Below, piece after piece: positions 1-64,000 of a stretch of 64,000 nucleotides of DNA; position 1 is the first letter of the stretch; every line of letters begins with the position of its first letter. The stretch lies in assembly GCF_019973615.1 (NCBI RefSeq), contig NZ_AP024238.1, forward strand, positions 682,001 to 746,000. Direction: 5' to 3'. Source of the DNA: Rhodoferax lithotrophicus. GTDB lineage: Bacteria > Pseudomonadota > Gammaproteobacteria > Burkholderiales > Burkholderiaceae_C. Position numbers and translations under genes: made by a program. The notes below the pieces were generated by a model. It was not told where the DNA came from. It was given only the letters and a program-made list of their open reading frames with translations, and ran no database searches.

Positions 1-779
1 CCGAGGCCTGCCGTAAGGCCAAGGTGTGGGGGGTGTTCTCGCTCACCGGCGAGCAGCACGAAGAGCACCCGAACAAGGCCCCCTACAACACACTGATCCT
101 GATGAATGACCAGGGCGAGATCGTACAAAAGTACCGCAAGATCATGCCCTGGGTGCCCATCGAGGGCTGGTACCCAGGCAACTGCACCTATGTGTCAGAT
201 GGCCCCAAGGGAATGAAGATCAGCCTCATCATCTGTGATGACGGCAACTACCCTGAGATCTGGCGTGACTGCGCGATGAAGGGTGCCGAGCTCATTGTCC
301 GTTGCCAAGGCTATATGTACCCCGCCAAAGACCAGCAAGTGCTCATGGCCAAGGCCATGGCCTGGGCCAACAACACCTACGTTGCCGTGGCCAACGCCAC
401 TGGCTGGGATGGTGTGTACAGCTACTTCGGTCACAGCGCGATCATCGGCTTCGACGGCCGTACGATGGGTGAATGTGGTGAAGAAGACTATGGTGTGCAG
501 TATGCGGCACTCAGCACCAGCCTGATCCGTGACTTCCGCAAGAACGGCCAGAGTGAGAACCATCTCTTCAAGCTGTTGCACCGCGGCTACACCGGCAAGA
601 TCAACTCCCGTGAAGGCGACAAGGGTGTGGCTGCTTGTCCGTACGAGTTCTACTCCAAGTGGATCAACGACCCAGAGGGTGCGCAGAAAGCAGTAGAAGC
701 CATTACCCGGCCGATGGTGGGTACCGAGGAGTGCCCGATTGACGGTATCCCCAACCCCGCCTCAGTACAGCATAAGTGA
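1..779 (+). CDS. amiE: Aliphatic amidase, 5'-truncated by window edge
   Basis: Hydrolyses short aliphatic amides to the carboxylic acid and ammonia in the cytoplasm (nitrilase superfamily). The reading frame is open from the first complete codon (base 3). From the Pseudomonas AmiE sequence as I remember it, about 90 N-terminal residues lie outside the window, including the catalytic Glu. The catalytic Lys (KYRKIMPW) and Cys ([10 protein letters not shown]) are present, and the core is nearly identical to AmiE. Formamidase AmiF is the close alternative, but the match to AmiE is better. The stop codon TGA overlaps the ATG of the next gene, so the amidase and the ATPase are translationally coupled. 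Confidence 0.93.
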
Positions 780-1591
780 TGTCTTTCGATCCGTTACAGG
801 CGTGGCGACTGGATGAGGAGCCCTATTACGCACCACAGGCTGAGGAGCTGGCAGCCTTTGAGGCCGCCCATGCCTTGCGCTTGCCCGTGCTGCTCAAAGG
901 CCCCACGGGTTGTGGCAAGACGCGCTTTGTGGAGCATATGGCATGGCGACTGAACAAGCCGCTTGTTACCGTGGCCTGCCATGATGACCTCTCAGCGAGC
1001 GATCTCGTGGGCCGCTGGCTGTTGGATGCGCAAGGCACCCGCTGGCAGGACGGCCCGCTGACACAGGCCGCACGCTATGGCGCGCTGTGTTATCTGGACG
1101 AAGTGGTAGAAGCGCGCGCCGACACCACCGTGGTGTTGCACCCGTTGACCGACGCGCGTCGCATCCTGCCGCTCACCTCCTGCAACGAGTTGCTGCATGC
1201 CCACCCGGACTTTCAGCTGGTGGTGTCCTACAACCCCGGTTACCAGGGCATGCACAAGACGCTCAAACCGTCCACCCGCCAACGCTTTGTGGGGCTGGAG
1301 TTCAGCTACCCCGGTGCCGGGCAAGAGGCCGCCATTGTGGCGCATGAAGGCCTGGTTGATGCCAGTCTGGCTCGTCAACTTGTGGCAGTAGCTGAGCAGA
1401 CCCGGCGTCTCAAGGAGCATGGCCTGACTGAAGGGGCCTCCACCCGCATGCTCATCCACGCGGCATCACTCACACGCCATGGCCTCAGCCCACGCGTCGC
1501 CTGCCTGCAGGCCATCACCTGCCCGTTGAGCGACGACCCAGACTTGGCTACCGCACTGGCTGCAGCGGTGGATGCTTCCTTCGCTCACTAG
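779..1591 (+). CDS. MoxR-type AAA+ ATPase, CbbQ/NorQ-like
   Basis: About 270 residues. Walker A GPTGCGKT lies near residues 40-47 and Walker B ALCYLDEV near 103. The length and the order of motifs fit the CbbQ/NirQ/NorQ branch of MoxR ATPases, which remodel or activate partner enzymes together with a VWA protein. The ATG at 779 overlaps the amiE stop (TGATG); a GTG at 776 is an alternative start. The VWA gene follows with an overlap or a few-base gap. The context suggests a chaperone or activase pair for the amidase. That role is inferred; Pseudomonas amidase operons also carry an ATPase gene (amiB), but I cannot say this is its orthologue. Confidence 0.85.
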   Translation: MSFDPLQAWRLDEEPYYAPQAEELAAFEAAHALRLPVLLKGPTGCGKTRFVEHMAWRLNKPLVTVACHDDLSASDLVGRWLLDAQGTRWQDGPLTQAARYGALCYLDEVVEARADTTVVLHPLTDARRILPLTSCNELLHAHPDFQLVVSYNPGYQGMHKTLKPSTRQRFVGLEFSYPGAGQEAAIVAHEGLVDASLARQLVAVAEQTRRLKEHGLTEGASTRMLIHAASLTRHGLSPRVACLQAITCPLSDDPDLATALAAAVDASFAH

Positions 1592-3359
1592 TGTGATGGC
1601 TACCCGGACTCCGTCTACAACAGCCACCCTAGGCGACACTCAGCCTGCTGCCCGTCACCTGCCGCCTTATGTGCGTGCGCTGTGGAACGTGGCTCCACAC
1701 TTTGCACGACTGACCCACCCGGCTGCTCAAGGCTTGTCCGAGTCAACGGTAGCGGACGAAGCACGCCGTCAGCGGCCAGTGCTGGTCACCCATTCTGCGG
1801 TAGTCCTCACGCCCACGCTGTATTTGCCGACGCACTGGAATCAGCCTCAGCTTCTGCGTGCCGCCGTGGCACATGCCTGCGCGCATCTGGCTTATGGTGA
1901 TGCGCCGCAAGCGCGCGGCAAGCTTAAGCCCATCCAGCTTGCGTTGGTGGGGACTTTGGAGGATGCCCGAGTTGAGGCACGGGCGATTACCGAGCTGCCC
2001 GGTCTGCGCGCCCTATGGCTTCCATGGCACCAGGCAGATGTGCACAGCGGAAATACCTTTGAAGCCCTGTTGCAACGCATTCAGCGCAGCCTGCTGGACC
2101 CACACTACACTGATCTACACCCTTGGGTGCACAAGGCTTGCACGCTTTTTCATGCGGCTCCGGCCACGTCCGAGGGTATGCGCCAGGTGGCATCTTTGCT
2201 GGGCAATGATGTGGGCCAGATGCGCATGCCTTTCAACGCCAAGCTCTACGTGGTGGAGCCTGCCTACCGCGATGACAATACCCACCTCTGGGGGCCTGAC
2301 CCAGAAGCCCCCCCAGCTACCACACCTCTGAGTGCCCAGAGCAACCCGCAAGAGGGGCAGTTGCAGGGCGACAGCAACAGCCCAGCGCCTCAGCCGCTGG
2401 AACAGCCGACCGAGCCCGTTGTTGCGCGGCCTACAGCGGTTTATGGCGAGTGGGATCGGCTTATCCGCCGTGTGCGCCCCAAGTGGTGTCAGGTGTACGA
2501 AGAGGAAGCTCCTGCTGGCACGCCACAGGCCCGGCAGGCCTTGAGTCAGGCCCTGGCACGCCATGCAGCGTTGTTGGCACGTATCAAGCGCGTGCTGCAA
2601 CAGGGCCTGCCCATGGCTCATACGCAGGTAGTGGCCGGTCGGGCTGCCGAGGGGGAGCGTTTTCACCTCAATGCGCTGGTGCACGCGGCCACCGACCAGC
2701 GCCTGCGCCGCCAGCCCGATCCGCACATTTATCTGCATCCCTTGCGAGCGCCGCAGCCCATGTGCGTGCTGGTGCTGCTGGATGCCTCTGTCTCTACCCT
2801 GCGGCCCGCAGCATTCGCGAGTTCTGCGGATGCCAAAGCAACGCTGCTGGAGGTATTGTGTGAATCGGCCCTGCTCACGGCCACCGCGCTGGAGTACGCT
2901 GGCCATCTGTGTGCGGTGCAGGCTTTTGCCTCGAACATGCGCCAGCAGGTGCGCGTGCAGCGTGTCAAGGGCTTTGCCGACAGGGCTGACTCGGCAGATA
3001 CATTGGCACGCCTTGCTGGCGTGCAAGGCGAATGGTCGACCCGTATGGGTGCCGCGTTGCGCCATGCCAGTTGGATACTGCGCGGTCATTCCCGCCCGCA
3101 TGTATTGCTGCTCACGGACGGTCAGCCGCACGATGTGGATGTCCATGACTCGCGTTACCTGCCTGAGGATCTGCAGCATGCGGTGCATGAGGCTCGGCGT
3201 GGCGGCATTGCGGTGTCGTGCCTCAATGTGCAGGGGGGCGACACAGCTTCGCTGGAAGAACACCGGGTGATGCAACGGGCACTGGGTGTGCACGCCTGTC
3301 GGGCTGTACGCGGGCTGGGTGACTTGCCGCACCAGCTCCTGGCATGTCTGACGCGTTGA
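1572..3359 (+). CDS. VWA-domain protein, CbbO/NorD-like
   Basis: 595 residues from ATG 1572. An in-frame ATG at 1596, just after the ATPase stop, is an equally possible start. The C-terminal third is a von Willebrand A domain: a MIDAS motif DASVS near residue 404 and LLLTDGQPHD near residue 512. A proline/glutamine-rich linker precedes it near residues 235-280. CbbO and NorD proteins work with CbbQ/NorQ ATPases, the MIDAS metal contacting the client enzyme. Here the pair is coupled to an amidase gene, which is an unusual client if the link is functional. Confidence 0.82.
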   Translation: MLPSLTSVMATRTPSTTATLGDTQPAARHLPPYVRALWNVAPHFARLTHPAAQGLSESTVADEARRQRPVLVTHSAVVLTPTLYLPTHWNQPQLLRAAVAHACAHLAYGDAPQARGKLKPIQLALVGTLEDARVEARAITELPGLRALWLPWHQADVHSGNTFEALLQRIQRSLLDPHYTDLHPWVHKACTLFHAAPATSEGMRQVASLLGNDVGQMRMPFNAKLYVVEPAYRDDNTHLWGPDPEAPPATTPLSAQSNPQEGQLQGDSNSPAPQPLEQPTEPVVARPTAVYGEWDRLIRRVRPKWCQVYEEEAPAGTPQARQALSQALARHAALLARIKRVLQQGLPMAHTQVVAGRAAEGERFHLNALVHAATDQRLRRQPDPHIYLHPLRAPQPMCVLVLLDASVSTLRPAAFASSADAKATLLEVLCESALLTATALEYAGHLCAVQAFASNMRQQVRVQRVKGFADRADSADTLARLAGVQGEWSTRMGAALRHASWILRGHSRPHVLLLTDGQPHDVDVHDSRYLPEDLQHAVHEARRGGIAVSCLNVQGGDTASLEEHRVMQRALGVHACRAVRGLGDLPHQLLACLTR

Positions 3360-3497
3360 GCGCTCCGTGGCTGTTTATGTCTGTGCGAAGTTGAAGTCGC
3401 GCCAGTTCATCGTACTCTTGCCTTGCTGGCTGTCATGCATGCTGCTGGGCAACTGGTCACGAATAGTCTTCAAGCCCCCCTTTCGCACGGCCTTCAC

Positions 3498-4574
3498 TTA
3501 ACTCGATAGCGCCGGGTAATCCGTATAACCCTTTTCACCAGGTGTATAGAAGGTGCTTATGTCGGGTGCTGCCAGCGTGGCACCAGACTTCATACGAGCG
3601 ACCAAATCTGGATTTGAAATAAATGGTCGACCAAAAGCAATCAAGTCGGCCCCTTTGACTTGTAAAACCTTCTCTGCGCTTTGGGCATCGAAGCCACCAA
3701 CCGCAATAAAAGTTTGAGCAAAGGCCGTACGCAACTTTGTTTTCAATTCAGCCGGGACGGGCGGTGCACCCATGGCCGAGTGGTCAACCAGGTGCAGGTA
3801 TACCAGTCCCATGGCCGACAATTCTTTAGTCAGAGCCAAAAATTGGTCTTCTACGCCGTCAAAGGCACCGGTTCCGTTGAACACCCCGTACGGAGAAATC
3901 CGAATGCCAACCTTGTCTGCCCCAATGGCAGCCACACAAGCCTGAGCAACTTCAAGGACAAAGCGATTACGTGCGTCGGCACTTCCGCCGTAACCATCGG
4001 TGCGCTTGTTGACATTGGCGTTGAGGAACTGCTCCATCAGGTAGCCATTGGCTGCGTGGAGCTCAACACCGTCAAATCCTGCCTTGATTGCCAATGTGGC
4101 GGCAGTGGCATATTCAGCAATGGCCTTTGCGATATCTGCCTCTGTCATTGCAACAGGCGCCGTATGTGACTGCATGCCACTTTTGTCCGTCCACATCTCG
4201 CCAGGGCAGACCTCGGCGCTCGGACCCACAACGTGTGCGCTGGCGGGAAGATTGTCCTGATGGGAAACTCTTCCGGTGTGCATGAGCTGAACAAAGATTT
4301 TGCCGCCAGCTTGGTGAACCGCGTCGGTGACTAATCGCCAGCCTTGAACCTGTTCTTCGTTGTAGAGCCCTGGAATCCGGGCATAACCCACGCCATTGGG
4401 GGAGGGTGAGGTACCCTCGGTCACAATCAAACCAGCGTTGGCCCTTTGCTCGTAATATTTGGCAACCAGTGCATCGGGTGCATTGTTGTGTGAACATCGA
4501 CTGCGCGTCATCGGTGCCATGACGGTGCGGTTGGCAAGGTGGGTGCCCCCCAAGTCAAAAGCTTCAAAAAGCAT
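3498..4574 (-). CDS. nemA: Old yellow enzyme family NADH:flavin oxidoreductase (NemA-like)
   Basis: 358 residues, full length for N-ethylmaleimide reductases. An FMN-binding TIM barrel runs from the N-terminal motif (VMAPMTRSR) through the substrate-site stretch ELHAANGYLMEQFLN to the phosphate-binding region (FGRPFISNPDLV). It reduces activated C=C bonds of electrophiles such as maleimides, quinones or nitro compounds with NAD(P)H. It stands alone; no NemR regulator or glyoxalase gene is adjacent. An inverted repeat 35 bases upstream (4609-4626) may be its operator. Confidence 0.9.
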   Translation of the reverse strand: MLFEAFDLGGTHLANRTVMAPMTRSRCSHNNAPDALVAKYYEQRANAGLIVTEGTSPSPNGVGYARIPGLYNEEQVQGWRLVTDAVHQAGGKIFVQLMHTGRVSHQDNLPASAHVVGPSAEVCPGEMWTDKSGMQSHTAPVAMTEADIAKAIAEYATAATLAIKAGFDGVELHAANGYLMEQFLNANVNKRTDGYGGSADARNRFVLEVAQACVAAIGADKVGIRISPYGVFNGTGAFDGVEDQFLALTKELSAMGLVYLHLVDHSAMGAPPVPAELKTKLRTAFAQTFIAVGGFDAQSAEKVLQVKGADLIAFGRPFISNPDLVARMKSGATLAAPDISTFYTPGEKGYTDYPALSS

Positions 4575-4913
4575 GAGTGATCCTTAGAAGTTGATTGTTG
4601 AAGTGTTGGTTTGAATTCTTTCAAACGTCCACCGGCATGGCCCTCTAGCTGAGGGTAAAGCTGGGCATTTCAAGCATCGATTAAAACGGCGGTTTATCTT
4701 GACATCACCGTCACATGCATCCAGATCAGACGTGTCCTTGCGCTATCGTACCGAGTAGGGCGCTCTCAATCATCCCGCAGCACACAGCCATGCCAACTGA
4801 ACTTTGGTCTCCTGGTTGCAAACGAGGTGCAGGTAGTCACAAAATTTTGATGACCAGAAAACTCTCCATCAGCAGGTCAGCCTATGGCTTTATGCCAAAA
4901 GAGACAATGCATC
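4575..4913. other. Intergenic region between divergent nemA and lipocalin genes
   Basis: 339 bases without a convincing gene. A perfect inverted repeat with 7-base arms lies at 4609-4626 near nemA. I see no confident -35/-10 pair, RNA gene or repeat in the rest. An upstream in-frame ATG for the lipocalin at 4884 lacks a signal sequence of its own and is not favoured. Confidence 0.5.
4609..4626. promoter_or_regulatory. Inverted repeat upstream of nemA, candidate operator
   Basis: GTTTGAA, four spacer bases, TTCAAAC: perfect 7-base arms, 35 bases upstream of the nemA start. The placement suits a repressor operator, for example of the TetR type that controls NemA in enterobacteria. No regulator gene is nearby and the binding protein is unknown. 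Confidence 0.35.
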
Positions 4914-5498
4914 ATGAAAAATCTTATTCTTGTCATCCTTGTTTGCACTCACTGGACGTCTGCCCTGGCGCAGGGCCATGCTGTTGGTGCTTCAGCCCAG
5001 CCACCAACCCCGTTGACCACCATCCCGTCCCTGGACGTGCCGCGCTACATGGGCACCTGGTATGAAATCGCCAAGTACCCCAACAGGTTTCAAAAGAAGT
5101 GTGTTGCTGACACCCGGGCTCACTACCAACTTCAAGCTCATGGCCGCGTTCAAGTCACGAATCAATGCCGACTGGAAACTGGCGTGATGGATGAGGCCAT
5201 TGGCGAAGCGCGCCAAATAGGGTCAGCCACTTCCCCTCAACTTCAGGTGCGATTTGCCCCTGCTTGGTTATCCATACTTCCGTTTGTATGGGGCAACTAC
5301 TGGGTTGTTGACCTTGATGACGGTTATCAACTGGTTGCTGTGAGTGAGCCTAAGCGCGAGTACCTGTGGGTCTTGTCGCGAACCCCGAAGGTTGCGTCAG
5401 GTGCCTTGGACAGTTTGCTCGGTCGGCTAAAGGCACAAGGATTTGACTTGGGCCGATTGGAGCTTACCAAGCAGGCATTCGAGTCAGGGGCGTTCTGA
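4914..5498 (+). CDS. blc: Bacterial lipocalin (Blc family)
   Basis: 194 residues from ATG 4914, chosen because the protein then begins with a typical signal peptide (MKNLILVILVCTHWTSALAQ). The lipocalin signature GTWYEIAKYPNRFQKKC follows the signal peptide and linker, and the rest fits an eight-stranded barrel that ends with DLGRLELTKQ. Blc proteins bind lysophospholipids or fatty acids in the envelope under stress. A lipobox is not obvious, so this one is probably soluble in the periplasm rather than a lipoprotein. Confidence 0.9.
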   Translation: MKNLILVILVCTHWTSALAQGHAVGASAQPPTPLTTIPSLDVPRYMGTWYEIAKYPNRFQKKCVADTRAHYQLQAHGRVQVTNQCRLETGVMDEAIGEARQIGSATSPQLQVRFAPAWLSILPFVWGNYWVVDLDDGYQLVAVSEPKREYLWVLSRTPKVASGALDSLLGRLKAQGFDLGRLELTKQAFESGAF

Positions 5499-5558
5499 TT
5501 GGTGTCTGATTTTGATCAGTAAAATGCTGTACAAAACATCAGTATCAATAGGAATGGC

Positions 5559-6296
5559 ATGACAGCACCTCTCGATCAGCCCATCACCCTCAAGCGGATT
5601 CACACTCAGCGGCTGCGCGAGGTGTACCGCTCTGCTGGTTGGCCGTATCAGGACTTGGTGGAAATCGAGCTATTGGCCGCAGGCCTGCTGGAGCGAAGCA
5701 CACGTGACAGTGGTCACGAGCTGGTGCGCGTCACCGATGCAGGCCTGACCCATCTGGCGCGTGCGACGCAGGGCAACCGCCAGGCGCGTTCGGCGCACGA
5801 AACCCTGGTGCAAAAAGTGGTGGAGTGCATGCTGCGCGATGGTCGCCTGGTTTGGACGGCTTTGAATCTGCGGGCCCAGGTGGCAGCTGGATCAGGCGAT
5901 GACAGCCTCTGGAAAACGTGCCAGCCAGACGTGTTTTCCATGCGCAACAGTTCCCGCCAGGACTACCTGGAGCCAGTGGTGCATGAGATCAAGGTCAACC
6001 GGTCTGATTTGTTGGCAGATTTGAAGCGCCCGGAAAAGCGCGCCGCCTACCTGGAGCTGGGGGGCCAGTGCTGGTATGTGCTGGGCTGTGACCGCAGCGG
6101 CCATCCGATTGCCAAGCCGAATGAAATCCCGGTGGAATGTGGGGTGATGGTTTTTCAAAACGATCAGTTCGAGGTGACCCGCATGGCCCCCAAGCGAACG
6201 GTCAGCCAGCTGCCGTTTGCGCTCTGGATGGCTTTGGCCAAGGCCAGCCCCCGGCAGGCATCGGAACTGGACAACCCGCAAACATCGTTCGTTTAG
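5559..6296 (+). CDS. PD-(D/E)XK-like protein, MmcB-like C-terminal domain
   Basis: 245 residues, start supported by AGGA upstream of ATG 5559. The N-terminal ~80 residues look like a small winged-helix or helical domain. The C-terminal part carries QPDVFSMRN followed by VVHEIKVNRSDLLADLKRPEKRAAYLELG and QCWYVLG. This is the spacing of a PD-(D/E)XK nuclease fold and resembles the MmcB DNA-repair family (EIK followed by R-x-D). Function is unknown; a DNA-repair nuclease is an inference. Neighbours give no help. Confidence 0.6.
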   Translation: MTAPLDQPITLKRIHTQRLREVYRSAGWPYQDLVEIELLAAGLLERSTRDSGHELVRVTDAGLTHLARATQGNRQARSAHETLVQKVVECMLRDGRLVWTALNLRAQVAAGSGDDSLWKTCQPDVFSMRNSSRQDYLEPVVHEIKVNRSDLLADLKRPEKRAAYLELGGQCWYVLGCDRSGHPIAKPNEIPVECGVMVFQNDQFEVTRMAPKRTVSQLPFALWMALAKASPRQASELDNPQTSFV

Positions 6297-6378
6297 TGGT
6301 CGAACTGTTCAGGTTATGGTTGCTCAACTCCTTAGCAAACCGGGCTGTTGGCGCACAAGCGCGTGGCCCTGAACCGTC

Positions 6379-7698
6379 TCAAGGCAGCTTGGTGTTGGCT
6401 TGCTGCAATTGCTGCAAAAGTTCCAGACTGGGGTAGCCGTCCGCTGGCAGACCCTGACTGCGTTGGTACGCACGAATGCCGCGCCGTGTGGCCGAGCCCA
6501 TCATGCCGTCGGGTGTGCCGCAGTCAAAACCCCGGGCATTCAGTGCGGTTTGCAGGGCCAGCAACTGGCTGCGTGTCAAGGTCTGCAGATCGCGCGGCCA
6601 GGGGGTCTGCACCGCTGGGCCACCGGCCAGGCGTTGCGCCAGCAGGCTGACGGCTAGCGCGTAACTGGTGGAGTTGTTGTAGCGCAGCAGGGTGCGGAAG
6701 TTGGGCCCGACCAGAAAGGCCGGGCCGCCTGCGTTGGCGGCCAGCCAGATGGTGCTGTCGGCCAGCGCGGGCAGTGGCGTGCCGTCCATCGATCTCACAC
6801 CTTCGTTGGCCCAGGCGGTGGCTGACTGGCGCACCTGCTCATCGGCGCGTGCGTAGTCGAATCCCGGCGGCAAACGCACCTCTGCGCCCCATGGCTGGCC
6901 GGTCTGCCAGCCAGAGCGGGCCAGGAAATTGGCCGTTGAAGCCATCACATCGGCGGTGCTGCCCCACAGATCGCGGCGGCCATCACCGTCAGCATCCACC
7001 GCATAGGCCAGAAAGTTGGCGGGCAGAAACTGCGTCTGGCCCATGGCTCCGGCCCACGAGCCGATCATCTGCGCACGCGTAATGTCACCGTTTTGCAGAA
7101 TGTTCAAGGCGGCCAGCAACTGGCTGCGTGCCCAGGCCTCGCGCCGCCCCTCAAAACCCAGCGTGGCCAGGGCATCAATGGTCGGGATATGGCCGAAGTT
7201 GCTGCCGTAATTGCTCTCCATGCCCCAGATGGCCAGGATGGTTTCGGCCGGGACACCATAACGCGCCGCAATGGTATCGGCTTGGGGGTGCAGCTGTTGC
7301 AGTTTGTTCTGGCCACGGGTGATGCGCTGGATGGAGAGCGCGTTGTCTAGGTAGTCCCACACCGGACGGGTGAATTCCGGCTGGGCCCGATCTAGCTCAA
7401 TGACGCGCGGCAGGAATTGAACCGAGTCGAAAGCGCTGTGCAGCGTGGCTTCGTTGATACCAGCTGCGCGTGCGCTGGCGCTGAACTCTGCCACCCAGAG
7501 GGCAAACTTCTGGCTGTGCGCGTCTTCGTTGGTGGTGACTTGTGCGGGCTGGGTGACACGTGTGGATGGTGCGGGTGCCTTGGGTTCGACGCTGGGCGTG
7601 GCGGTGCAGCCGGCCAGCGCCAGGATCGCCAGCAAGCCAGGAACAAGCCAGCCGCGCGCGGGTGCGGGGAAACGGGTAAAAGTGTGCATGCTGGTCAT
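6379..7698 (-). CDS. mltB: Lytic murein transglycosylase B with peptidoglycan-binding domain
   Basis: 439 residues from the ATG at 7698, chosen because the protein then starts with a lipoprotein signal (LLAILALAGC, Cys about residue 30). The catalytic domain has the family motif ILAIWGMESNYGSNFG with the catalytic Glu, and AGAMGQTQFLP. A C-terminal PG_binding_1 domain (about the last 70 residues, LQTALNARGFDCGTPDGMMG) follows. It cleaves the MurNAc-GlcNAc bond with 1,6-anhydro formation, from the inner face of the outer membrane. The extra domain places it with MltB/Slt35-like proteins of betaproteobacteria. Confidence 0.9.
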   Translation of the reverse strand: MTSMHTFTRFPAPARGWLVPGLLAILALAGCTATPSVEPKAPAPSTRVTQPAQVTTNEDAHSQKFALWVAEFSASARAAGINEATLHSAFDSVQFLPRVIELDRAQPEFTRPVWDYLDNALSIQRITRGQNKLQQLHPQADTIAARYGVPAETILAIWGMESNYGSNFGHIPTIDALATLGFEGRREAWARSQLLAALNILQNGDITRAQMIGSWAGAMGQTQFLPANFLAYAVDADGDGRRDLWGSTADVMASTANFLARSGWQTGQPWGAEVRLPPGFDYARADEQVRQSATAWANEGVRSMDGTPLPALADSTIWLAANAGGPAFLVGPNFRTLLRYNNSTSYALAVSLLAQRLAGGPAVQTPWPRDLQTLTRSQLLALQTALNARGFDCGTPDGMMGSATRRGIRAYQRSQGLPADGYPSLELLQQLQQANTKLP

Positions 7699-7872
7699 TT
7701 TCGCTGCGCCATAAAGTCCCCTGGGTACAGGGCACAGGCGTACAAACCCGGCGCACTGCACCGTGCCCCATCAGCTCGCCGGGCCCTTGCCCGAACCCGC
7801 CGACGGTCTTCATCTGACACACAATAGCCGATTCTGTCCTTTTGACCCGCCTGCTGGCGGGTGACAAACTTT

Positions 7873-9342
7873 ATGAGCACCCAAGCAACACCTTCCGTCT
7901 TTAATACCTTGCAGCCCGCCAGCGTCTGGGCCCACTTCGCCACCCTGTGCGCTATTCCCCGCCCTTCCAAAGGTGAGGCCGCGCTGGTGGCGCATCTGAA
8001 AAACTGGGCCGAGGCCCGTGGCCTGGAGACACTGGTCGATGCGGTGGGTAATCTGATGGTGCGCAAGCCCGCCAGCGCCGGATGCGCATCACGTCCCGGC
8101 GTGGTCTTGCAGTCTCACCTGGACATGGTGTGCCAGAACAATGCCAATACACCGCATGATTTCCTGCGCGACCCGATCACCCCCGTGATGCGTGATGGCT
8201 GGCTGATCGCCGAAGGCACCACGCTGGGCGCGGACAACGGTATTGGCGTGGCGCTGATACTGGCCGTGCTGGAAGATGCCACGCTGGTTCATGGGCCCAT
8301 TGAGGCCTTGTTCACCGTCGATGAAGAAGCCGGTATGGGCGGTGCGCAGGGCTTGGCTGCCGGTGTGCTGCAAAGCCAGCTGATGCTCAACTTGGACACC
8401 GAGGAATGGGGTCAGTTTTACCTGGGTTGTGCCGGTGGGGTGGACGTGAATGTGCAGCGTGCAGGGCAGGCCGAGGCGCTTGCCGATGGACAGGTGGCCG
8501 TGCGCGTGGAGGTGAGCGGCCTGCGCGGCGGGCATTCCGGCGTGAACATCCACGAAGGCCGGGGCAACGCGATCAAACTGCTGGTGCGCAGCCTGCGCCA
8601 GCTGGAGCGCCGATGGCATCTGCGGCTGTCCACCCTGCAAGGCGGATCGGCCAGAAATGCCTTGCCCCGCGAAGCCTTTGCCACCCTGACCCTGCCAGCC
8701 GAGGCGCTTGTTGCTGTGGGCGATGAACTGGCCCGCTTGCAGGCGCAATTCCGCCAGGAACTCGCTGGTGTGGATGAGGGCGTGAGTGTTTCCTGCCAGC
8801 CGTGGGTGCTGGATCAGGTGATGAGCCCTGCCGATCAGGCGTTCTGGCTGGCCACGCTGCATGCCGCACCACATGGCGCACATCGCATGAGTGTGCAGGT
8901 GCCCGGGGTGGTGGAAACCTCCAACAACCTGGGGGTGGTCGATTTGAATCCGCAGGGCGGGGCGTGCAATTTCATGGTGCGTTCGTTGGTGGACAGTGCC
9001 GGTCTGGAGCGGGCCAACGAAATCATCAGCCTGCTGGCGTTGTCCGGTGTCACCGCCACACTGTCGGACCCCTATCCGGGCTGGCGGCCCAACCCCGCCT
9101 CGCCGTTGCTGGCCTTGTGTCAATCGGTCTACCGAGCATCCTTCGGGGCTGAGTCAAGCACCCAGGTGATCCACGCCGGGCTGGAGTGCGGCATCATCGG
9201 CGGCAAGTACCCGGAGCTGGACATGGTGTCCTTCGGGCCCACCATTCGCGGGGCCCATGCACCCGGCGAATCGGTGGAGGTGGCATCAGTTGCGCAATGC
9301 TGGCAGCTGCTGACAGCGATTCTGGCGGCGGTTGGCGCATAA
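7873..9342 (+). CDS. pepD: Aminoacyl-histidine dipeptidase (PepD)
   Basis: 489 residues from ATG 7873; a GTG four codons upstream is possible. M20 metallopeptidase: the metal-binding His in LQSHLDMVCQ, the bridging Asp in GADNGIG, the catalytic Glu pair in TVDEEAGM, and the later ligands DTEEWG and GLECGIIGGKYP. A lid/dimerisation domain is inserted in the middle. It hydrolyses Xaa-His and other dipeptides in the cytosol. It is convergent with scpB and followed by a dispersed repeat. Confidence 0.93.
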   Translation: MSTQATPSVFNTLQPASVWAHFATLCAIPRPSKGEAALVAHLKNWAEARGLETLVDAVGNLMVRKPASAGCASRPGVVLQSHLDMVCQNNANTPHDFLRDPITPVMRDGWLIAEGTTLGADNGIGVALILAVLEDATLVHGPIEALFTVDEEAGMGGAQGLAAGVLQSQLMLNLDTEEWGQFYLGCAGGVDVNVQRAGQAEALADGQVAVRVEVSGLRGGHSGVNIHEGRGNAIKLLVRSLRQLERRWHLRLSTLQGGSARNALPREAFATLTLPAEALVAVGDELARLQAQFRQELAGVDEGVSVSCQPWVLDQVMSPADQAFWLATLHAAPHGAHRMSVQVPGVVETSNNLGVVDLNPQGGACNFMVRSLVDSAGLERANEIISLLALSGVTATLSDPYPGWRPNPASPLLALCQSVYRASFGAESSTQVIHAGLECGIIGGKYPELDMVSFGPTIRGAHAPGESVEVASVAQCWQLLTAILAAVGA

Positions 9343-9366
9343 GACTTTATTTTGCTATTTTTTGTG

Positions 9367-9402
9367 TAGCTGCTTACGCATGTGAATAAAGGGCTTGAGG
9401 CC
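9367..9402 (+). repeat. Dispersed 36-nt repeat, copy A (intergenic)
   Basis: TAGCTGCTTACGC at the left end and GGCTTGAGGCC at the right end match the family described under the findings. It lies between the convergent pepD and scpB genes and is flanked by T- and A-rich bases. Confidence 0.65.
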
Positions 9403-9489
9403 TATTGGTTGTTGGTAAATACCTTGCCAGCTATCTGCAGGCGGGTGGTTGCCCCCGCCTGCAGGGCTCGACCCGCAACCGCTGCGCCC

Positions 9490-10269
9490 TCAGCTGCCGT
9501 TGAATTGGGGTTGGCGCTTTTCCTTGAAGGCGCGAATACCTTCCTGGTAATCCTGGCTGTCGTACACCAGCCGACGCAAGCCCTGAACTTTTTCAAAGCC
9601 ACGCGGTGTCAGGGGCTTGGCCCCTGCCAGCACCCGCAATTGCTCCTTCATCACAGAAATGCTCAGTGGTGCGTTGGCGGCAATGGTGGCCGCCATGTTC
9701 AGCGTGAAGGTTTCCAGCTCGGGGGCTTCAATCACATGGTTGATCATGCCCACATGTTCGGCCCGAGTCGCCGTGATTGGGGCGGCGGTAAAAGCCAGCT
9801 CCTTGACGATGCGCAAGCTGGCCGCACTCATGAAGGTCATCATGCCGCTGACGTTGTAGGGCACGCCCATGCGGGCCGGGGTCACGGCAAAGCGGGATTG
9901 CGGCGTGGCAATGATGATGTCGCAGGCCAGCACCACTTCCACCGCGCCGCCCCAGACACCGCCGTCGATCATGGCGATGACGGGTGCGCGGAAATTTTCA
10001 ATGGTGCGCACCAGTTCCCGCAAGGGGTCGCTCCAGCCCAGCGGGTCACGGCCATCGGTCGGGAGCTCATTCACATCGTGCCCGGCAGACCAGACCTTGC
10101 TGCCCGGCTGCGCACGCAGGATCACCACCCGTGCCTTGGTGTTTTCCAGGTGTTTAAGGGCCTCCATCACTTCTTCCACCAGCTGATGACTCAGTGCGTT
10201 GAGCTTGGTGGGGTTGTCCAGCCAGATGGTGCCGATGTGGCCGTCTTCGGTCATCCTGATCAAATTCAT
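9490..10269 (-). CDS. scpB: Methylmalonyl-CoA decarboxylase (ScpB-like crotonase)
   Basis: 259 residues from ATG 10269 (MNLIRMTEDG), preferred over upstream ATGs because it fits the family length of about 261. The crotonase fold shows SAGHDVNELP, the oxyanion-hole segment GGVWGGAVEVVLACDIIIA, and GVPYNVSG. These follow the E. coli ScpB sequence closely. ScpB decarboxylates methylmalonyl-CoA to propionyl-CoA. A general enoyl-CoA hydratase is less likely given the ScpB-specific segments. No sbm or argK genes are adjacent. Confidence 0.85.
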   Translation of the reverse strand: MNLIRMTEDGHIGTIWLDNPTKLNALSHQLVEEVMEALKHLENTKARVVILRAQPGSKVWSAGHDVNELPTDGRDPLGWSDPLRELVRTIENFRAPVIAMIDGGVWGGAVEVVLACDIIIATPQSRFAVTPARMGVPYNVSGMMTFMSAASLRIVKELAFTAAPITATRAEHVGMINHVIEAPELETFTLNMAATIAANAPLSISVMKEQLRVLAGAKPLTPRGFEKVQGLRRLVYDSQDYQEGIRAFKEKRQPQFNGS

Positions 10270-10480
10270 GGTGTGTTTTCCTAGTGTTTTGGCTAAACCA
10301 GCATGGTAATTCCGTTTGTACGCCGGGCAGACCATACGGGTTGGGTCATGTTGAACACCGTCTGCTTTGAGGGGGCCCGGAATAGCCCATTTCTGTGGGG
10401 GTATAGGGCGTTCAGGCACTGCCGCGCGTTATGGGAGCCGTTACCATGGTTGTCCCCAAAATGCACTTTCAGGAAAAACC

Positions 10481-11179
10481 ATGTTCTTCACAAGCAACGG
10501 GATCAAGCATGCAACAAGCATTTTTGCTTGTATGGTTGGATTGGCCGGATTTCCAGCCGTTGTTCATGCGCAGGCTGTGGCAGGCTCCAATGATGTCGCG
10601 GGTCACGGGGTTGCCGTGACGGAAGCCAGAAAAGTACGCCCATTCAACGGTATTCGGCTAGAGGCACCGAGTGGTGACGTGGTCTACACGGTTGGTGGGG
10701 CGCAATCGGTCAGTATCAGTGCGCAAAAAAATGTGTTGCCTCTCATTGTGACCAGCGTTGAAGGCGGAATTCTCATCATCAAGGTTCATGGGGTCATGCT
10801 TCCCAACGAACCCGTCCGACTGGTGATGACGGGGCCAAGTCTTGACACACTTCACATCACAGGCTCTGGCCGCATCGAGATGACCGGTGCCAAAGGGCCC
10901 GCCATCCACGCAACCCTGAGCGGGTCTGGCGATATTTCTGTTGCGGGGCAAGTGGACGCGCTGGTGCTTGACCTCAGTGGTTCGGGCAGCATCAAGTCCT
11001 CTTCAGTGAAGTCCAAATCGGTCACAGTCACCTTGTCTGGCTCTGGGAACATTTCTGCCCAAGCCAGCCAGGAGGCTCGCGTGGTGTTATCCGGGTCTGG
11101 AAACGTTGGAATTTCCGGGAATCCCAACGTTCGATCCGTTGAAAAGAATGGGGCTGGTCAAGTGAGTTTTGTCGAGTAA
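10481..11179 (+). CDS. Secreted GIN-domain (DUF2807) protein
   Basis: 232 residues from ATG 10481, which follows AGGAAAA. The first ~32 residues are a signal peptide ending near VVHAQA. The rest is a GIN/DUF2807 beta-helix: repeated turns of the form LSGSGDI, LSGSGSI, LSGSGNI and LSGSGNVGI. Such domains are predicted envelope or adhesin-head modules; no enzymatic role is known. The nearest genes are unrelated. Confidence 0.82.
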   Translation: MFFTSNGIKHATSIFACMVGLAGFPAVVHAQAVAGSNDVAGHGVAVTEARKVRPFNGIRLEAPSGDVVYTVGGAQSVSISAQKNVLPLIVTSVEGGILIIKVHGVMLPNEPVRLVMTGPSLDTLHITGSGRIEMTGAKGPAIHATLSGSGDISVAGQVDALVLDLSGSGSIKSSSVKSKSVTVTLSGSGNISAQASQEARVVLSGSGNVGISGNPNVRSVEKNGAGQVSFVE

Positions 11180-11246
11180 AGCGCGCTGTCATCAAGCATT
11201 CACGTCGATTTAGGGTCGTTGGATTTTGGGCGACCTGTCATCCAGA

Positions 11247-11534
11247 CTACAAATTCGGCATTTCGGCGAGAGGCTCAATTTTTGAAGGGGCCTTATTGAG
11301 ATGCTGAAGGGTTTCGACAAAATCACGTGCCTGTTGGCGCTGTTTGGGTGAGAAATTTTTTCCAGCCTCTCCTGTCAACAGAACTTCTAACAAACCGGTG
11401 AGGTGCAGCTGAAATTTCTCGTACTCGGGATGCGTGGCCATGAGGGAGCCAACAATGGCCATGAGCCCCGCCTGAGTGGCGACCAGCGTGTCCAGTTCCG
11501 AGTGGAGTTCGTCCTTTTTCATAGGGTTGTTCAT
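11247..11534 (-). CDS. Small hypothetical helical protein
   Basis: 95 residues from ATG 11534 (an ATG at 11522 is also possible). Predicted all-helical and without cysteine, with a leucine-rich middle (FQLHLTGLLEVLLTGEAGKNF) and basic/glutamine segments. I do not recognise the family. Composition and codon use look like a real small protein. No signal peptide or membrane segment. Confidence 0.5.
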   Translation of the reverse strand: MNNPMKKDELHSELDTLVATQAGLMAIVGSLMATHPEYEKFQLHLTGLLEVLLTGEAGKNFSPKQRQQARDFVETLQHLNKAPSKIEPLAEMPNL

Positions 11535-11907
11535 AGCAATGAGGGTGGGAACCCAAAGGTTCCCTTTCTTAAAAATAAGTGACGGTTGTCTACGTGAGCG
11601 TAGCTTCCCGTGGCCTGCACATGAATGCTGGCGTGAGGAAGGTAACTCTGACGTGGTGGTTGACGTTGTCGGGGTTAAGCGACTAATACGGAATAGTCCT
11701 GTGCCGACCATGGTTTTGGGTTCTTTTGTTCACACAGAGTTTGTTGTCTTTATGTGAACTGAACCACGCATGACCGGACACCGAGGATTTTATAGAGTCT
11801 GATCGTACGCCGACCTGGATAGCCGGGTACTTTTGAAAGAAATGCAACCCAACGTCAAGTAGGTGAATTCAAGAGCGCGTTCAAGGAACTGGTCTGAAGG
11901 GTGCGTA
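11535..11907. other. Intergenic region, no gene seen
   Basis: 373 bases between two small minus-strand genes. The only structure I see is GTTCACA at about 11728 paired with TGTGAAC at about 11752, an imperfectly placed inverted repeat with a long spacer. No RNA gene, terminator or plausible reading frame was recognised. Confidence 0.4.
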
Positions 11908-12129
11908 TCAAACTTGACGAGCCCAAGGGCCCAAGGTCAACTTTTCAAGCGAACTGATATCGCGACCAAACCTTGCGCTACTGAGCAGCGAGTTCTCAAT
12001 CAGGCCAAGACGCACCGCCATGGCGTATAACGAACGTGCCAAGTCAAAAGGCTGGGCAAGTGCGAGTGAGGTTGCATGGTGGAGTTTTTCTGCAACATGA
12101 ATTGCATCGGTGTTTGGCTGGTTATTCAT
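11908..12129 (-). CDS. Small hypothetical protein downstream of the DUF3563-like gene
   Basis: 73 residues from ATG 12129, chosen because AAGGAGTCACCC precedes it at good spacing. It begins 11 bases after the stop of the DUF3563-like gene, so the two form an operon. The sequence is helical (DAIHVAEKLHHATSLALAQPFDLARSLYAMAVRLGLIENSLL). No family recognised and no cysteines, signal or membrane segment. Confidence 0.55.
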   Translation of the reverse strand: MNNQPNTDAIHVAEKLHHATSLALAQPFDLARSLYAMAVRLGLIENSLLSSARFGRDISSLEKLTLGPWARQV

Positions 12130-12140
12130 GGGTGACTCCT

Positions 12141-12332
12141 TCATGACAAGTGCAGACGGTATGCCAGACCATGCGCATCGAGGCGACTGCGTTGGTCCAG
12201 TTCACGCATTCTGTGCTCCAGGTCATAGATATCGGCTGATTCAGAAAGGTATGCCTCATCAAGCTGTTGATGGGGCGTGATGTGAGGCATGAGCGATTTG
12301 GTGAGCTTGATAAGCTGCAAGAGCATGGACAT
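12141..12332 (-). CDS. DUF3563-like small protein
   Basis: 63 residues, preceded by GGAGGACTCACC. The segment DEAYLSESADIYDLEHRMRELDQR matches the DUF3563 pattern (AYL...D..DLE.RMR.LD) common in Burkholderiales. Function unknown. A perfect palindrome lies 33-50 bases upstream and may control the pair of small genes. Confidence 0.7.
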   Translation of the reverse strand: MSMLLQLIKLTKSLMPHITPHQQLDEAYLSESADIYDLEHRMRELDQRSRLDAHGLAYRLHLS

Positions 12333-12364
12333 GGTGAGTCCTCCTGGAAATTTGTAAGTTTAGT

Positions 12365-12382
12365 ATAAGGGTTTACCCTTAT
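12365..12382. promoter_or_regulatory. Perfect 18-bp palindrome before the DUF3563-like gene
   Basis: ATAAGGGTTTACCCTTAT: 8-base arms around TT, 33 bases upstream of the start codon and next to the likely promoter. Its symmetry suits a dimeric regulator. The regulator is unknown. Confidence 0.45.
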
Positions 12383-12426
12383 CTGTGTCGTTGTGTGGTT
12401 GTTTTTTGACACAGGCCCTCCGGCCT

Positions 12427-12903
12427 TTACAAGATGGGAATGGCGATCACCCGCTTGATCTCCTTGAGTGAGAAGCTGGTGGAAATCTCGCGCACACCGG
12501 GCAGTGCCCGGATGTGGGTACGTACAAATTCAGCGAAGGTTTCCAGATCCACACCAATCACCTCCAACTGGTAGTCATAACGACCCGACAAGTTATGGCA
12601 GCTCAGAACTTGCGGCAACGCCACCACCGCCCGCTCAAAAGACTCTGCCGCCTCCGGGGTGTGGTTTTCCATCTGCAAGTGCACAAAGCCGGTTACCCCG
12701 TAGCCCAATTTACGGCGGCTCAGGCGGGCGTTGTAACCCTCGATCAGGCCCGATTCTTCCAGCTGCTTGACGCGCCGCCAGCAAGGTGATGGTGACAGGC
12801 AGACCTTTTCAGCCAGTTCACCAATGGTGGTTCGCCCATCCGCCTGCAAGGCCTCCAGCAGTTGACGGTCAACCGAATCCAGCTTCAAAGAGTCCATGAG
12901 CAT
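12427..12903 (-). CDS. mdeR: Lrp/AsnC-family regulator, MdeR-like
   Basis: 158 residues; an ATG two codons in (12897) is possible. The N-terminal helix-turn-helix (LDSVDRQLLEALQADGRTTIGELAEKVCLSPSPCWRRVKQLEESGLI) is followed by the RAM effector-binding domain with GRYDYQLEVIG. It diverges from methionine gamma-lyase, as mdeR does from mdeAB in Pseudomonas putida, where MdeR activates the operon in response to methionine. The gene name rests on this context and the family. Confidence 0.85.
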   Translation of the reverse strand: MLMDSLKLDSVDRQLLEALQADGRTTIGELAEKVCLSPSPCWRRVKQLEESGLIEGYNARLSRRKLGYGVTGFVHLQMENHTPEAAESFERAVVALPQVLSCHNLSGRYDYQLEVIGVDLETFAEFVRTHIRALPGVREISTSFSLKEIKRVIAIPIL

Positions 12904-13004
12904 AAAAATCTTTCTTTAGATATATATAGGGCAATTTATTCTAAAAATACCGTTTTTATCAGGGAAATTAGCCATTTTATTCCGCGTGGTCAAGATCAAA
13001 ATTC

Positions 13005-13017
13005 CCTTGTCACAAGG
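13005..13017. promoter_or_regulatory. Palindrome in the mdeR-mdeA intergenic region
   Basis: CCTTGTCACAAGG, a perfect 13-bp palindrome 31 bases upstream of the mdeA start. The remaining intergenic DNA (12904-13047) is AT-rich, as Lrp-type targets often are. Candidate MdeR or promoter-associated site; inference only. Confidence 0.35.
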
Positions 13018-13047
13018 TTCAAAGTCTCGCCTTTTCAGGAACACATC

Positions 13048-14256
13048 ATGCCCACTTCACCCCACAAGAAAACCGGTTTCAGCACCCGCGCCATCCACTT
13101 TGGCTACACCCCGGCGCAACATCAGGGCGCACTGGTGCCGCCGATCTACACCTCGGCCACCTATGCGTTCCCCGATGCCGCTTATGGCGGGCGCTGCTTT
13201 GCCGGCACCGAGCCGGGCTACTTTTACACCCGGGTCGGCAACCCCACCCTGGCGTTGCTGGAGGCACGTCTGGCCAGCCTGGAGGAGGGCGCTGGTGCGG
13301 TGGTGTTCGGCTCGGGCATGGGGGCGGTGACGGCCACTCTGTGGTCGATGCTGGAGCAGGGTGACGAGGTGCTGGCCGACCTGACGCTGTACGGCTGCAC
13401 CTTTGCTTTCCTGAACCACGGCCTGACCCGCTTTGGTGTCACCGTGCGCCATGTCGACATGACCGACCCCGCCAAGGTGGCCCAGGCTATGGGCCCAAAA
13501 ACACGGGTGGTGTACCTTGAATCACCGGCCAACCCCAACATGCGCCTGGTGGATATTGCCGCCGTCTGCACCATCGCCCATGCTGGCGGGGCACGGGTGG
13601 TGGTGGACAACACCTATTGCACCCCTTACCTGCAACAGCCTTTGTGCCTGGGGGCGGATGTGAGCGTGCATTCCATGACCAAGTACCTCGGTGGTCATGG
13701 CGACCTGATGGCGGGTGCCGCCATCTTTGCCGATGCCGAACTGGCCCAGCGGGTGCGTGTGTTTGGCCTGAAAGACATGACCGGTGCGGTCATGTCCGCG
13801 CAAGATGCCCACCTGGTGATGCGTGGCCTGAAAACCCTGACCCTGCGCATGGATCGCCATTGCCAGAGTGCGCAAAAAGTGGCCGAGTTGCTGCAAGCCC
13901 ATGCCGCCACCGCCGTGGTGCATTTCCCCGGCCTGCCCACATTTGCCCAGCACGATTTGGCCAAGCGGCAGATGCGCCAGTTTGGCGGCATGGTGGCGTT
14001 TGAGCTCAAGGGCGGCCTGCAGGCGGGCATCCGCTTCATGGATGCGCTGCAGCTGGTGACCCGTGCCGTGAGCCTGGGTGATGCCGAAACCCTGGCCCAG
14101 CACCCGGCCAGCATGACGCACGCCACCTACACGCTGGAAGAACGCCAGGCCCACGGCATCAGCGAAGGCCTGGTGCGCTTGTCGGTCGGGCTGGAAGACA
14201 TGGACGACCTGCTGGCCGATATTCAGCAAGCGCTGGATCAGGCAGACAAGGCCTGA
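13048..14256 (+). CDS. mdeA: L-methionine gamma-lyase
   Basis: 402 residues from ATG 13048; the open frame extends upstream but the protein family begins here (GFSTRAIHFGY). PLP-dependent Cys/Met metabolism fold: the PLP lysine in SVHSMTKYLGGHGD, the Tyr of YTRVGNPT, and the lyase-specific Cys in LYGCTFAF that separates gamma-lyases from cystathionine enzymes. It splits methionine into methanethiol, ammonia and 2-oxobutyrate. mdeB follows 8 bases later, so the operon order equals that of the P. putida mde locus. Confidence 0.92.
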   Translation: MPTSPHKKTGFSTRAIHFGYTPAQHQGALVPPIYTSATYAFPDAAYGGRCFAGTEPGYFYTRVGNPTLALLEARLASLEEGAGAVVFGSGMGAVTATLWSMLEQGDEVLADLTLYGCTFAFLNHGLTRFGVTVRHVDMTDPAKVAQAMGPKTRVVYLESPANPNMRLVDIAAVCTIAHAGGARVVVDNTYCTPYLQQPLCLGADVSVHSMTKYLGGHGDLMAGAAIFADAELAQRVRVFGLKDMTGAVMSAQDAHLVMRGLKTLTLRMDRHCQSAQKVAELLQAHAATAVVHFPGLPTFAQHDLAKRQMRQFGGMVAFELKGGLQAGIRFMDALQLVTRAVSLGDAETLAQHPASMTHATYTLEERQAHGISEGLVRLSVGLEDMDDLLADIQQALDQADKA

Positions 14257-14264
14257 GGTTGGCC

Positions 14265-16919
14265 ATGCGTGAATCAACCACACCTCCATCCCCCGAGCCC
14301 GACATCGATCCGCAGGAAACTGCCGAATGGCGCGAGGCTTTTGACGCGCTGCTGGCCAACCACGGCCCGGCGCGTGCCCGCTTCATGCTGGACGCATTGG
14401 CTCGCCAGGCGCGCAGCCAGCGCGTGGGCTGGCAGCCTGAGCTGGCCACACCCTATGTCAACACCATCGGGGTCGATCAGCAGCCGGTATTCCCCGGTGA
14501 CCTGGCCATTGAAGAACGGCTGGCTTCGCTGATGCGCTGGAACGCCCTGGCCATGGTGGTGCGTGCCAACCAGGCCTATGGCGAGCTCGGTGGCCACATT
14601 GCCAGCTACGCCAGTGCCGCTGATTTGTTTGAGACCGGCTACAACCACTTCTTTCATGCCCGCAACGAAGCCCGTGGGCATCTGGGCGACCTGGTTTTCT
14701 TTCAGCCACACAGTGCACCCGGTGTGTATGCACGGGCTTTTCTGGAGGGCCGCTTGAGTGCAGAAGACCTGGGCTACTACCGCCAGGAGCTGACCGCGCC
14801 GCGGGCCCTTACCGGGCAGGGCGCACGCGGCCTGTGCAGCTACCCGCACCCGTACTGGATGCCTGATTTCTGGCAGTTCCCCACCGGCTCCATGGGCATT
14901 GGCCCGATCAGCTCGATCTACCACGCGCGCTTCATGCGCTACCTGACGCACCGCCAGTTGCTGGACTGTTCGGCCCGCAAAGTGTGGGGCGTGTTTGGCG
15001 ACGGTGAAATGGACGAACCCGAAAGCATGAGCGCACTCACCCTGGCCGCCCGTGAGGGGCTGGACAACCTGGTGTGGGTGGTCAACTGCAACCTGCAGCG
15101 CCTGGATGGCCCAGTGCGCGGCAATGGCCGCATCATTGACGAGTTGGAAAAACTCTTTGCCGGAGCGGGCTGGAACGTCATCAAGCTGATCTGGGGCAGC
15201 GACTGGGACGGCCTGTTCGCCCGCGATGTGGGTGGTGCGTTGACCCAGGTGTTTGCCAACACCGTGGACGGCCAGATGCAGACCTTTGCCGCCAAAGATG
15301 GCCGTTTTAACCGCGACAGCTTTTTTGGCCAGAATGCCGAACTGGCACGTTTGGCCCAGGGCCTGACGGATGAGCAGATTGACCACCTCAAACGCGGCGG
15401 CCACGATCTGGTCAAAATCTACGCCGCCTATGCCGCAGCCGCGCAGCACCGTGGCCAGCCCACGGTGATTCTGGCGCACACCAAAAAGGGCTATGGCATG
15501 GGCAGCAGTGGCCAGGGTCGCATGACCACGCACAGCCACAAAAAGTTTGACGAGGCCGACCTGATCGCGTTTCGCAACCGCTTCAACCTGCCGATGAGTG
15601 ACGAGCAGGTGAAAAACCTGGTCTTCTACAAGCCCGCCGAAGACAGCGCCGAAATGCGTTACCTGCACCAGCAGCGCCAGAAACTGGGTGGTTTTTTGCC
15701 CCAAAGGTATGCAAGCGCCCCGGTGGTCCTGGTGCCGGACATGGCCAGCTACGCCCAGTTTGCGCTGCAGGCCAACGACAAGGAAATGAGCACCACCATG
15801 GCCTTTGTGCGCATGCTGGGCAACCTGCTCAAAGACCCGCAGCTGGGCCCGCGTGTGGTACCCATCGTGGCCGATGAGGCCCGCACCTTCGGCATGGCCA
15901 ACCTGTTCAAACAGGTCGGCATTTACAGCAGCGTCGGCCAGCGTTATGCCCCGGAAGACATTGGTTCGGTGCTGAGCTACCGGGAAGCCCTGGACGGCCA
16001 GATTCTGGAAGAAGGCATCAGCGAAGCCGGTGCATTGGCCAGCTGGACGGCTGCAGCCACCAGCTACAGCGTACACGGCCTGGCCATGCTGCCGTTCTAC
16101 ATCTACTACTCGATGTTTGGCTTCCAGCGCGTGGGTGATGCTATTTGGGCCGCTGCCGACCAGCGTGCCCGTGGCTTCCTGCTGGGGGCTACCTCCGGGC
16201 GCACCACCCTGGGTGGCGAAGGTCTGCAGCACCAGGACGGCAGCAGCCACCTGGCGGCGGCCACCATCCCCAACTGCAAAGCCTATGACCCGGCATTTGC
16301 TGGTGAACTGGCCGTCATTCTGGACCACGGCATGCGCGAGATGCTGGTCGAACAAAAGGACGTTTTCTACTACATCACCTTGATGAACGAGAACTACGCC
16401 CAGCCGGATCTGCCCACTGGCGTCGCCACCGATGTGATCAAAGGATGCTATAAATTAAAGAGCTATCAGCGCTTGTCTGACAATGACCAGAGCCCTGAAA
16501 AGCTTGAAAATATCACCCTGCTGGGCTCCGGCGCGATCCTGACCGAGGTGATCAAGGCGGCGCAACGCCTGGCTGCGCAAGGGGTGAATGTGACGGTGTT
16601 CAGCATCACCAGCTGGAGCGAACTGGCCCGCGATGGCCTGGCCTGCAGCCAGCGCAGCGCACAAGACCATGCGGGTGCCAGCGACCGTGTGCCGTTCATC
16701 ACCCAACAACTCCAGCACAGCCAGGGCCCCATCATCGCCGCCACAGACTATGTGCGCGCGGTGCCGGAAAGCATCCGCGCCTATCTGCCCGCAGGCCGTT
16801 CCTATGTCACCTTGGGCACCGATGGGTTTGGCTGCAGCGACACCCGCGCCGCCTTGCGTGCCCACTTCGGGGTGGATGCCAGCAGCGTGGTGGCTGCTGC
16901 CTGGGCGTGCCTGGGTTGA
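14265..16919 (+). CDS. mdeB: 2-oxobutyrate/pyruvate dehydrogenase E1 (MdeB-like AceE homologue)
   Basis: 884 residues from ATG 14265, preceded by TGAGG. Homodimeric AceE-type E1 with the thiamine diphosphate motif GDGEMDEPES ... NCNLQRLDGPVRGNG and the transketolase-like middle and C-terminal domains. Linked to mdeA it should be the 2-oxobutyrate-specific E1 known from P. putida rather than the main pyruvate E1. Residues about 732-745 (KSYQRLSDNDQSPEK) are longer than in E. coli AceE and coincide with a copy of the dispersed repeat at 16462-16495, so the repeat appears to have inserted in frame. Confidence 0.9.
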   Translation: MRESTTPPSPEPDIDPQETAEWREAFDALLANHGPARARFMLDALARQARSQRVGWQPELATPYVNTIGVDQQPVFPGDLAIEERLASLMRWNALAMVVRANQAYGELGGHIASYASAADLFETGYNHFFHARNEARGHLGDLVFFQPHSAPGVYARAFLEGRLSAEDLGYYRQELTAPRALTGQGARGLCSYPHPYWMPDFWQFPTGSMGIGPISSIYHARFMRYLTHRQLLDCSARKVWGVFGDGEMDEPESMSALTLAAREGLDNLVWVVNCNLQRLDGPVRGNGRIIDELEKLFAGAGWNVIKLIWGSDWDGLFARDVGGALTQVFANTVDGQMQTFAAKDGRFNRDSFFGQNAELARLAQGLTDEQIDHLKRGGHDLVKIYAAYAAAAQHRGQPTVILAHTKKGYGMGSSGQGRMTTHSHKKFDEADLIAFRNRFNLPMSDEQVKNLVFYKPAEDSAEMRYLHQQRQKLGGFLPQRYASAPVVLVPDMASYAQFALQANDKEMSTTMAFVRMLGNLLKDPQLGPRVVPIVADEARTFGMANLFKQVGIYSSVGQRYAPEDIGSVLSYREALDGQILEEGISEAGALASWTAAATSYSVHGLAMLPFYIYYSMFGFQRVGDAIWAAADQRARGFLLGATSGRTTLGGEGLQHQDGSSHLAAATIPNCKAYDPAFAGELAVILDHGMREMLVEQKDVFYYITLMNENYAQPDLPTGVATDVIKGCYKLKSYQRLSDNDQSPEKLENITLLGSGAILTEVIKAAQRLAAQGVNVTVFSITSWSELARDGLACSQRSAQDHAGASDRVPFITQQLQHSQGPIIAATDYVRAVPESIRAYLPAGRSYVTLGTDGFGCSDTRAALRAHFGVDASSVVAAAWACLG
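16462..16495 (+). repeat. Dispersed repeat, copy B (inside mdeB)
   Basis: AGCTATCAGCGCTTG ... CCAGAGCCC match the family core in length and ends. It is translated in frame as part of MdeB, at a position where E. coli AceE has a shorter loop. Confidence 0.55.
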
Positions 16920-17025
16920 TGTGGGGGGCTTCGAGCCGGAGAATGCTCCCCGTGGTTGTGCTGCCAGCACACAAGCGTGTGCCGTGAAAGCCCTGTCGCG
17001 CCAAGACAGGTCTTGATGCTTTAGG

Positions 17026-17061
17026 GGCCTCTAGCGCTTGTCAATTAAGCGCTGACAGCTA
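17026..17061 (-). repeat. Dispersed repeat, copy C (intergenic)
   Basis: On the minus strand: TAGCTGTCAGCGCTT, AATTGAC, AAGCGCTAGAGGCC. The AAGCGCT/AGCGCTT halves can pair. It lies between the convergent mdeB and FAD-protein genes, so it might also act as a bidirectional hairpin; no T-tract terminator is obvious. Confidence 0.7.
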
Positions 17062-17072
17062 TTCAATTGATA

Positions 17073-18797
17073 TTAAACCGTGGATTTTGCAAGCGCCTCA
17101 GCCAGCTTGATACCATCCACCGCCGCCGACAAAATCCCGCCCGCATAGCCTGCGCCCTCACCCCCCGGATACAGCCCGTGGGTGTTCAGACTCTGAAAAT
17201 CATCGCCGCGCGGAATACGCAAGGGCGACGAGGTACGGGTTTCCACACCGGTCAGCACCGCGTCGGGCATGTCAAAGCCCTTGATTTTTTGGCCAAAGGC
17301 TGGCAGCGCTTCCCGCATGGCGGCAATCGCGTAGTCGGGCAAGGCCTGGTGCAAATCGCCCAGTTTGACCCCCGGTTTGTACGAAGGCAGCACCGAGCCG
17401 AAGCTGCTTGAGGCCTCGCCGTGAATGAATTCACCCACCAACTGCCCAGGGGCTTCGTAATTGCCGCCGCCCAGCACAAAGGCCTGCGATTCCAGTTGGC
17501 GTTGCAGATTGATGCCCGCCAGGGGATGCACGGTAGGTGAATTGGAGACTATTGATTGAATAGCTTCCTGCGCATATTTCATCCCGGCTGCAGGCCCAAA
17601 AGCCATACAAAATGTGGCTACATCCTGGGGGTAGTCCACCGGCTCAATGCCCACCACCATGCCGGCATTGGCGTTGCGTTCATTGCGTGAATACTGGCTC
17701 ATGCCATTGGTCACCACCCGGCCCGGCTCACTGGTGGCGGCCACCACCGTGCCACCGGGGCACATGCAAAAGCTGTAGACCGCACGGCCATTTTGCGCAT
17801 GGTGCACCAGCTTGTAGTCGGCGGCACCCAGTTTGGGGTGTCCGGCGTGGCGGCCCCAGCGGGCCCGGTCAATCACACTTTGCGGGTGCTCAATGCGAAA
17901 ACCGACCGAGAACGGCTTGGCCTCCATCGCCACGCCACGCTCATGCAACATGGCAAAGGTGTCGCGTGAGCTGTGGCCCAGCGCCATCACCACCTGGTCG
18001 GCCCGCAGGCTGTAACTTTGGCCGCTGTGTTGATCCAGCACGGTCAGGCCACGCAACTGGCGGCCCTGTGCCCCGGCTTCCACCTCAACATCGGTCACCC
18101 GTTGCTCAAAGCGGATCTCGCCGCCCAGGGCGATGATTTGCTCACGCAGGTTTTCCACCACCTTGACCAGCTTGAAAGTGCCAATGTGCGGGTGTGACTC
18201 GACCAGAATTTCGGGTGGTGCCCCGGCTTTGACCAGTTCTTCCATCACCTTGCGCCCCAGATGGCGCGGGTCTTTGATCTGGCTCCAGAGTTTACCGTCT
18301 GAGAACGTGCCCGCGCCGCCTTCGCCAAACTGCACGTTGGATTCCGGGTTGAGCACATGTTTGCGCCACAGGCCCCAGGTGTCCTGGGTGCGTTCACGCA
18401 CCTTCTTGCCGCGCTCCAACACAAGTGGTTTGAAGCCCATGTGGGCCAGAATCAGGGCAGCAAAAATGCCGCAGGGGCCAAAGCCGACCACCACAGGGCG
18501 CAGTTTCAAATCGGCGGGAGCCTGCGCCACCAGCCGGTAAGTCATGTCCGGCGTGGCTTGAAGGTGCGGGTTGCCGGCGTGGCGCAGCAGCAAGCTGGCC
18601 TCAAGTGAGGGGGAAGCCAGCTCGGCATCCACGATGTACACCACCCGCACTTGCGCCTTGCGGGCATCAAAACTGCGTTTGAAAATGTGCCAGTGGCTCA
18701 GGTCGGTCGCGGCAATGCCCAGAGTGTGCTGGATGAGGGCTTGTAGTTCCTCTGGGGTGTGATCCAGTGCGAGCTTGAGTTCAGAGAGTCGAATCAT
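17073..18797 (-). CDS. FAD-dependent dehydrogenase of the COG2509 type
   Basis: 574 residues. An N-terminal ~90-residue domain precedes the Rossmann FAD motif VVGFGPCGIFAALILAHMG (near residue 104), the signature VLERGKKVRERTQDT, and EGGAGTFSDGKLWSQI. The C-terminal region has the expected ASSSFGSVLPSY and EGAGYAGGILSAAVDG. The family is widespread but the substrate is not known. Residues about 400-413 are encoded by a dispersed repeat copy (17561-17595). Confidence 0.85.
   Translation of the reverse strand: MIRLSELKLALDHTPEELQALIQHTLGIAATDLSHWHIFKRSFDARKAQVRVVYIVDAELASPSLEASLLLRHAGNPHLQATPDMTYRLVAQAPADLKLRPVVVGFGPCGIFAALILAHMGFKPLVLERGKKVRERTQDTWGLWRKHVLNPESNVQFGEGGAGTFSDGKLWSQIKDPRHLGRKVMEELVKAGAPPEILVESHPHIGTFKLVKVVENLREQIIALGGEIRFEQRVTDVEVEAGAQGRQLRGLTVLDQHSGQSYSLRADQVVMALGHSSRDTFAMLHERGVAMEAKPFSVGFRIEHPQSVIDRARWGRHAGHPKLGAADYKLVHHAQNGRAVYSFCMCPGGTVVAATSEPGRVVTNGMSQYSRNERNANAGMVVGIEPVDYPQDVATFCMAFGPAAGMKYAQEAIQSIVSNSPTVHPLAGINLQRQLESQAFVLGGGNYEAPGQLVGEFIHGEASSSFGSVLPSYKPGVKLGDLHQALPDYAIAAMREALPAFGQKIKGFDMPDAVLTGVETRTSSPLRIPRGDDFQSLNTHGLYPGGEGAGYAGGILSAAVDGIKLAEALAKSTV
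17561..17595 (+). repeat. Dispersed repeat, copy D (inside the COG2509-type gene)
   Basis: TAGCTTCCTGCGC at the left and GCTGCAGGCC at the right, core length 35 as in the other copies. It is translated on the minus strand as GPAAGMKYAQEAIQ. More diverged than copies C, E and I, so this is the least certain of the coding copies. Confidence 0.45.
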
Positions 18798-18856
18798 GAT
18801 GAATGTGCAGTGGGCTTGTGTTTATCAAGCAGAAGCCGCACATTTTAAAGAGGCTT

Positions 18857-19774
18857 TTACACCGGCAGAAAACCTTCCACCGACAGGTAGCGCTCGCCGG
18901 TGTCGTAGTTGAAGCCCAGCACCGTCGCGCCGGGTGGCAGGTCAGGCAGTTTTTGCGCAATGGCGGCCAGTGTCGCGCCACTGGAAATTCCCACCAGCAT
19001 GCCTTCTTCGGTGGCGCTACGCCGGGCGTATTCGCGGGCCGCTTCGGCCTCGACCAGAATCACCCCGTCGAGCAACTCGGTGCGCAGATTTTTCGGGATG
19101 AATCCCGCGCCAATGCCCTGGATCGGGTGCGGCGCGGCGGCTCCGCCGGAAATCACTGGTGACGCAGAGGGCTCTACCGCAAACACTTTCAAGTTCGGCC
19201 ATTTGGCTTTCAGCACTTGGGCCACGCCGGACAAGTGTCCGCCCGTTCCCACGCCGGTGATGAGGGCATCGATGCCGTCAGGAAAATCTGCCAGGATTTC
19301 CTGTGCTGTGGTGCGCACATGCGCGTCGATGTTGGCCGGGTTATCAAACTGCTGTGGAATCCATGAGCCTGGCACGGTGAGTGACAACTCGTAGGCGCGG
19401 GCAATGGCTCCTTTCATGCCTTTTTCGCGCGGGGTCAGGTCAAACGACGCGCCATATGCCAGCATCAGGCGGCGGCGCTCAACACTCATGCTGTCGGGCA
19501 TCACCAAAATCAGCTTGTAGCCTTTGACGGCAGCCACCAGCGCCAAACCGACACCGGTGTTGCCCGAAGTGGGTTCGATGATGGTCGCGCCGGGTTGTAA
19601 TTCGCCAGACCGCTCAGCCGCTTCCACCATGGCCAAGGCAATACGGTCTTTGATCGAGCCGCCGGGGTTGCTGCGCTCGGACTTGATCCAGACGTTGTGA
19701 CCCGCACCAAACAGGCGGTTGATGTGCACATGGGGTGTGCGGCCAATGGTTTGCAGGATGTTGTCGGCTTTCAT
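18857..19774 (-). CDS. cysK: Cysteine synthase A (O-acetylserine sulfhydrylase)
   Basis: 305 residues, usual length for CysK. The PLP lysine lies in [16 protein letters not shown], the phosphate loop in [10 protein letters not shown], and the substrate loop in [12 protein letters not shown]. It makes cysteine from O-acetylserine and sulfide. It is the first gene beyond rnpB from a cysteine-free Rrf2 regulator, which may be significant since CysK binds the Rrf2 protein CymR in Bacillus. Confidence 0.92.
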
Positions 19775-19877
19775 GGGCTCAGGCTCCTCAGGTTGATGAA
19801 CCGATCATTTTGAACCAGTTGATCAACTGTTTTGGGTATAAGGTTAGAAGCACGGGGTCTAAGCCAGATTCAGCCGC

Positions 19878-19883
19878 GATAAT
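19878..19883 (+). promoter_or_regulatory. Probable -10 box of rnpB
   Basis: GATAAT lies 8 bases before the inferred 5' end of the RNase P RNA. No good -35 hexamer is seen at the usual distance. Confidence 0.4.
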
Positions 19884-19890
19884 GTGGCCT

Positions 19891-20234
19891 GTGAAGCCCG
19901 CCAGACTGTCGCTGGTGCAATCTTGGAAACAAGGCACTGGAGGAACGTCCGGACTGCATAGGGCAGCGTAGCAGCTAACGGCTGTCCACTGAAAACCTGA
20001 GCCGCAAGGCCTGGGTATAAGGTGAGGATCAGAGCAACAGAGACGAGCCGATTCAATTCGGGTGAAACGGGCAATCTCTACGCGCAGCAATACCAAGTAG
20101 GCCAGCGTTGATGGGGCCCCCAGAGCTGGCGGGTAGGTAGCACCGAGCCACGGAGTGATCCGTGGCCCAGATTAATGACAGTCACACCGGGGGCAACCCT
20201 GGTGCACAGAATCCGGCTTATCGGTGGGCTTCAC
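19891..20234 (+). ncRNA. rnpB: RNase P RNA, bacterial type A
   Basis: The conserved 5' core GAGGAACGTCCGGACT lies at about 19938, and the 3' core ACAGAATCCGGCTTAT at about 20206. AGATTAATGAC (about 20170) is also present. The ends were set by pairing of P1: GTGAAGCCC (from 19891) with GGGCTTCAC (to 20234), a perfect 9-bp helix. About 344 nt is a normal length. It is the catalytic RNA that matures tRNA 5' ends. It is transcribed toward the convergent Rrf2 gene. Confidence 0.95.
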
Positions 20235-20306
20235 ACTTCTTCAAATCACGCTGCATAGACGGCAGCGCGAACTCAAATCACACGACAGGCTTGCCGTGTG
20301 AGGGGT

Positions 20307-20831
20307 TCACCCCCTGGCCAGCAGCGTTTGCCCAAGTGCAAACACCGAGTTGGGGGCATTGGTGCGAATCGGCACGTGCACCGGTTTTTTGAACACACCG
20401 CGGTTGGGCGCTGGTTTTTGTTCAATCTTCACACCTTTGGCCAATTGCTCCAGCACCAGAGAGCGCAGCGTGACGGACTGCATGAAGTCCAGCACCTTGG
20501 CATTCATGGAATCCCACAAGTCTTGCGCCATGTCCTGGGTGTTGATGTCTTCTTTCGGGTTCAGTTTGGGTGGGGCATCTTCTACCGCGCTGATGATGTC
20601 CGCCACGGTGATGGCATCGGCACGCTGGCCCAAGGTGTAGCCACCGCCTGGCCCGCGGGTGCTGCTGACCAGCCCCTGCTGGCGCAATTTGCTGAACATT
20701 TGCTCCAGGTACGACAGCGAAATTTGCTGGCGCACGGCAATGTCGGACAGCGGCACAGGGCCTAGCTTTTCACGCAGGGCCACGTCAATCATGGCGGTCA
20801 CGGCAAAACGGCCTTTGGTACTTAATCGCAT
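20307..20831 (-). CDS. Rrf2-family regulator lacking the Fe-S cysteines (IscR/CymR-like)
   Basis: 174 residues from ATG 20831 (MRLSTKGRFAV). The winged helix of the Rrf2 family is intact: SLSYLEQMFSKLRQQGLVSSTRGPGGGYTLG. Where IscR has its three [2Fe-2S] cysteine ligands, this protein reads ISAVEDAPPKLNPKEDINTQ, and the whole protein contains no cysteine. It therefore cannot be a Fe-S sensor of the IscR kind. Its closeness to cysK suggests a cysteine/sulfur regulator; this is inference. A palindrome at 20872-20887 may be its operator. Confidence 0.85.
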   Translation of the reverse strand: MRLSTKGRFAVTAMIDVALREKLGPVPLSDIAVRQQISLSYLEQMFSKLRQQGLVSSTRGPGGGYTLGQRADAITVADIISAVEDAPPKLNPKEDINTQDMAQDLWDSMNAKVLDFMQSVTLRSLVLEQLAKGVKIEQKPAPNRGVFKKPVHVPIRTNAPNSVFALGQTLLARG

Positions 20832-20871
20832 ATCGGTTACTCCTATCAGTGTCTGTGAATGTGACACGCCA

Positions 20872-20887
20872 GGAACTATAAAGTTCC
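20872..20887. promoter_or_regulatory. Palindrome in the Rrf2-nhaR divergent region
   Basis: GGAACTATAAAGTTCC: perfect 6-base arms, 41 bases upstream of the Rrf2 start and 84 bases upstream of nhaR. Candidate operator for the Rrf2 protein or for the LysR-type regulator. Confidence 0.4.
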
Positions 20888-20970
20888 AATCACTTCGTGT
20901 AAATTCGTATTAATCACAAATAAACTTCGTGAAAATCGAAGCATTAGTTTCATTACATGAGGCAGTTGGC

Positions 20971-21867
20971 ATGAATTTCAAGCATCTTTACTATTTTTGG
21001 GTCACCGCCAAGTCGGGCGGCATCATGCGCGCTGGTGAACAGTTACACACCACCCCCCAAACTTTGTCAGGGCAAATCAAATTGCTGGAAGACTGGCTGG
21101 GTCGCCAACTGTTCCGCAAAAGTGGCCGCCAACTGGAGCTGACCGAGCATGGCCGTCTGGCGCTGGGTTATGCCGACCAGATTTTCAGTCTGGGGCAAGA
21201 CCTTGAGACTGCCTTGCGACAAGCCCGTGGTACCCAACGTCGGCTGGACTTTCGGGTGGGTGTGGCCGATTCGGTGTCCAAATCAGTGGCTTATCGCTTG
21301 CTTGAACCGGCGTTTTCTGTGGGGCAGCCGATCAAACTGCTGGCCAGCGAAGGCAAGTTTGACGACTTGCTGGCGCAGTTGGCCTTGCACCGGCTTGACC
21401 TGGTGATTGCCGATGAGCCGATGCCCGCTCGTGTCAGCGTCAAAGCGTTCAACCACCCGTTGGGCCGCAGTGCCATGAGTTTTTTTGCCGCCTCTGCGCT
21501 CCAGCCGCGCCTTCAGGGGACGTTTCCCGGCTGTCTGTCGGGTGTGCCGATGTTGGTTCCCGGGGCCACGGCTTCAGTGCGTCAACAACTGGAAGGCTGG
21601 TTTGCCAAACACCAGATTTCCCCGGTGGTGGTGGGTGAGTTTGATGACGCGGCGCTGATGAAAGCCTTTGGCCGCGAAGGGCAGGGCGTTTTTTTGGCTC
21701 CAACTGCGCTGGAACAGGAAACCTGTGACCAATTTGCGGTGTCGGTGGTGGGGCGCACCACTGAGCTGGTCGAGTCGTTCTATGCGGTGTCGGTCGAGCG
21801 GCGCATCACCCACCCCTGTGTGCTGGCCATCACCGATGCGGCACGTGGGCAACTGTTCAGTGTGTGA
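20971..21867 (+). CDS. nhaR: LysR-family regulator NhaR
   Basis: 298 residues from ATG 20971 (MNFKHLYYFWVTAKSGG), the usual NhaR start; an ATG 14 codons upstream is possible. An N-terminal winged helix with TPQTLSGQIKLLEDWLGRQLF and a periplasmic-binding-like effector domain. NhaR activates sodium/proton antiporter and biofilm genes in enterobacteria. No nhaA is in the window, so the target here is unknown. Confidence 0.85.
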   Translation: MNFKHLYYFWVTAKSGGIMRAGEQLHTTPQTLSGQIKLLEDWLGRQLFRKSGRQLELTEHGRLALGYADQIFSLGQDLETALRQARGTQRRLDFRVGVADSVSKSVAYRLLEPAFSVGQPIKLLASEGKFDDLLAQLALHRLDLVIADEPMPARVSVKAFNHPLGRSAMSFFAASALQPRLQGTFPGCLSGVPMLVPGATASVRQQLEGWFAKHQISPVVVGEFDDAALMKAFGREGQGVFLAPTALEQETCDQFAVSVVGRTTELVESFYAVSVERRITHPCVLAITDAARGQLFSV

Positions 21868-21879
21868 TGGCCTTCAATA

Positions 21880-22692
21880 TCAAAACCGTTCACCTTCTTG
21901 CAGATAGCGCCACTGACCTTCTGGCAAATTTGATAGCGCCACCCGCCCGATGCGCAAGCGCTTCATGCTGTTGATGTGTAAATCCACGCGCTCGCACAAG
22001 TAAGCAATCAGGCCGGGGTGCGCTCCCTTGATGGCGACACGCAGCCGGGTTGTGGCACCAGACGTGCTGTTGATGCTGACCTTCACTGGCGGCAGCGCCT
22101 GGCCCTGGTGGTTGAGGCCGGTGTTCATGCGTTGCAACATGTCCGGGCTGACCTCACCGGCCACTTCCACCAGAAACTCGTGTTCCATGAAGGCTGCATC
22201 TTCGGTGAGCTTGCGCAGCACGCGCCAGTCTTGCGTGAACACCACCAGCCCGGTGGCGGCCAGCTCCAGCGGTACACAGGCGGTGAGCCGGGCCAGATGC
22301 CGCTTGAGCTGGCGCACGCCAGACGGGTCTTGTGCCCAATGGTTGGTGCTTTGCAGCAATTGGTGCGCCGGTTTCAGGCGTTTGCCCGCCTCGCCTGGGG
22401 CGGCCATGCTGTCAAAACCTGCGGGTTTGTTCAGCAACAGGGTGACATCGCTGAGCCCCATCAGACTGGCCTGCGGATCGATCTGCACCACTTGGTCCAG
22501 CACGCGGGCCATCGGCTCTTCCACCACCTGGCCATTCACCCGCACCCAGCCGCCTTCGATGTATTGCTCGGCCTCGCGGCGGGAGCAGGGCACCAGGTGC
22601 GCCACGTGTTTGGACAGCCGTTCACCCTCGGGCACAGGGGGCTTCTTGAATGTTGTTTTGACCGAGAGGGTGGATTTGGATGGTTTGATCAT
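21880..22692 (-). CDS. RsuA/RluF-family pseudouridine synthase homologue with altered active site
   Basis: 270 residues. The S4 RNA-binding domain (RLSKHVAHLVPCSRREAEQYIEGGWVRVNGQVV) and the fold of the RluF branch are recognisable (LLLNKPAGFDSM). The catalytic motif G-R-L-D-x-x-(T/S)-x-G-L is VPLELAATGLVVFT here, so the catalytic Asp aligns with Glu. The RQIRRM segment near the C-terminus is also missing (GAHPGLIAYLCERVDLHINSMKRLRIGRVAL). It may be inactive, altered, or an RNA-binding relative. Confidence 0.75.
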   Translation of the reverse strand: MIKPSKSTLSVKTTFKKPPVPEGERLSKHVAHLVPCSRREAEQYIEGGWVRVNGQVVEEPMARVLDQVVQIDPQASLMGLSDVTLLLNKPAGFDSMAAPGEAGKRLKPAHQLLQSTNHWAQDPSGVRQLKRHLARLTACVPLELAATGLVVFTQDWRVLRKLTEDAAFMEHEFLVEVAGEVSPDMLQRMNTGLNHQGQALPPVKVSINSTSGATTRLRVAIKGAHPGLIAYLCERVDLHINSMKRLRIGRVALSNLPEGQWRYLQEGERF

Positions 22693-22720
22693 GTCTGCTG
22701 ATGGTAACCACTGACGCCGC

Positions 22721-24400
22721 TCACGGGTTGACCGACAAGGCCTCTAGCCGCGCCACATGGGCCATCAGCGAGCGTTTGGCCACCGGCCACATGCGCGGTG
22801 GTACGTCGCTGTAAACCACAGCCAGCCAGTCATCGAGTGTGCCTTGCGGGTTGGCTTGCATGGCGGCCATGACTTTGGCCTCGCGCTGCAGGCGGTGGTT
22901 TTTCAGGCGGGTGATGGTGTCGGCAGCCTCCTGACCTGGCCCGCCCATGACATAACCATGGGCGGGCAGGATGAACTGAATGTAGTGCTCGGCGCACAAC
23001 TGGTGCAGCAGGTCGAGCGAATTCAGGTAGTCGTTCATGTCGCCATCGGGCGGGTCAATCACCGTGGTGCTGCCGTTCAGAATGTGGTCACCGCTGAACA
23101 ACAAGCCGTCTTCCAGCAACACCAGGCACACATGGTTGGCGGCGTGGCCAGGGGTGTGGATGATTTGCAGGGTGTGGCTGGTTTTGATAGACAAATTGGC
23201 CTCTGGCGCTTGTGTGGTAAGCGCAAGCAGCTCTTTATTTTGTAGTGACCTGTCGGGCGTGAAGTGGCTGGCTGCACGTGCGGTGGGTGCGCTGGGCAGG
23301 CCCAGAATCGGCGGCTTAGGGCTGCACAGGGCTTGCAGCGGTGCCGCGCCGGGGGAGTGATCCGGGTGCGAGTGGGTGCAGACGATGAAGCGGATGTCGC
23401 CCCCGGCGGCACGCCAGAGTTTGTCCAGATGCTCGGCATCGGCCGGGCCGGGGTCGATGGCTATAAAGCCGGTGCTGGGGTCGCCCACCAGGTAACTGTT
23501 GGTGCCCGGGCCAGTCATCACGCCGGGGTTGGGTGCGGTCAGGCGCAGCACGTTTTTCAGCAACGGCACGGGCTGTTCGCTTTGCCAATCCAGCGGGTGG
23601 GCGATCTGGCCGTCCGGGCACACCAGCGCCAGCTCACCATAGGGCAATTCGTGTTCCATGAAGCGGGCTTCACGCCCGGCCAGCAGACCGGTGCGTGGGC
23701 AACTGGTGAACAGTGGTTCTTCGGTCACCGCACAAGCCTGTAACACCGCATCGACCGTGGCCAACTGTTGCAGGCGTTCCAGTGTGCGGATGGTCGGGTA
23801 AATCATGAAGAAGTTGCCCGCCTGGTGGCGCTCCAGCGCCTGCGCCGGGCGCACCCAGACCGGCTCAAACTGCTCGGACTCATCGGCCACCGGGCTTTGA
23901 CCGGGCGGCATACGCGCGACCAAAAACGGCACATCAAAGCGTTTAGCCAAGTCGCGGTCGGTGATCCAGCGGGCCAGCACATACAGGTCGCTGGTGGCCA
24001 GGGTCAGGCCACGCGCCTGGCATTGCGCGGCAAAGTCACCGGTTCGATCCATCGCCTCAATGTCGGCCTGGCTGGCCCAACGGCCGTCGGCATGGCGGGC
24101 CAGCAGCACGCCCAGCTCTTCAAAGCTTTCGCGGATGGCGGCCACCGCTTCGGTCAACGCCGCATCGTCTTGCGTGGCGCGGCGCTGGCAAATGGCCTGG
24201 CAGTTGCCGTCGGCCGCATCAATGCCGCCGCCAGGAAAGACAAATGCGCCCGGCACAAAGCTGGCCTGGGCGGAGCGGCGGGTCATCAGCACCTCCAGCC
24301 CGTCGGGGCTGTCGCGCAGCAGCAGCACGGTGGCGGCTGCGCGGGTGGGGGCAGGGGGGCGAGGGGGGTGCAGGAGTTGGGTGGTGCGTGTCATCCGCAA
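22721..24400 (-). CDS. NUDIX hydrolase fused to metallo-beta-lactamase fold
   Basis: 559 residues (an ATG at 24394 is possible). The N-terminal half is NUDIX-like: the box is interrupted by an insert but retains RESFEELGVLL (residues 90-100). The C-terminal half is an MBL hydrolase with HSHPDH (343-348), His418, Asp438 and His481, as in RNase BN/glyoxalase II-type folds. Such fusions occur in betaproteobacteria; the substrate is not known, with CoA or nucleotide thioesters plausible. Residues about 386-405 come from a dispersed repeat (23198-23232). It starts 61 bases after fdxB ends and may or may not be read from the nif promoter. Confidence 0.85.
   Translation of the reverse strand: MRMTRTTQLLHPPRPPAPTRAAATVLLLRDSPDGLEVLMTRRSAQASFVPGAFVFPGGGIDAADGNCQAICQRRATQDDAALTEAVAAIRESFEELGVLLARHADGRWASQADIEAMDRTGDFAAQCQARGLTLATSDLYVLARWITDRDLAKRFDVPFLVARMPPGQSPVADESEQFEPVWVRPAQALERHQAGNFFMIYPTIRTLERLQQLATVDAVLQACAVTEEPLFTSCPRTGLLAGREARFMEHELPYGELALVCPDGQIAHPLDWQSEQPVPLLKNVLRLTAPNPGVMTGPGTNSYLVGDPSTGFIAIDPGPADAEHLDKLWRAAGGDIRFIVCTHSHPDHSPGAAPLQALCSPKPPILGLPSAPTARAASHFTPDRSLQNKELLALTTQAPEANLSIKTSHTLQIIHTPGHAANHVCLVLLEDGLLFSGDHILNGSTTVIDPPDGDMNDYLNSLDLLHQLCAEHYIQFILPAHGYVMGGPGQEAADTITRLKNHRLQREAKVMAAMQANPQGTLDDWLAVVYSDVPPRMWPVAKRSLMAHVARLEALSVNP
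23198..23232 (-). repeat. Dispersed repeat, copy E (inside the NUDIX-MBL gene)
   Basis: On the minus strand: AGCTGCTTGCGCTTACC ... AAGCGCCAGAGGCC, among the best matches to the family. It is translated within the sequence LQNKELLALTTQAPEANLSI, between conserved MBL motifs 2 and 3, a tolerant loop. Confidence 0.7.
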
Positions 24401-24461
24401 ATTATGCTTTGTCTAATGGCACGCAGCCTGAACGCCCCTGGGAGCGCCGCTGACTGTCAGC

Positions 24462-24773
24462 TCAAACCACCGCCTCTGCGTGGGTGTAGCACTTTTTCGG
24501 GCAGATTTTGGAGCAGGCGGTGCAGCCAATGCAGCGCTCCTGGTGCGCAATGGTCATGACTTTCTTTTCGTATTCCTCGTCGTCGTCATCCCCGTCCACA
24601 TCGACAGAAATCCGCTCGCCATCTTCGGTCAGGCCGACCAGTTCCAGCACGCCACGCGAACACACCTTGAAGCAGCGGCCACAGCCGATGCATTTCTGGT
24701 CGTCGAGTTTCGACACAAAGGTGGGTACCCAGATTTCCCCACTGGGCAGGGTCACGTTGAAGGCCGTGCTCAT
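24462..24773 (-). CDS. fdxB: Nif-associated ferredoxin III (FdxB)
   Basis: 103 residues with two [4Fe-4S] motifs: CIGCGRCFKVC near residue 28 and CIGCTACSKICPKKC near residue 81. Between them is an acidic DVDGDDDDEEYEKK segment, as in FdxB of nif clusters. It probably supplies electrons for FeMo-cofactor assembly. Its start overlaps the preceding small gene by four bases, and it is the last recognised nif gene of the run. Confidence 0.9.
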   Translation of the reverse strand: MSTAFNVTLPSGEIWVPTFVSKLDDQKCIGCGRCFKVCSRGVLELVGLTEDGERISVDVDGDDDDEEYEKKVMTIAHQERCIGCTACSKICPKKCYTHAEAVV

Positions 24774-24964
24774 ACGGCTGCCGCAGCTTGGCGTGCGTCC
24801 ATCAAGTTGGCATGGGCTTCGTGGCAGCGTTGCGCCACTTCCAGGATTTTTTCCCAGTTGGTTGGCAGTTCTTCGGACAAGTCATGCAAATCCATCTTGG
24901 CCTGGGTGGCCCGGGCGTTGAGTTTTTTCAAACGTGTTTTAAGTTCTTCGGCATCTGTGCTCAT
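24770..24964 (-). CDS. CCE_0567-family metalloprotein
   Basis: 64 residues, two long helices (LKKLNARATQAKMDLHDLSEELPTNWEKILEVAQRCHEAHANL). The family is a small nif-associated metalloprotein of unknown exact role that is usually found between the NifX-associated gene and fdxB, as here. The motif ELPTNWEKI is characteristic. Overlaps fdxB by four bases. Confidence 0.8.
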   Translation of the reverse strand: MSTDAEELKTRLKKLNARATQAKMDLHDLSEELPTNWEKILEVAQRCHEAHANLMDARQAAAAV

Positions 24965-24966
24965 GT

Positions 24967-25461
24967 TCAGGCTCCATATTGCGCCACAGCGGGGTAGGTG
25001 CGGATCATCATCACCGCTTCATCAAAAAATTTGCCACCGGCTTGCGCCAGTTTGGCCAGTGAGGGGAAACCAAAGCGGTGCACGTCGCGCAACTGCTTGT
25101 TGACCACCACCAGTCGGCCGGCAATCAGCACCATGCGGCCAAAGCCTTCGTGGCTCATCTTCATCATGGGCGAGACCATCTGGCCGGTTTCGCGCTCAAT
25201 CGCCACGGCGATGGCGTTGTAGAAAATTTCCAGATGCCACAGGGTCTCGGGGTCGGGGTCACCCAGAATCGGCAGCGCACGGCGTTCTTCAGCGGTGTGG
25301 ATGTAGGGCTTGAGCAACTGCAAATCGCTCTTGTTGTCCCAGGTGCCATTGGTGTCCTGGGCGCGCAGTTGCTTGATGAGCTGCTGCACAAACGGGGTGG
25401 CGAGATAGGCCTCGTCGTTGTCGGCGGGGGTGGCTGCTTCCAGGGTTGCGGTGTCTGTCAT
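24967..25461 (-). CDS. NifX-associated nitrogen fixation protein (DUF269)
   Basis: 164 residues. The core [31 protein letters not shown] and [31 protein letters not shown] is typical of the DUF269 protein located between nifX and fdxB. It is needed for full nitrogenase maturation in some diazotrophs; its biochemical role is not settled. Its ATG overlaps the nifX stop by four bases. Confidence 0.9.
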
Positions 25462-25868
25462 GGGGTGACCTCTTCATCTTCAAAATCAAATGTGCGTTCG
25501 CCGCTTTTGGCCAGGGCCTTGCGCAGCCATGGGGGCGGTGTGCCGTTCAGCACGTCTTGCAGCTTGGTCAGAATGTCGGCAATCGCTTCGGGTTGTGGCA
25601 CCTTGATGGGGTGAATCTTCATGGCCACGACACGTGCCGCGCCGGAGCCACCAATGGCGGCCACGTAGACGATGGCGCAGTCCTTGATGGCTTCGAGCTT
25701 GGGGGCGAGCTTGTCTTCGTCGCCGTCTTCTTCCAGCTTGTCGCCAAACTCAAAGCTTTCAACAAACTGATGCCCGGTGGGGGAAACGTCGTACACGACG
25801 ATGCTTTTGGCCCAGCCAAAGTGCGCGTTCACGCTTTCTTTGTCCTGGGTGGCGAAGGCGACTTTCAT
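25458..25868 (-). CDS. nifX: Nitrogenase cofactor carrier NifX
   Basis: 136 residues from ATG 25868, chosen because AGGAGTGCC precedes it at good spacing. NifX/NafY/dinitrogenase-associated fold: [28 protein letters not shown] and [17 protein letters not shown]. It binds NifB-co and VK-cluster and shuttles cofactor precursors to NifEN. Follows nifN after a 41-base gap. Confidence 0.92.
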
Positions 25869-25909
25869 AAAGGCACTCCTTGGGTTGGGATGGGTGGGGT
25901 CAAAACGGA

Positions 25910-27283
25910 TCACACGGTCTCAAGCGTGGCAACACTGGCTGCTGCTTGCAGCGCTTCGGGGCTGAGCGGCCAATCGCCGGGGTGGTGGTGTTCCACATGG
26001 TCGAGCATCAGGTTGGCCACCTCAAACACCAAATCCATCGTGCCGCGGTAGCCGACCATGCGCCGATGCGCGTTGCCAATGCGGTCAAACACCGGGAAAC
26101 CAATGCGCAGCAAGGGTTTGTTCAGCCGCTGCGCGGCCTGGCGGCCATGTGAGTGGGTGATCAGCAGGTCACAGTCCGCCGCCCCCAGCTCCAGGTCTTC
26201 CAGGTCGCCCAGAATCACTTGTTGAGCGGGCAGCAGCGCGTGGGCGGCTGATTTGGTGGTGCTGACGCAGCAGTGCAGTTCGGCCCCCATGTCCACCAGC
26301 ACACTGCCTACGGCCAGCAACAAATCCGGCTCGGCGGCAATTGCCACCTTGATGCCGCCGGTGTAGAAGTGGCTGTCAAGCATGGCATCGAGCAACTGGC
26401 TGCGCTGGCGGCGGTATTTGGCGGGCACGGCTTGGCCGGAAATCTGCGCCAGTTTTTGCAGCAGACGGTCATTCACCTCCAGACCGGTCAGGCGCTCAAA
26501 AATCTCAAACGGCGTGCCAGCAATGTCCAGCAAGGTCTGCGCCCCTTCGCGGGTTTGCTCGCCAACCCCCAGGGTGTAGGCAGAAGCCCCGGCGGTGCGA
26601 ATTTGCTCCAGTGTGGTGCCACCCAAGGTGGTGCCGCGCCAGTCGGGCGGAATATGACCATCCAGTGAGCCAGAAATATCCGGCAGCACAATCACCGACA
26701 GGCCAAAGGCCTCAATGATCTCGCGCAATTCGTCAATGTCGGCGGGCGACAAATAGCTCCCCGGCAGCAGCGTGACCTGCTGGGGGTTGACCGGCAGCGG
26801 CTTGACCAGGGTGCGCACAATGGCGCTGATGGCGTGTTGGTAACCGTCTTCAAAACCGCCGACGTAATCGGGGGTGGAGACATAAATGATCTCGGTATCG
26901 GCCAGCTCGGGTTTGCGCTTGCGGGCGGTCACCAGGTAGCCCTCCACATCGTCACCCTTGGTCTCGGTCAGGCCGGTCGAGCAAATGGCAATGACTTTGG
27001 GCGCGGCGCGGCTGCGGATGTTGATCAGCGCGGCCTCCAGGTTGTCGTAGCCGCCCAGAATCGAGGTGACCTCGTTCATGGCGGTGGTTTGCAGCGGAAT
27101 CGCCTCTTTGAAGTGGCGCACCAGCAACACCAGGCCAAACGAGGTGCAGCCTTGTGAGCCGTGCATCACCGGCATGCAGGCATCCAGCCCCAGAAACGCC
27201 AGGGTGGCCCCGAGCGGCTGGCTCATCTTGAGCGGGTTCACCGCACAGGCTTTTTTGGATTCAATGACGCTGGCCATGTTCAT
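25910..27283 (-). CDS. nifN: Nitrogenase cofactor scaffold NifN
   Basis: 457 residues (ATG at 27277 is also possible). Signature CMPVMHGSQGCTSFGLVLLVRHFKEAIPLQTTAMNE. It forms the NifE2N2 scaffold on which the FeMo-cofactor precursor is completed. Typical length. Its start overlaps the nifE stop by four bases, so the two subunits are translated in step. Confidence 0.94.
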   Translation of the reverse strand: MNMASVIESKKACAVNPLKMSQPLGATLAFLGLDACMPVMHGSQGCTSFGLVLLVRHFKEAIPLQTTAMNEVTSILGGYDNLEAALINIRSRAAPKVIAICSTGLTETKGDDVEGYLVTARKRKPELADTEIIYVSTPDYVGGFEDGYQHAISAIVRTLVKPLPVNPQQVTLLPGSYLSPADIDELREIIEAFGLSVIVLPDISGSLDGHIPPDWRGTTLGGTTLEQIRTAGASAYTLGVGEQTREGAQTLLDIAGTPFEIFERLTGLEVNDRLLQKLAQISGQAVPAKYRRQRSQLLDAMLDSHFYTGGIKVAIAAEPDLLLAVGSVLVDMGAELHCCVSTTKSAAHALLPAQQVILGDLEDLELGAADCDLLITHSHGRQAAQRLNKPLLRIGFPVFDRIGNAHRRMVGYRGTMDLVFEVANLMLDHVEHHHPGDWPLSPEALQAAASVATLETV

Positions 27284-28707
27284 GCACTCCCGTTTGCGCT
27301 CACCGCACCAAGCGTTTCCCCGTCGTCACCCCAAGGGGCGGGAATACGCACTTGCTGCCAGACCGGGTTAAAGATGGCGCGGTCAATCTCGTGCACCAGG
27401 CCCACCATGCCCTCGTAGCCACCATAGGGGTGGTAGCGCTCCTGGTTGATGTCGAGCCAGGGCATACGCGCTTTCAGCGCCACAAACTGGCTGCGCCCGC
27501 CCGAGAGCATGATGTCGGCCCGCGCATCACGCAGCATGGCGTACATCTCGCGCGGGGTCATGTTGTCGATCATGTGGGCATCGTCCCCCATGATTTCCTT
27601 GATCTTCTCTTTGTCTTCTTTGGTGCTTTTCTTGATGCTGGTGCCAACAATCTCCATACCCGCCTCTTGCAGCGCCGCCACCACCGACCAGGACTTGACC
27701 CCGCCGGTGATCAGCAACACCCGTTTGCCGGTGAGTCGCTGTTTGTAGTGCGCAATACGCTGCCAGGCGCGGGCTTCTTCCACCGCAATCAATTGCTCGG
27801 TACGCAGCAGCAAATCATCCGGCGCACCTTGCTTGACCAGCAGTTTGGCAATCTGGCGCAAGGTGTCGCTCATGTCGCCAATGCCGTAGAACGAGCCCTC
27901 AAAATACGGAATGCCCCAGCGCTGCTCCATCTTGGTGGCAATGTTGATCATCGACTTGGAGCACACCATCATGTTCACCTTGGCCCGGTGTGCGCTGGCA
28001 ATCTCGTTGTAGCGGCCATCACCGCAGATGGTGGAGAGGATGCGAATGCCCAAGGCATCCAGCAGCGGCTTCACTTGCCACAGCTCACCCACCAGGTTGT
28101 ATTCGCCAATGATGTTGATGTCATACGGCGTGGTGAATTCGGGTTCGACCGTGCCAATCACATAGTCCAGCAGCGCCTCGGCCCCGAGCTTGTTGCCCAG
28201 GTTTTTCGGGCCGGCAAAGCCGGGGGCATTGACCGGAATGATCGGTTTGCCAAATTTTGCGGTGGCGCGCTGGCACACCGCCTCAATGTCGTCGCCCACC
28301 AGCGCGGTCACGCAGGTCTGGTAGACAAAAACGGCGGGAGGGTTGTATTTGTCCAGAATCTCGCGGATGGATTTGAACAGGCGCTTTTCACCGCCGTAGA
28401 TCACGTCCAGCTCGTTGATGTCGGTGGTGAAGCCGGTGCGGTAAATCTGCGGGCCGCTTGATGCGCTGTGCCGGTTGTCCCACGAGTTGCCCTCGCAGGC
28501 AATCGGGCCGTGCACCAGATGCGCCACATCGGCCACCGGTTGCAGGGCAATCTTGGCCCCGTCAAAGGCGCAGCCCCCGGCAGCCGCGCCGGGCGCAAGC
28601 TGTTTGGTGCAGCCTTTTTTGCGATCCTTGTCGCTCTTGCCCTGGTTGATCTCGCAACCAGGCTCATCGAACACATCGGCAATCTTGGCTTTGAGCGAAG
28701 CTGACAT
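27280..28707 (-). CDS. nifE: Nitrogenase cofactor scaffold NifE
   Basis: 475 residues. Motifs ADVAHLVHGPIACEGNSWDNRHS (P-cluster-type Cys), FVYQTCVTALVGDDIEAVC, and GGVKSWSVVAAL. NifE pairs with NifN. nifH, nifD and nifK are not upstream: the next gene is an efflux transporter. So nifENX is a separate transcription unit here, with its own sigma-54 promoter at 28742-28757. SD AGGAG precedes the ATG. Confidence 0.94.
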   Translation of the reverse strand: MSASLKAKIADVFDEPGCEINQGKSDKDRKKGCTKQLAPGAAAGGCAFDGAKIALQPVADVAHLVHGPIACEGNSWDNRHSASSGPQIYRTGFTTDINELDVIYGGEKRLFKSIREILDKYNPPAVFVYQTCVTALVGDDIEAVCQRATAKFGKPIIPVNAPGFAGPKNLGNKLGAEALLDYVIGTVEPEFTTPYDINIIGEYNLVGELWQVKPLLDALGIRILSTICGDGRYNEIASAHRAKVNMMVCSKSMINIATKMEQRWGIPYFEGSFYGIGDMSDTLRQIAKLLVKQGAPDDLLLRTEQLIAVEEARAWQRIAHYKQRLTGKRVLLITGGVKSWSVVAALQEAGMEIVGTSIKKSTKEDKEKIKEIMGDDAHMIDNMTPREMYAMLRDARADIMLSGGRSQFVALKARMPWLDINQERYHPYGGYEGMVGLVHEIDRAIFNPVWQQVRIPAPWGDDGETLGAVSANGSA

Positions 28708-28741
28708 GAAAGACTCCTGATGGGGTGGTTACAGGAGTCAT

Positions 28742-28757
28742 TGCATTTTTAGTGCCA
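28742..28757 (-). promoter_or_regulatory. Sigma-54 (-24/-12) promoter of nifENX
   Basis: On the minus strand TGGCACTAAAAATGCA, with GG and GC ten bases apart, the invariant spacing of RpoN promoters. The inferred start is near 28731, giving a leader of about 24 bases containing the nifE SD. A NifA-type site lies upstream. Confidence 0.8.
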
Positions 28758-28908
28758 GGGGAAAATGTGCTTCTGAAGGCTTTTTTGGGGGAAATGGGCG
28801 GTATGCCGGCGCTTGCTTTGGCTGGTTTGAAGGGATTGCGACAAATGGGTTGCGAAATGACGCTGTGGTTTCAATGCCGTTGGTTGGTAGACGGCACAAA
28901 GCGGTTGT

Positions 28909-31900
28909 TCACTGTGGCTGCCGATGCCGTAAATGTTTGCGCAGCCACAACAACAAGTCGTCCACATAGGTAAATACAACCGGAATCACCAGCAAACTCA
29001 GTACGGTGGAAGTGATTAGCCCACCGATCACCACCACCGCCATCGGCCCGCGGAAGCTGGAATCGGTGCCCCAGCCCAGGGCGATCGGCAGCATGCCCGC
29101 CACCATGGCAATGGTGGTCATCAGGATCGGCTGGGCACGTTTGTGGCAGGCATCGACCAGCGCTTCATAACGCCCCATGCCGTTGTGGTAGGCGACCACC
29201 GCGTACTCGACCAGCAGGATCGAGTTTTTGGTGACGATGCCCATCAGCATCAAGAGGCCGATCACCGACGACATCGAGAAGCCGCTGCCGGTGATCAGCA
29301 GCGCCAGCAGCGCGCCACCCACCGACAAGGGCAGGGCGGCCAGGATGGTGGCGGGCTGCATGAAGTCGTGAAACAGCAGCACCAGCACTGCGTAGATGCA
29401 CAGAATGCCGATCAGCATCGCGCCGCCAAAGCTGGTGAACAGTTCTGCCATGCGCTGCGCATCACCGGTAGCGATCTGCTGCACGCCGCTGGGCAGGTTT
29501 TTGATGGACGGCAGAGCCTGCACCATCTTGTCGACCTCGCCGGTGCTCAGGCTGCCGAGTTCGATGCTCAGGGTCACGTTGCGCATGCGGTCCAGCCGTG
29601 CCACCTGCGAGGGGCCCGCGCCCAGCGACAGATCGGCCACGGCGGTCAGTGGCACCGCGCCGCTACGCCCGGCCACGCGCAACTGGCCCAGCGCATCCAG
29701 GTCGGAGCGGGTACTGTCGTCAAAACGCACACGGATCGGGATCTGGCGCTGCGGCAGGTTGAACTTGGCCAGGCTGGTGGCGTAGTCGCCGTAGGTGGCT
29801 ACGCGCACCACACTGGCCAGGTCGCTGGTGGTCACGCCTTGCTCGGCCATACGCACCGGGTCGGGTCGCACGTGGATTTCTGGTCGTTGCAGGCTGGAGC
29901 TGTCGGTGATGTTGCCTATGCCTTTCAACGTGCGAAGGTCCTTGATCAGCGCGGCGGCGGCCTGGTTCAGCGCCAGGGCATCGTCGCTGGCCAGGGTGAC
30001 ATCGAGCGACTGGCCGTTGCCCATGCCCATCACGCCGACGCGGGTGCCGGGTAGCCCACCGAGCTTGTGGCGGATGGCGGCTTCCACCTCGGACTGCGAG
30101 CGTGCGCGCGTGCCGCGCGGTGTCAGGCTGACGGTGAGCGAGGCCTCGTTCACCGTGCTGCTGCTGGCATCGCTGCTGGCGTCACCAATCACGGTGAACA
30201 CCTGGGTGACTTCGGGCATCTGGGCGATCAAGGTCTGGGCCTGAGCGGCGGTGGCGCGGGTTTCTGCCAATGTGCTGCCGGGCTGCAACTTGAGCGAAAT
30301 GGTGGTCTGCGCGGTGTCGGAGGCACTGATGAATGAGGTGGACAACAGCGGTACCAGACTCACCGAGCCGATGAAGAACAGACCAGCCAGCAACATCGTG
30401 CTGCGCCGGTGCGTCTGGCACCAATGCACCATGGCCAGGTAACGGCGCATCAGCGGGCCGTTTTGCGTGACGTGCACCGGGCTGGGCTTGAGGAGGTAGG
30501 CGGCCATCATCGGCGTCAGCAGCCGCGCTACCAACAGCGAGGCCAGCACCGCCACCGACGAGGTGATGCCGAACTGCCGGAAGAACTTGCCCGGTATGCC
30601 GCTCATGAAGGCCGTGGGCAGGAACACCGCCACCAGGGTGAAGGTGGTGGCCACCACCGCCAGCCCGATTTCATTGGCGGCTTCGAGTGCGGCCTGCATC
30701 GGTGTTTTGCCCATGCGCAGGTGGCGCACGATGTTCTCCACCTCGACGATGGCATCGTCCACCAACACCCCCACCACCAGCGACAAGCTCAGCAGGGTGA
30801 TCAGGTTCAGCGAGTAACCGAGCAGGTACATCACGATGAAGGTCGGGATGATGGACAGTGGCAGCGCCACCGCTGAGACAAAAGTGGCACGCCAGTCGCG
30901 CAGGAACAGCCAGACCACCACCACCGCCAGGATCGCACCTTCGTAAAGCAGGTGCATCGAGCCATCGTAGTTATCCTGCGTGGGGGTCACGGTTTCAATC
31001 ACCTCGGTGATCTGCACCTGCGGGTGGCTGGCGCTGAAGGTCTTGACCGCTGCGCGTACTGTGGCCGCTACCGACACCTCGCTGCTGCCAATCTGTCGTG
31101 TCACCTGAAAGCCGACCACCGGCTTGCCGTTCAGCGCTGCATAGGCAAAACGCTCTTCGGCGGTGTCGCTGACCGTGGCAATCTGGTCCAGCCGCACGCT
31201 GGTGCGCGTGGCGGTGGCGGTGCTAGCTGTGGTCAGGGGGATGGCCAGACCGGCCAGCTGCTCGGGCTGGTCGAGTCGACCCAGAGTTCGCACCGATTGG
31301 TTGCCGCCGCCCAGCGTGCCGCGGCCGCCCGAGGCATCGGTCTGCACCGCCTTGATCTGGCTGGAGACACTGTTGGCCGTCACACCCAGGCCGGCCATCA
31401 GCGCCGGGTCGAGTGTCACATGCATCTCGCGCTCGACACCGCCGACGCGTTTGATCGCGCCCACGCCCTTGGCCGATAACAAGGCCTTGCTGATGTCGTT
31501 GTCGACAAACCAGGACAGGTCGGACTCGCTGAGGTGTGCTGCCACCACGGTATAGGTCAGCAGAGCGGACGAGCCTTGCGTGACCTTGGACACCACGGGT
31601 GCGGCCATCTCGGTGGGCAGGTCGGCGCGTGCGCCGTCGACGGCGTTGCGCACCTCGTTCAGCGCCACCTCGCTGTCCTTGTCGATGTCGAAACTGACGC
31701 TGATGCTGGCTGCGCCGTCGGTGATGGTGGAGGTGATGTGGTCCACGCCGGTCACCGAGGCCAGCTTGTCCTCGATCTTGCGGGCCACCTCGGTTTCCAG
31801 CTGGGCCGGGGCCGCGCCTTCCAGCGAAGCGGACACCAGAATGGTTGGCACATCCAGGTCAGGAAAGTTCTGTATACCCAGCTTGTGCAGGCTGAACAGC

Positions 31901-31974
31901 CCGGCCGCGGTGAGGATGATGAACAGCAGGATCGCCGGGACGGGGTTGCGTATCGACCAGCTCGACAAGTTCAT
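28909..31974 (-). CDS. RND efflux pump inner-membrane transporter
   Basis: 1021 residues, usual length for AcrB/MdtC-type proteins. First membrane segment AILLFIILTAAGLF, the proton-relay Asp pair in VVGVLVDDAIVEVENIV (TM4), and the late segment SVIGLLMLMGIVTKNSILLVEYA. It exports drugs or metabolites using the proton gradient. Last gene of an OMF-MFP-RND operon, overlapping the adaptor gene by four bases. The substrate is not predicted from sequence. Confidence 0.92.
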   Translation of the reverse strand: MNLSSWSIRNPVPAILLFIILTAAGLFSLHKLGIQNFPDLDVPTILVSASLEGAAPAQLETEVARKIEDKLASVTGVDHITSTITDGAASISVSFDIDKDSEVALNEVRNAVDGARADLPTEMAAPVVSKVTQGSSALLTYTVVAAHLSESDLSWFVDNDISKALLSAKGVGAIKRVGGVEREMHVTLDPALMAGLGVTANSVSSQIKAVQTDASGGRGTLGGGNQSVRTLGRLDQPEQLAGLAIPLTTASTATATRTSVRLDQIATVSDTAEERFAYAALNGKPVVGFQVTRQIGSSEVSVAATVRAAVKTFSASHPQVQITEVIETVTPTQDNYDGSMHLLYEGAILAVVVVWLFLRDWRATFVSAVALPLSIIPTFIVMYLLGYSLNLITLLSLSLVVGVLVDDAIVEVENIVRHLRMGKTPMQAALEAANEIGLAVVATTFTLVAVFLPTAFMSGIPGKFFRQFGITSSVAVLASLLVARLLTPMMAAYLLKPSPVHVTQNGPLMRRYLAMVHWCQTHRRSTMLLAGLFFIGSVSLVPLLSTSFISASDTAQTTISLKLQPGSTLAETRATAAQAQTLIAQMPEVTQVFTVIGDASSDASSSTVNEASLTVSLTPRGTRARSQSEVEAAIRHKLGGLPGTRVGVMGMGNGQSLDVTLASDDALALNQAAAALIKDLRTLKGIGNITDSSSLQRPEIHVRPDPVRMAEQGVTTSDLASVVRVATYGDYATSLAKFNLPQRQIPIRVRFDDSTRSDLDALGQLRVAGRSGAVPLTAVADLSLGAGPSQVARLDRMRNVTLSIELGSLSTGEVDKMVQALPSIKNLPSGVQQIATGDAQRMAELFTSFGGAMLIGILCIYAVLVLLFHDFMQPATILAALPLSVGGALLALLITGSGFSMSSVIGLLMLMGIVTKNSILLVEYAVVAYHNGMGRYEALVDACHKRAQPILMTTIAMVAGMLPIALGWGTDSSFRGPMAVVVIGGLITSTVLSLLVIPVVFTYVDDLLLWLRKHLRHRQPQ
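28934..28949. promoter_or_regulatory. NifA upstream activator sequence (TGT-N10-ACA)
   Basis: TGT TTGCGCAGCC ACA matches the NifA consensus exactly. It is about 205 bases upstream of the inferred nifE start point, and it lies within the last ~40 bases of the RND pump coding region (28909-31974). Confidence 0.65.
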
Positions 31975-33128
31975 GGTGTGCCTTTGCTCGTGCTGGCGGC
32001 AGCAGCCGTGCCGGTTGCGGCATCAGTGGTCCATTGCACCGGGTCGCCGTCTTTCAGGAAGGCACCGCCACTACGCACCAGCTGGGTTTGTGCGGTGATG
32101 CCGCTGCTGATCTCCACCATGTCACCCACGCGTCGTCCGGTCTGCACCTGGCGCTGGGCGACTTTGCTGGCACCATCCTTCTCGAACACATAGCTGTTGC
32201 CGTCCCGCTGCACCACCACGCTGCTGGGCACAGTGAGCGCCGCTGCCTGGCCGGTATCGATCTCGCCGCGCACATACATGCCGGGGCTGGCCGCACTGCC
32301 TACCGGCAGGTCGACATAAGCCAGGCCGTTGCGGGTGTTGCTGTCCAGCGTCGGGCCGACCAGGCGCAGGCGACCGCTGACCTGCTGGCCGTCAGGCAGG
32401 GTGATCTTGGCGGTCTGGCCGGGCTTCAGTGCACTGAGCTGTTTGCCGGTGATCTCGGCACGCCATTCGACGCGGCGTTGGCGCACCAGCTGAAACAGCT
32501 CGGTGCCCGAGGCCACCACATTGCCCAGGGTGGCGCTGCGGCTGGAGATCACGCCGTCGTCTATCGCCAGAATACGTGTGTGGGCCAGCTTGATGCGTTG
32601 TGCCTCCAGAGTCGCCAGCGCGGAGTCCAGGCTGGCCTGGGCGGTCTGCTCGGCCACCACATACGCAGTGACTTGCTGCTCCGACAGGGCACCGCTGTCT
32701 TTGACGGTGCGGCTGCGGTCGGCCTCGGCCTTGGCCTGGGCCAGCTTGGCGCGGGCCTGGGCCACGGCGGCTTCTTGCACGCGCAGGTCGGCCAGGATGC
32801 TGTTGTCGGCCAATCGGGCCAGCAGCTGGCCGCGTTTGACCACGCTGCCCACATCGACCAGCACCTCGGTCAGGCGCAGGCCAGCTTCTTCGCTGGCAAT
32901 GGTGGCGGTTTGCCAGGCAAACAGGCCGCCCGACAGCTGCAGGCTGCGGCCCCAGCTGGCTTGCTGCGGCTGCACGGCGCTGACGGACAGGCCCGCATTG
33001 GCTGAGGGCAGCACGGTGGCAGCGGGCGCGGCGCGCGATTTCAGCAGCCAGGTGCCGCCAGCCAGCAGCAAGACGAGGGCTGTCGCAGCGAGAAGGCGTT
33101 GGCGAGTGAGTTTGCGTGTGAATGTCAT
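31971..33128 (-). CDS. RND periplasmic adaptor (MFP) subunit
   Basis: 385 residues. N-terminal membrane anchor (LLAATALVLLLAGGTWLL), lipoyl/hairpin region LADLRVQEAAVAQARAKLAQAKAEADRS, then the beta-barrel. It links the RND pump to the outer-membrane channel. Overlaps both neighbours by four bases, so all three subunits are co-translated. Confidence 0.9.
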   Translation of the reverse strand: MTFTRKLTRQRLLAATALVLLLAGGTWLLKSRAAPAATVLPSANAGLSVSAVQPQQASWGRSLQLSGGLFAWQTATIASEEAGLRLTEVLVDVGSVVKRGQLLARLADNSILADLRVQEAAVAQARAKLAQAKAEADRSRTVKDSGALSEQQVTAYVVAEQTAQASLDSALATLEAQRIKLAHTRILAIDDGVISSRSATLGNVVASGTELFQLVRQRRVEWRAEITGKQLSALKPGQTAKITLPDGQQVSGRLRLVGPTLDSNTRNGLAYVDLPVGSAASPGMYVRGEIDTGQAAALTVPSSVVVQRDGNSYVFEKDGASKVAQRQVQTGRRVGDMVEISSGITAQTQLVRSGGAFLKDGDPVQWTTDAATGTAAAASTSKGTP

Positions 33129-34531
33129 GGCGTGTCTCCTGTCGATACGGTCCAGCCGCCGCCCACGGCTTTGTACAAGGCGATGCCGTACAGCAGCTGA
33201 TCGCGCTGCACGGTGATGAGGGATTGCTCGGCGGCAATGGCGTTGCGCCGGGCGAGTTCGAGGTTCAGCAGGCTGTCTCCGCCGGCGCGCCAGTTGGCTT
33301 CCACGGCGTTGGCATAACTGCGGTAACCGGTGGCGCTGCGCTGCACATCGGCGGTGCGGCGCACGGCGCTCATCTGTCGCACCAGGCTTTGCTCAACTTC
33401 CTGCACCGCGGTGCGTACGGCCTGCTGGTAGTTGGCCAAGGCCAGATCGTAGGCCGCTTGCGCACTGTCGACTGCGGCGCGCTTGGCGCCACCGTTGAGC
33501 AGCGGCAGCGACAGGCTGGGGCCAAACGACCAGGGTGTGGTGTTGACCCCGTCGGTACGCGTGGCCGACAAGGAACCCAGCAGCGACAGGCGCGGATAAC
33601 GGTCTGCCTCGGCCACCCCGATCTGGGCGCTGGCTGCGGCCAGCGCCCGTTCGGTCGATACCAGGTCGGGCCGCTGGCTGAGCAAGTCAACCGGCAGGGT
33701 GTTGATCTGAAAGCCGGTCAGTGTGGGCAATTGCGCGGGCTGGCTGTCCAGCTGCTGGCGCAGCGCAGGCTCGGCCAGGCCGGTCAGCGCCACCAGGGCC
33801 TTGACGGTGACATCACACTCGGCTTGCTGGGCGATGGCCGTGGCCGACGCGCTGGCGGCGCTGGCAACGGCCAGGGCGGCGTCGGCGCGCGCCGTCATAC
33901 CGGCTTGCAGCGAGCGCCGGGTGATATCTGCCGTGGTCTGGCTGGATCGGGCATCGGCCTGGCTGGCCAGCAGGGTCAGCTGGCAGGCGCGGTAGGTGAC
34001 GTAGTCGGTGGCCACTTCGGCGGCCAGCGAGACCCGCGCGTCGTGCCAGTCAGCCTGGCGCGCCTGTAGTAGTGCGTCAGCTGACTCGGCGGAACGCCGC
34101 ACGCTGCCAAACAGGTCGAGCTCCCAACTCGCGTCCAGCCCGCCGGTGGCGGTGCTCTGGGCGCTGCCCGGGGTGTTGTTGCGGCGGGCTGAGGCTGATC
34201 CGGTCAAGGTTGGCTGGTAGGAAGCGCGCGTGGTGCTGACATTGGCACGGGCCAAGGTGATATTGGCAGCGGCTTTTTGCAGCGATGGGTTGTTGGTCTC
34301 AGCCGACTGCAACAGTGCGTTCAAGCTGCTGTCTTGCAGGCGCTTCCACCAGGTCAGCAGCGCTGCGGTGTCACCACCATGTGGCTGGACTGCTTGCCAT
34401 TGGCTGGATGTGAGCAGTTGCTCCGTGGCGGGGGCCTGGTACGAAGGGCCAACCGCCGCACAAGCGGACAACAGGGCGCAATGCAGCAGGGTCAGGGTGC
34501 GGTGTCTGGTAAATCGGGGGCGTGACAACAT
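33125..34531 (-). CDS. Outer-membrane efflux lipoprotein (NodT/OprM type)
   Basis: 468 residues from ATG 34531, which gives a lipoprotein signal (LTLLHCALLSAC); the open frame extends 20 residues upstream. Two OEP repeats with long coiled helices (PSLQKAAANITLARANVSTTRASYQPTL and LSLLGSLSATRTDG). Forms the outer-membrane tunnel. It is first in this tripartite operon. Confidence 0.9.
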   Translation of the reverse strand: MLSRPRFTRHRTLTLLHCALLSACAAVGPSYQAPATEQLLTSSQWQAVQPHGGDTAALLTWWKRLQDSSLNALLQSAETNNPSLQKAAANITLARANVSTTRASYQPTLTGSASARRNNTPGSAQSTATGGLDASWELDLFGSVRRSAESADALLQARQADWHDARVSLAAEVATDYVTYRACQLTLLASQADARSSQTTADITRRSLQAGMTARADAALAVASAASASATAIAQQAECDVTVKALVALTGLAEPALRQQLDSQPAQLPTLTGFQINTLPVDLLSQRPDLVSTERALAAASAQIGVAEADRYPRLSLLGSLSATRTDGVNTTPWSFGPSLSLPLLNGGAKRAAVDSAQAAYDLALANYQQAVRTAVQEVEQSLVRQMSAVRRTADVQRSATGYRSYANAVEANWRAGGDSLLNLELARRNAIAAEQSLITVQRDQLLYGIALYKAVGGGWTVSTGDTP

Positions 34532-34670
34532 CGTGTTTGGGTCCGGCTGCTGGTGGGTGTCAATATGCAAGGCTTGGTCGGAAGTGACCATGTCATCCCT
34601 TTGAGTAGGGCTTGAATCTGCGCCTTCCAGCGATGCAGCAATCGCTCATGAATCTGACAAATGCATTGTT

Positions 34671-35759
34671 TTAGGCGGGCAGCGTGATGCTCACTTCAAG
34701 GCCACCGCCGCTGCGGTTGTTGGCACTGATCGTGCCCTGATGCGCCAGCACAATGCTGCGGGTGATGGCCAGACCAAGACCGCATCCATGGTCACCTTTG
34801 TCTGAATTGGACTCGCTGCGAAAGAAGGGCTCAAAAATTCGATCGACATCTTTGGGCGGCAGTCCAAGCCCCTCGTCAGAAATCCTGATCAGGACATGGC
34901 GGTGACTTGCATTGGCCGTGATGTGCAGTCCGATGCTACCTCCGATAGGGGAAAAGCGAACCGCATTGCGTAGCACGTTGTCCAGCGCCCGGTAGAGCAA
35001 TTCGGCATCGCCTTTGAGTTGCATCTGCTCAGGCATGCGGAGTTGCAGTCGGCAGGACTTGGCTTGCATTTCGAGTTCGGCATCGCTGCAAATAGACTGC
35101 GCAAGTTCGATCAAATCCACCACTTCAACGGGCGCTTGGCTTGTTGTCGAATCCAGCCGAGCCAAGGTCAGCAGTTCACCCACGAGCTTGTCCATTCGAC
35201 TGGTTTCGCGCTCAATACGCTGCACCAGCTCCACGGAACGCTGTGGCTGTTGCACCATCAAGTCGCTGCATGCTTGTAGGCGCGCAAGAGGGGAGCGCAG
35301 CTCATGAGAGACATCATGCAAGAGTCGGCGCTGCGCTTCCACTTGCGCCTGCAGTTTTGCGGCACTTCGGTCAAAGGCCTCACCCAGATTGGCGAGCTCG
35401 TCCCGGCGCGATCCCATCGCCTTGCCCACGCGAGTATTGAGCTTACCGTCGGCGAGCGCTTCAAACGCGCTGTTCAAACTGCGGATGGGTCTCGAAAAAT
35501 ACCAACTCAACCATGCTGCAAAAGCCACGCTGACCAACAAACCGGCACCCAATGGCAGTGGAGGAGGCAGACCGCCTTTCGGCCAGGTCGGGGGACTCGC
35601 CCGTGCGCAATCCGGTGCGGACAAACTTTCCATGGGGTGCTTGAATGGCGTGTCTAACGCAGCGGATGGCCAGGCCAGCAACATCAAGCCCACCGTCAAA
35701 AATATCGTGATCTGTGCGATCCAGAACACGATAAAAAATTTCCAAAACAGACGACCCAT
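34671..35759 (-). CDS. cpxA: Sensor histidine kinase, CpxA-like with minimal sensor region
   Basis: 362 residues. TM1 about 8-30, TM2 about 70-90, HAMP to about 140, phospho-accepting His152 in LLHDVSHELRSPLAR, N-box NVLRNAVRF and G-boxes ISDEGLGLPP, GCGLGLAI. The periplasmic part is only ~40 residues and proline-rich, much shorter than E. coli CpxA, so it may sense through the membrane or a partner. The response regulator gene ends 5 bases upstream. The name rests on the partner's similarity to CpxR. Confidence 0.8.
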   Translation of the reverse strand: MGRLFWKFFIVFWIAQITIFLTVGLMLLAWPSAALDTPFKHPMESLSAPDCARASPPTWPKGGLPPPLPLGAGLLVSVAFAAWLSWYFSRPIRSLNSAFEALADGKLNTRVGKAMGSRRDELANLGEAFDRSAAKLQAQVEAQRRLLHDVSHELRSPLARLQACSDLMVQQPQRSVELVQRIERETSRMDKLVGELLTLARLDSTTSQAPVEVVDLIELAQSICSDAELEMQAKSCRLQLRMPEQMQLKGDAELLYRALDNVLRNAVRFSPIGGSIGLHITANASHRHVLIRISDEGLGLPPKDVDRIFEPFFRSESNSDKGDHGCGLGLAITRSIVLAHQGTISANNRSGGGLEVSITLPA

Positions 35760-35764
35760 GGCAC

Positions 35765-36457
35765 CTATTCCACGACGAGTTGGTAACCCATTCGGATCAC
35801 CGTCTGGATGGGCGAAGAGCCATCGGACAACAAGCCAAATTTCTGGCGAATGCCGCTCACATGCACATCGATGCTTCGGTCAAAACGGCTCAAAGGGCGG
35901 CCCAGACCTTCTTCGCTGAGTTGCTGTTTGCTCACCGTCTCTCCGGCATGGCGCGCCAGCACTTCGAGCAGGCTGAACTCCGTGCTGGTGAGCGCCAGGT
36001 CCTTGCCAGCGCGTTGGGCACGCCGCTTTGCAGGCCATAAGGTCAGCGCGCCCACTGTAATGGGCACACGGGTGTCCTGCTTTTGGGACGGTGCGTTTTG
36101 CGAGCGTTTGAGAATGGCACGCAGCCGCGCAGCGAGTTCGCGCGGTGTGCAAGGCTTGGGGACGTAGTCGTCTGCGCCGAGCTCCAGCCCCATGATGCGG
36201 TCGGTGTCATCCCCTTTGGCGGTGAGCATCAGCACGGGCACAGGGCTGAGGGTGCGGATCTGCGTGAGGACTTGCATGCCATTGATGCCAGGCATCATCA
36301 CGTCGAGCACCACGATGTCCGGAGCGTCACCCAGTACGGCTTTCAGACCGGTATGCCCGTCGGTCGCGGCGCTGACGGAAAACCCGTCACCTTGCAGATA
36401 GTCGCGCAGCAGTTCCAACAATTCACGGTCATCATCAATCAAAAGAACCCGGGGCAT
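35765..36457 (-). CDS. cpxR: OmpR-family response regulator, CpxR-like
   Basis: 230 residues from ATG 36457 (MPRVLLIDDDREL); an upstream ATG at 36490 is possible. Phospho-Asp in IVVLDVMMPGINGM, then GLELGADDYVPKP and the winged helix LSEEGLGRPLSRFDRSIDVHVSGIRQKFG. These stretches follow E. coli CpxR closely. It pairs with the kinase downstream. A CpxR-type box 70 bases upstream suggests autoregulation. Confidence 0.85.
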   Translation of the reverse strand: MPRVLLIDDDRELLELLRDYLQGDGFSVSAATDGHTGLKAVLGDAPDIVVLDVMMPGINGMQVLTQIRTLSPVPVLMLTAKGDDTDRIMGLELGADDYVPKPCTPRELAARLRAILKRSQNAPSQKQDTRVPITVGALTLWPAKRRAQRAGKDLALTSTEFSLLEVLARHAGETVSKQQLSEEGLGRPLSRFDRSIDVHVSGIRQKFGLLSDGSSPIQTVIRMGYQLVVE

Positions 36458-36526
36458 GGCACAGAAGGCATCACAAAAGTGGAGATGCAAGGATAGTAAG
36501 CCAGCACCCGCTTTTACGACATCCCT

Positions 36527-36541
36527 TTTACTCGGATTTAC
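36527..36541. promoter_or_regulatory. CpxR-type box upstream of cpxR
   Basis: TTTAC TCGGA TTTAC, on the minus strand GTAAA-N5-GTAAA, the exact CpxR consensus. It is 70 bases upstream of the cpxR start. A third TTTAC precedes it at 36513. Confidence 0.6.
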
Positions 36542-36611
36542 ACCGTGCGAACCTCGACTGATGCCAGGTGGGACAAGAATTCAGTCACCCCAATTTCACT
36601 ACGGAGTGAGC

Positions 36612-36908
36612 ATGCAGCCAGAAACACCAAACGGATCGGTTTTGATGTGCGTCGGCAGAGGACGCGGGCAGGCCACCTATGCGAATGCGCTGCATCTGCA
36701 ACTGCGGTTGGGCGGCACCTGGGTGACGCAGCGGTACGGCATCTACCGCAAAACGCGTGGAACAGGTGGTCGATTCGGGACGACAACATCCCCCTTGGGA
36801 CCTGCTTCGACATCCTGGAAAAGTCCTGGATATGACTTCGCGCAAGATATTGACACCAACATTGACGAAGCCAGAGTCTGCGGCTTTTACACGGATTTAC
36901 ATCGCTAG
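36612..36908 (+). CDS. Possible small ORF between the CpxR boxes
   Basis: 98 residues, ATG preceded by GGAG with 5-base spacing. No domain, signal peptide or membrane segment is seen, and low-complexity Gly/Thr/Ser-rich stretches occur. It may be real or chance; the frame is not otherwise supported. Confidence 0.2.
   Translation: MQPETPNGSVLMCVGRGRGQATYANALHLQLRLGGTWVTQRYGIYRKTRGTGGRFGTTTSPLGPASTSWKSPGYDFAQDIDTNIDEARVCGFYTDLHR
36886..36900. promoter_or_regulatory. CpxR-type box upstream of the EF-hand gene
   Basis: TTTAC ACGGA TTTAC, identical in spacing and nearly in sequence to the box before cpxR. It is 95 bases upstream of the EF-hand protein start, suggesting control by the same regulator. 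Confidence 0.55.
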
Positions 36909-36994
36909 GGTCTTAACTAATGAATCCCGCTTGTCGATACTGATACCAAGAATCCAAGTGCGTGGATTCTCAAATCCAAACTAAGGAGTTCAGT

Positions 36995-37555
36995 ATGTCT
37001 ATGTCAATCAGTTCCGTGGGGAGCGCCAGTAGCGGCGGAGTCGACACATCCAAGATGGCCACCAAGATGGCCTCCAAGATGATGAGTGAACTCGATCCCA
37101 ACAACACCGGCAAAGTTACCAAGGATCAATTTGTTTCTGCCTTGACTGCCAAAGGCGTGTCCAGTGACGATGCCACAAATATGTACGACTCCATTGACAC
37201 GAAGCAAACCGGAAGCATTGGAAAGTCAGACATTGAAACCGCCATTAAAAGTGGCAACCTGACACCTCCTTCTGGAGGTCCTCGTGGTGCAGGCGGTCCT
37301 GGTGGTGCAGGCGGTCCTGGTGGCGCAGGCGGTCCTGGTGGATCAGGCAAACCGCAGGAGGCAAGCGGTGCGGGTGGAGCCAATGGTGCGAGCAGTTCTT
37401 CCACAACCTATGCTGCCGCCGACACCAACCAGGATGGTGTGGTTTCCAGCGAGGAAGCTGCCGTCTACGCCATCAAGCACCCGTCAGCGTCGAGTACAGA
37501 AAGCAACAAAACCGACCCGTCCAAGTTGGGCAAGAACGTTGATAAGCTGGTCTGA
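36995..37555 (+). CDS. EF-hand protein with Gly-Pro repeat linker
   Basis: 186 residues from ATG 36995, with AAGGAG upstream. Three EF-hand-like calcium loops: DPNNTGKVTKDQ and DTKQTGSIGKSD in the first half and DTNQDGVVSSEE near residue 141. Between them is a linker of repeated GGPGGA units (37269-37345). No classical signal peptide, although the N-terminus is Ser/Met-rich. Calcium binding is inferred; the function is unknown. The CpxR-type box upstream hints at an envelope-stress role. Confidence 0.75.
   Translation: MSMSISSVGSASSGGVDTSKMATKMASKMMSELDPNNTGKVTKDQFVSALTAKGVSSDDATNMYDSIDTKQTGSIGKSDIETAIKSGNLTPPSGGPRGAGGPGGAGGPGGAGGPGGSGKPQEASGAGGANGASSSSTTYAAADTNQDGVVSSEEAAVYAIKHPSASSTESNKTDPSKLGKNVDKLV
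37269..37345 (+). repeat. Short tandem repeat encoding Gly-Pro-rich linker
   Basis: About four units of roughly 18 bases, each encoding GGPGGA-like residues, inside the EF-hand gene. Unit number could vary between strains without breaking the frame. Confidence 0.65.
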
Positions 37556-37711
37556 TCGGGTTCCTGGCCAATAAACGCGGCCTCCTGGATGCCCTTTTTC
37601 AACCCTGGTTTTGAGTTTGATTTCCATCAAAAGTTGCGCAATGAGGGGTGGCGTTCGATCGTCACAAATGGTTACGATACTGATCAGCCATCAACACGAG
37701 AGGCCGGTTCT

Positions 37712-37945
37712 ATGACAAGACACATCGACAACCTTGAACGACTCCTTCATCGCTTTCAGGACTGTTTTGGAGACGATGATGAAATGGTTCTCCAGGTCAA
37801 GCAGGAAATAGAAGCTGAAAGAGCCAAGGAATGCCATCCCCATCGTTGGCGTGTTGGAGCCGTTTACCACTACCCCTCATTGAGGGCCGGCCGATGTGGC
37901 GCAAGTGATGGCCATCCAGTTGGCCGTGCTGGCCGACCTGCTTAA
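37712..37945 (+). CDS. Small hypothetical protein
   Basis: 77 residues from ATG 37712; the frame is open from 37589 but the more protein-like part starts here. Helical N-terminus (IDNLERLLHRFQDCFGDDDEMVLQVKQEIEAERAKE) with heptad-like leucines. I do not recognise the family. Its last bases overlap the convergent EEP gene. Confidence 0.45.
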   Translation: MTRHIDNLERLLHRFQDCFGDDDEMVLQVKQEIEAERAKECHPHRWRVGAVYHYPSLRAGRCGASDGHPVGRAGRPA

Positions 37946-38829
37946 ACCAGCTCAATCCATAGGGGCTGATGGTCTGAGGCCCGGCTGTTCAGGTTGACGG
38001 ACAGTGTCTGAACCCGGGGTACCAAAGACTGGCTGACGAACACATAGTCGCAGGTGATGGGCTCAGGGCCGTAGGTGCGGTCAAACAGCCGGAACGTGGG
38101 CGCATGGGGTGTTTGCCCCAGCACCAAAGGCCAGGCATCCTGCAAATGATCTGCTGCAATATTTGTAGCTGCTTGCGCAGGTATTACGGGCACTATAGGC
38201 CTAAATGGCTGTTGAATGGTGGCGTATTCGGGTGCACCGGGTTCAAAATTGAAGTCACCACACAAAATGGCATGCCGGGTGTGCGTTTTGCTCTGAAAAG
38301 GTGAGTGACTGTGGTCCGCCAGCGGTTGCGCCGCCGCCTGTTCGCAGGCCTGCATGTGCAGCGCTCGCAAGGCTTGGGCCTGGGCCATGCGCTGGCGTGC
38401 GGAATAAAACTCCAGATGGGTGGTCATGATGCGCACTGCGCCCAGCCTGGGGTCGGTCACGGTGACCTCTGTGCACATGCGCGGCATGCTGCGCACGCCC
38501 GCATCGGCAGGCCAGGGCAAGGGGTGGTGCTGCACGCTGGCCACTGGCAGCCGTGTGGCAATCAGATTGCCAAACCGCTGGCGTTGGCCCTGGGCATCAA
38601 ATTCGTCGACCGCTGCGCCAAAAAACACGGTGTAGCCGGGCAGCAGGGCCTGGAGTTGTGCCGGTTGATCACCTGGGTGGCCCGGCATGGTCTCAAAGCC
38701 ACAGGCGATTTCTTGCAGGCACAACACGTCAAAGTCGACCATGGCACGTGCCTCGCTGACGATGCGTTTGAGGTTGACGCGGCCATCCAGGCCGCAGCCC
38801 CATTGGGTGTTCCAGGTGATGAGTTTCAT
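37942..38829 (-). CDS. Endonuclease/exonuclease/phosphatase-family hydrolase
   Basis: 295 residues from ATG 38829 (MKLITWNTQWGCG). EEP-fold motifs: NTQWG, CLQEIACG, AILCGDFNFEPG and ASDHQPLWIEL (terminal SDH). The metal-dependent hydrolase may act on phosphodiesters or phosphoinositol-type substrates. It closes the phoD-ugp operon, 10 bases after ugpE. Residues about 210-221 are encoded by a dispersed repeat (38166-38201). Confidence 0.8.
   Translation of the reverse strand: MKLITWNTQWGCGLDGRVNLKRIVSEARAMVDFDVLCLQEIACGFETMPGHPGDQPAQLQALLPGYTVFFGAAVDEFDAQGQRQRFGNLIATRLPVASVQHHPLPWPADAGVRSMPRMCTEVTVTDPRLGAVRIMTTHLEFYSARQRMAQAQALRALHMQACEQAAAQPLADHSHSPFQSKTHTRHAILCGDFNFEPGAPEYATIQQPFRPIVPVIPAQAATNIAADHLQDAWPLVLGQTPHAPTFRLFDRTYGPEPITCDYVFVSQSLVPRVQTLSVNLNSRASDHQPLWIELV
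38166..38201 (+). repeat. Dispersed repeat, copy F (inside the EEP gene)
   Basis: TAGCTGCTTGCGCAGG ... CACTATAGGCC, 36 bases. On the minus strand it is translated as part of the segment PIVPVIPAQAATNIAADHL, between the EEP core motifs. Confidence 0.65.
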
Positions 38830-38839
38830 GTGATCCACC

Positions 38840-39691
38840 TCATTTGATCCCCGCCCGCATGAAGCTTTGTACAAACTGGCGCTGAAACAGCAAAAAGGCG
38901 ATCAGCAGCGGGGCTGAACTCAGCAGCGTGGCTGCGGTGATGATGGACCAGTCAATACCCTGATCCACCGATGAAAAAATCTGCAAACCCACGGTGAGGG
39001 GGCGTGCATTGACGCTGTTGGTCACGATCAGCGGCCAGAGGAAATTATTCCAGTGAAAGCTCACCGACACCAGCGCAAACGCGGTGTAGACCGGTTTGGC
39101 CAGCGGCACGTAGACCCGCCACAGGGTTTGCAGGGCGCTGGCCCCTTCAACCCGCGCCGCGTCATCCAGCTCTTTGGGGATACTCATGAAGGTCTGGCGC
39201 AGCAAAAAAATGGCAAAGGCCGAGGCAAAGTAAGGCAGGCCGATGGCGGGCAGCGAATCGATCAGGCCCACAGTCGCCATGGTTTTGTAGTTTTCCACCA
39301 GCAAGATGTCGGGCATCACCATCAACTGCACCAGCACCAGGGCAAAAGCCAGGTTGCGGCCCCGGAAGTGGTAGCGGGCAAATGCATAGGCGGCCAAGGT
39401 GGCCAGCAGCAATTGCGCAGCCAAAATCATGGCCACCAGCAAGGTGGTGTTGAAAAAGTAGCGTGCAAACGGCGCGGCCAGCCAGGCACGGCGGAAGTTG
39501 TCCAGCGTCAGCGGGGCCGCAAGCTCCAGCCGGGTGGCGAATTCAGCGGGGTGAAACGCCGTCCACACCGCATACAGCAGCGGCAGCATCCACAACAGGG
39601 CCAGCAGCCAGGCGGCCAGCGTGTCCAGCCAGCCGGGTTCGTTAAAAGCCAGGCGTTGGGGGGCGCTGTGGGTGTTGACCGGTAAGCTCAT
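38840..39691 (-). CDS. ugpE: ABC transporter permease, UgpE-like
   Basis: 283 residues from ATG 39691; the upstream frame overlaps ugpA and is unlikely. Six membrane segments and the permease signature DDAARVEGASALQTLWRVYVPLAKP. ATGA overlap with ugpA. Part of an importer for sn-glycerol 3-phosphate or related phosphodiesters; the exact substrate is inferred from neighbours. Confidence 0.86.
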   Translation of the reverse strand: MSLPVNTHSAPQRLAFNEPGWLDTLAAWLLALLWMLPLLYAVWTAFHPAEFATRLELAAPLTLDNFRRAWLAAPFARYFFNTTLLVAMILAAQLLLATLAAYAFARYHFRGRNLAFALVLVQLMVMPDILLVENYKTMATVGLIDSLPAIGLPYFASAFAIFLLRQTFMSIPKELDDAARVEGASALQTLWRVYVPLAKPVYTAFALVSVSFHWNNFLWPLIVTNSVNARPLTVGLQIFSSVDQGIDWSIITAATLLSSAPLLIAFLLFQRQFVQSFMRAGIK

Positions 39692-40587
39692 TGGTAATGC
39701 ACCTTGCGGTCCAGCACAAAAAACTGCAGCAGGGCCATACCCACCAAGATGCTCACCAGCACCACGGTGATGGCGGCGGCATAGGCCGTGTCCCAAAAGC
39801 TAAAACCGACCTCGTACAAATAAAACAGCAGCAGGGTCGAGGCGTTGTCCGGCCCGCCACGGGTCAGCACAAACAAATGATCCACCATGCGAAAGCCGTT
39901 GATGAAGGCATTCACCAGCACAAACACGGTGGTCGGCATCAGCAGCGGCCACTGCACGCGCCAGAAAAATGTCCAGCGTGAGGCGCCTTCAATGGCCGCC
40001 GCCTCGCGCAGGCTGGGGTTTTGGCTTTGCAGCGCGGCCAGGTAAAAAATCATGAAGAAACCGGCCTCTTTCCACACCGCCACCAGCGTCACTGCGCCCA
40101 GCGCGGTGGACGGGCTGCCCAGCCAGTTGTGTGAAGGCAGGCCCAATGCGGCGCTGATCTGCTCCAGCAAGCCATATTGCGGGGTGTAGAAAAACAGCCA
40201 GATGTTGGCCACCGCAATCATTGGCAGCACGGTGGGTGTGAAATAAGCCATACGCAAAAAGGCCCGGCCCAGCATACGCTCGTTGACCCACAGCGCCATC
40301 ACCAAAGCCAGGCTGATCGACAGCGGAATGGTGACCCCGGCAAACCACAGGTTGTTGCGCATGGCTTTCCAGAACACCGGGTCGGCCACCATCACCGCGT
40401 AGTTGTCCAGCCCGACCCAGACGCTGGCACGAGCGCCTTTGGGGGTGGAAAAGAAGCTGTCCACCAGCGTCGAGACAATCGGCCAATGGGTAAACGCCAG
40501 CAGCAAGACCAGGGCGGGCAGCAGCATCAGCCAGATGGATGCCGTGCCCAGATCATTGGAAGATGCTGCAGGTTTCAAGGGATGCAC
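39688..40587 (-). CDS. ugpA: ABC transporter permease, UgpA-like
   Basis: 299 residues, six membrane segments with EAAAIEGASRWTFFWRVQWPLLMPTTVF as the EAA loop. First segment LLPALVLLLAFTHWPIVSTL. Begins 3 bases after ugpB ends. Pairs with the UgpE-like permease. Confidence 0.86.
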   Translation of the reverse strand: MHPLKPAASSNDLGTASIWLMLLPALVLLLAFTHWPIVSTLVDSFFSTPKGARASVWVGLDNYAVMVADPVFWKAMRNNLWFAGVTIPLSISLALVMALWVNERMLGRAFLRMAYFTPTVLPMIAVANIWLFFYTPQYGLLEQISAALGLPSHNWLGSPSTALGAVTLVAVWKEAGFFMIFYLAALQSQNPSLREAAAIEGASRWTFFWRVQWPLLMPTTVFVLVNAFINGFRMVDHLFVLTRGGPDNASTLLLFYLYEVGFSFWDTAYAAAITVVLVSILVGMALLQFFVLDRKVHYQ

Positions 40588-40590
40588 CGC

Positions 40591-41895
40591 TTATTTGTAG
40601 GCCCGCAAGATGCGGTCAGCCTCCATCTGGGCCTCTTTCATGGCTTGCGCCGGGCTCTTGTTGCCGGTCAGGGCGGCTTGTAAACCGTCATTCAGGGCTT
40701 TGGTGACGCGCTGGTTGTCGTGGGTGGACAGCTCTGCCACCGATGCCGGCAATTGGTCACGCGCCACCAGAGCAGCGGGAAAGTCTTTGCCGTAGGCCTT
40801 CAGGCTCGGGGTGTTGTAGGCGGCTTGTGATACCGCCACGTAGCCGGTGTCGATGCTCCACTGTGCGGCACGCTCGGGCTGGGTGATCCATTGGATGAAC
40901 TCAAACGCCGCCTGTTGCTGCGCCGGGCTGGATTTCTTGAAGATGTAGAAGTTGCCGCCGCCAGTGGGTGAGCCCTTGCGCACGTTGCCCGGAATCATGC
41001 CGACACCAAAGTCAAACTTGGCGTTTTTCTTGATGTTGGTCAGGTTGCCGGTGGTGGTGAAAATGATGGCGGCTTTTTTCTCGAAGAAGTCTTTCGGTGT
41101 GGTGCCCCACTCGACCACGCCCGGTGGGTGAATGCCGGCCTTGCCCAGGTCAACCCAGTATTGCAGTGCTTCAATCACCTTGGGGTCATCAAACTTGACG
41201 GCGGTGCCCGCCTCGTTGGCCAGAAGGGCCCCGTTGGTGGTGGACAGGGTCTGAAACAGCCAGTACGGGAAGCCGCTGGACGGAATCTGCACCCCCCAGG
41301 TGCTGACTTTGCCGCTGGCATCTTTTTGCGTCAGCTTGGTGGCGGCGGCTTTTAACTCGGCCCAGGTGGCGGGGGCTTGGTGGGGGTCAAGACCGGCCTG
41401 CTTGAACAGGTCTTTGTTCCAGTACATAACCACGGTGGAACGCTGGAACGGAATACCCCAGGTTTTGCCGCCGGCCTGGCTGTTTTGCATGAAGGCCGGG
41501 TAGAAGCTGCCCAGCCAGGCCTTGTCTTGCGGCGTTTTGACAAAGTTGTCAAACGGCACCACGGCATCTTCGTCGATCAGGGTGAACATGTCGGTGGACA
41601 GCAGCACCGAGGTCACCGGGGGTGTGCCGGATTTGTGCGCCGTCAGCGCCTTGACGATACTTTCCTGGTAGCTGCCGGCGTAGATCGGCGTGACCTTGAT
41701 GGCGGGGTGCTCCTTCGTGAAGGCGGCGGCAAAGTCGTCAATCGTCTTGGTGATCGGGCCACCCACGGCCACCGGGTAAAAAAACTGCACTTCGACCGGT
41801 GTTTGTGCATGTAATTTGCCTGTAGCGCCCGTTAATAATGCGCAAGCAGCTATTAAATGTGTAGTTGTTAACTGAAGAAAGGTTTGGCGTTTCAT
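40591..41895 (-). CDS. ugpB: ABC transporter substrate-binding protein, UgpB-like
   Basis: 434 residues, periplasmic. The type-1 binding-protein fold (VEVQFFYPVAVGGPITKTIDDFAAAFTKEHPAIKVTPIYAGSYQESIVKAL) fits UgpB. The signal peptide MKRQTFLQLTTTHLIAACALLTGATGKLHAQ has its hydrophobic part encoded by a dispersed repeat (41818-41852), an unusual origin for a signal sequence. Substrate inferred as glycerol 3-phosphate or a phosphodiester. Confidence 0.87.
   Translation of the reverse strand: MKRQTFLQLTTTHLIAACALLTGATGKLHAQTPVEVQFFYPVAVGGPITKTIDDFAAAFTKEHPAIKVTPIYAGSYQESIVKALTAHKSGTPPVTSVLLSTDMFTLIDEDAVVPFDNFVKTPQDKAWLGSFYPAFMQNSQAGGKTWGIPFQRSTVVMYWNKDLFKQAGLDPHQAPATWAELKAAATKLTQKDASGKVSTWGVQIPSSGFPYWLFQTLSTTNGALLANEAGTAVKFDDPKVIEALQYWVDLGKAGIHPPGVVEWGTTPKDFFEKKAAIIFTTTGNLTNIKKNAKFDFGVGMIPGNVRKGSPTGGGNFYIFKKSSPAQQQAAFEFIQWITQPERAAQWSIDTGYVAVSQAAYNTPSLKAYGKDFPAALVARDQLPASVAELSTHDNQRVTKALNDGLQAALTGNKSPAQAMKEAQMEADRILRAYK
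41818..41852 (-). repeat. Dispersed repeat, copy G (in the ugpB signal peptide)
   Basis: On the minus strand TAGCTGCTTGCGCATTA ... GGGCGCTACAGGC, translated about IAACALLTGATGK. A clear family member by its ends and length. Confidence 0.65.
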
Positions 41896-41910
41896 GGTGG
41901 TTTTTCTGGT

Positions 41911-42957
41911 TCAAGAGGGGGTTGATGCAGGGCTGTGGTGGGTGTGAATTCGCTGGCCAGCGGAATCAAAGCCGTGGGCCTCGGCGGGGCTCCAGTGCAG
42001 GCGAACCTGATCACCTGCGGCGGCGTGGTGTTGCCCGTCCAGGCGTACCCGCAGGCTCTGGTTGCCGATGTGGCAGTGCAGCAGCAGGTCGGCCCCGAGG
42101 TATTCCAGGCTTTGCACCACGGCGGGGAGTCCGCCAGGGTGCAGGTGAATCGCCTCCGGGCGCACACCCAGAATGGCGGCATCCAGCGGAATGGCAATCT
42201 CGCTACCGGCGATGCGGCCCTGCTCAAGGGTCAGCAAATTCATCGGCGGGGTGCCGACAAAACGCGCCGCAAAGGTGCTGGCCGGTTGGGTGTACAAGTC
42301 GCGCGGGGTGCCCACTTGCTCGATACGCCCGCGGTTGAGCAGCACCACCTGGTCGGCCATGCTCATGGCCTCGGACTGGTCGTGGGTCACATAGACCACG
42401 GTCAGCCCGAGTTGGCGCTGAATGTCACGCAGCTCGCGGCGCATGTCCTGGCGCAGTTGTGCATCCAGGTTGGATAAGGGCTCGTCCATCAGGCACACCT
42501 TGGCTTGCGCCACCAGTGCACGGCCCAGCGCCACCCGCTGCTGCTGGCCGCCCGAGAGCTGGCTGGGGCGGCGCGCCAGCAGGCTGCTCAGGCCCAGCAG
42601 GGCCGCGGTTTCTTTCAAGCGCCGGGTGATTTCGGCGGCCGGTGTTTTGCGCACCGACAGGCCAAACGTGATGTTGTCGGCCACCGAGAGATGCGGGAAC
42701 AGTGCATAGTTCTGGAACACCATGGCCATGCCGCGCTGGGCCGGTGACACCTGCGTGATGTCGCGCCCATCCATCAGCACCCGCCCGGTGCTGGCCGACT
42801 CCAGCCCGGCCATGATGCGCAAGGTGCTTGACTTGCCACACCCCGAGGGGCCGAGCAGCACACAAAACGTGCCTTGTTCAATCCGCAGGTTGATGGCTTC
42901 CAGTGCGGTGCTGCTGCCCCACGATTTGGAAACCCCCACCAGTTCAATGGCTGACAT
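41911..42957 (-). CDS. ugpC: ABC transporter ATPase, UgpC/MsmX-like
   Basis: 348 residues. Walker A GPSGCGKS, signature LSGGQQQRVALGRAL, Walker B VCLMDEPLSNLD, switch His VYVTHDQSEA, then a C-terminal regulatory (TOBE-like) domain. Powers the UgpAE permeases. It stands 33 bases after phoD and 15 bases before ugpB, so the operon reads phoD-ugpC-B-A-E. Confidence 0.88.
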   Translation of the reverse strand: MSAIELVGVSKSWGSSTALEAINLRIEQGTFCVLLGPSGCGKSSTLRIMAGLESASTGRVLMDGRDITQVSPAQRGMAMVFQNYALFPHLSVADNITFGLSVRKTPAAEITRRLKETAALLGLSSLLARRPSQLSGGQQQRVALGRALVAQAKVCLMDEPLSNLDAQLRQDMRRELRDIQRQLGLTVVYVTHDQSEAMSMADQVVLLNRGRIEQVGTPRDLYTQPASTFAARFVGTPPMNLLTLEQGRIAGSEIAIPLDAAILGVRPEAIHLHPGGLPAVVQSLEYLGADLLLHCHIGNQSLRVRLDGQHHAAAGDQVRLHWSPAEAHGFDSAGQRIHTHHSPASTPS

Positions 42958-42990
42958 GGAGGCGGTTGTGGGTCGTTCTACACGCCTTCA

Positions 42991-44805
42991 TCAGGCGTAG
43001 GTAATGGCACCAGTGGCAGCCGCCACGGTGATAGTTTTGCCCACGGTGGCGCTGTAGCTGGTGGACTTGACGGTGCTCATGTACACATAGTCACCCTTGA
43101 CGGCATCGGCGGTGACGGTCAGGGCCAGATAACCGCGTTGGCTGCTGTCGGTGTAGTTCAAGTCATTGATCAAACCCAGACCCGCACCCATGGCGGCGGC
43201 ACCCAGTTGGGGGACCAAGGCTGTGCCATCCAGCGCACTGGCCAGGCCACCCAGACCCACACTCTCAAACCCGGGGGAGGTCACCGAAGACGCGGCAAAT
43301 TCGACCCCCACTTTGTCATCGGCCAGGGTGGTCAGGTTGGCAAACCAGGCGTTATGGGAGTCGCCCGAGAGCGCCACCAGCTTTTTGCCCTGGGCCTTGA
43401 CGGTTTGCAAAATGGCTTCGCGGTTGCTGGGGTAGCCGTCCCAGGCATCCAGGTTGTAGGGCAGCAGCGGGTTGCTGGTGGTGTTGAGCAAAGCGGTTTG
43501 TGTGGCGGTCAGCGCCGGGCCACCCAAGGCTGCACCTGCACGCGCCCCTTTGGCTCCCAGGTAGGCGGTGATGGCGGTTTGCACCGCTGTGAGATTGGCC
43601 GGGGTGGGGCTGGCAGTGGCGACGGCCTGGGCCTGCAAGACCGAAGCGGGGAACCACATACGCGCCATGATGTCCTGGTTGCCCAGCAGTTGCCAGGTGG
43701 CTTTGGAGGTTGCCATGCCGTTGGTCAGCCAGCTTTGCTGCGTGCTGCTGATCATCTTGCGGGTCGCATCGGAGCCATTGGCCAGAGCGGTGGCATAGCG
43801 CGTGAGGCCACCATCGGCATCCCCAAAGCTGTCGTACTGCTGGTCGCGGCCTTCGATACGGGTGTCGAGCATGTGCAGGGTGAACAGGTTGCCAAAGTCA
43901 AAGCTGCGGTAAATCTTCAGCACATCACCACTGGCATCGGTGCGGATCGGCATCCACTCGTGGTATACCCGGGCGGCGATGTTTTTGCGGGTTGTCCAGT
44001 CTCCTTGGGTCGCGGTATGGTGATTTTCTGCGCCGTTGACATAGGCGTTGTTGGCGAATTCATGATCGTCCCAGACTGTGATCCAGGGCATTTTGGCGTG
44101 TAAGGCCTGCAAGCTCGGGTCTGACTTGTACAGGGCGTAACGGGTGCGGTGATCATTCAGGCTGACCATGTCGTTGGCCGGGGTGATGACCCGGTTCAAG
44201 GACACGGCGCTGGTGCCGGTCAAGGCATCGGTGTTGCCAAATTTGGCGGGGTCGGCGCCGTATTCGTACAGGTAGTCCCCCAGATGGATGGCGTATTGCG
44301 CGTCCGACTTGGCGGCTGCGTCATAGGCGTTGAAATAACCCGCTGAATACAGTGCGCAGGAGAACACGGCCAGCTTGACACTTGCCACATTGCTGGCGGG
44401 CAGGGTGCGGGTGCTTCCCACGGTGGAGGCTGCACCGGTATCGTCCATAAAACGGTAAAAGTAGCTGCTACCTGCCGTCAAACCGGTGGCATCCACTTTG
44501 GCGGTGAATGCGTTGGCTTGCGTGGCGGTGACGCGCCCGCTGCTGACCACTTTGCTGAAGCTGCTGTCACTGGCCACCTGCCAAGTCAGCGCCACCGGGT
44601 CGGTGCTGCCAGCGATCTGGGCGTGGGTCCACAAAATCACCCGGTCAGTCAGCGGGTCGCCACTGGCCACGCCGTAGCTGAAGGTGGCCGGGCGGGTATC
44701 TGAGCCACCACAAGCTGCCAATGAGCCGACCACGCCTATGGCCAGGGCGGAGGAGGCTGATTTGACGAGGAAATCGCGCCGACTGTTGTGCGTGTGAGGT
44801 ATCAA
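42991..44805 (-). CDS. phoD: Alkaline phosphatase D (PhoD-like), Tat-exported
   Basis: 604 residues from TTG 44805, chosen because AAGGAG precedes it by 6 bases. A twin-arginine signal then sits at the start (NSRRDFLVKSASSALAIGVVGSLAAC). Ca/Fe phosphatase domain motifs: GVASGDPLTDRVILWTH, AIHLGDYLYEYG, VWDDHEFANN and ALSGDSHNAWF. It hydrolyses phosphomono- and diesters in the periplasm. It is first in the Pho-box-controlled operon. Confidence 0.9.
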   Translation of the reverse strand: MIPHTHNSRRDFLVKSASSALAIGVVGSLAACGGSDTRPATFSYGVASGDPLTDRVILWTHAQIAGSTDPVALTWQVASDSSFSKVVSSGRVTATQANAFTAKVDATGLTAGSSYFYRFMDDTGAASTVGSTRTLPASNVASVKLAVFSCALYSAGYFNAYDAAAKSDAQYAIHLGDYLYEYGADPAKFGNTDALTGTSAVSLNRVITPANDMVSLNDHRTRYALYKSDPSLQALHAKMPWITVWDDHEFANNAYVNGAENHHTATQGDWTTRKNIAARVYHEWMPIRTDASGDVLKIYRSFDFGNLFTLHMLDTRIEGRDQQYDSFGDADGGLTRYATALANGSDATRKMISSTQQSWLTNGMATSKATWQLLGNQDIMARMWFPASVLQAQAVATASPTPANLTAVQTAITAYLGAKGARAGAALGGPALTATQTALLNTTSNPLLPYNLDAWDGYPSNREAILQTVKAQGKKLVALSGDSHNAWFANLTTLADDKVGVEFAASSVTSPGFESVGLGGLASALDGTALVPQLGAAAMGAGLGLINDLNYTDSSQRGYLALTVTADAVKGDYVYMSTVKSTSYSATVGKTITVAAATGAITYA

Positions 44806-44957
44806 AGAGAACTCCTTGGGGGAAAAGTTAAAACCTGTGCCCAGATTGGCCCACGCCGGGGCGATGACCCCATGATCAACGCAGCGGGCCAGCGTCCTGG
44901 TCAATCACTTGGGGGTGTGGTCTGCGCCGTCGCTTGCGGCAAGTATTCATGACCTGC

Positions 44958-44996
44958 GTGACACGTCAGTGACATCGTGGTGACATGTCCGTGACA
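44958..44996 (-). promoter_or_regulatory. Tandem Pho boxes upstream of phoD
   Basis: Four direct repeats of TGTCAC on the minus strand (GTGACA at 44958, 44969, 44980 and 44991), at exactly 11-base intervals. Two adjacent 22-base Pho boxes for PhoB. They lie about 155-190 bases upstream of the phoD start. Confidence 0.85.
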
Positions 44997-45024
44997 GGTC
45001 TTCCATGGGCAAGAAACCGCTGCA

Positions 45025-45231
45025 TCAAGGCTTGGCAAGTCCTGGTTTGCATTCAAAGCAAAGGAACATGAGTGCGGTCAGATAGCGTTTGTAAATGCCA
45101 TTTCGACGCAGCTTGTGCTGGCCACATTTCATACAACTCATGGTCTCGCCTGACCCACTTATCCCTTGAAAGGGTGAGCCGTTTTGTTTGGCTGTGTAAC
45201 GCAAGCCGGTGGGGGAGATTTGAGTTGTCAT
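45025..45231 (-). CDS. Small zinc-ribbon-like protein
   Basis: 68 residues from ATG 45231 (ATG 45243 is possible). Cys pair CMKC near residue 33 and CFEC near residue 58, the layout of a small zinc ribbon. The preceding segment (LSPTGLRY-like, SPTGLRYTAKQNGSPFQGISGSGET) resembles a family of small betaproteobacterial proteins. Function unknown. Pho boxes lie downstream of its stop, so it is not controlled by them. Confidence 0.5.
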   Translation of the reverse strand: MTTQISPTGLRYTAKQNGSPFQGISGSGETMSCMKCGQHKLRRNGIYKRYLTALMFLCFECKPGLAKP

Positions 45232-45392
45232 GGTGTGTGGCATTAAGGGCTCGTCATCGGGTTGAAATCATCAATCATGACGGGGTAGCGTTTCACTTTT
45301 GTGACGTGAACGCGGACATCCATCCGGCATACCTGCTGTTCACAAAGTTGTCATGGAAATCTGCCACGCTGGAGTCCCACCCTAGCGGAAAG

Positions 45393-45743
45393 ATGAACGT
45401 GCGTACAACTTCGATGATCCCAACTGTTCCCTCCAACGACATGGTCGATTTACACCGCGTCATCCAGCAACTGGCTGAACGTTGCCAGCTGGACCTTGGC
45501 AATCCATTTGAGGTCAGGCTTTTTCGGGAAGGTGATTTCTCAGTGGCCAACATGCCGGTTCATGACGCGTCAAGCTGCCAGACGCTGCGTACCATGCTCA
45601 CACTACAGCTGCGGCTGGAGTCGAGCAGCAGCGAGGACATGGGTATTGAAGGTGTGAACTTTTTGTGGCACCAATGTCGTCACTTGCTTGGCAAATTCTG
45701 TACGTCTTCCGAAGTGGTCGAAACACCCCCTCGCGTCATGTGA
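45393..45743 (+). CDS. Hypothetical protein
   Basis: 116 residues from ATG 45393 (ATG 45414 is an alternative); a much longer upstream frame looks artificial. Helical N-terminus (MVDLHRVIQQLAERCQLDLGNPFEVRLFREGDFSVANM) and a Cys-containing C-terminus. No recognised family, signal or membrane segment. Divergent to the zinc-ribbon gene. Confidence 0.4.
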   Translation: MNVRTTSMIPTVPSNDMVDLHRVIQQLAERCQLDLGNPFEVRLFREGDFSVANMPVHDASSCQTLRTMLTLQLRLESSSSEDMGIEGVNFLWHQCRHLLGKFCTSSEVVETPPRVM

Positions 45744-45803
45744 CGTGTGAGGTGGCTCCCCTCACCCTGCAGGTCAGGTGGGGTGGCTGGTTGTTGTCAA
45801 CAC

Positions 45804-47399
45804 TCAAGCGGCCAGCAGCAAGCCCGGCAACTTGAAGCGGCGAGCTGCGTCACGCAAGTCGCCCGCCTGGTTCTGCAGGTTCTGCGCCGCGGCGGCAGAC
45901 TCTTCCACGACCGCCACGTTTTGTTGGGTCATCTGGTCAAGCCTGTTCACCGATGCGTTGATGCTGGACATGCTGCTGCTCTGTGCACTGCTGCCGGCAT
46001 GAATTTCATCAATAACTTCGTTCACCTGGTTGATTGAATGGACGATGCTGTGCATGGTCTCACGCGCCAGGCGTACTTTCTGGGTGCCGAGCTGAACCTT
46101 GGTGGTCGACGCATCAATCAGCGCCTTGATTTCGCCCGCCGCGATGGCCGACCGGTTGGCCAGGGTGCGCACCTCTGCGGCCACCACTGCAAAGCCCCGC
46201 CCTTGATCCCCGGCGCGGGCGGCTTCGACGGCGGCGTTCAAAGCCAGGATATTGGTCTGAAAGGCAATGCTGTCAATCACTGCCGTGATGTCCACAATCT
46301 GGCCCGACGCAGCGCTGATATCGTTCATTGTCTGCATCAGCTCGGACATCACCACGCTGCCGGTGGCTGCCTCCTGCGTGGCAGATTGGGCTAAGGCCGT
46401 GCCCCGGCTTGTGGCTTGCAGGGAGGCCTGTGTGGAGGCCGTAATCTCTTCGATCAAGGCTACCGTTTGTTGCAGGAAAGAGGCCGCCATTTCAATACGT
46501 TCGGAAAAATCAAGGTTGCCGACGGCGATCTGCGTGGCACCTTCTGCCACGCTGTGGCTGGCCCCTTGCACCTGTTCTACCAGGGAGCGCAAGGCCGTCT
46601 GCATGCGCCCCAAGGCCACCAGCAACCGACCCGCTTCGTCGCGGTTATGCCCGTTGATGGGGGTGCTCAGATCCAGTGATGCCACTTGGTTGGCCGTGGC
46701 CACCGCTTGCTGAATCGGGCGCGTAATGCTGCGCGCCAGCCATGCGGACAACACCCCACCCAGCAACAGGGCTCCGCCGCTGAACAGGATCAAGCCCCAG
46801 CGTGCTGTCCGGCTCAAGTGACCGATGTCGCTCACCGAGGTTTCGATCCTGGCACGCTGGGCATCACCCAGCCGGGTGACGGTGTCCTGTAACGCTTGTG
46901 CCGCCGGGCTGAAACGGCTGGCATAGACTTTCTCGATGGTGGCTGTGTTGCCGCCATCCCGCGCGACACTCAGCTCCTGGCGTGCGTTGACGAAACTGGT
47001 GTTGGCCTGAATCAACAACCCCAATGTGGCGCGGTCTTCCGGGGTCATGAGCATGCCGTCCAATTGCTGCAACAGCGTATCAATCTGGCCCGATGTCTGT
47101 TGAATATCGGGCATCAGTGCCTCGCCCACCTGGGGCTCGGAACTCAGGGCAAAGGCTTTGGAGCGAGCTACATTGACCAGAATATGCTGCTGCAAAACAC
47201 TTGTCAGGCGTTCGGTGGACATGACTTGGGCCACCATGGTTTCGGTCTCGCCGGAAACTTTTTGCAATGACCAGTAACCGATGCTGGAGCCCAGCAAGGC
47301 CACTGCCAAAACCAGCAATAACACGGCGCTGATCCGGCGGGAAAAAGAGCCTGCCACAGTGGGCTGACCGACTGACTCGGTGTAGGGCACGGAGGACAT
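45804..47399 (-). CDS. Methyl-accepting chemotaxis protein
   Basis: 531 residues from ATG 47399 (47405 is possible). TM1 about 25-45, a four-helix periplasmic sensor (about 45-185), TM2 near 200, HAMP, then the signalling domain with the hairpin tip IDSIAFQTNILALNAAVEAARAGDQGRGFAVVAAEVRTLANRSA. Transmits chemotactic signals to CheW/CheA; no other che genes are in the window. The ligand is unknown. Confidence 0.92.
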   Translation of the reverse strand: MSSVPYTESVGQPTVAGSFSRRISAVLLLVLAVALLGSSIGYWSLQKVSGETETMVAQVMSTERLTSVLQQHILVNVARSKAFALSSEPQVGEALMPDIQQTSGQIDTLLQQLDGMLMTPEDRATLGLLIQANTSFVNARQELSVARDGGNTATIEKVYASRFSPAAQALQDTVTRLGDAQRARIETSVSDIGHLSRTARWGLILFSGGALLLGGVLSAWLARSITRPIQQAVATANQVASLDLSTPINGHNRDEAGRLLVALGRMQTALRSLVEQVQGASHSVAEGATQIAVGNLDFSERIEMAASFLQQTVALIEEITASTQASLQATSRGTALAQSATQEAATGSVVMSELMQTMNDISAASGQIVDITAVIDSIAFQTNILALNAAVEAARAGDQGRGFAVVAAEVRTLANRSAIAAGEIKALIDASTTKVQLGTQKVRLARETMHSIVHSINQVNEVIDEIHAGSSAQSSSMSSINASVNRLDQMTQQNVAVVEESAAAAQNLQNQAGDLRDAARRFKLPGLLLAA

Positions 47400-47584
47400 G
47401 AACAACTTCGCTTTCTGGGTGATCGAGCCCGCGCTGAAGGGCTGCTGTGATACACAAGGGGAAACCCTTGGTATCTTGAACGATCACTGCGACGGTTTGA
47501 TGACACCTGCAACCAGCGGTATCTTTCAGTCACTTTCAGCGGTTTTTGCTGTGGGCGTGTGGGGATTCCTGGCGAAGGGGTGGG

Positions 47585-49078
47585 CTATGCCTGTTCAGCA
47601 CCAACGGCCACACCGCGCAGAAACTCCACAATGCCGTGATCCAGTTCCAGCTTGTCCAAAAGCACACTGGCTTGCGTGATGTCGCGTGCCGCACCCAGGC
47701 TGGTTTGTAGTTTGGTCGCCTGATCCGTGCAGCGCCGGGCCAGTCGGCGTGGCAGCAAGCTGTGCAAGGCTTCGCTGTTGTAGCGCAAGCGCTTGGCCAG
47801 GATACGCACCCGGTGCCATTGTTCTGGCGTGTGGGCAGCATCCTGCACATGTTGCAGCTGTTGCTGCAAGCGCAAAATCCGATGTTTAGCCCAATGCCGC
47901 CAAGACGCTTTGCGGGTGAGCGCCATGGACTCACTCGCGGGCAGGGTCTCCAGCCAGTGCGTAATGGCCAGCAAGCTGGCCCCCACATCAGGCTGTTGTA
48001 GCGTATGGCGAACCCTTTGACGTTGCAGCGCACTGGCTTGCACCAAGGCTTGAGTCAGTGTGTGCCAGGACTGGGCGCGCCGGGTATACCCCATGGCATA
48101 GGCGCTGGCCAGTGCGGGCAGGGTTTCGGTGCAGGCGACATCCAGATTGCGCAGTTCTCCCAGGCTTGTCAGCAGGTGGCGCAAGGCCTCTGAAGCCGGC
48201 GGGGCGGCCAGGGGCAGCACTTTGTTGAAAAAACGCAGCCCACTTTTGAAGCGCCGCCAGCCGATGCGTGCCTGGTGCACCACCTCGGGATCATCCGACA
48301 CGCGCAGGCTGTCCAGGTTGCGGGTGAACTGGCTCAGCATGTTGCGCAGCACCTGCTGTGCCAGCAGTTGTACCGGCAACTTGGCCGAGAGTGCTGGCAG
48401 GTCGCCGTGATGCGGCTGGTTGAGGCCATCTTGCGCCAGCAAAAAACCGCGCTCGGCCTTGCTCATGCTGGCTGGCAGTACGGCCACGCTCAGGGTGATT
48501 TCCTGCGCCATGGCAAACAAGGCGGCCGTCGTGCCGGCCTTCAATTCCAGCTCCAGCTCGCAGATTGGGGTGCGTTGGCCGTTGGCCTCAATGTGGCCCA
48601 GATCCAGGGCCACTTCCACCACGCTGCCATCACGCCGCCGAACCAGCCAGGCGGTGCGTTCGAACACGGTGACAAAACAGGGTTTCAGGACCGCAAACAG
48701 ACGGCCATCGGGGTCCAGATCGGCCCAGGGTGTGGACTCCAGCGCCTGGCGGGACAGGGTGGGCGCATCGACCGGGCTTTCCCATTCGCCGCGCCGACTC
48801 AGCGCCGAATTGTCACGGGCCCCAGTTTTGAAGGTTTGCAGCCATTGCGGTTGGGCATCGTTGCCCACCCGGCGCAGGCGCAGCACAGCCCGCTGCTGGC
48901 GCAGGCGCTGGTCTGGCGTGTCGTAGTAGATGTTGTGCAAAACCTGGCGAGACGGTTTGCGCCGACGCAGCAGCGGTATGTGTGCCAGCCGCTGGGCCAG
49001 CCCGGCGGGGTCGGCGCTGGGCAGGTACAGCTTGAGTTCAACCTCTTGTGGTTTGGCTGGGTGAGGGTCTGGCTTCAT
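47585..49078 (-). CDS. CYTH and CHAD domain protein (triphosphatase-like)
   Basis: 497 residues from ATG 49078, which follows GGAAG at good spacing. The N-terminal CYTH domain carries the ExExK motif (EVELKLYL), the RxRR-type region RAVLRLRR and EVALDLGHIEA. The C-terminal CHAD domain (about 230-500) is helical and basic, with HQARIGWRRFKSGLRFF and AKRLRYNSEAL. CYTH domains hydrolyse inorganic tripolyphosphate; CHAD domains bind polyphosphate. It probably acts in polyphosphate metabolism. Confidence 0.88.
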   Translation of the reverse strand: MKPDPHPAKPQEVELKLYLPSADPAGLAQRLAHIPLLRRRKPSRQVLHNIYYDTPDQRLRQQRAVLRLRRVGNDAQPQWLQTFKTGARDNSALSRRGEWESPVDAPTLSRQALESTPWADLDPDGRLFAVLKPCFVTVFERTAWLVRRRDGSVVEVALDLGHIEANGQRTPICELELELKAGTTAALFAMAQEITLSVAVLPASMSKAERGFLLAQDGLNQPHHGDLPALSAKLPVQLLAQQVLRNMLSQFTRNLDSLRVSDDPEVVHQARIGWRRFKSGLRFFNKVLPLAAPPASEALRHLLTSLGELRNLDVACTETLPALASAYAMGYTRRAQSWHTLTQALVQASALQRQRVRHTLQQPDVGASLLAITHWLETLPASESMALTRKASWRHWAKHRILRLQQQLQHVQDAAHTPEQWHRVRILAKRLRYNSEALHSLLPRRLARRCTDQATKLQTSLGAARDITQASVLLDKLELDHGIVEFLRGVAVGAEQA

Positions 49079-49212
49079 GGGCATCTTCCGTTCACGTGAT
49101 CGCAAAGATCATTGTGCACCGTGCGCAAGATGACGATGAGTCGCATCCGCTCTGGTTTCTGGCAGAGATGCACTTTGTAGTTGAATCTGCGGATGAAATG
49201 TGGCTCTATTGC

Positions 49213-49236
49213 TTTATTTATAAGCGTAAGTAGCTA
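49213..49236 (-). repeat. Degenerate dispersed repeat, copy H
   Basis: On the minus strand AGCTACTTACGCTTATAAATAAAGC resembles the first half of the family core; the right half is lost. Intergenic, upstream of the CYTH-CHAD gene. Confidence 0.35.
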
Positions 49237-49285
49237 TTGAAATAATATCAATCGAGTGCGTAGATTGGCACCAATTGGGTGGGAC

Positions 49286-49503
49286 TCAGATTTTTGTCTC
49301 AAACAACTGGCAAGGTGCAGGCAGCGCATTGTTGGCTTCAAGCGTATGGATGTACTGCATCAACCGACTGCCAACATACTCAGCCAGTTTGACTGGCACG
49401 GCATTGCCAATGACCTGCTCAACGTCAGATTTGCAGCCCGGAAATTGAAACTCTAGTGGGAAAGTCTGGATCAATGCCTTCCTGCATTGCTGTTGTGCGC
49501 GCC
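49286..49503 (-). pseudogene. C-terminal remnant of a C5-cytosine DNA methyltransferase
   Basis: The frame gives ALIQTFPLEFQFPGCKSDVEQVIGNAVPVKLAEYVGSRL, the conserved C-terminal motif IX-X region of C5 methyltransferases. The N-terminal catalytic portion (motifs I-VIII with the PC dipeptide) is absent. The frame has a stop at about 49592 and overlaps the end of the upstream DUF3883-like gene. The locus appears to have lost about 250-300 residues of the methyltransferase. Confidence 0.75.
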
Positions 49504-50253
49504 TTACATTCTGGTTGTCCAGCTTGTTTGGATAATGTGTTGCTCCACTTTTGTAAACACCAATCCTTCTCCCAAGGGGTTTTGGTATAGATCATGGATC
49601 GGCTTTTCTTTGAAGTTCTTGACGACAAACAGAAAATACCGATCCCCCATTCTGGACGCTATAGCATGCTCTTTTTCGGTGAGCGTTATATTTCCACGCT
49701 TATCGTTGAGTCCCTTAACTTCCACCGCCAAGGAAACGCTGGGAGAGTAAAGCTGGAAGTCGAAACCGCAACCGAGTTTGGTGGTATCTCTGATGTTGAG
49801 ACCATCAAAAGTTGGAATGCTCTTGAAGGCGTTCATGAAATACTGCTCGGCGGCTTGACCCGTGAGCAGCCGCTTGGCGAAAGATCCATCCGTATCACAG
49901 CCTGACTCTGCGACTTCCTCGATGAGCAGATCGAGATCGTGCTCCTTGTACAGGATTTGCTTCAATAAACTCGTGAAGTTTTCCAAGTCCAACCCGCCAA
50001 AACTGTCATAAATTTTCTTGCAATATTCACGCATCGGTCTTTGATGCCAGCCTTTACGCTTATTCGGAAAAAGCGGATCAAACTCGTCTCTGTAATTCTT
50101 GATTGATCCAGGGCGAACACCAAGCGTCAACCCAATCACATTGAAAGCCTCGGTAAATCCACCGAAGCCAAATGTTCTCAATCCTTCCCCATCAAACTTG
50201 GAGAAGTACAAACCAGCCAAAATCGATTTTTCTCTGACGGGAAGATCATGCAT
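49504..50253 (-). CDS. DUF3883-like restriction/nuclease protein
   Basis: 249 residues. The C-terminal DFQLYSPSVSLAVEVKGLNDKRGNITLTEKEHAIA matches the DUF3883 nuclease pattern, with the D...EVKG core of PD-(D/E)XK folds. The N-terminal part (RTFGFGGFTEAFNVIGLTLGVRPGSIKNYRDEFD) may contact DNA. The start overlaps the stop of the HindVP-like gene. It is part of a more AT-rich island. Confidence 0.75.
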   Translation of the reverse strand: MHDLPVREKSILAGLYFSKFDGEGLRTFGFGGFTEAFNVIGLTLGVRPGSIKNYRDEFDPLFPNKRKGWHQRPMREYCKKIYDSFGGLDLENFTSLLKQILYKEHDLDLLIEEVAESGCDTDGSFAKRLLTGQAAEQYFMNAFKSIPTFDGLNIRDTTKLGCGFDFQLYSPSVSLAVEVKGLNDKRGNITLTEKEHAIASRMGDRYFLFVVKNFKEKPIHDLYQNPLGEGLVFTKVEQHIIQTSWTTRM

Positions 50254-51355
50254 GGTTCAAACATGCTTTGATACTGTCTGAGAAGACTGCCTCAAAACGC
50301 CGCTCCGGGCTGAGGAATTTTTGCCCACCGCCCAAAATAATGTGCTTGATTTCATCTTTGGCGATGATCGGCTTGGCGAGTCGGGCACACGCCATCAGCT
50401 CGCGCGAACGGGTTCCTGAAATCGCAAATTCTTTGTCATTCTGGTTGTCAAACGTCATGCCGTCATAAATGGGGGCCTGAAAAACCTTGTCTGACTTGGA
50501 TCGTTCATATAAAAACCGCGTCAACCGCAGCGTGGCGCGGCCATATCTGGAGATGGCATTGGTATCGCGTGGCTTGCGGACGGAGTCCAGAAACAGATGC
50601 GTCAGCGCAAAATCACTCCAGACGAAGATGTCCAGACAATGATCTGCCAGAACGGGCGACTTTCCTACCGTTTTCCAGATCGGCTGCATCAGCAGTGGTG
50701 ACTGCAAATCTTTGAATTCAGTCAAAAACAGCTCCAGCGCAGCAAGCGCTTTGCCGACGATGGGTAGCATTTCGGCTTTGGAATCCCAACTGCGGACACG
50801 AGCAAAAACGGGCTCGAATATCTCACGCACACGCACACGCACACGCACACGCACACGCACACGATGCGCATCCACCGCCCGTGCCATTGATAACGCCATG
50901 TAGCGGGTGGTGGCAGAACGAATCACCAGCTCGGCACCGTACTTGTCTTCGGGGCCAGCTTCTGTGGTGTTGTCTGGCAAAGTGGTCAGCTTGATCTCAA
51001 TCGGGCGGAGTTGTTGGATCGGATCACCTTTACCCACCACCAGATCAATCGCGGGTAACTCGTCGTGAACGAACGTTCTGAAAGGATCAAAGCGGGTTTC
51101 AAACGAAAAATGCAGTTGCTCGTTGGGCAAGGTGCTGCCAAACAGCTCGGTCACCGCCAGTTCAGTCACTTGGGTATGGTCGGAGTCCTTGAATTTCACA
51201 TACATCAACGGGTGTGATTGCGAGCGCATGTAGCAGGCCAGTGCCACCGGAAACGCCGAATTGAATTGATTCTTGCCCCAGTAATAAGCATCTGAAAAGT
51301 TCCGGTTACTGCGGGAAATTCCAAATAGTGCAGGGGGTTGGGTGATGTTCATCAT
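50246..51355 (-). CDS. HindVP-family type II restriction endonuclease
   Basis: 369 residues. Family features: start PPALFGISRSNRNFSDAYYWGKNQFNSAFP, a PD-(D/E)XK-like core (AIDLVVGKGDPIQQLRPIEIKLTTLPD), and TSRELMACARLAKPIIAKDEI at the end. HindVP cuts GRCGYC in Haemophilus; the specificity here is not established. A hexamer microsatellite (50825-50863) encodes a VR dipeptide array near residue 170. The gene appears intact although its methyltransferase partner is only a remnant. Confidence 0.82.
   Translation of the reverse strand: MMNITQPPALFGISRSNRNFSDAYYWGKNQFNSAFPVALACYMRSQSHPLMYVKFKDSDHTQVTELAVTELFGSTLPNEQLHFSFETRFDPFRTFVHDELPAIDLVVGKGDPIQQLRPIEIKLTTLPDNTTEAGPEDKYGAELVIRSATTRYMALSMARAVDAHRVRVRVRVRVRVREIFEPVFARVRSWDSKAEMLPIVGKALAALELFLTEFKDLQSPLLMQPIWKTVGKSPVLADHCLDIFVWSDFALTHLFLDSVRKPRDTNAISRYGRATLRLTRFLYERSKSDKVFQAPIYDGMTFDNQNDKEFAISGTRSRELMACARLAKPIIAKDEIKHIILGGGQKFLSPERRFEAVFSDSIKACLNHA
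50825..50863. repeat. Hexanucleotide microsatellite (ACGCAC) in the HindVP-like gene
   Basis: Six full and one partial copies of ACGCAC. Read on the minus strand as GTGCGT, encoding repeated Val-Arg. The unit is a multiple of three, so length changes keep the frame. Confidence 0.85.
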
Positions 51356-51425
51356 GTTATTTTATACAGCACTTTTGACTCGCAGCATGCAGCCATGCAG
51401 CAAGACGTGTGCTGATCGCTGTGGC

Positions 51426-52073
51426 TCAAGGCGCGTATTTGGCCAGAAACCCGCGCAAGTCCTTGAACTCCGGCATACGCTCGGTGAGTGTGTCGTGATC
51501 CCAGTCCCACCATGCGGTGGCCTCCAGCGCCTGGGCAATGGCCTTGGGAAAGCGCTGGCGGATCAGCTTGGCGGGCGCACCTGCGACGATGGCGTAGGCC
51601 GGCACATCTTTGGTCACCACCGAGTTGCTGCCCACTACTGCACCATGGCCAATGTGCACGCCGGGCATGATCACCACGCCGTGGCCGATCCAGGTGTCGT
51701 GCCCAATCACCACGCGCTGGCGGCGACGCCAGGCAAAGAAGTCGGCATCGTCCTGCTCGGCCATGCCGTACATCGTGGGTCGGTAGACAAAGTGGTGCAG
51801 CGTGGGCCGCTCCATCGGGTGAAAACCGGGGTTGACACGCACCATGTTGGCAATGTTGGCAAACTTGCCAATGTCGGCCGACATCAGGTCGCAGAAATGC
51901 TGCACGTAGGCGTAGTCGTCCAGCAGGCAGTCTTCCATGCGGGTCTGATCACCGACCTGGGTGTAGCGGCCAAAGCGGCAGTCGCGCACGATGGCGCTGG
52001 CTGACAGCGTGGGCTCCAGCCCCAGGCGGGCGGGCTGTGGCAGGTTGTGGGCGGCAATGTGGGTGTGGCTCAT
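51426..52073 (-). CDS. Hexapeptide-repeat acyltransferase of phosphonate loci
   Basis: 215 residues. Left-handed beta-helix (SASAIVRDCRFGRYTQVGDQTRMEDCLLDDYAYV) and active-site region IGHDTWIGHGVVIMPGVHIGHGAVVGSNSVVTKDVPAYAIVAG. Resembles the transferase family found at the end of C-P lyase operons; the acceptor is not known. Follows phnM after 71 bases. Confidence 0.85.
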   Translation of the reverse strand: MSHTHIAAHNLPQPARLGLEPTLSASAIVRDCRFGRYTQVGDQTRMEDCLLDDYAYVQHFCDLMSADIGKFANIANMVRVNPGFHPMERPTLHHFVYRPTMYGMAEQDDADFFAWRRRQRVVIGHDTWIGHGVVIMPGVHIGHGAVVGSNSVVTKDVPAYAIVAGAPAKLIRQRFPKAIAQALEATAWWDWDHDTLTERMPEFKDLRGFLAKYAP

Positions 52074-52087
52074 GAGGATGGGGTGTT

Positions 52088-52134
52088 GTAGGAGCGGCGG
52101 CAGCCGCGAATATCGCGCCTTGCGGCGCTCATAC
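52088..52134 (+). repeat. REP-like repeat downstream of phnM
   Basis: GTAGGAGCGGCGGCAGCCGCG followed by TATCGCGCC ... GCGCTCATAC. The right half recurs inside phnI (56363-56386) with only two mismatches in 24 bases. Confidence 0.6.
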
Positions 52135-52144
52135 GGGGCACGTT

Positions 52145-53287
52145 TCAGAACGCCCGTTGGCCCGTCCGCCAGGTCTCCAGCACCAGCGGCATGCCGACAC
52201 GGTTCATGCGCACCCGCAACAGGTCGGCCCGCTGGCCCAGCGCAATCTCGCCCCGGTCTTGCAGGCCAATGGCACGGGCCGGGTTGAGTGTGACGGTGCG
52301 CACCGCCTTGGGCAGCGACCAGCCGTCCAGCGCAGCCAGCATGTAGGTGGCCATCAGCAGGCTGCTGGGCACGTAGTCCGACGAAAAAATGTCCAGCAAA
52401 TCCAGCTGCGCCAGCTCTGCGGCGGACACATTGCCCGAGTGAGAGCCACCCTTGACCATGTTCGGCCCGCCCATGATGATGGCCATGCCCGCAGCGCGTG
52501 CCGCCTGCGCCGCTTCAACCGTGGTGGGGAACTCGGACATGGCCACCCCCTCGGCCACGGCCAGTGCAATGTCGCTGAGCAGTGTGTCGTCATGGCTGGC
52601 CAGAGGCAGACCACGTGAGCGGCATTCGCGCACAATTTCAACCCGGTGTGGCAGAGAAAAGGCTTGCTGGTCGGCCTTGCGCTGGGCGATCATGGCCTCG
52701 AAATCGGCATCGTTGTAGCTGCCGTTGCGCTCGGTGTAGCGGCGGTAGGTGACCATGTCGCGCCACTGGCGCTGGCCGGGGGTGTGATCCATCATGCTGA
52801 CCAGGGTCAGCAGCGGGTCATCGGCGTATTCGTGAAACACCTCCAGCATGTCGGGGGCAGAGAGTTCGCAGCGCAGGTGCAGCAGGTGTTCCACCCGCAT
52901 CAGGCCTTCGTCGCGGCACTGGTGCAGGGCGGCAATCGAGGTGTGCTGGGTTTTGCTGCGTGCGCCGTCGTCGTCCAGGTCACCAATCACCACCGAATCC
53001 AGCACGGTGGTGATACCTGCCGCTGCGCACTGGGCATCGTGCACCGTCATGGCGGAATGGGCGTTCCACAACACGCCGGGGCGCGGTGACAGGTGTTTCT
53101 CCAGGTTGTCGGTGTGCAACTCCACCAGGCCGGGCAGCAGCCAGTCGCCACCCCAGTCCTCGGCACCGGGTAACGCGGTGGAGCCGGTGTCTATGCAGCG
53201 GATGATGCCGTCTTCCACAATCAGACAGCCGGTGAATTCGTCGTCAGCGGTGACGATACGGGCGTTGCTCACAATACGTTGAGTCAT
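52145..53287 (-). CDS. phnM: RPnTP diphosphatase PhnM
   Basis: 380 residues. Amidohydrolase-type TIM barrel: VELHTDNLEKHLSPRPGVLW metal motif, ASHDDTLLSDIALA, and GGPNMVKGGSHSGNVSAAEL. It converts alpha-D-ribose 1-methylphosphonate 5-triphosphate to the 5-phosphate in the C-P lyase pathway. Starts 18 bases after phnL. Confidence 0.94.
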   Translation of the reverse strand: MTQRIVSNARIVTADDEFTGCLIVEDGIIRCIDTGSTALPGAEDWGGDWLLPGLVELHTDNLEKHLSPRPGVLWNAHSAMTVHDAQCAAAGITTVLDSVVIGDLDDDGARSKTQHTSIAALHQCRDEGLMRVEHLLHLRCELSAPDMLEVFHEYADDPLLTLVSMMDHTPGQRQWRDMVTYRRYTERNGSYNDADFEAMIAQRKADQQAFSLPHRVEIVRECRSRGLPLASHDDTLLSDIALAVAEGVAMSEFPTTVEAAQAARAAGMAIIMGGPNMVKGGSHSGNVSAAELAQLDLLDIFSSDYVPSSLLMATYMLAALDGWSLPKAVRTVTLNPARAIGLQDRGEIALGQRADLLRVRMNRVGMPLVLETWRTGQRAF

Positions 53288-53305
53288 GGCGGTATTCCTT
53301 GAAGT

Positions 53306-54004
53306 TCAGAGAGAGTTTCGGTGTTGTTCCACGTCAAAGCATCGTGTGGCTACGGCCTGGCGCACTTCGTCGTCATGAAAAATGCCCACAATGGCGCTGC
53401 CTTGTGCGCGGGCGGCGTGGATCAGCTCGACCACCACGCGCCGGTTGTCACCGTCGAGCGAGGCGGTGGGCTCGTCCAGCAACAACACCGGCGCTGCGCT
53501 GATCATGCCGTGGGCGATGTTGACGCGCTGCTGCTCACCGCCCGAGAAGGTGGCGGGTGGCAAGTGCCACAAATGCTCATGCAGGTTCAGGCGTTGCAAC
53601 CAGTGCGCGGCCTGTTGGCGGGCTTCTGCCGCACCCACCCCCAGGCGGCGCAAGGGGTCGGCCACGATGTCGAGCGTGGAGACCCGTGGGATCACGCGCA
53701 GAAACTGCGACACGTAGCCCAGCGTGCGCCGGCGCACCGCCACCACCTCACGCGGCGCGGCCTGCGACAGATTGAGCCAGTCCCCGGCGTGGCGAATTCG
53801 CACCGCGCCGCTGCTGGGCGCGTAGTTGCCATACAGGCAGCGCAGCAAAGAGCTTTTGCCGCTGCCGGAGTGGCCGGTGAGCGCCAGGCATTCGCCAGGC
53901 TGCACGCTTAGATTGATGCCAGAAAACACCGGCAGTTGCAGGCCGCCGCGCCCGTGCAGCGTGAAGGTTTTGGACAGGCGATGAGTTTCTATGAGTGCAG
54001 TCAT
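53306..54004 (-). CDS. phnL: C-P lyase ABC-like ATPase PhnL
   Basis: 232 residues. Walker A GHSGSGKS, signature FSGGEQQRVNIAHGM, Walker B VLLLDEPTASLD. A soluble ABC protein that binds the C-P lyase core. Overlaps phnK by four bases. Confidence 0.93.
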   Translation of the reverse strand: MTALIETHRLSKTFTLHGRGGLQLPVFSGINLSVQPGECLALTGHSGSGKSSLLRCLYGNYAPSSGAVRIRHAGDWLNLSQAAPREVVAVRRRTLGYVSQFLRVIPRVSTLDIVADPLRRLGVGAAEARQQAAHWLQRLNLHEHLWHLPPATFSGGEQQRVNIAHGMISAAPVLLLDEPTASLDGDNRRVVVELIHAARAQGSAIVGIFHDDEVRQAVATRCFDVEQHRNSL

Positions 54005-54807
54005 GGGGTCAGTACCGAGGAAACAAGCAATTGGGTATAGGGGTGCTGGGGGTCGTCCAGCACGCGGTCGGTCAGGCCTTGTTCCACCACCTGGCCGTCT
54101 TTCATGACCAGCATGCGCTGGGCCAGCAGGCGGGCCACGGCCAGGTCGTGGGTGACCACCACGGCGGCCAGTTGCAGCTCATCCACCAGCTCGCGCAGCA
54201 GGTCGAGCAGGCGGGCCTGGACTGACACGTCCAGGCCGGTGGTGGGCTCGTCCATGAACACCAGGCGCGGATGCGTGACCAGGTTGCGGGCAATTTGCAG
54301 GCGCTGCTGCATGCCGCCCGAGTAGGTGGCGGGCAGGTCGTCAATGCGCCCGGTGTCGAGCTCCACACGCTGCATCCAGGAGACCGCTTCACTGCGCAGC
54401 TTGCCATAGTGGCGTGCGCCCAGGGCCATCAGGCGTTCACCCACATTGGCCCCGCCCGAGACGTTCATGCGCAGGCCGTCACGCGCGTGTTGCTCCACAA
54501 AACCCCAGTCGGTGCGGGCCAGCCAGCGCAGGCGGGCTTCTGACAACTCGGCCAGATCGACCAGGCCGCTGGCTTCGTTGACGGATTCGGTTCGCACGTC
54601 GTAATGCACCGAGCCTTGGTCACAGGCCAGGCGTGCCGCCAGCAGGCGCAACAGCGTGCTTTTGCCCGAGCCCGATTCGCCCACCACCGCCAGCACTTCG
54701 CCGGGGTAGAGGTCAAAGCTCACATCGCGGCAAGCCCAGCGTGGCTGGCCTTGGTGCACAAAGGCCTTGCCCGCTTGGCGGACAGATAGCAACACAGGTG
54801 GCTTCAT
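54001..54807 (-). CDS. phnK: C-P lyase ABC-like ATPase PhnK
   Basis: 268 residues from ATG 54807; the upstream frame overlaps phnJ and is not used. Walker A GESGSGKS, signature YSGGMQQRLQIARNL, Walker B LVFMDEPTTGLD. It associates with the PhnGHIJ core. Overlaps phnJ by four bases. Confidence 0.93.
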   Translation of the reverse strand: MKPPVLLSVRQAGKAFVHQGQPRWACRDVSFDLYPGEVLAVVGESGSGKSTLLRLLAARLACDQGSVHYDVRTESVNEASGLVDLAELSEARLRWLARTDWGFVEQHARDGLRMNVSGGANVGERLMALGARHYGKLRSEAVSWMQRVELDTGRIDDLPATYSGGMQQRLQIARNLVTHPRLVFMDEPTTGLDVSVQARLLDLLRELVDELQLAAVVVTHDLAVARLLAQRMLVMKDGQVVEQGLTDRVLDDPQHPYTQLLVSSVLTP

Positions 54808-55703
54808 GCGACCTCCTGCATGGTGGTCAAAGCATCGTGCAGCGTCACGGCTTGCTGCGTGCCGACATGGCCTGCGTTGCGCCGGTCTTCGCAATAGTCG
54901 CTGTCGGAACACACAAACAGGCGGCTGCCTGCGTCGTCCACAATCATTTCGTCCAGATAACTCTCAGCAGCCCCACACAGTGCGCAGGCATGTTCCCAGT
55001 GCTGCACTTCAAACGGGTGGTCTTCAAAGTCCAGGCTGCGCACCGGGGTGTAGGGCGGTATGGCATAGAGGCGCTTTTCGCGGCCTGCGCCAAACAGTTG
55101 CAGCGCCGGGTTCATGTGCATCTTGGGGTTGTCAAATTTTGGGATCGGTGAGGGCGACATCAGGTAACGCTCATTGACCATCACCGGATAGTCATAGGCG
55201 TGTGAGATCGCCCCGAGTTGCGCAATGTCTTCGTACAGGCGCACATGCATCAGCCCGTATTCACTCAGGGCGTGCATCTTGATGGTTTCCCGCCGGCGCG
55301 GCTCCAGCTTGGACAGTGGCTCGGGCATCGGCACCTGGTAGACCAGGGTTTGCGCTTCGGTCAGTGGCACTTCGGGGATGCGGTGGCGGGTCTGGATCAG
55401 CGTGGCCTCGCGGGTTTTGCCGGTGGTGGCAACCCCCGTGGTGCGAGCAAAAAAGCGCCGGATGTTGACTGCGTTGGTGGTGTCGTCCGAGCCCTGGTCA
55501 ATGACCTTGAGCACATCGTTTTGGCCCATGATGCTGGCGGTGATCTGCACGCCGCCGGTGCCCCAGCCGTAGGCAAAAGGCATTTCGCGTGAGCCAAACG
55601 GCACCTGGTAGCCCGGCACGGCCACGGCTTTGAGCAGGGCGCGGCGGATGCGTTTTTTGGTGCGCTCGTCCAGGAAAGCAAAGTTGTAGTGGGTGTCCAT
55701 CAT
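54804..55703 (-). CDS. phnJ: C-P lyase radical-SAM subunit PhnJ
   Basis: 299 residues. C-terminal cysteines CALC, then C after 21 residues, then C after 5 (CALC...CSDSDYC), the C-x2-C-x21-C-x5-C arrangement required for the [4Fe-4S] cluster and thiyl chemistry. It cleaves the C-P bond. Core subunit with phnG, phnH and phnI. Confidence 0.95.
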   Translation of the reverse strand: MMDTHYNFAFLDERTKKRIRRALLKAVAVPGYQVPFGSREMPFAYGWGTGGVQITASIMGQNDVLKVIDQGSDDTTNAVNIRRFFARTTGVATTGKTREATLIQTRHRIPEVPLTEAQTLVYQVPMPEPLSKLEPRRRETIKMHALSEYGLMHVRLYEDIAQLGAISHAYDYPVMVNERYLMSPSPIPKFDNPKMHMNPALQLFGAGREKRLYAIPPYTPVRSLDFEDHPFEVQHWEHACALCGAAESYLDEMIVDDAGSRLFVCSDSDYCEDRRNAGHVGTQQAVTLHDALTTMQEVA

Positions 55704-56824
55704 GCGGCCTCTTGTTGGGTCAGGGGAGCGGTGTCGCGTGCCACATGGGCGGCACGCAGCTTGCGCACCAGCTCCAGTTCGGCCTGAAAGTCCACGTAGT
55801 GCGGCAGTTTGAGGTGTTGCACAAAGCCGGAGGCCTCGACGTTGTCGGCGTGCGACAGCACAAATTCAGCGTCTTGCGCCGGGGCCACCCGTGGCTCGCC
55901 CAGCTCGTCGGCCCGCAGGGCACGATCCACCAGTGCCATCGCCATGGTTTTGCGTTCGGCCCCACCAAAGGCCAGGCCGTAGCCCTGGGTGAACTGCGGT
56001 GGCACGTCGCGGCTGCCGCTGAACTGGTTGATCATCTGGCATTCGGTGACTTCCAGGTCGCCAATGTCAATGGCAAAACCGAGCTCGTCGGGCACCAGTT
56101 CCACGCTGACCGTGCCGCGCCGGATTTCGCCTGCAAACGGGTGCGAGTTGGCGTAGCCGCGCTGGGTGGAGTAACCCATGGCCAGCAGCCAGCCTTCGTC
56201 GCCCCGGGCCAGCGCTTGCAGGCGCAGGGCGCGGTCGGCCGGGAACATCAGCGGGTCGCGGGTCAGGTCGCCGGGGGCTTGCGCGTCCATGGGTTGCGGG
56301 GTTTCCAGCAGGCCCTCACGCGCCAGCAAGTCGTTGATGCGTGGGACAGTGGTGGGCGGGGCTATCGCGCCTTCCGGCGCTCCTACCGAGCCAGCATCTG
56401 CGGGCTGGTCTTGCCCTTCGGCCAGCAGGGCAAAGTCGAGCAGGCGCTGGGTGTAGTCGTAAGTCGGCCCGAGCAGTTGACCACCGGGCACTTCTTTGAA
56501 TGCGGCCGAGATGCGCCGTGCCAGCGCGATGCGGGCGGTGTCAAGCGGCTCGCTGTAGCCCAGGCGCGGCAAGGTGGTGCGGTAGGCCCGCAGCAGGAAG
56601 ATGGCTTCCATCAAATCACCGCTGGCCTGCTTGATGGCCAGGGCGGCCAGCTCGGGGTCGTACAAGGAGCCTTCGCTCATGACACGGTCAACCGCCAGCG
56701 TGAGTTGCGAGCGGATTTGCGCCACCGACAACTCAGGCACAGTGGTGTCACCCCGGCGCTGTTGTTCCAGCAAGCGCCAGGAACTCTCGATGGCGGCTGC
56801 GCCGCCTTTGACTGCAACATACAT
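55700..56824 (-). CDS. phnI: C-P lyase subunit PhnI
   Basis: 374 residues from ATG 56824 (MYVAVKGGAAAI); the upstream frame overlaps phnH. Core motifs are conserved and end with VQHLKLPHYVDFQAELELVRKLR. It installs the phosphonate on ribose with the partner subunits. Residues about 147-154 (VGAPEGAI) come from a REP-like repeat (56363-56386), apparently tolerated in an exposed loop. Confidence 0.93.
   Translation of the reverse strand: MYVAVKGGAAAIESSWRLLEQQRRGDTTVPELSVAQIRSQLTLAVDRVMSEGSLYDPELAALAIKQASGDLMEAIFLLRAYRTTLPRLGYSEPLDTARIALARRISAAFKEVPGGQLLGPTYDYTQRLLDFALLAEGQDQPADAGSVGAPEGAIAPPTTVPRINDLLAREGLLETPQPMDAQAPGDLTRDPLMFPADRALRLQALARGDEGWLLAMGYSTQRGYANSHPFAGEIRRGTVSVELVPDELGFAIDIGDLEVTECQMINQFSGSRDVPPQFTQGYGLAFGGAERKTMAMALVDRALRADELGEPRVAPAQDAEFVLSHADNVEASGFVQHLKLPHYVDFQAELELVRKLRAAHVARDTAPLTQQEAA
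56363..56386 (-). repeat. REP-like repeat inside phnI
   Basis: 24 bases that differ at only two positions from the right half of the repeat at 52088-52134. It is translated in frame as VGAPEGAI. Confidence 0.55.
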
Positions 56825-56825
56825 C

Positions 56826-57425
56826 TCAGACTCCTTCCAATCGGCGGACACGGGTGGTGCGGGGCAGGCCCAGGGCCGCGTCGCCGCAGGTGAAGAGGAT
56901 GTCCACGCCCTGCGGAAACGCTGCGTGGTTGGCTTGCCACTGGGCCCAGAAGTCGTCGGGCAGACCCGGCAAACCGACACGCTGCACCTGGGCGATGCCA
57001 GGGCCGCGCCACTCCAGATTGGGGCCACCGGCCAGCGCGGGCAGCTCGATCAACAGGGTGCAAGACAACTCGGGTGATGCCGCCGAGCCCGCTGCAAAGT
57101 CAGTCAGTGCGCTCAGGTGGGCCAGGTCGGTGACCACGGCAAAGCTGGCCGCATCAGGCTGTTGCGCCACGGGGGCACCGGTGTGAAACCGCAGCCATTG
57201 CGGCAAGCTGGCAGCGTCATCAGACCACCAGACCGGGGTTTCGTCATCACTCAGGCTCAGCAGCAGGCGGGCCAGCGCTCCGCCCAGTGCCACGCCGGGC
57301 AAGGCCGGGCCGATGTGGCGCACCTGGCCAGGCCGGGCCAGTGCGTCCAGCGCGGCGCGAAACGCTTGCTGGCTGTCATGCACACCGTCAAGCAGACCGG
57401 GCGCGAGGGTGGATGTGGCGTTCAT
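56826..57425 (-). CDS. phnH: C-P lyase subunit PhnH
   Basis: 199 residues. FRAALDALARPGQVRHIG, LLSLSDDETPVWW and PALAGGPNLEWRGPGI are family features. Part of the PhnGHIJ core complex. Overlaps phnG by four bases and is one base from phnI. Confidence 0.93.
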   Translation of the reverse strand: MNATSTLAPGLLDGVHDSQQAFRAALDALARPGQVRHIGPALPGVALGGALARLLLSLSDDETPVWWSDDAASLPQWLRFHTGAPVAQQPDAASFAVVTDLAHLSALTDFAAGSAASPELSCTLLIELPALAGGPNLEWRGPGIAQVQRVGLPGLPDDFWAQWQANHAAFPQGVDILFTCGDAALGLPRTTRVRRLEGV

Positions 57426-57883
57426 GCTTCACCCCGCACAAAGGTGAAAAATTCGACCTTGGAGCTGGCCACCGCCTGCTGTCTTTGCGTCCGGGCCTGG
57501 GCTTGCAACTGGGCCAGCGGCGCAATCAACTCACGTTGCAGCGTGTCGTGGTGCTGCGGGTCTTGCAGCAGGGCATCAAACAACGCGGCCAGTTCGGCGC
57601 GGCGTTTGTCGCGCCCCAGCGCATAGGCCACGCCCAGCGGCCCCTGACCCAGCCGCACGGCGCAGCGCACCACACTGGCTTCGCCCAGGTTGAAAGGGTT
57701 GCCGGTGCCGCCCACGCGCCCGCGCAGCATCACCATGCCCACTTCGGGCGGGCGCACTTGCTGCACAGGGGGCAGGGTATCGGCGGCGGGGGTTTGTGCC
57801 TGCAGTTGCGCCAGGCTGGCACGGGCCAGCACGGCCAGCCAGGCCGCTCGCGTCAGAGGGGGATTCGGGGTGTCGCTAGTCAT
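57422..57883 (-). CDS. phnG: C-P lyase subunit PhnG
   Basis: 153 residues from ATG 57883 (MTSDTPNPPL), preferred to the longer frame. PPEVGMVMLRGRVGGTGNPFNLGEASVVRCAV is characteristic. First gene of the phn operon. Confidence 0.92.
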   Translation of the reverse strand: MTSDTPNPPLTRAAWLAVLARASLAQLQAQTPAADTLPPVQQVRPPEVGMVMLRGRVGGTGNPFNLGEASVVRCAVRLGQGPLGVAYALGRDKRRAELAALFDALLQDPQHHDTLQRELIAPLAQLQAQARTQRQQAVASSKVEFFTFVRGEA

Positions 57884-58081
57884 AGGTGTACATGCTATTT
57901 GCCAGAGTAAAAAACCACCCAGTGCAGGAGTCACAGACTGGGGTGAGATGGGTAGTTCACTACGCCAACATGAAGAATTTGTGACAGCCGTGAGTGAACT
58001 TTCCGAGTGAAAAAATGCTGATCAAGGTGTCAAGGATCGGTCAGATGGTGGTTTTTGAGAGACTTTTAACTATGTTTTTGA

Positions 58082-58117
58082 TAGCTGCTTACGCTTTTTT
58101 GATAAGCGCTACAGTCC
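58082..58117 (+). repeat. Dispersed repeat, copy I (phn intergenic)
   Basis: TAGCTGCTTACGC ... GATAAGCGCTACAGTCC, a full 36-base copy with both arms intact (GCTTACGC / AAGCGCT). Confidence 0.7.
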
Positions 58118-58150
58118 ATTTTTCTATATAAAACGACAATAAGGGTAAAT

Positions 58151-58169
58151 ACACCCTCGTAGAGGGTGT
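58151..58169. promoter_or_regulatory. Inverted repeat, candidate PhnF operator
   Basis: ACACCCTC GTA GAGGGTGT: perfect 8-base arms with a 3-base centre, 87 bases upstream of the phnF start. GntR-type regulators bind such palindromes. The effect on phnG and phnF is inferred. Confidence 0.45.
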
Positions 58170-58173
58170 GTGA

Positions 58174-58191
58174 CTGTCATACAGATGTCTA
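58174..58191 (+). promoter_or_regulatory. Degenerate Pho box upstream of phnF
   Basis: CTGTCATACAGATGTCTA: TGTCAT and TGTCTA are exactly 11 bases apart, as in a Pho box. Sixty-five bases upstream of phnF. The second half is imperfect. Confidence 0.4.
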
Positions 58192-58255
58192 AATCAGCCA
58201 CTAAAGTCGCTGCCTGACCCGGATTTCACGCCGCAAGGCTCACACAGGACTCTCA

Positions 58256-59014
58256 ATGACATTCGCACAACTTATGACACATGGCCCAGGACGGCGTAGT
58301 GGCGTGACCGTGTGGCGGCAAATCGCCGACACGCTGAGCGCCGAGATTCGTAACCGAGCCTATTCAGGGACTGGCCGCTTGCCAGGAGAGGTTGAGCTGT
58401 CGGCCCGTTTTGGCGTGAACCGCCACACCTTGCGACAAGCCGTGGCGGCCCTGCAAAGTGATGGCCTGGTGCGCGTGGAAGCGGGCCGTGGCATGTTTGT
58501 GCAGCACGAGTTGCTGGACTACGCCCTCTCCAGGCGCACCCGCTTCAGCGAAAACCTGATGCGCCAGGGGCTGCTGCCCAGCAAACAATTGCTCACCGCC
58601 CGTGAAATGGCCGCACCTGAACGCGCCGCCAAAGAATTGAAACTGGTTCAGGGGGGCAGCGTCTTGATGGTGGAAATGCTGGACGAAGCCAACGACCAGC
58701 CCATCGGCCTGGCCACAGCCTACTACCCGGCGCAGCGTTTTACGGGTTTGCTTGACATGCTCAACGATGGTCGCCGCACTACCGACATCCTGAAGCATTT
58801 TGGTGTGCAGGACTATGTGCGCCAGCACAGCCGCATCACCACCCAAATGCCCAGCGAGGAAAGCGCCCGCTTGCTTAAACAAACCACTACCCGGCCGCTG
58901 CTGTGTGTGGAATGTCTGGATGTGGATATGGAGGGCTGCCCGATCAAATACGGTGAAACCGTGTTTTGTGGAGACCGGGTTCAATTGGTCGTCAATTCTG
59001 CGGGGGATGCATGA
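58256..59014 (+). CDS. phnF: GntR-family phosphonate regulator PhnF
   Basis: 252 residues. N-terminal winged helix (TGRLPGEVELSARFGVNRHTLRQAVAALQSDGLVRVEAGRGMFV) and a C-terminal UTRA effector domain (YYPAQRFTGLLDML...). It probably represses the phn genes and is divergent from phnG. Its TGA overlaps the next ATG. Confidence 0.9.
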   Translation: MTFAQLMTHGPGRRSGVTVWRQIADTLSAEIRNRAYSGTGRLPGEVELSARFGVNRHTLRQAVAALQSDGLVRVEAGRGMFVQHELLDYALSRRTRFSENLMRQGLLPSKQLLTAREMAAPERAAKELKLVQGGSVLMVEMLDEANDQPIGLATAYYPAQRFTGLLDMLNDGRRTTDILKHFGVQDYVRQHSRITTQMPSEESARLLKQTTTRPLLCVECLDVDMEGCPIKYGETVFCGDRVQLVVNSAGDA

Positions 59015-59706
59015 GCCAGCGTTATGCCATTTATTTCGCTCCTGCCAAAGAGTCGCCTTGGTGGGTATTGGGCAGCCGTTGGCTGGGACGTGATGAGTTT
59101 GACAGCACGCCCTTGTTGGCCACCGGGTTTCCATCACTGAGTCTCGATGAACAGCAGCGCATCACCATGGAGCCATGCCGTTATGGCTTTCACGCGACGC
59201 TGAAAGCACCGTTTCGTCTGGCTGGATGCCAGACGGCCGAGGACTTGATCACCCGCACCCAGGCGCTGGCCGCCAGTCTGGCTCCGGTGCCGCTGGGGCC
59301 CTTGCAGGTGCAGAGTCTGGGGCCATTTGTGGCGCTGATCCCTGCCGCGGAGCCTGCCGGATTGGCGGCTTTGGCGCAATGCTGTGTGGTGGGGCTGGAT
59401 GATTTGCGCGCGCCCCTGACGGAGCAGGATTTGGCGCGCCGCAAAAGGGAGCTGCTTGACACGCGTGAGCTGGAGCTGCTGCACCGCTACGGCTACCCCT
59501 ATGTGCTGGAACGTTTTTGTTTCCATTTCAGCTTGACCGGGGTGGTTGATCTGCCCACACAACAACGGGTGATTCAGGCGGTGCAAGAGCCCGTTGCGCA
59601 CCTGAATGCCGTCGCTCCGCTGGTGCTGGACCGTTTATGCCTGTTCATGGAACCGGCACCGGGGTCGCCGTTCAAAAGAATTGCCGATGTGGAGTTGTCC
59701 GCATGA
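59011..59706 (+). CDS. DUF1045 phosphonate-locus protein
   Basis: 231 residues from ATG 59011, overlapping phnF by four bases. Two H-x-(T/S)-type motifs (GFHATLKAPF and FHFSLTG) as in 2H phosphoesterases. Members usually lie between phnF and phnN. A phosphoesterase role in the C-P lyase pathway is inferred; phnP is absent from the window and this gene could supply a related function. Confidence 0.85.
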   Translation: MSQRYAIYFAPAKESPWWVLGSRWLGRDEFDSTPLLATGFPSLSLDEQQRITMEPCRYGFHATLKAPFRLAGCQTAEDLITRTQALAASLAPVPLGPLQVQSLGPFVALIPAAEPAGLAALAQCCVVGLDDLRAPLTEQDLARRKRELLDTRELELLHRYGYPYVLERFCFHFSLTGVVDLPTQQRVIQAVQEPVAHLNAVAPLVLDRLCLFMEPAPGSPFKRIADVELSA

Positions 59707-60287
59707 GCGGGTTGTGGGTATTTGTGTGTGGCCCTTCGGGGGCTGGCAAAGACAGTGTGATGCGCTGGGCCGCAGAGCGGCTGCACGGCTGTGAAGAAGT
59801 CGTGTTTGCCCGGCGCATGATCACTCGTGCGACGCACCAGGGTTCAGACCATGACCCGGTGTCAGCGGAACAATTTGCACACCTGGCCGTTACCGATGGC
59901 CTGGCCTGGCAATGGCATGCGCATGGCTTTGGTTATGGCATTCATGCGGACTATGCCGCCGCGGTGGCTGCCGGCCGTGTGGTGGTGGTGAATGGTTCGC
60001 GTGAGCACGTTCATGCAATTTCTGTGTCGCAACGGGTGCGCGTGGTGCATATTGAGGCGGATGCCCAGCACTTGGCTCAGCGACTGGCACAACGCAGCCG
60101 CGAGTCGCCTCAGGAAATGGCGCATCGGCTGGCGCGCAACGCGCAGATACCCAAGCTGCATGCACACTGCACGATCCTCAACCAAGGTGAATTGGCCGAT
60201 GCCGGGCTTCAGTTGGTGGATTATTTGCGGGCCGCGCTTTTGTTGCCAGTGGTGAGTGTTGACCGGGCAAATGCCTTGACGCTGTGA
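59703..60287 (+). CDS. phnN: Ribose 1,5-bisphosphate phosphokinase PhnN
   Basis: 194 residues from ATG 59703, overlapping the DUF1045 gene by four bases. Guanylate-kinase-like fold: P-loop GPSGAGKDS, RRMITRATHQGSDHDPVS and RLAQRSRESPQEMAHRL. Phosphorylates ribose 1,5-bisphosphate to PRPP, closing the pathway. Confidence 0.93.
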   Translation: MSGLWVFVCGPSGAGKDSVMRWAAERLHGCEEVVFARRMITRATHQGSDHDPVSAEQFAHLAVTDGLAWQWHAHGFGYGIHADYAAAVAAGRVVVVNGSREHVHAISVSQRVRVVHIEADAQHLAQRLAQRSRESPQEMAHRLARNAQIPKLHAHCTILNQGELADAGLQLVDYLRAALLLPVVSVDRANALTL

Positions 60288-60329
60288 GTAGTCTGAGTGC
60301 CTTGGCAGCTGAATGGCTGCGATAAGAAA

Positions 60330-60339
60330 CCCTTAAGGG
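60330..60339. promoter_or_regulatory. Palindrome upstream of the redox operon
   Basis: CCCTTAAGGG, a perfect 10-bp palindrome in the phnN-to-reductase gap, 124 bases upstream of the reductase start. It may be chance. Confidence 0.2.
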
Positions 60340-60462
60340 CTGTGCGTTAGGCTTGCTCTGCTTCGCCAAGAAGTAAAAGGAAGTCGCCGTGTTTGAGAGG
60401 TCCATGCCACCAGTTGGTTTGCCTGCGTATTGCCACCTTGTGGTCCTGATGGGAATTTCCAT

Positions 60463-61740
60463 ATGACCTCGCTAAATCTGCTTTTGTGGATCATGGGGGG
60501 CATCTTTCTGCAGTTGTTCATCTACCTTGGAATAAGTTTTGGACAGCATTGGGTGAACTATCAGTCATTGCGTTTGAACGTCGCCAGCGGTGACTCAACC
60601 GCCCAGTCAGGTCTGGAGCTGGTTGCGACTGAGAACCTGGCTGCTGCCTGGTCAGGCTGGCGTGAGTTCAGGGTCACGCACAAAGTGATCGAGGATGCAG
60701 CACAGGCTATCTGCTCGTTCTACCTCGTTCCGCAGGATGAGCAAGTATTACCCTCCTTCCTGCCGGGGCAGTACCTGACGTTTCAACTCGATATCCCCTT
60801 GGCTGATGGACGCATGGAGTCCATGACGCGTTGTTATTCACTCTCGGATGCGCCGCGAAGCAATGGGTATCGGGTGAGCATCAAATTGGCGCATCCTCCT
60901 GAAAATAGTGCGTTTTCACCAGGACGTGCATCGCATTATTGGCATGAAACCATCCACGTTGGCAGCGTGCTGAAGGTGCGTGCCCCTGCTGGACATTTCT
61001 ACCTGGATCACAGTGACACGCCGGTGGTGTTGGTGGGTGGTGGGATTGGCATCACGCCCATGCTGAGTATGCTGAACTGGGCTTTGGCAGCGCAACCAGG
61101 TCGGGAAATCTGGCTTTTTTATGGTGTGTCCAGCGGTCTTGAGTTGATGGCGAGGTCACACCTTGAAGCCATGGCCGATATACACCCCAATTTTCACTTG
61201 AACATTTGTCTGAGCAAGCCGGATGCCCATGAGGTGCTGGGGAAGAGTTACCAACACCACGGGCGCATCCATGTGGATCTTTTCCGCCGCCTGCTGCCAC
61301 TCAAGCCGTTTCATTTCTACATTTGTGGCCCGACACCGATGCTGGAGAGTCTGGTTCCAGCGCTGGAAGATTGGGGCGTGCCAGATGCGCACATTCACTT
61401 TGAGGCCTTTGGGCCCGCCTCGGTGAAACGCAAAACCGCAGTACAAGCAGCCAACTCGGCCATTCCGACCGCAGTGTCAGGCTCACCCGTGACCGTGACT
61501 TTCAGCCAATCTGGCCGACAAGTGCCTTGGCATGCAGGCTGCGGCAGCTTGCTGGATTTCGCTGAAGCACAAGGCATTTCGATTCCATCGGGTTGCCGGG
61601 CTGGTGGGTGCGGCAGTTGTCAAACCACCATTCAATCGGGTGAGGTGGTCTATCAGAATCCACCTGACTTTGATCCAGAGCCGGGCACCTGTCTGATGTG
61701 CGTCTGCACACCCCAAACCAATGTCACCCTGGAGTTGTAA
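60463..61740 (+). CDS. Membrane-anchored FAD/NAD(P)H reductase with C-terminal 2Fe-2S domain
   Basis: 425 residues from ATG 60463. A membrane segment (LLLWIMGGIFLQLFIYLGISF) opens the protein. The FNR module follows: FAD motif RCYSLSDAP (about residue 127), NAD(P) loop VLVGGGIGITPMLSML, and YICGPTPMLE. A plant-type [2Fe-2S] domain closes it: CRAGGCGSCQ plus CLMCVC. The order anchor-FNR-ferredoxin is like Na+-NQR NqrF, but the protein stands in a different operon. It should pass electrons from NAD(P)H to the next gene product. Confidence 0.85.
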   Translation: MTSLNLLLWIMGGIFLQLFIYLGISFGQHWVNYQSLRLNVASGDSTAQSGLELVATENLAAAWSGWREFRVTHKVIEDAAQAICSFYLVPQDEQVLPSFLPGQYLTFQLDIPLADGRMESMTRCYSLSDAPRSNGYRVSIKLAHPPENSAFSPGRASHYWHETIHVGSVLKVRAPAGHFYLDHSDTPVVLVGGGIGITPMLSMLNWALAAQPGREIWLFYGVSSGLELMARSHLEAMADIHPNFHLNICLSKPDAHEVLGKSYQHHGRIHVDLFRRLLPLKPFHFYICGPTPMLESLVPALEDWGVPDAHIHFEAFGPASVKRKTAVQAANSAIPTAVSGSPVTVTFSQSGRQVPWHAGCGSLLDFAEAQGISIPSGCRAGGCGSCQTTIQSGEVVYQNPPDFDPEPGTCLMCVCTPQTNVTLEL

Positions 61741-62319
61741 ATGAACCAATCCCTCTGGCGTGAGCACGTTCTCCCCTTTTCGCTTTTGCTCGGTGCACTG
61801 GGTGTGACCGCGGTGGCCGGCGACTATCTTTTGCATTGGTTCAATTTGGTATGGATTGGCCGTTATCTGGGCATACTGGGCACCGTGTTGATCATTGGGT
61901 CTTTGACCTACTCGTTACGCAAACGCAAATACGTGACAGGCGGTGATCCGAAGTTGCTTCTGAAATTGCATGAATTCAGTGCCTGGCTGGGCTCACTCAT
62001 GGTCTTGATCCATGCCGGAGTCCACTTCAATGCCATCTTGCCATGGTTGGCTACCGCAGCCATGGGCATCAATGTCATCAGTGGGCTGGTCGGGAAAATG
62101 CTGCTCAGTCAAGCGCGTCGGCACATACAAGGGCAGCGCAGTCACTTTCAGTTGCGTGGCTTGTCCAAGCCGGAAATTGACCAGGCGGTGTTCTGGGATG
62201 CGGTTACCGTGGATGCCATGACCCAATGGCGCAAGGTGCACATACCGATCTTTATCGTGTTTGCCGTGCTGGCTTTGGGACACATCGTCAGTGTGTTTCT
62301 GTTCTGGGGCTGGGTATGA
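61741..62319 (+). CDS. Small membrane protein with paired histidines, probable di-heme b cytochrome
   Basis: 192 residues starting on the base after the reductase stop. Several membrane segments. Histidines at 77 and 91, and 167 and 181, are each 14 residues apart, the arrangement of di-heme cytochromes b. H77-H167 and H91-H181 could ligate two haems across the membrane. Resembles the ferric-reductase-like fold. Exact partner not known. ATGA overlap with the cytochrome c gene. Confidence 0.65.
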   Translation: MNQSLWREHVLPFSLLLGALGVTAVAGDYLLHWFNLVWIGRYLGILGTVLIIGSLTYSLRKRKYVTGGDPKLLLKLHEFSAWLGSLMVLIHAGVHFNAILPWLATAAMGINVISGLVGKMLLSQARRHIQGQRSHFQLRGLSKPEIDQAVFWDAVTVDAMTQWRKVHIPIFIVFAVLALGHIVSVFLFWGWV

Positions 62320-63056
62320 GCAAGATACTCAAAATCATTTTGGCCTGCAATCTGATGATCTTGGCGGCACTCACCTTCATTTATCCTGAACTGATGGTCG
62401 GACCGGGCCAACTGATTCCAGCACACAAGGCGCTGGAGGGCGACTGTTTTGCCTGTCATGCGCCGTTAACAGGGGTCAACTCCGGGCGCTGCGTCAGCTG
62501 CCATATTTCTGCGGATATTGGACGACGAACCACCCAGGGCATGCCACTGAAAAAGCCGTCCACCAAAACCGCCTTTCATCAGGAACTGAACAGCCAGGAC
62601 TGTGTTGCATGCCATAGCGACCACGCGGGGGTTAAGCGGTTTGCAAGACAGCGGAAGTTTGATCACAGCTTGCTGAAAACGACAACGCGTAATCAGTGCC
62701 AGAACTGTCACAAGACACCGGTGGATGGACTGCACAAACAAATCACCGGCAATTGTTTGCAATGTCACAACCAGAACCAATGGACTCCAGCCACCTTTGA
62801 CCACAACAAATACTTTGTCTTGGACTCGGACCACAACGCCAGTTGTGTGACCTGTCATGTACGCAACGACTACAGCCGCTTTACCTGTTACAGCTGCCAT
62901 GAACACACGCCAGACAACATCCGCCGCAAGCACATCAAAGAAGGCATTAGCAAGTATGAAGATTGTGTGGAGTGCCATCGCAGTGCCAATGAACACGACA
63001 TCCGTGGGCGTGGTGAGGGTGGCGGCCGGGATGGGCGCGAGCACGAAGAAGATTAA
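62316..63056 (+). CDS. Periplasmic octahaem cytochrome c
   Basis: 246 residues from ATG 62316, overlapping the upstream gene by four bases. N-terminal membrane segment (ILKIILACNLMILAALTFIYPEL). Eight CxxCH motifs at 44, 59, 96, 128, 147, 177, 191 and 217, with extra His between them (for example FHQEL, FDHSLL, FDHNKYF) as distal ligands. A highly basic and acidic tail follows. It is probably a periplasmic electron carrier or reductase; the acceptor is unknown. Confidence 0.85.
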   Translation: MSKILKIILACNLMILAALTFIYPELMVGPGQLIPAHKALEGDCFACHAPLTGVNSGRCVSCHISADIGRRTTQGMPLKKPSTKTAFHQELNSQDCVACHSDHAGVKRFARQRKFDHSLLKTTTRNQCQNCHKTPVDGLHKQITGNCLQCHNQNQWTPATFDHNKYFVLDSDHNASCVTCHVRNDYSRFTCYSCHEHTPDNIRRKHIKEGISKYEDCVECHRSANEHDIRGRGEGGGRDGREHEED

Positions 63057-63085
63057 CCAACCCTTTATTCACCTTGGAGAAATGT

Positions 63086-63376
63086 ATGAAATGCCCCATT
63101 TGCACCACCACCGATCTGCTCATGACCGAGCGCCTGAACATCGAGATTGACTATTGCCCGCAATGCCGCGGGGTCTGGCTGGACCGCGGCGAGCTCGACA
63201 AAATCATTGATCGCAGTGCTCGCGAGTCTGCACCCGTTGCCCAAGCCGTGCGTCAACCCATCGCCACGCCGATGCCTGCACAGTATGACCCGCGTTATTC
63301 ACACAGAGACAGTCATCATGATAAACATCATGATTACAGAGAGAAGAAGTCTATTTGGAAGGAGTTGTTTGATTAA
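63086..63376 (+). CDS. zf-TFIIB domain protein
   Basis: 96 residues from ATG 63086, preceded by GGAG. Two Cys pairs CPIC and CPQC with RGVWLDRGELDKII, the zf-TFIIB pattern. The C-terminus is His/Asp-rich (YSHRDSHHDKHHDYRE), which may bind metal. It follows the cytochrome gene by 29 bases and may belong to the same operon. Function unknown. Confidence 0.8.
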   Translation: MKCPICTTTDLLMTERLNIEIDYCPQCRGVWLDRGELDKIIDRSARESAPVAQAVRQPIATPMPAQYDPRYSHRDSHHDKHHDYREKKSIWKELFD

Positions 63377-63395
63377 ACACGTGGAAACGAGGCGT

Positions 63396-64000
63396 TCAGA
63401 TCAGCGATTTCCTGATGCGGGCGGAGATCACATCAATCACGGTGACTGTCACAACAATGATGATCATCACCGCGCAGGTTTCGGCGTACTGAAAACCACG
63501 AATGATTTCCCACAGAATCACGCCAATGCCACCTGCACCAACCATGCCGACCACCGAGGCGGAGCGCACGTTCGATTCAAACCGGTACAGCGAATACGAA
63601 ATCCACAGCGGCAGCACCTGTGGAATGATGCCGTAGACAATTTCTTCCAGTGCATTGGCTCCTGTGGCACGTATGCCCTCCACCGGCTGGGCATCAATCG
63701 ACTCCACGGCTTCGGAAAATAGTTTGGCCAGAATACCTGTGGTGTGTACAAACAGTGCCAGTACCCCGGCAAAAGGGCCCAAACCCACCGCCACAATGAA
63801 CAACATCGCAAACACCATCTCGTTGATGGCGCGAGCTGCATCCATCAGGCGGCGAATAGGTTGGTGAATCCACCACGGCGTGATGTTGGAGGACGACAAC
63901 AATCCCAGCGGCACGGCAAACACCACCGCCAGCCCGGTGCCCCACAGTGCAATTTGCACGGTGATGACCATCTCTTGAAGGTACAACCGCCAGTCTGCAA
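63396..64000 (-). CDS. phnE: Phosphonate ABC transporter permease PhnE, truncated by window edge
   Basis: The C-terminal ~200 residues are present; the frame continues beyond the last base ([10 protein letters not shown]...). Signature [24 protein letters not shown] and membrane segments ([23 protein letters not shown]) fit PhnE. It imports phosphonates with PhnCD. Convergent with the redox operon. Confidence 0.87.

Follow-up and report, generated by a model that had tools for sequence, protein, structure and literature searches.

Which regulator would read the four TGTCAC repeats that stand before a phosphatase and transporter operon of Rhodoferax lithotrophicus, and which phosphorus compound would that operon bring into the cell? 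We analyzed a window of 64,000 nucleotides of contig NZ_AP024238.1 (positions 682,001 to 746,000), for which an earlier note had suggested degradation and import of phosphodiesters under phosphate limitation. With a probability of about 0.75, we read the locus as a PhoB-induced system for scavenging some phosphate ester that is not glycerol phosphate and that would be cut inside the cell by an EEP-family hydrolase. From the original suggestion, the degradation and import of a phosphorus ester is retained as the most likely role.

A perfect four-unit Pho array in front of phoD

The array lies on the minus strand at 44958..44996, where a pattern scan found four perfect TGTCAC units at an 11-base pitch, equal to two tandem 22-base Pho boxes; its minus-strand letters are TGTCACGGACATGTCACCACGATGTCACTGACGTGTCAC. 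The repeats and their exact spacing, as first reported, are thus confirmed. When the whole window was scanned for the TGTCAC-N5 x4 pattern, this was the single occurrence, with zero mismatches, and none of 100 dinucleotide shuffles matched even with three mismatches permitted. A three-unit TGTCAY-N5 pattern with at most one mismatch was found at four places in the genome (searched as one contig of 4,936,681 bases, 4.94 Mb), and the reversed pattern at none. Two of the four places overlap and are the window array itself; one of the others precedes ppk (polyphosphate kinase) and one precedes pstS. Of 399 genomes in the family, 2 have a perfect four-unit TGTCAY array, namely this one and G176, in which the array is a near-identical simple tandem repeat, approximately TGTCATTCGGA, at the 3′ end of an opposite-strand gene and not preceding a gene. 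The shuffles, the reversed-pattern control, and the 399-genome count led us to reject a chance origin and indicate that the array is real and rare in such clean form.

The description of the array as an unusually clean PhoB target applies to these four units; multi-unit Pho boxes as such were already known. An excerpt of PMC4415409 describes the PHO box as a pair of 11-base units and mentions that the Escherichia coli ugp promoter has several such boxes, so multiple units are not new. In our own scan of that promoter, the best run consisted of four degenerate units. Perfect multi-unit Pho arrays are uncommon.

Exactly 10 bases past the last unit, reading of the sequence revealed AATACT (44942..44947, minus strand), a putative −10 hexamer; the same hexamer recurs at the same distance in two related loci (L043 and L159, see below). 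In E. coli phoA, which served as our yardstick, the −10 element likewise follows the Pho units by ten bases. A consensus scan of 37400-45200 found no sigma-70 promoter with a −35 element. This absence is expected if PhoB units stand in for the −35 element, which they overlap or replace at PhoB-dependent promoters (PMC3348028, in excerpt). Between the array and a chemotaxis receptor gene lies a 223-aa ORF (45072-45743, plus strand) with no family match.

Predicted control by PhoB

The genome encodes one PhoB that scores above the NCBIfam cut-off (323.5 versus 296.2 bits). Its gene stands at the end of a stretch that starts with pstS, and the pstS promoter carries the three-unit box. The protein matches E. 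coli PhoB (229 aa) at 122 identical positions and keeps the residues that we take to be its DNA contacts, except for R200, which is replaced by K. The array, the distance to the −10 hexamer, the conservation of both in L043, the same motif at pstS and ppk, and these contact residues together support PhoB control well. We therefore consider it very likely that the operon is controlled by PhoB, a known kind of switch, and the claim of a PhoB target responding to phosphate limitation is borne out as far as sequence can speak to it. A different regulator of the OmpR/PhoB type might use the array instead: the genome holds 117 matches to the PhoB model, receiver domains counted, and one such regulator is encoded close by at 35765-36490. 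However, that regulator is without several of the presumed contact residues, and the phosphate genes pstS and ppk share the motif of the window, which makes this alternative very improbable.

Apart from the window array, the genome has six perfect two-unit places, two of them before phosphate genes (pstS and ppk), three inside coding sequence, and one facing no clear gene. Because only two of the six precede phosphate genes, a two-unit match alone is weak evidence. With one mismatch, the two-unit pattern occurs at 88 places and its reverse at 37, which makes any single weak site poor evidence as well. Sites in which at least one unit deviates by one base were seen at ppx and at genes for a GNAT-type acyltransferase, a metallophosphoesterase, a solute-binding protein, and glucose-6-phosphate dehydrogenase. 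A degenerate multi-unit Pho-like array was also observed at C1:1936756-1936783 (minus strand), before a metallophosphoesterase gene that is followed by an EAL/GGDEF gene.

Gene content of the operon

Six genes in the order phoD-ugpC-ugpB-ugpA-ugpE-EEP are tightly packed on the minus strand. The first, phoD (42991..44805), assigned by Pfam and sequence reading, encodes a PhoD-like phosphatase of 604 aa. Its likely start is a TTG at 44805 behind AAGGAG (44812-44817) rather than the first codon of the ORF at 44904. Pfam and NCBIfam then identify a ugpC-like ATPase with ABC_tran and TOBE_2 domains (41911..42957), and profiles, alignment, and structure comparison identify a ugpB-like solute-binding protein (SBP_bac_8; 40591..41895) with an altered ligand pocket. 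Two BPD_transp_1 permeases follow (Pfam and NCBIfam): a ugpA-like protein with a GTG start (39688..40587) and a ugpE-like protein (38840..39691), the ATG of which, at 39691, overlaps the ugpA stop. Last comes an EEP-family hydrolase (Exo_endo_phos; 37942..38829), recognized by Pfam, invariant motifs, and fold match, with its ATG 10 bases past the ugpE stop. The remaining gaps are 33 bases (phoD-ugpC), 15 bases (ugpC-ugpB), and 3 bases (ugpB-ugpA), and ugpA and ugpE overlap by 4 bases. No terminator stands out, 9 having been found against 8.5 expected. All gene types of the proposed phosphatase, importer, and EEP operon are thus present; the importer genes run C-B-A-E, not B-A-E-C.

The phoD product exceeds the gathering scores of both PhoD (320 bits) and PhoD_N (98 bits); against the NCBIfam equivalog for alkaline phosphatase PhoD (NF058638), it reaches 274 bits, below the cut-off of 1000. 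It bears SRRDFL and then LAAC, which we take to be a twin-arginine signal and a possible lipobox, as of a lipoprotein. The EEP product scores 55.3 bits with PF03372 (gathering score 24.5). Its residues N7, E40, H138, D192, N194, D261, D286, and H287, the SDH motif included, are invariant in 35 sequences and are presumably catalytic. No signal peptide was seen by eye in the EEP protein.

Elsewhere in the window, a few kb from the operon, lie the C-P lyase genes phnI, phnJ, phnK, phnL, and phnM, together with genes for a hexapeptide transferase and a GntR/UTRA regulator (PhnF-like), at 51426-57028 (minus strand) and 58256-59014 (plus strand); a weak Pho-like site (10/12) is present at 57970 on the minus strand. 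A HindVP-type restriction enzyme gene (49504-51355, minus strand) contains a CACACG hexamer run coding RVRVRV and adjoins a NOV_C-domain gene.

Conservation of the promoter and of the gene set

The nearest relative is a Comamonadaceae metagenome contig (L043), which matches genome G022 in place. It carries four units in register, one with a single mismatch, followed by 10 bases and AATACT. Between the array and phoD it has a gene with a 5′-nucleotidase C-terminal domain (2191-4004), which is spread over more than one frame and may be broken by decay or assembly error. No trace of this gene was found by blastn in the window leader; across the stretch from promoter to phoD, only a 33-base promoter match and the phoD start region aligned. 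In L043, about 80 bases separate the array from a chemotaxis receptor gene, and therefore about 0.8 kb differs from the window there, in the region of the 223-aa ORF. Genome G010 (L159) has an 82% identical phoD that is preceded by a perfect two-unit box and, at the same 10-base distance, AATACT; the ugp set is absent from the 11.5 kb retrieved. The promoter thus seems to have come with phoD.

A search for EEP relatives yielded 49 loci. EEP stands directly behind ugpE in 29 of these, and the ugp set lies further off in 3 (L062, L074, and L075); 13 have at least 0.9 kb upstream and no ugp genes, 3 are too short, and 1 has no EEP match at threshold. These shares are not a census because the search picks up close relatives only. 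Because ugp genes are missing from 13 of the 45 EEP loci whose flank could be used, EEP also works elsewhere. In L074 and L075 (3611-8629), an M1-type aminopeptidase-like gene, named by eye from ORFs read in L074 only, lies between ugpE and EEP, and this gene is flanked on both sides by a repeated piece made of the ugpE 3′ end and the EEP 5′ end.

Upstream of ugpC, we compared 27 loci (26 plus L165), several of which come from closely related species and are not independent. A two-unit site matching at least 10 of 12 positions was present within 300 bases in 22 loci, and one matching at least 11 in 13; as estimated from randomly placed intervals within each locus, the chance of such a site did not exceed 0.057 in any of the 22. 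TAnnnT follows exactly 10 bases past the site in 12 of the 27, and no box above chance precedes ugpC in 4 of the 27 (L077, L078, L079, and L090). Like the window, L043 has no box directly before ugpC because phoD sits there. Clusters of the ugpCBAE-EEP type recur across Burkholderiales, most of them with a Pho box of their own in front, and phoD heads the set only in the window and L043. In many Comamonadaceae loci (L047, L049-L051, L058-L062, and L068), the predicted −10 hexamer stops about 6 bases short of the ATG of ugpC; a −10 that close would leave the PhoB-controlled transcript with little or no leader.

Among 60 genomes of the genus, window-type UgpB (at least 53% identity) is found in this genome and 7 others, with a fragment in G061, and window-type phoD (at least 68%) in this genome and 7 others, with a partial copy in G042. 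At these thresholds, this genome and G022 alone possess the two genes together, and there they are adjacent. Because phoD and the ugp set occur apart elsewhere and are joined only here and in G022, two PhoB-controlled units seem to have fused into one in the lineage of the window. Neither a ugp-EEP nor a phoD-ugp operon appeared among the titles of a literature search with most subscription journals and regulon databases outside its scope.

An importer below the Ugp cut-offs with an altered pocket

All four importer subunits score below their NCBIfam Ugp cut-offs (UgpB, 183.6 versus 411 bits; UgpA, 122.6 versus 335; UgpE, 121.8 versus 297; UgpC, 406.6 versus 432). A canonical UgpB above its cut-off (596.6 bits) is encoded at C1:3514532. 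The sole GDPD of the genome (UgpQ type) sits at this canonical ugp locus, at 3518742, and the window set is without such a partner. A weak Pho-like site (10/12) precedes the canonical locus.

The ligand pocket was compared residue by residue across 25 proteins of the window UgpB type. In Phaeobacter UgpB, according to an excerpt of PMC12718374, Tyr64, Ser143, Ser266, and Tyr342 hold the phosphate, Glu88, Gly303, and Arg393 hold the glycerol hydroxyls, and Trp188 and Trp191 clamp the glycerol. These residues were carried to E. coli UgpB positions 65, 144, 270, 346, 89, 307, 397, 192, and 195 by motif and a near-constant offset (+1, later +4); the PDB titles W169S and W172S fit the E. coli Trp positions once a 23-residue signal is added. 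The phosphate residues of the window UgpB (Y76, S153, T281, and Y352) are kept or, for T281, conservatively changed from Ser. Across the type, the first Tyr is kept in all 24 scorable proteins and the first Ser and second Tyr in all 25, and the second Ser position holds T in 19, S in 5, and A in 1. At the glycerol end, all 25 proteins keep the Gly and none the Glu (S in 22, A in 3); the Arg position holds T in 19, R in 3, K in 1, and A in 2; and the second Trp is kept in none (Q in 20, M in 4, E in 1). The window protein itself has Ser for the Glu, Thr for the Arg, and Gln for the second Trp, with the Gly and the first Trp kept. A new Arg beside the phosphate Ser, R152, is invariant in all 25. 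The canonical UgpB of the same genome retains all E. coli ligand residues. With the phosphate residues conserved and the glycerol Glu, Arg, and Trp changed, we conclude that the phosphate-holding part of the pocket is preserved and the opposite end rebuilt.

A true Ugp system was rejected on three counts, namely the subunit scores, the changed glycerol residues, and the presence of canonical ugp with UgpQ elsewhere. On the same counts, the label UgpBAEC-type that the earlier note had used survives only in that relatives of all four subunits are present. The importer falls in a side branch of Ugp that is paired with EEP, and to call it a glycerol-phosphate carrier is probably wrong.

Candidate substrates

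By sequence, the nearest PDB entry to the window UgpB is E. coli UgpB (3e-42), followed by a Thermus dinucleotide-binding protein (3e-27). The UgpB model (pLDDT 87.4) gave M. tuberculosis UgpB as the top row of the fold comparison (Z 45.6, rmsd 2.2, 387 aligned), tied within 1 with 7bvt and 6x84. The tied rows at the top are, besides M. tuberculosis UgpB, those of a maltosyl-maltose binder at Z 45.3 (rmsd 2.2, 383 aligned) and of E. coli UgpB at Z 45.0 (rmsd 2.2, 389 aligned); several sugar binders fell at 43.7 to 45.3 and the dinucleotide binder at 43.5 (rmsd 2.7, 380 aligned). Glycerophosphodiester, dinucleotide, and sugar binders are therefore tied by fold. The EEP model (pLDDT 92.6) had an uncharacterised protein of the EEP family as its closest fold match (Z 28.4, rmsd 3.3, 247 aligned); it also matched phosphatases, among them a mannosyl-6-phosphatase (4c1r; Z 25.7, rmsd 3.0, 235 aligned), as well as TDP2 (Z 24.9, rmsd 2.4, 224 aligned), nucleases, nocturnin, and sphingomyelinase.

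These matches bear on three other readings of the substrate. The importer could be a true but diverged Ugp for glycerophosphodiesters or glycerol 3-phosphate, in which UgpB binds, for example, GPC and EEP replaces UgpQ. Both the closest sequence match and the top structural match, the latter a glycerophosphodiester binder (PMC8603345, in excerpt), point this way, as do the retained phosphate-holding residues. However, all four subunits fall short of the Ugp cut-offs, the glycerol Glu is lost throughout the type and the Arg in all but three proteins (the window's not among these three), and the canonical locus with UgpQ already fills the glycerophosphodiester role; we find this reading somewhat unlikely. 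Import of a sugar or sugar phosphate, with membership of the Pho regulon incidental, would suit the CUT1 family, whose members are mostly sugar binders, as well as the close scores of such binders and the EEP match to 4c1r. But the phosphate-holding Tyr, Ser, and Tyr occur in every scorable UgpB member, a Pho box stands before ugpC in most Burkholderiales loci, and EEP is the partner, all of which make a sugar importer very unlikely.

In the third reading, the operon scavenges nucleic acids: PhoD would act outside, joined in L043 by the nucleotidase-like protein, the importer would take up dinucleotides or nucleotide-like phosphodiesters, and EEP, with its nuclease-like fold, would act inside. 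The dinucleotide binder is the second-best PDB family by sequence and has K where R152 stands in the window protein (FNKS versus FQRS). Massilia L082 has a Pho-like site with three genes in a row behind it, the first nucleotidase-like, the second of 241 aa, and the third EEP, and this neighborhood, with that of L043, hints at nucleotides. In G002 (L169), a metallophosphoesterase comes after a window-type ugp set, which hints at no more than interchangeability of phosphoesterases. Against nucleic acids, the residue likeness to the dinucleotide binder is thin and its Z score no better than those of sugar binders, the L043 nucleotidase-like gene is broken over frames, and the EEP fold fits phosphatases and TDP2 as well as nucleases. 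We regard this reading as doubtful. A wider proposal for Burkholderiales, which we offer tentatively and judge rather unlikely, is PhoB-controlled import in which a phosphodiester other than a glycerophosphodiester enters intact (dinucleotides from extracellular nucleic acid are one possibility), through a Ugp-derived transporter with a new pocket and a dedicated EEP phosphodiesterase that cleaves inside the cell.

Proposed model and comparison with known systems

In the model that we infer, phosphorylated PhoB would bind the four TGTCAC units at low phosphate as two head-to-tail dimers and recruit RNA polymerase to the AATACT −10 hexamer, 10 bases downstream, at a promoter without the usual −35 element. 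phoD-ugpC-ugpB-ugpA-ugpE-EEP would thereby be switched on as a single transcript. PhoD, exported and probably membrane-anchored, would cut phosphate esters outside the cytoplasmic membrane, and the CUT1-type importer, fed by the UgpB-like protein, would take up an ester other than glycerol 3-phosphate, most likely a phosphodiester. Cytoplasmic EEP would then cleave the imported ester and free its phosphate for the cell. The true substrate of the importer would extend the list of organic phosphorus sources usable by such bacteria. The promoter, as an exceptionally clean natural PhoB target, might serve as a reporter of phosphate limitation in freshwater and soil Comamonadaceae.

The individual proteins each have characterized counterparts. 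The phoD product shares the PhoD and PhoD_N domains with Bacillus subtilis PhoD (2yeq) and with 9uya, and the motifs of what we take to be the metal site are visibly kept in the alignment; it differs in falling below the NCBIfam PhoD equivalog cut-off and in being a possible lipoprotein. The window UgpB resembles the Thermus thermophilus dinucleotide-binding protein (7c0f series) in overall fold and in a basic residue beside the phosphate Ser, at about 23% identity; an excerpt of PMC12718374 extends the phosphate residues to the Thermus protein. M. tuberculosis UgpB (4mfi, 6r1b) shares the fold at about 22% identity, and its glycerol-side residues (Asp and Arg, in the same excerpt) are unlike those of the window protein.

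As a whole, the operon invites comparison with the PhoB-controlled ugpBAECQ of E. coli for import of glycerophosphodiesters, which, in the excerpted sources, likewise combines a CUT1 importer made of UgpA/B/C/E relatives with an ester-cleaving enzyme in last place and several Pho units in the promoter. The window operon differs in its C-B-A-E order, in the replacement of the GDPD UgpQ by EEP, in the loss of glycerol residues from UgpB, and in the phoD gene in front; its Pho units are perfect, whereas those of the E. coli ugp promoter are degenerate. With phoA-type promoters of E. coli it shares TGTCA-type direct repeats at an 11-base pitch in the place of the −35 element and a −10 element ten bases on, and it differs from them in having two perfect boxes in tandem.
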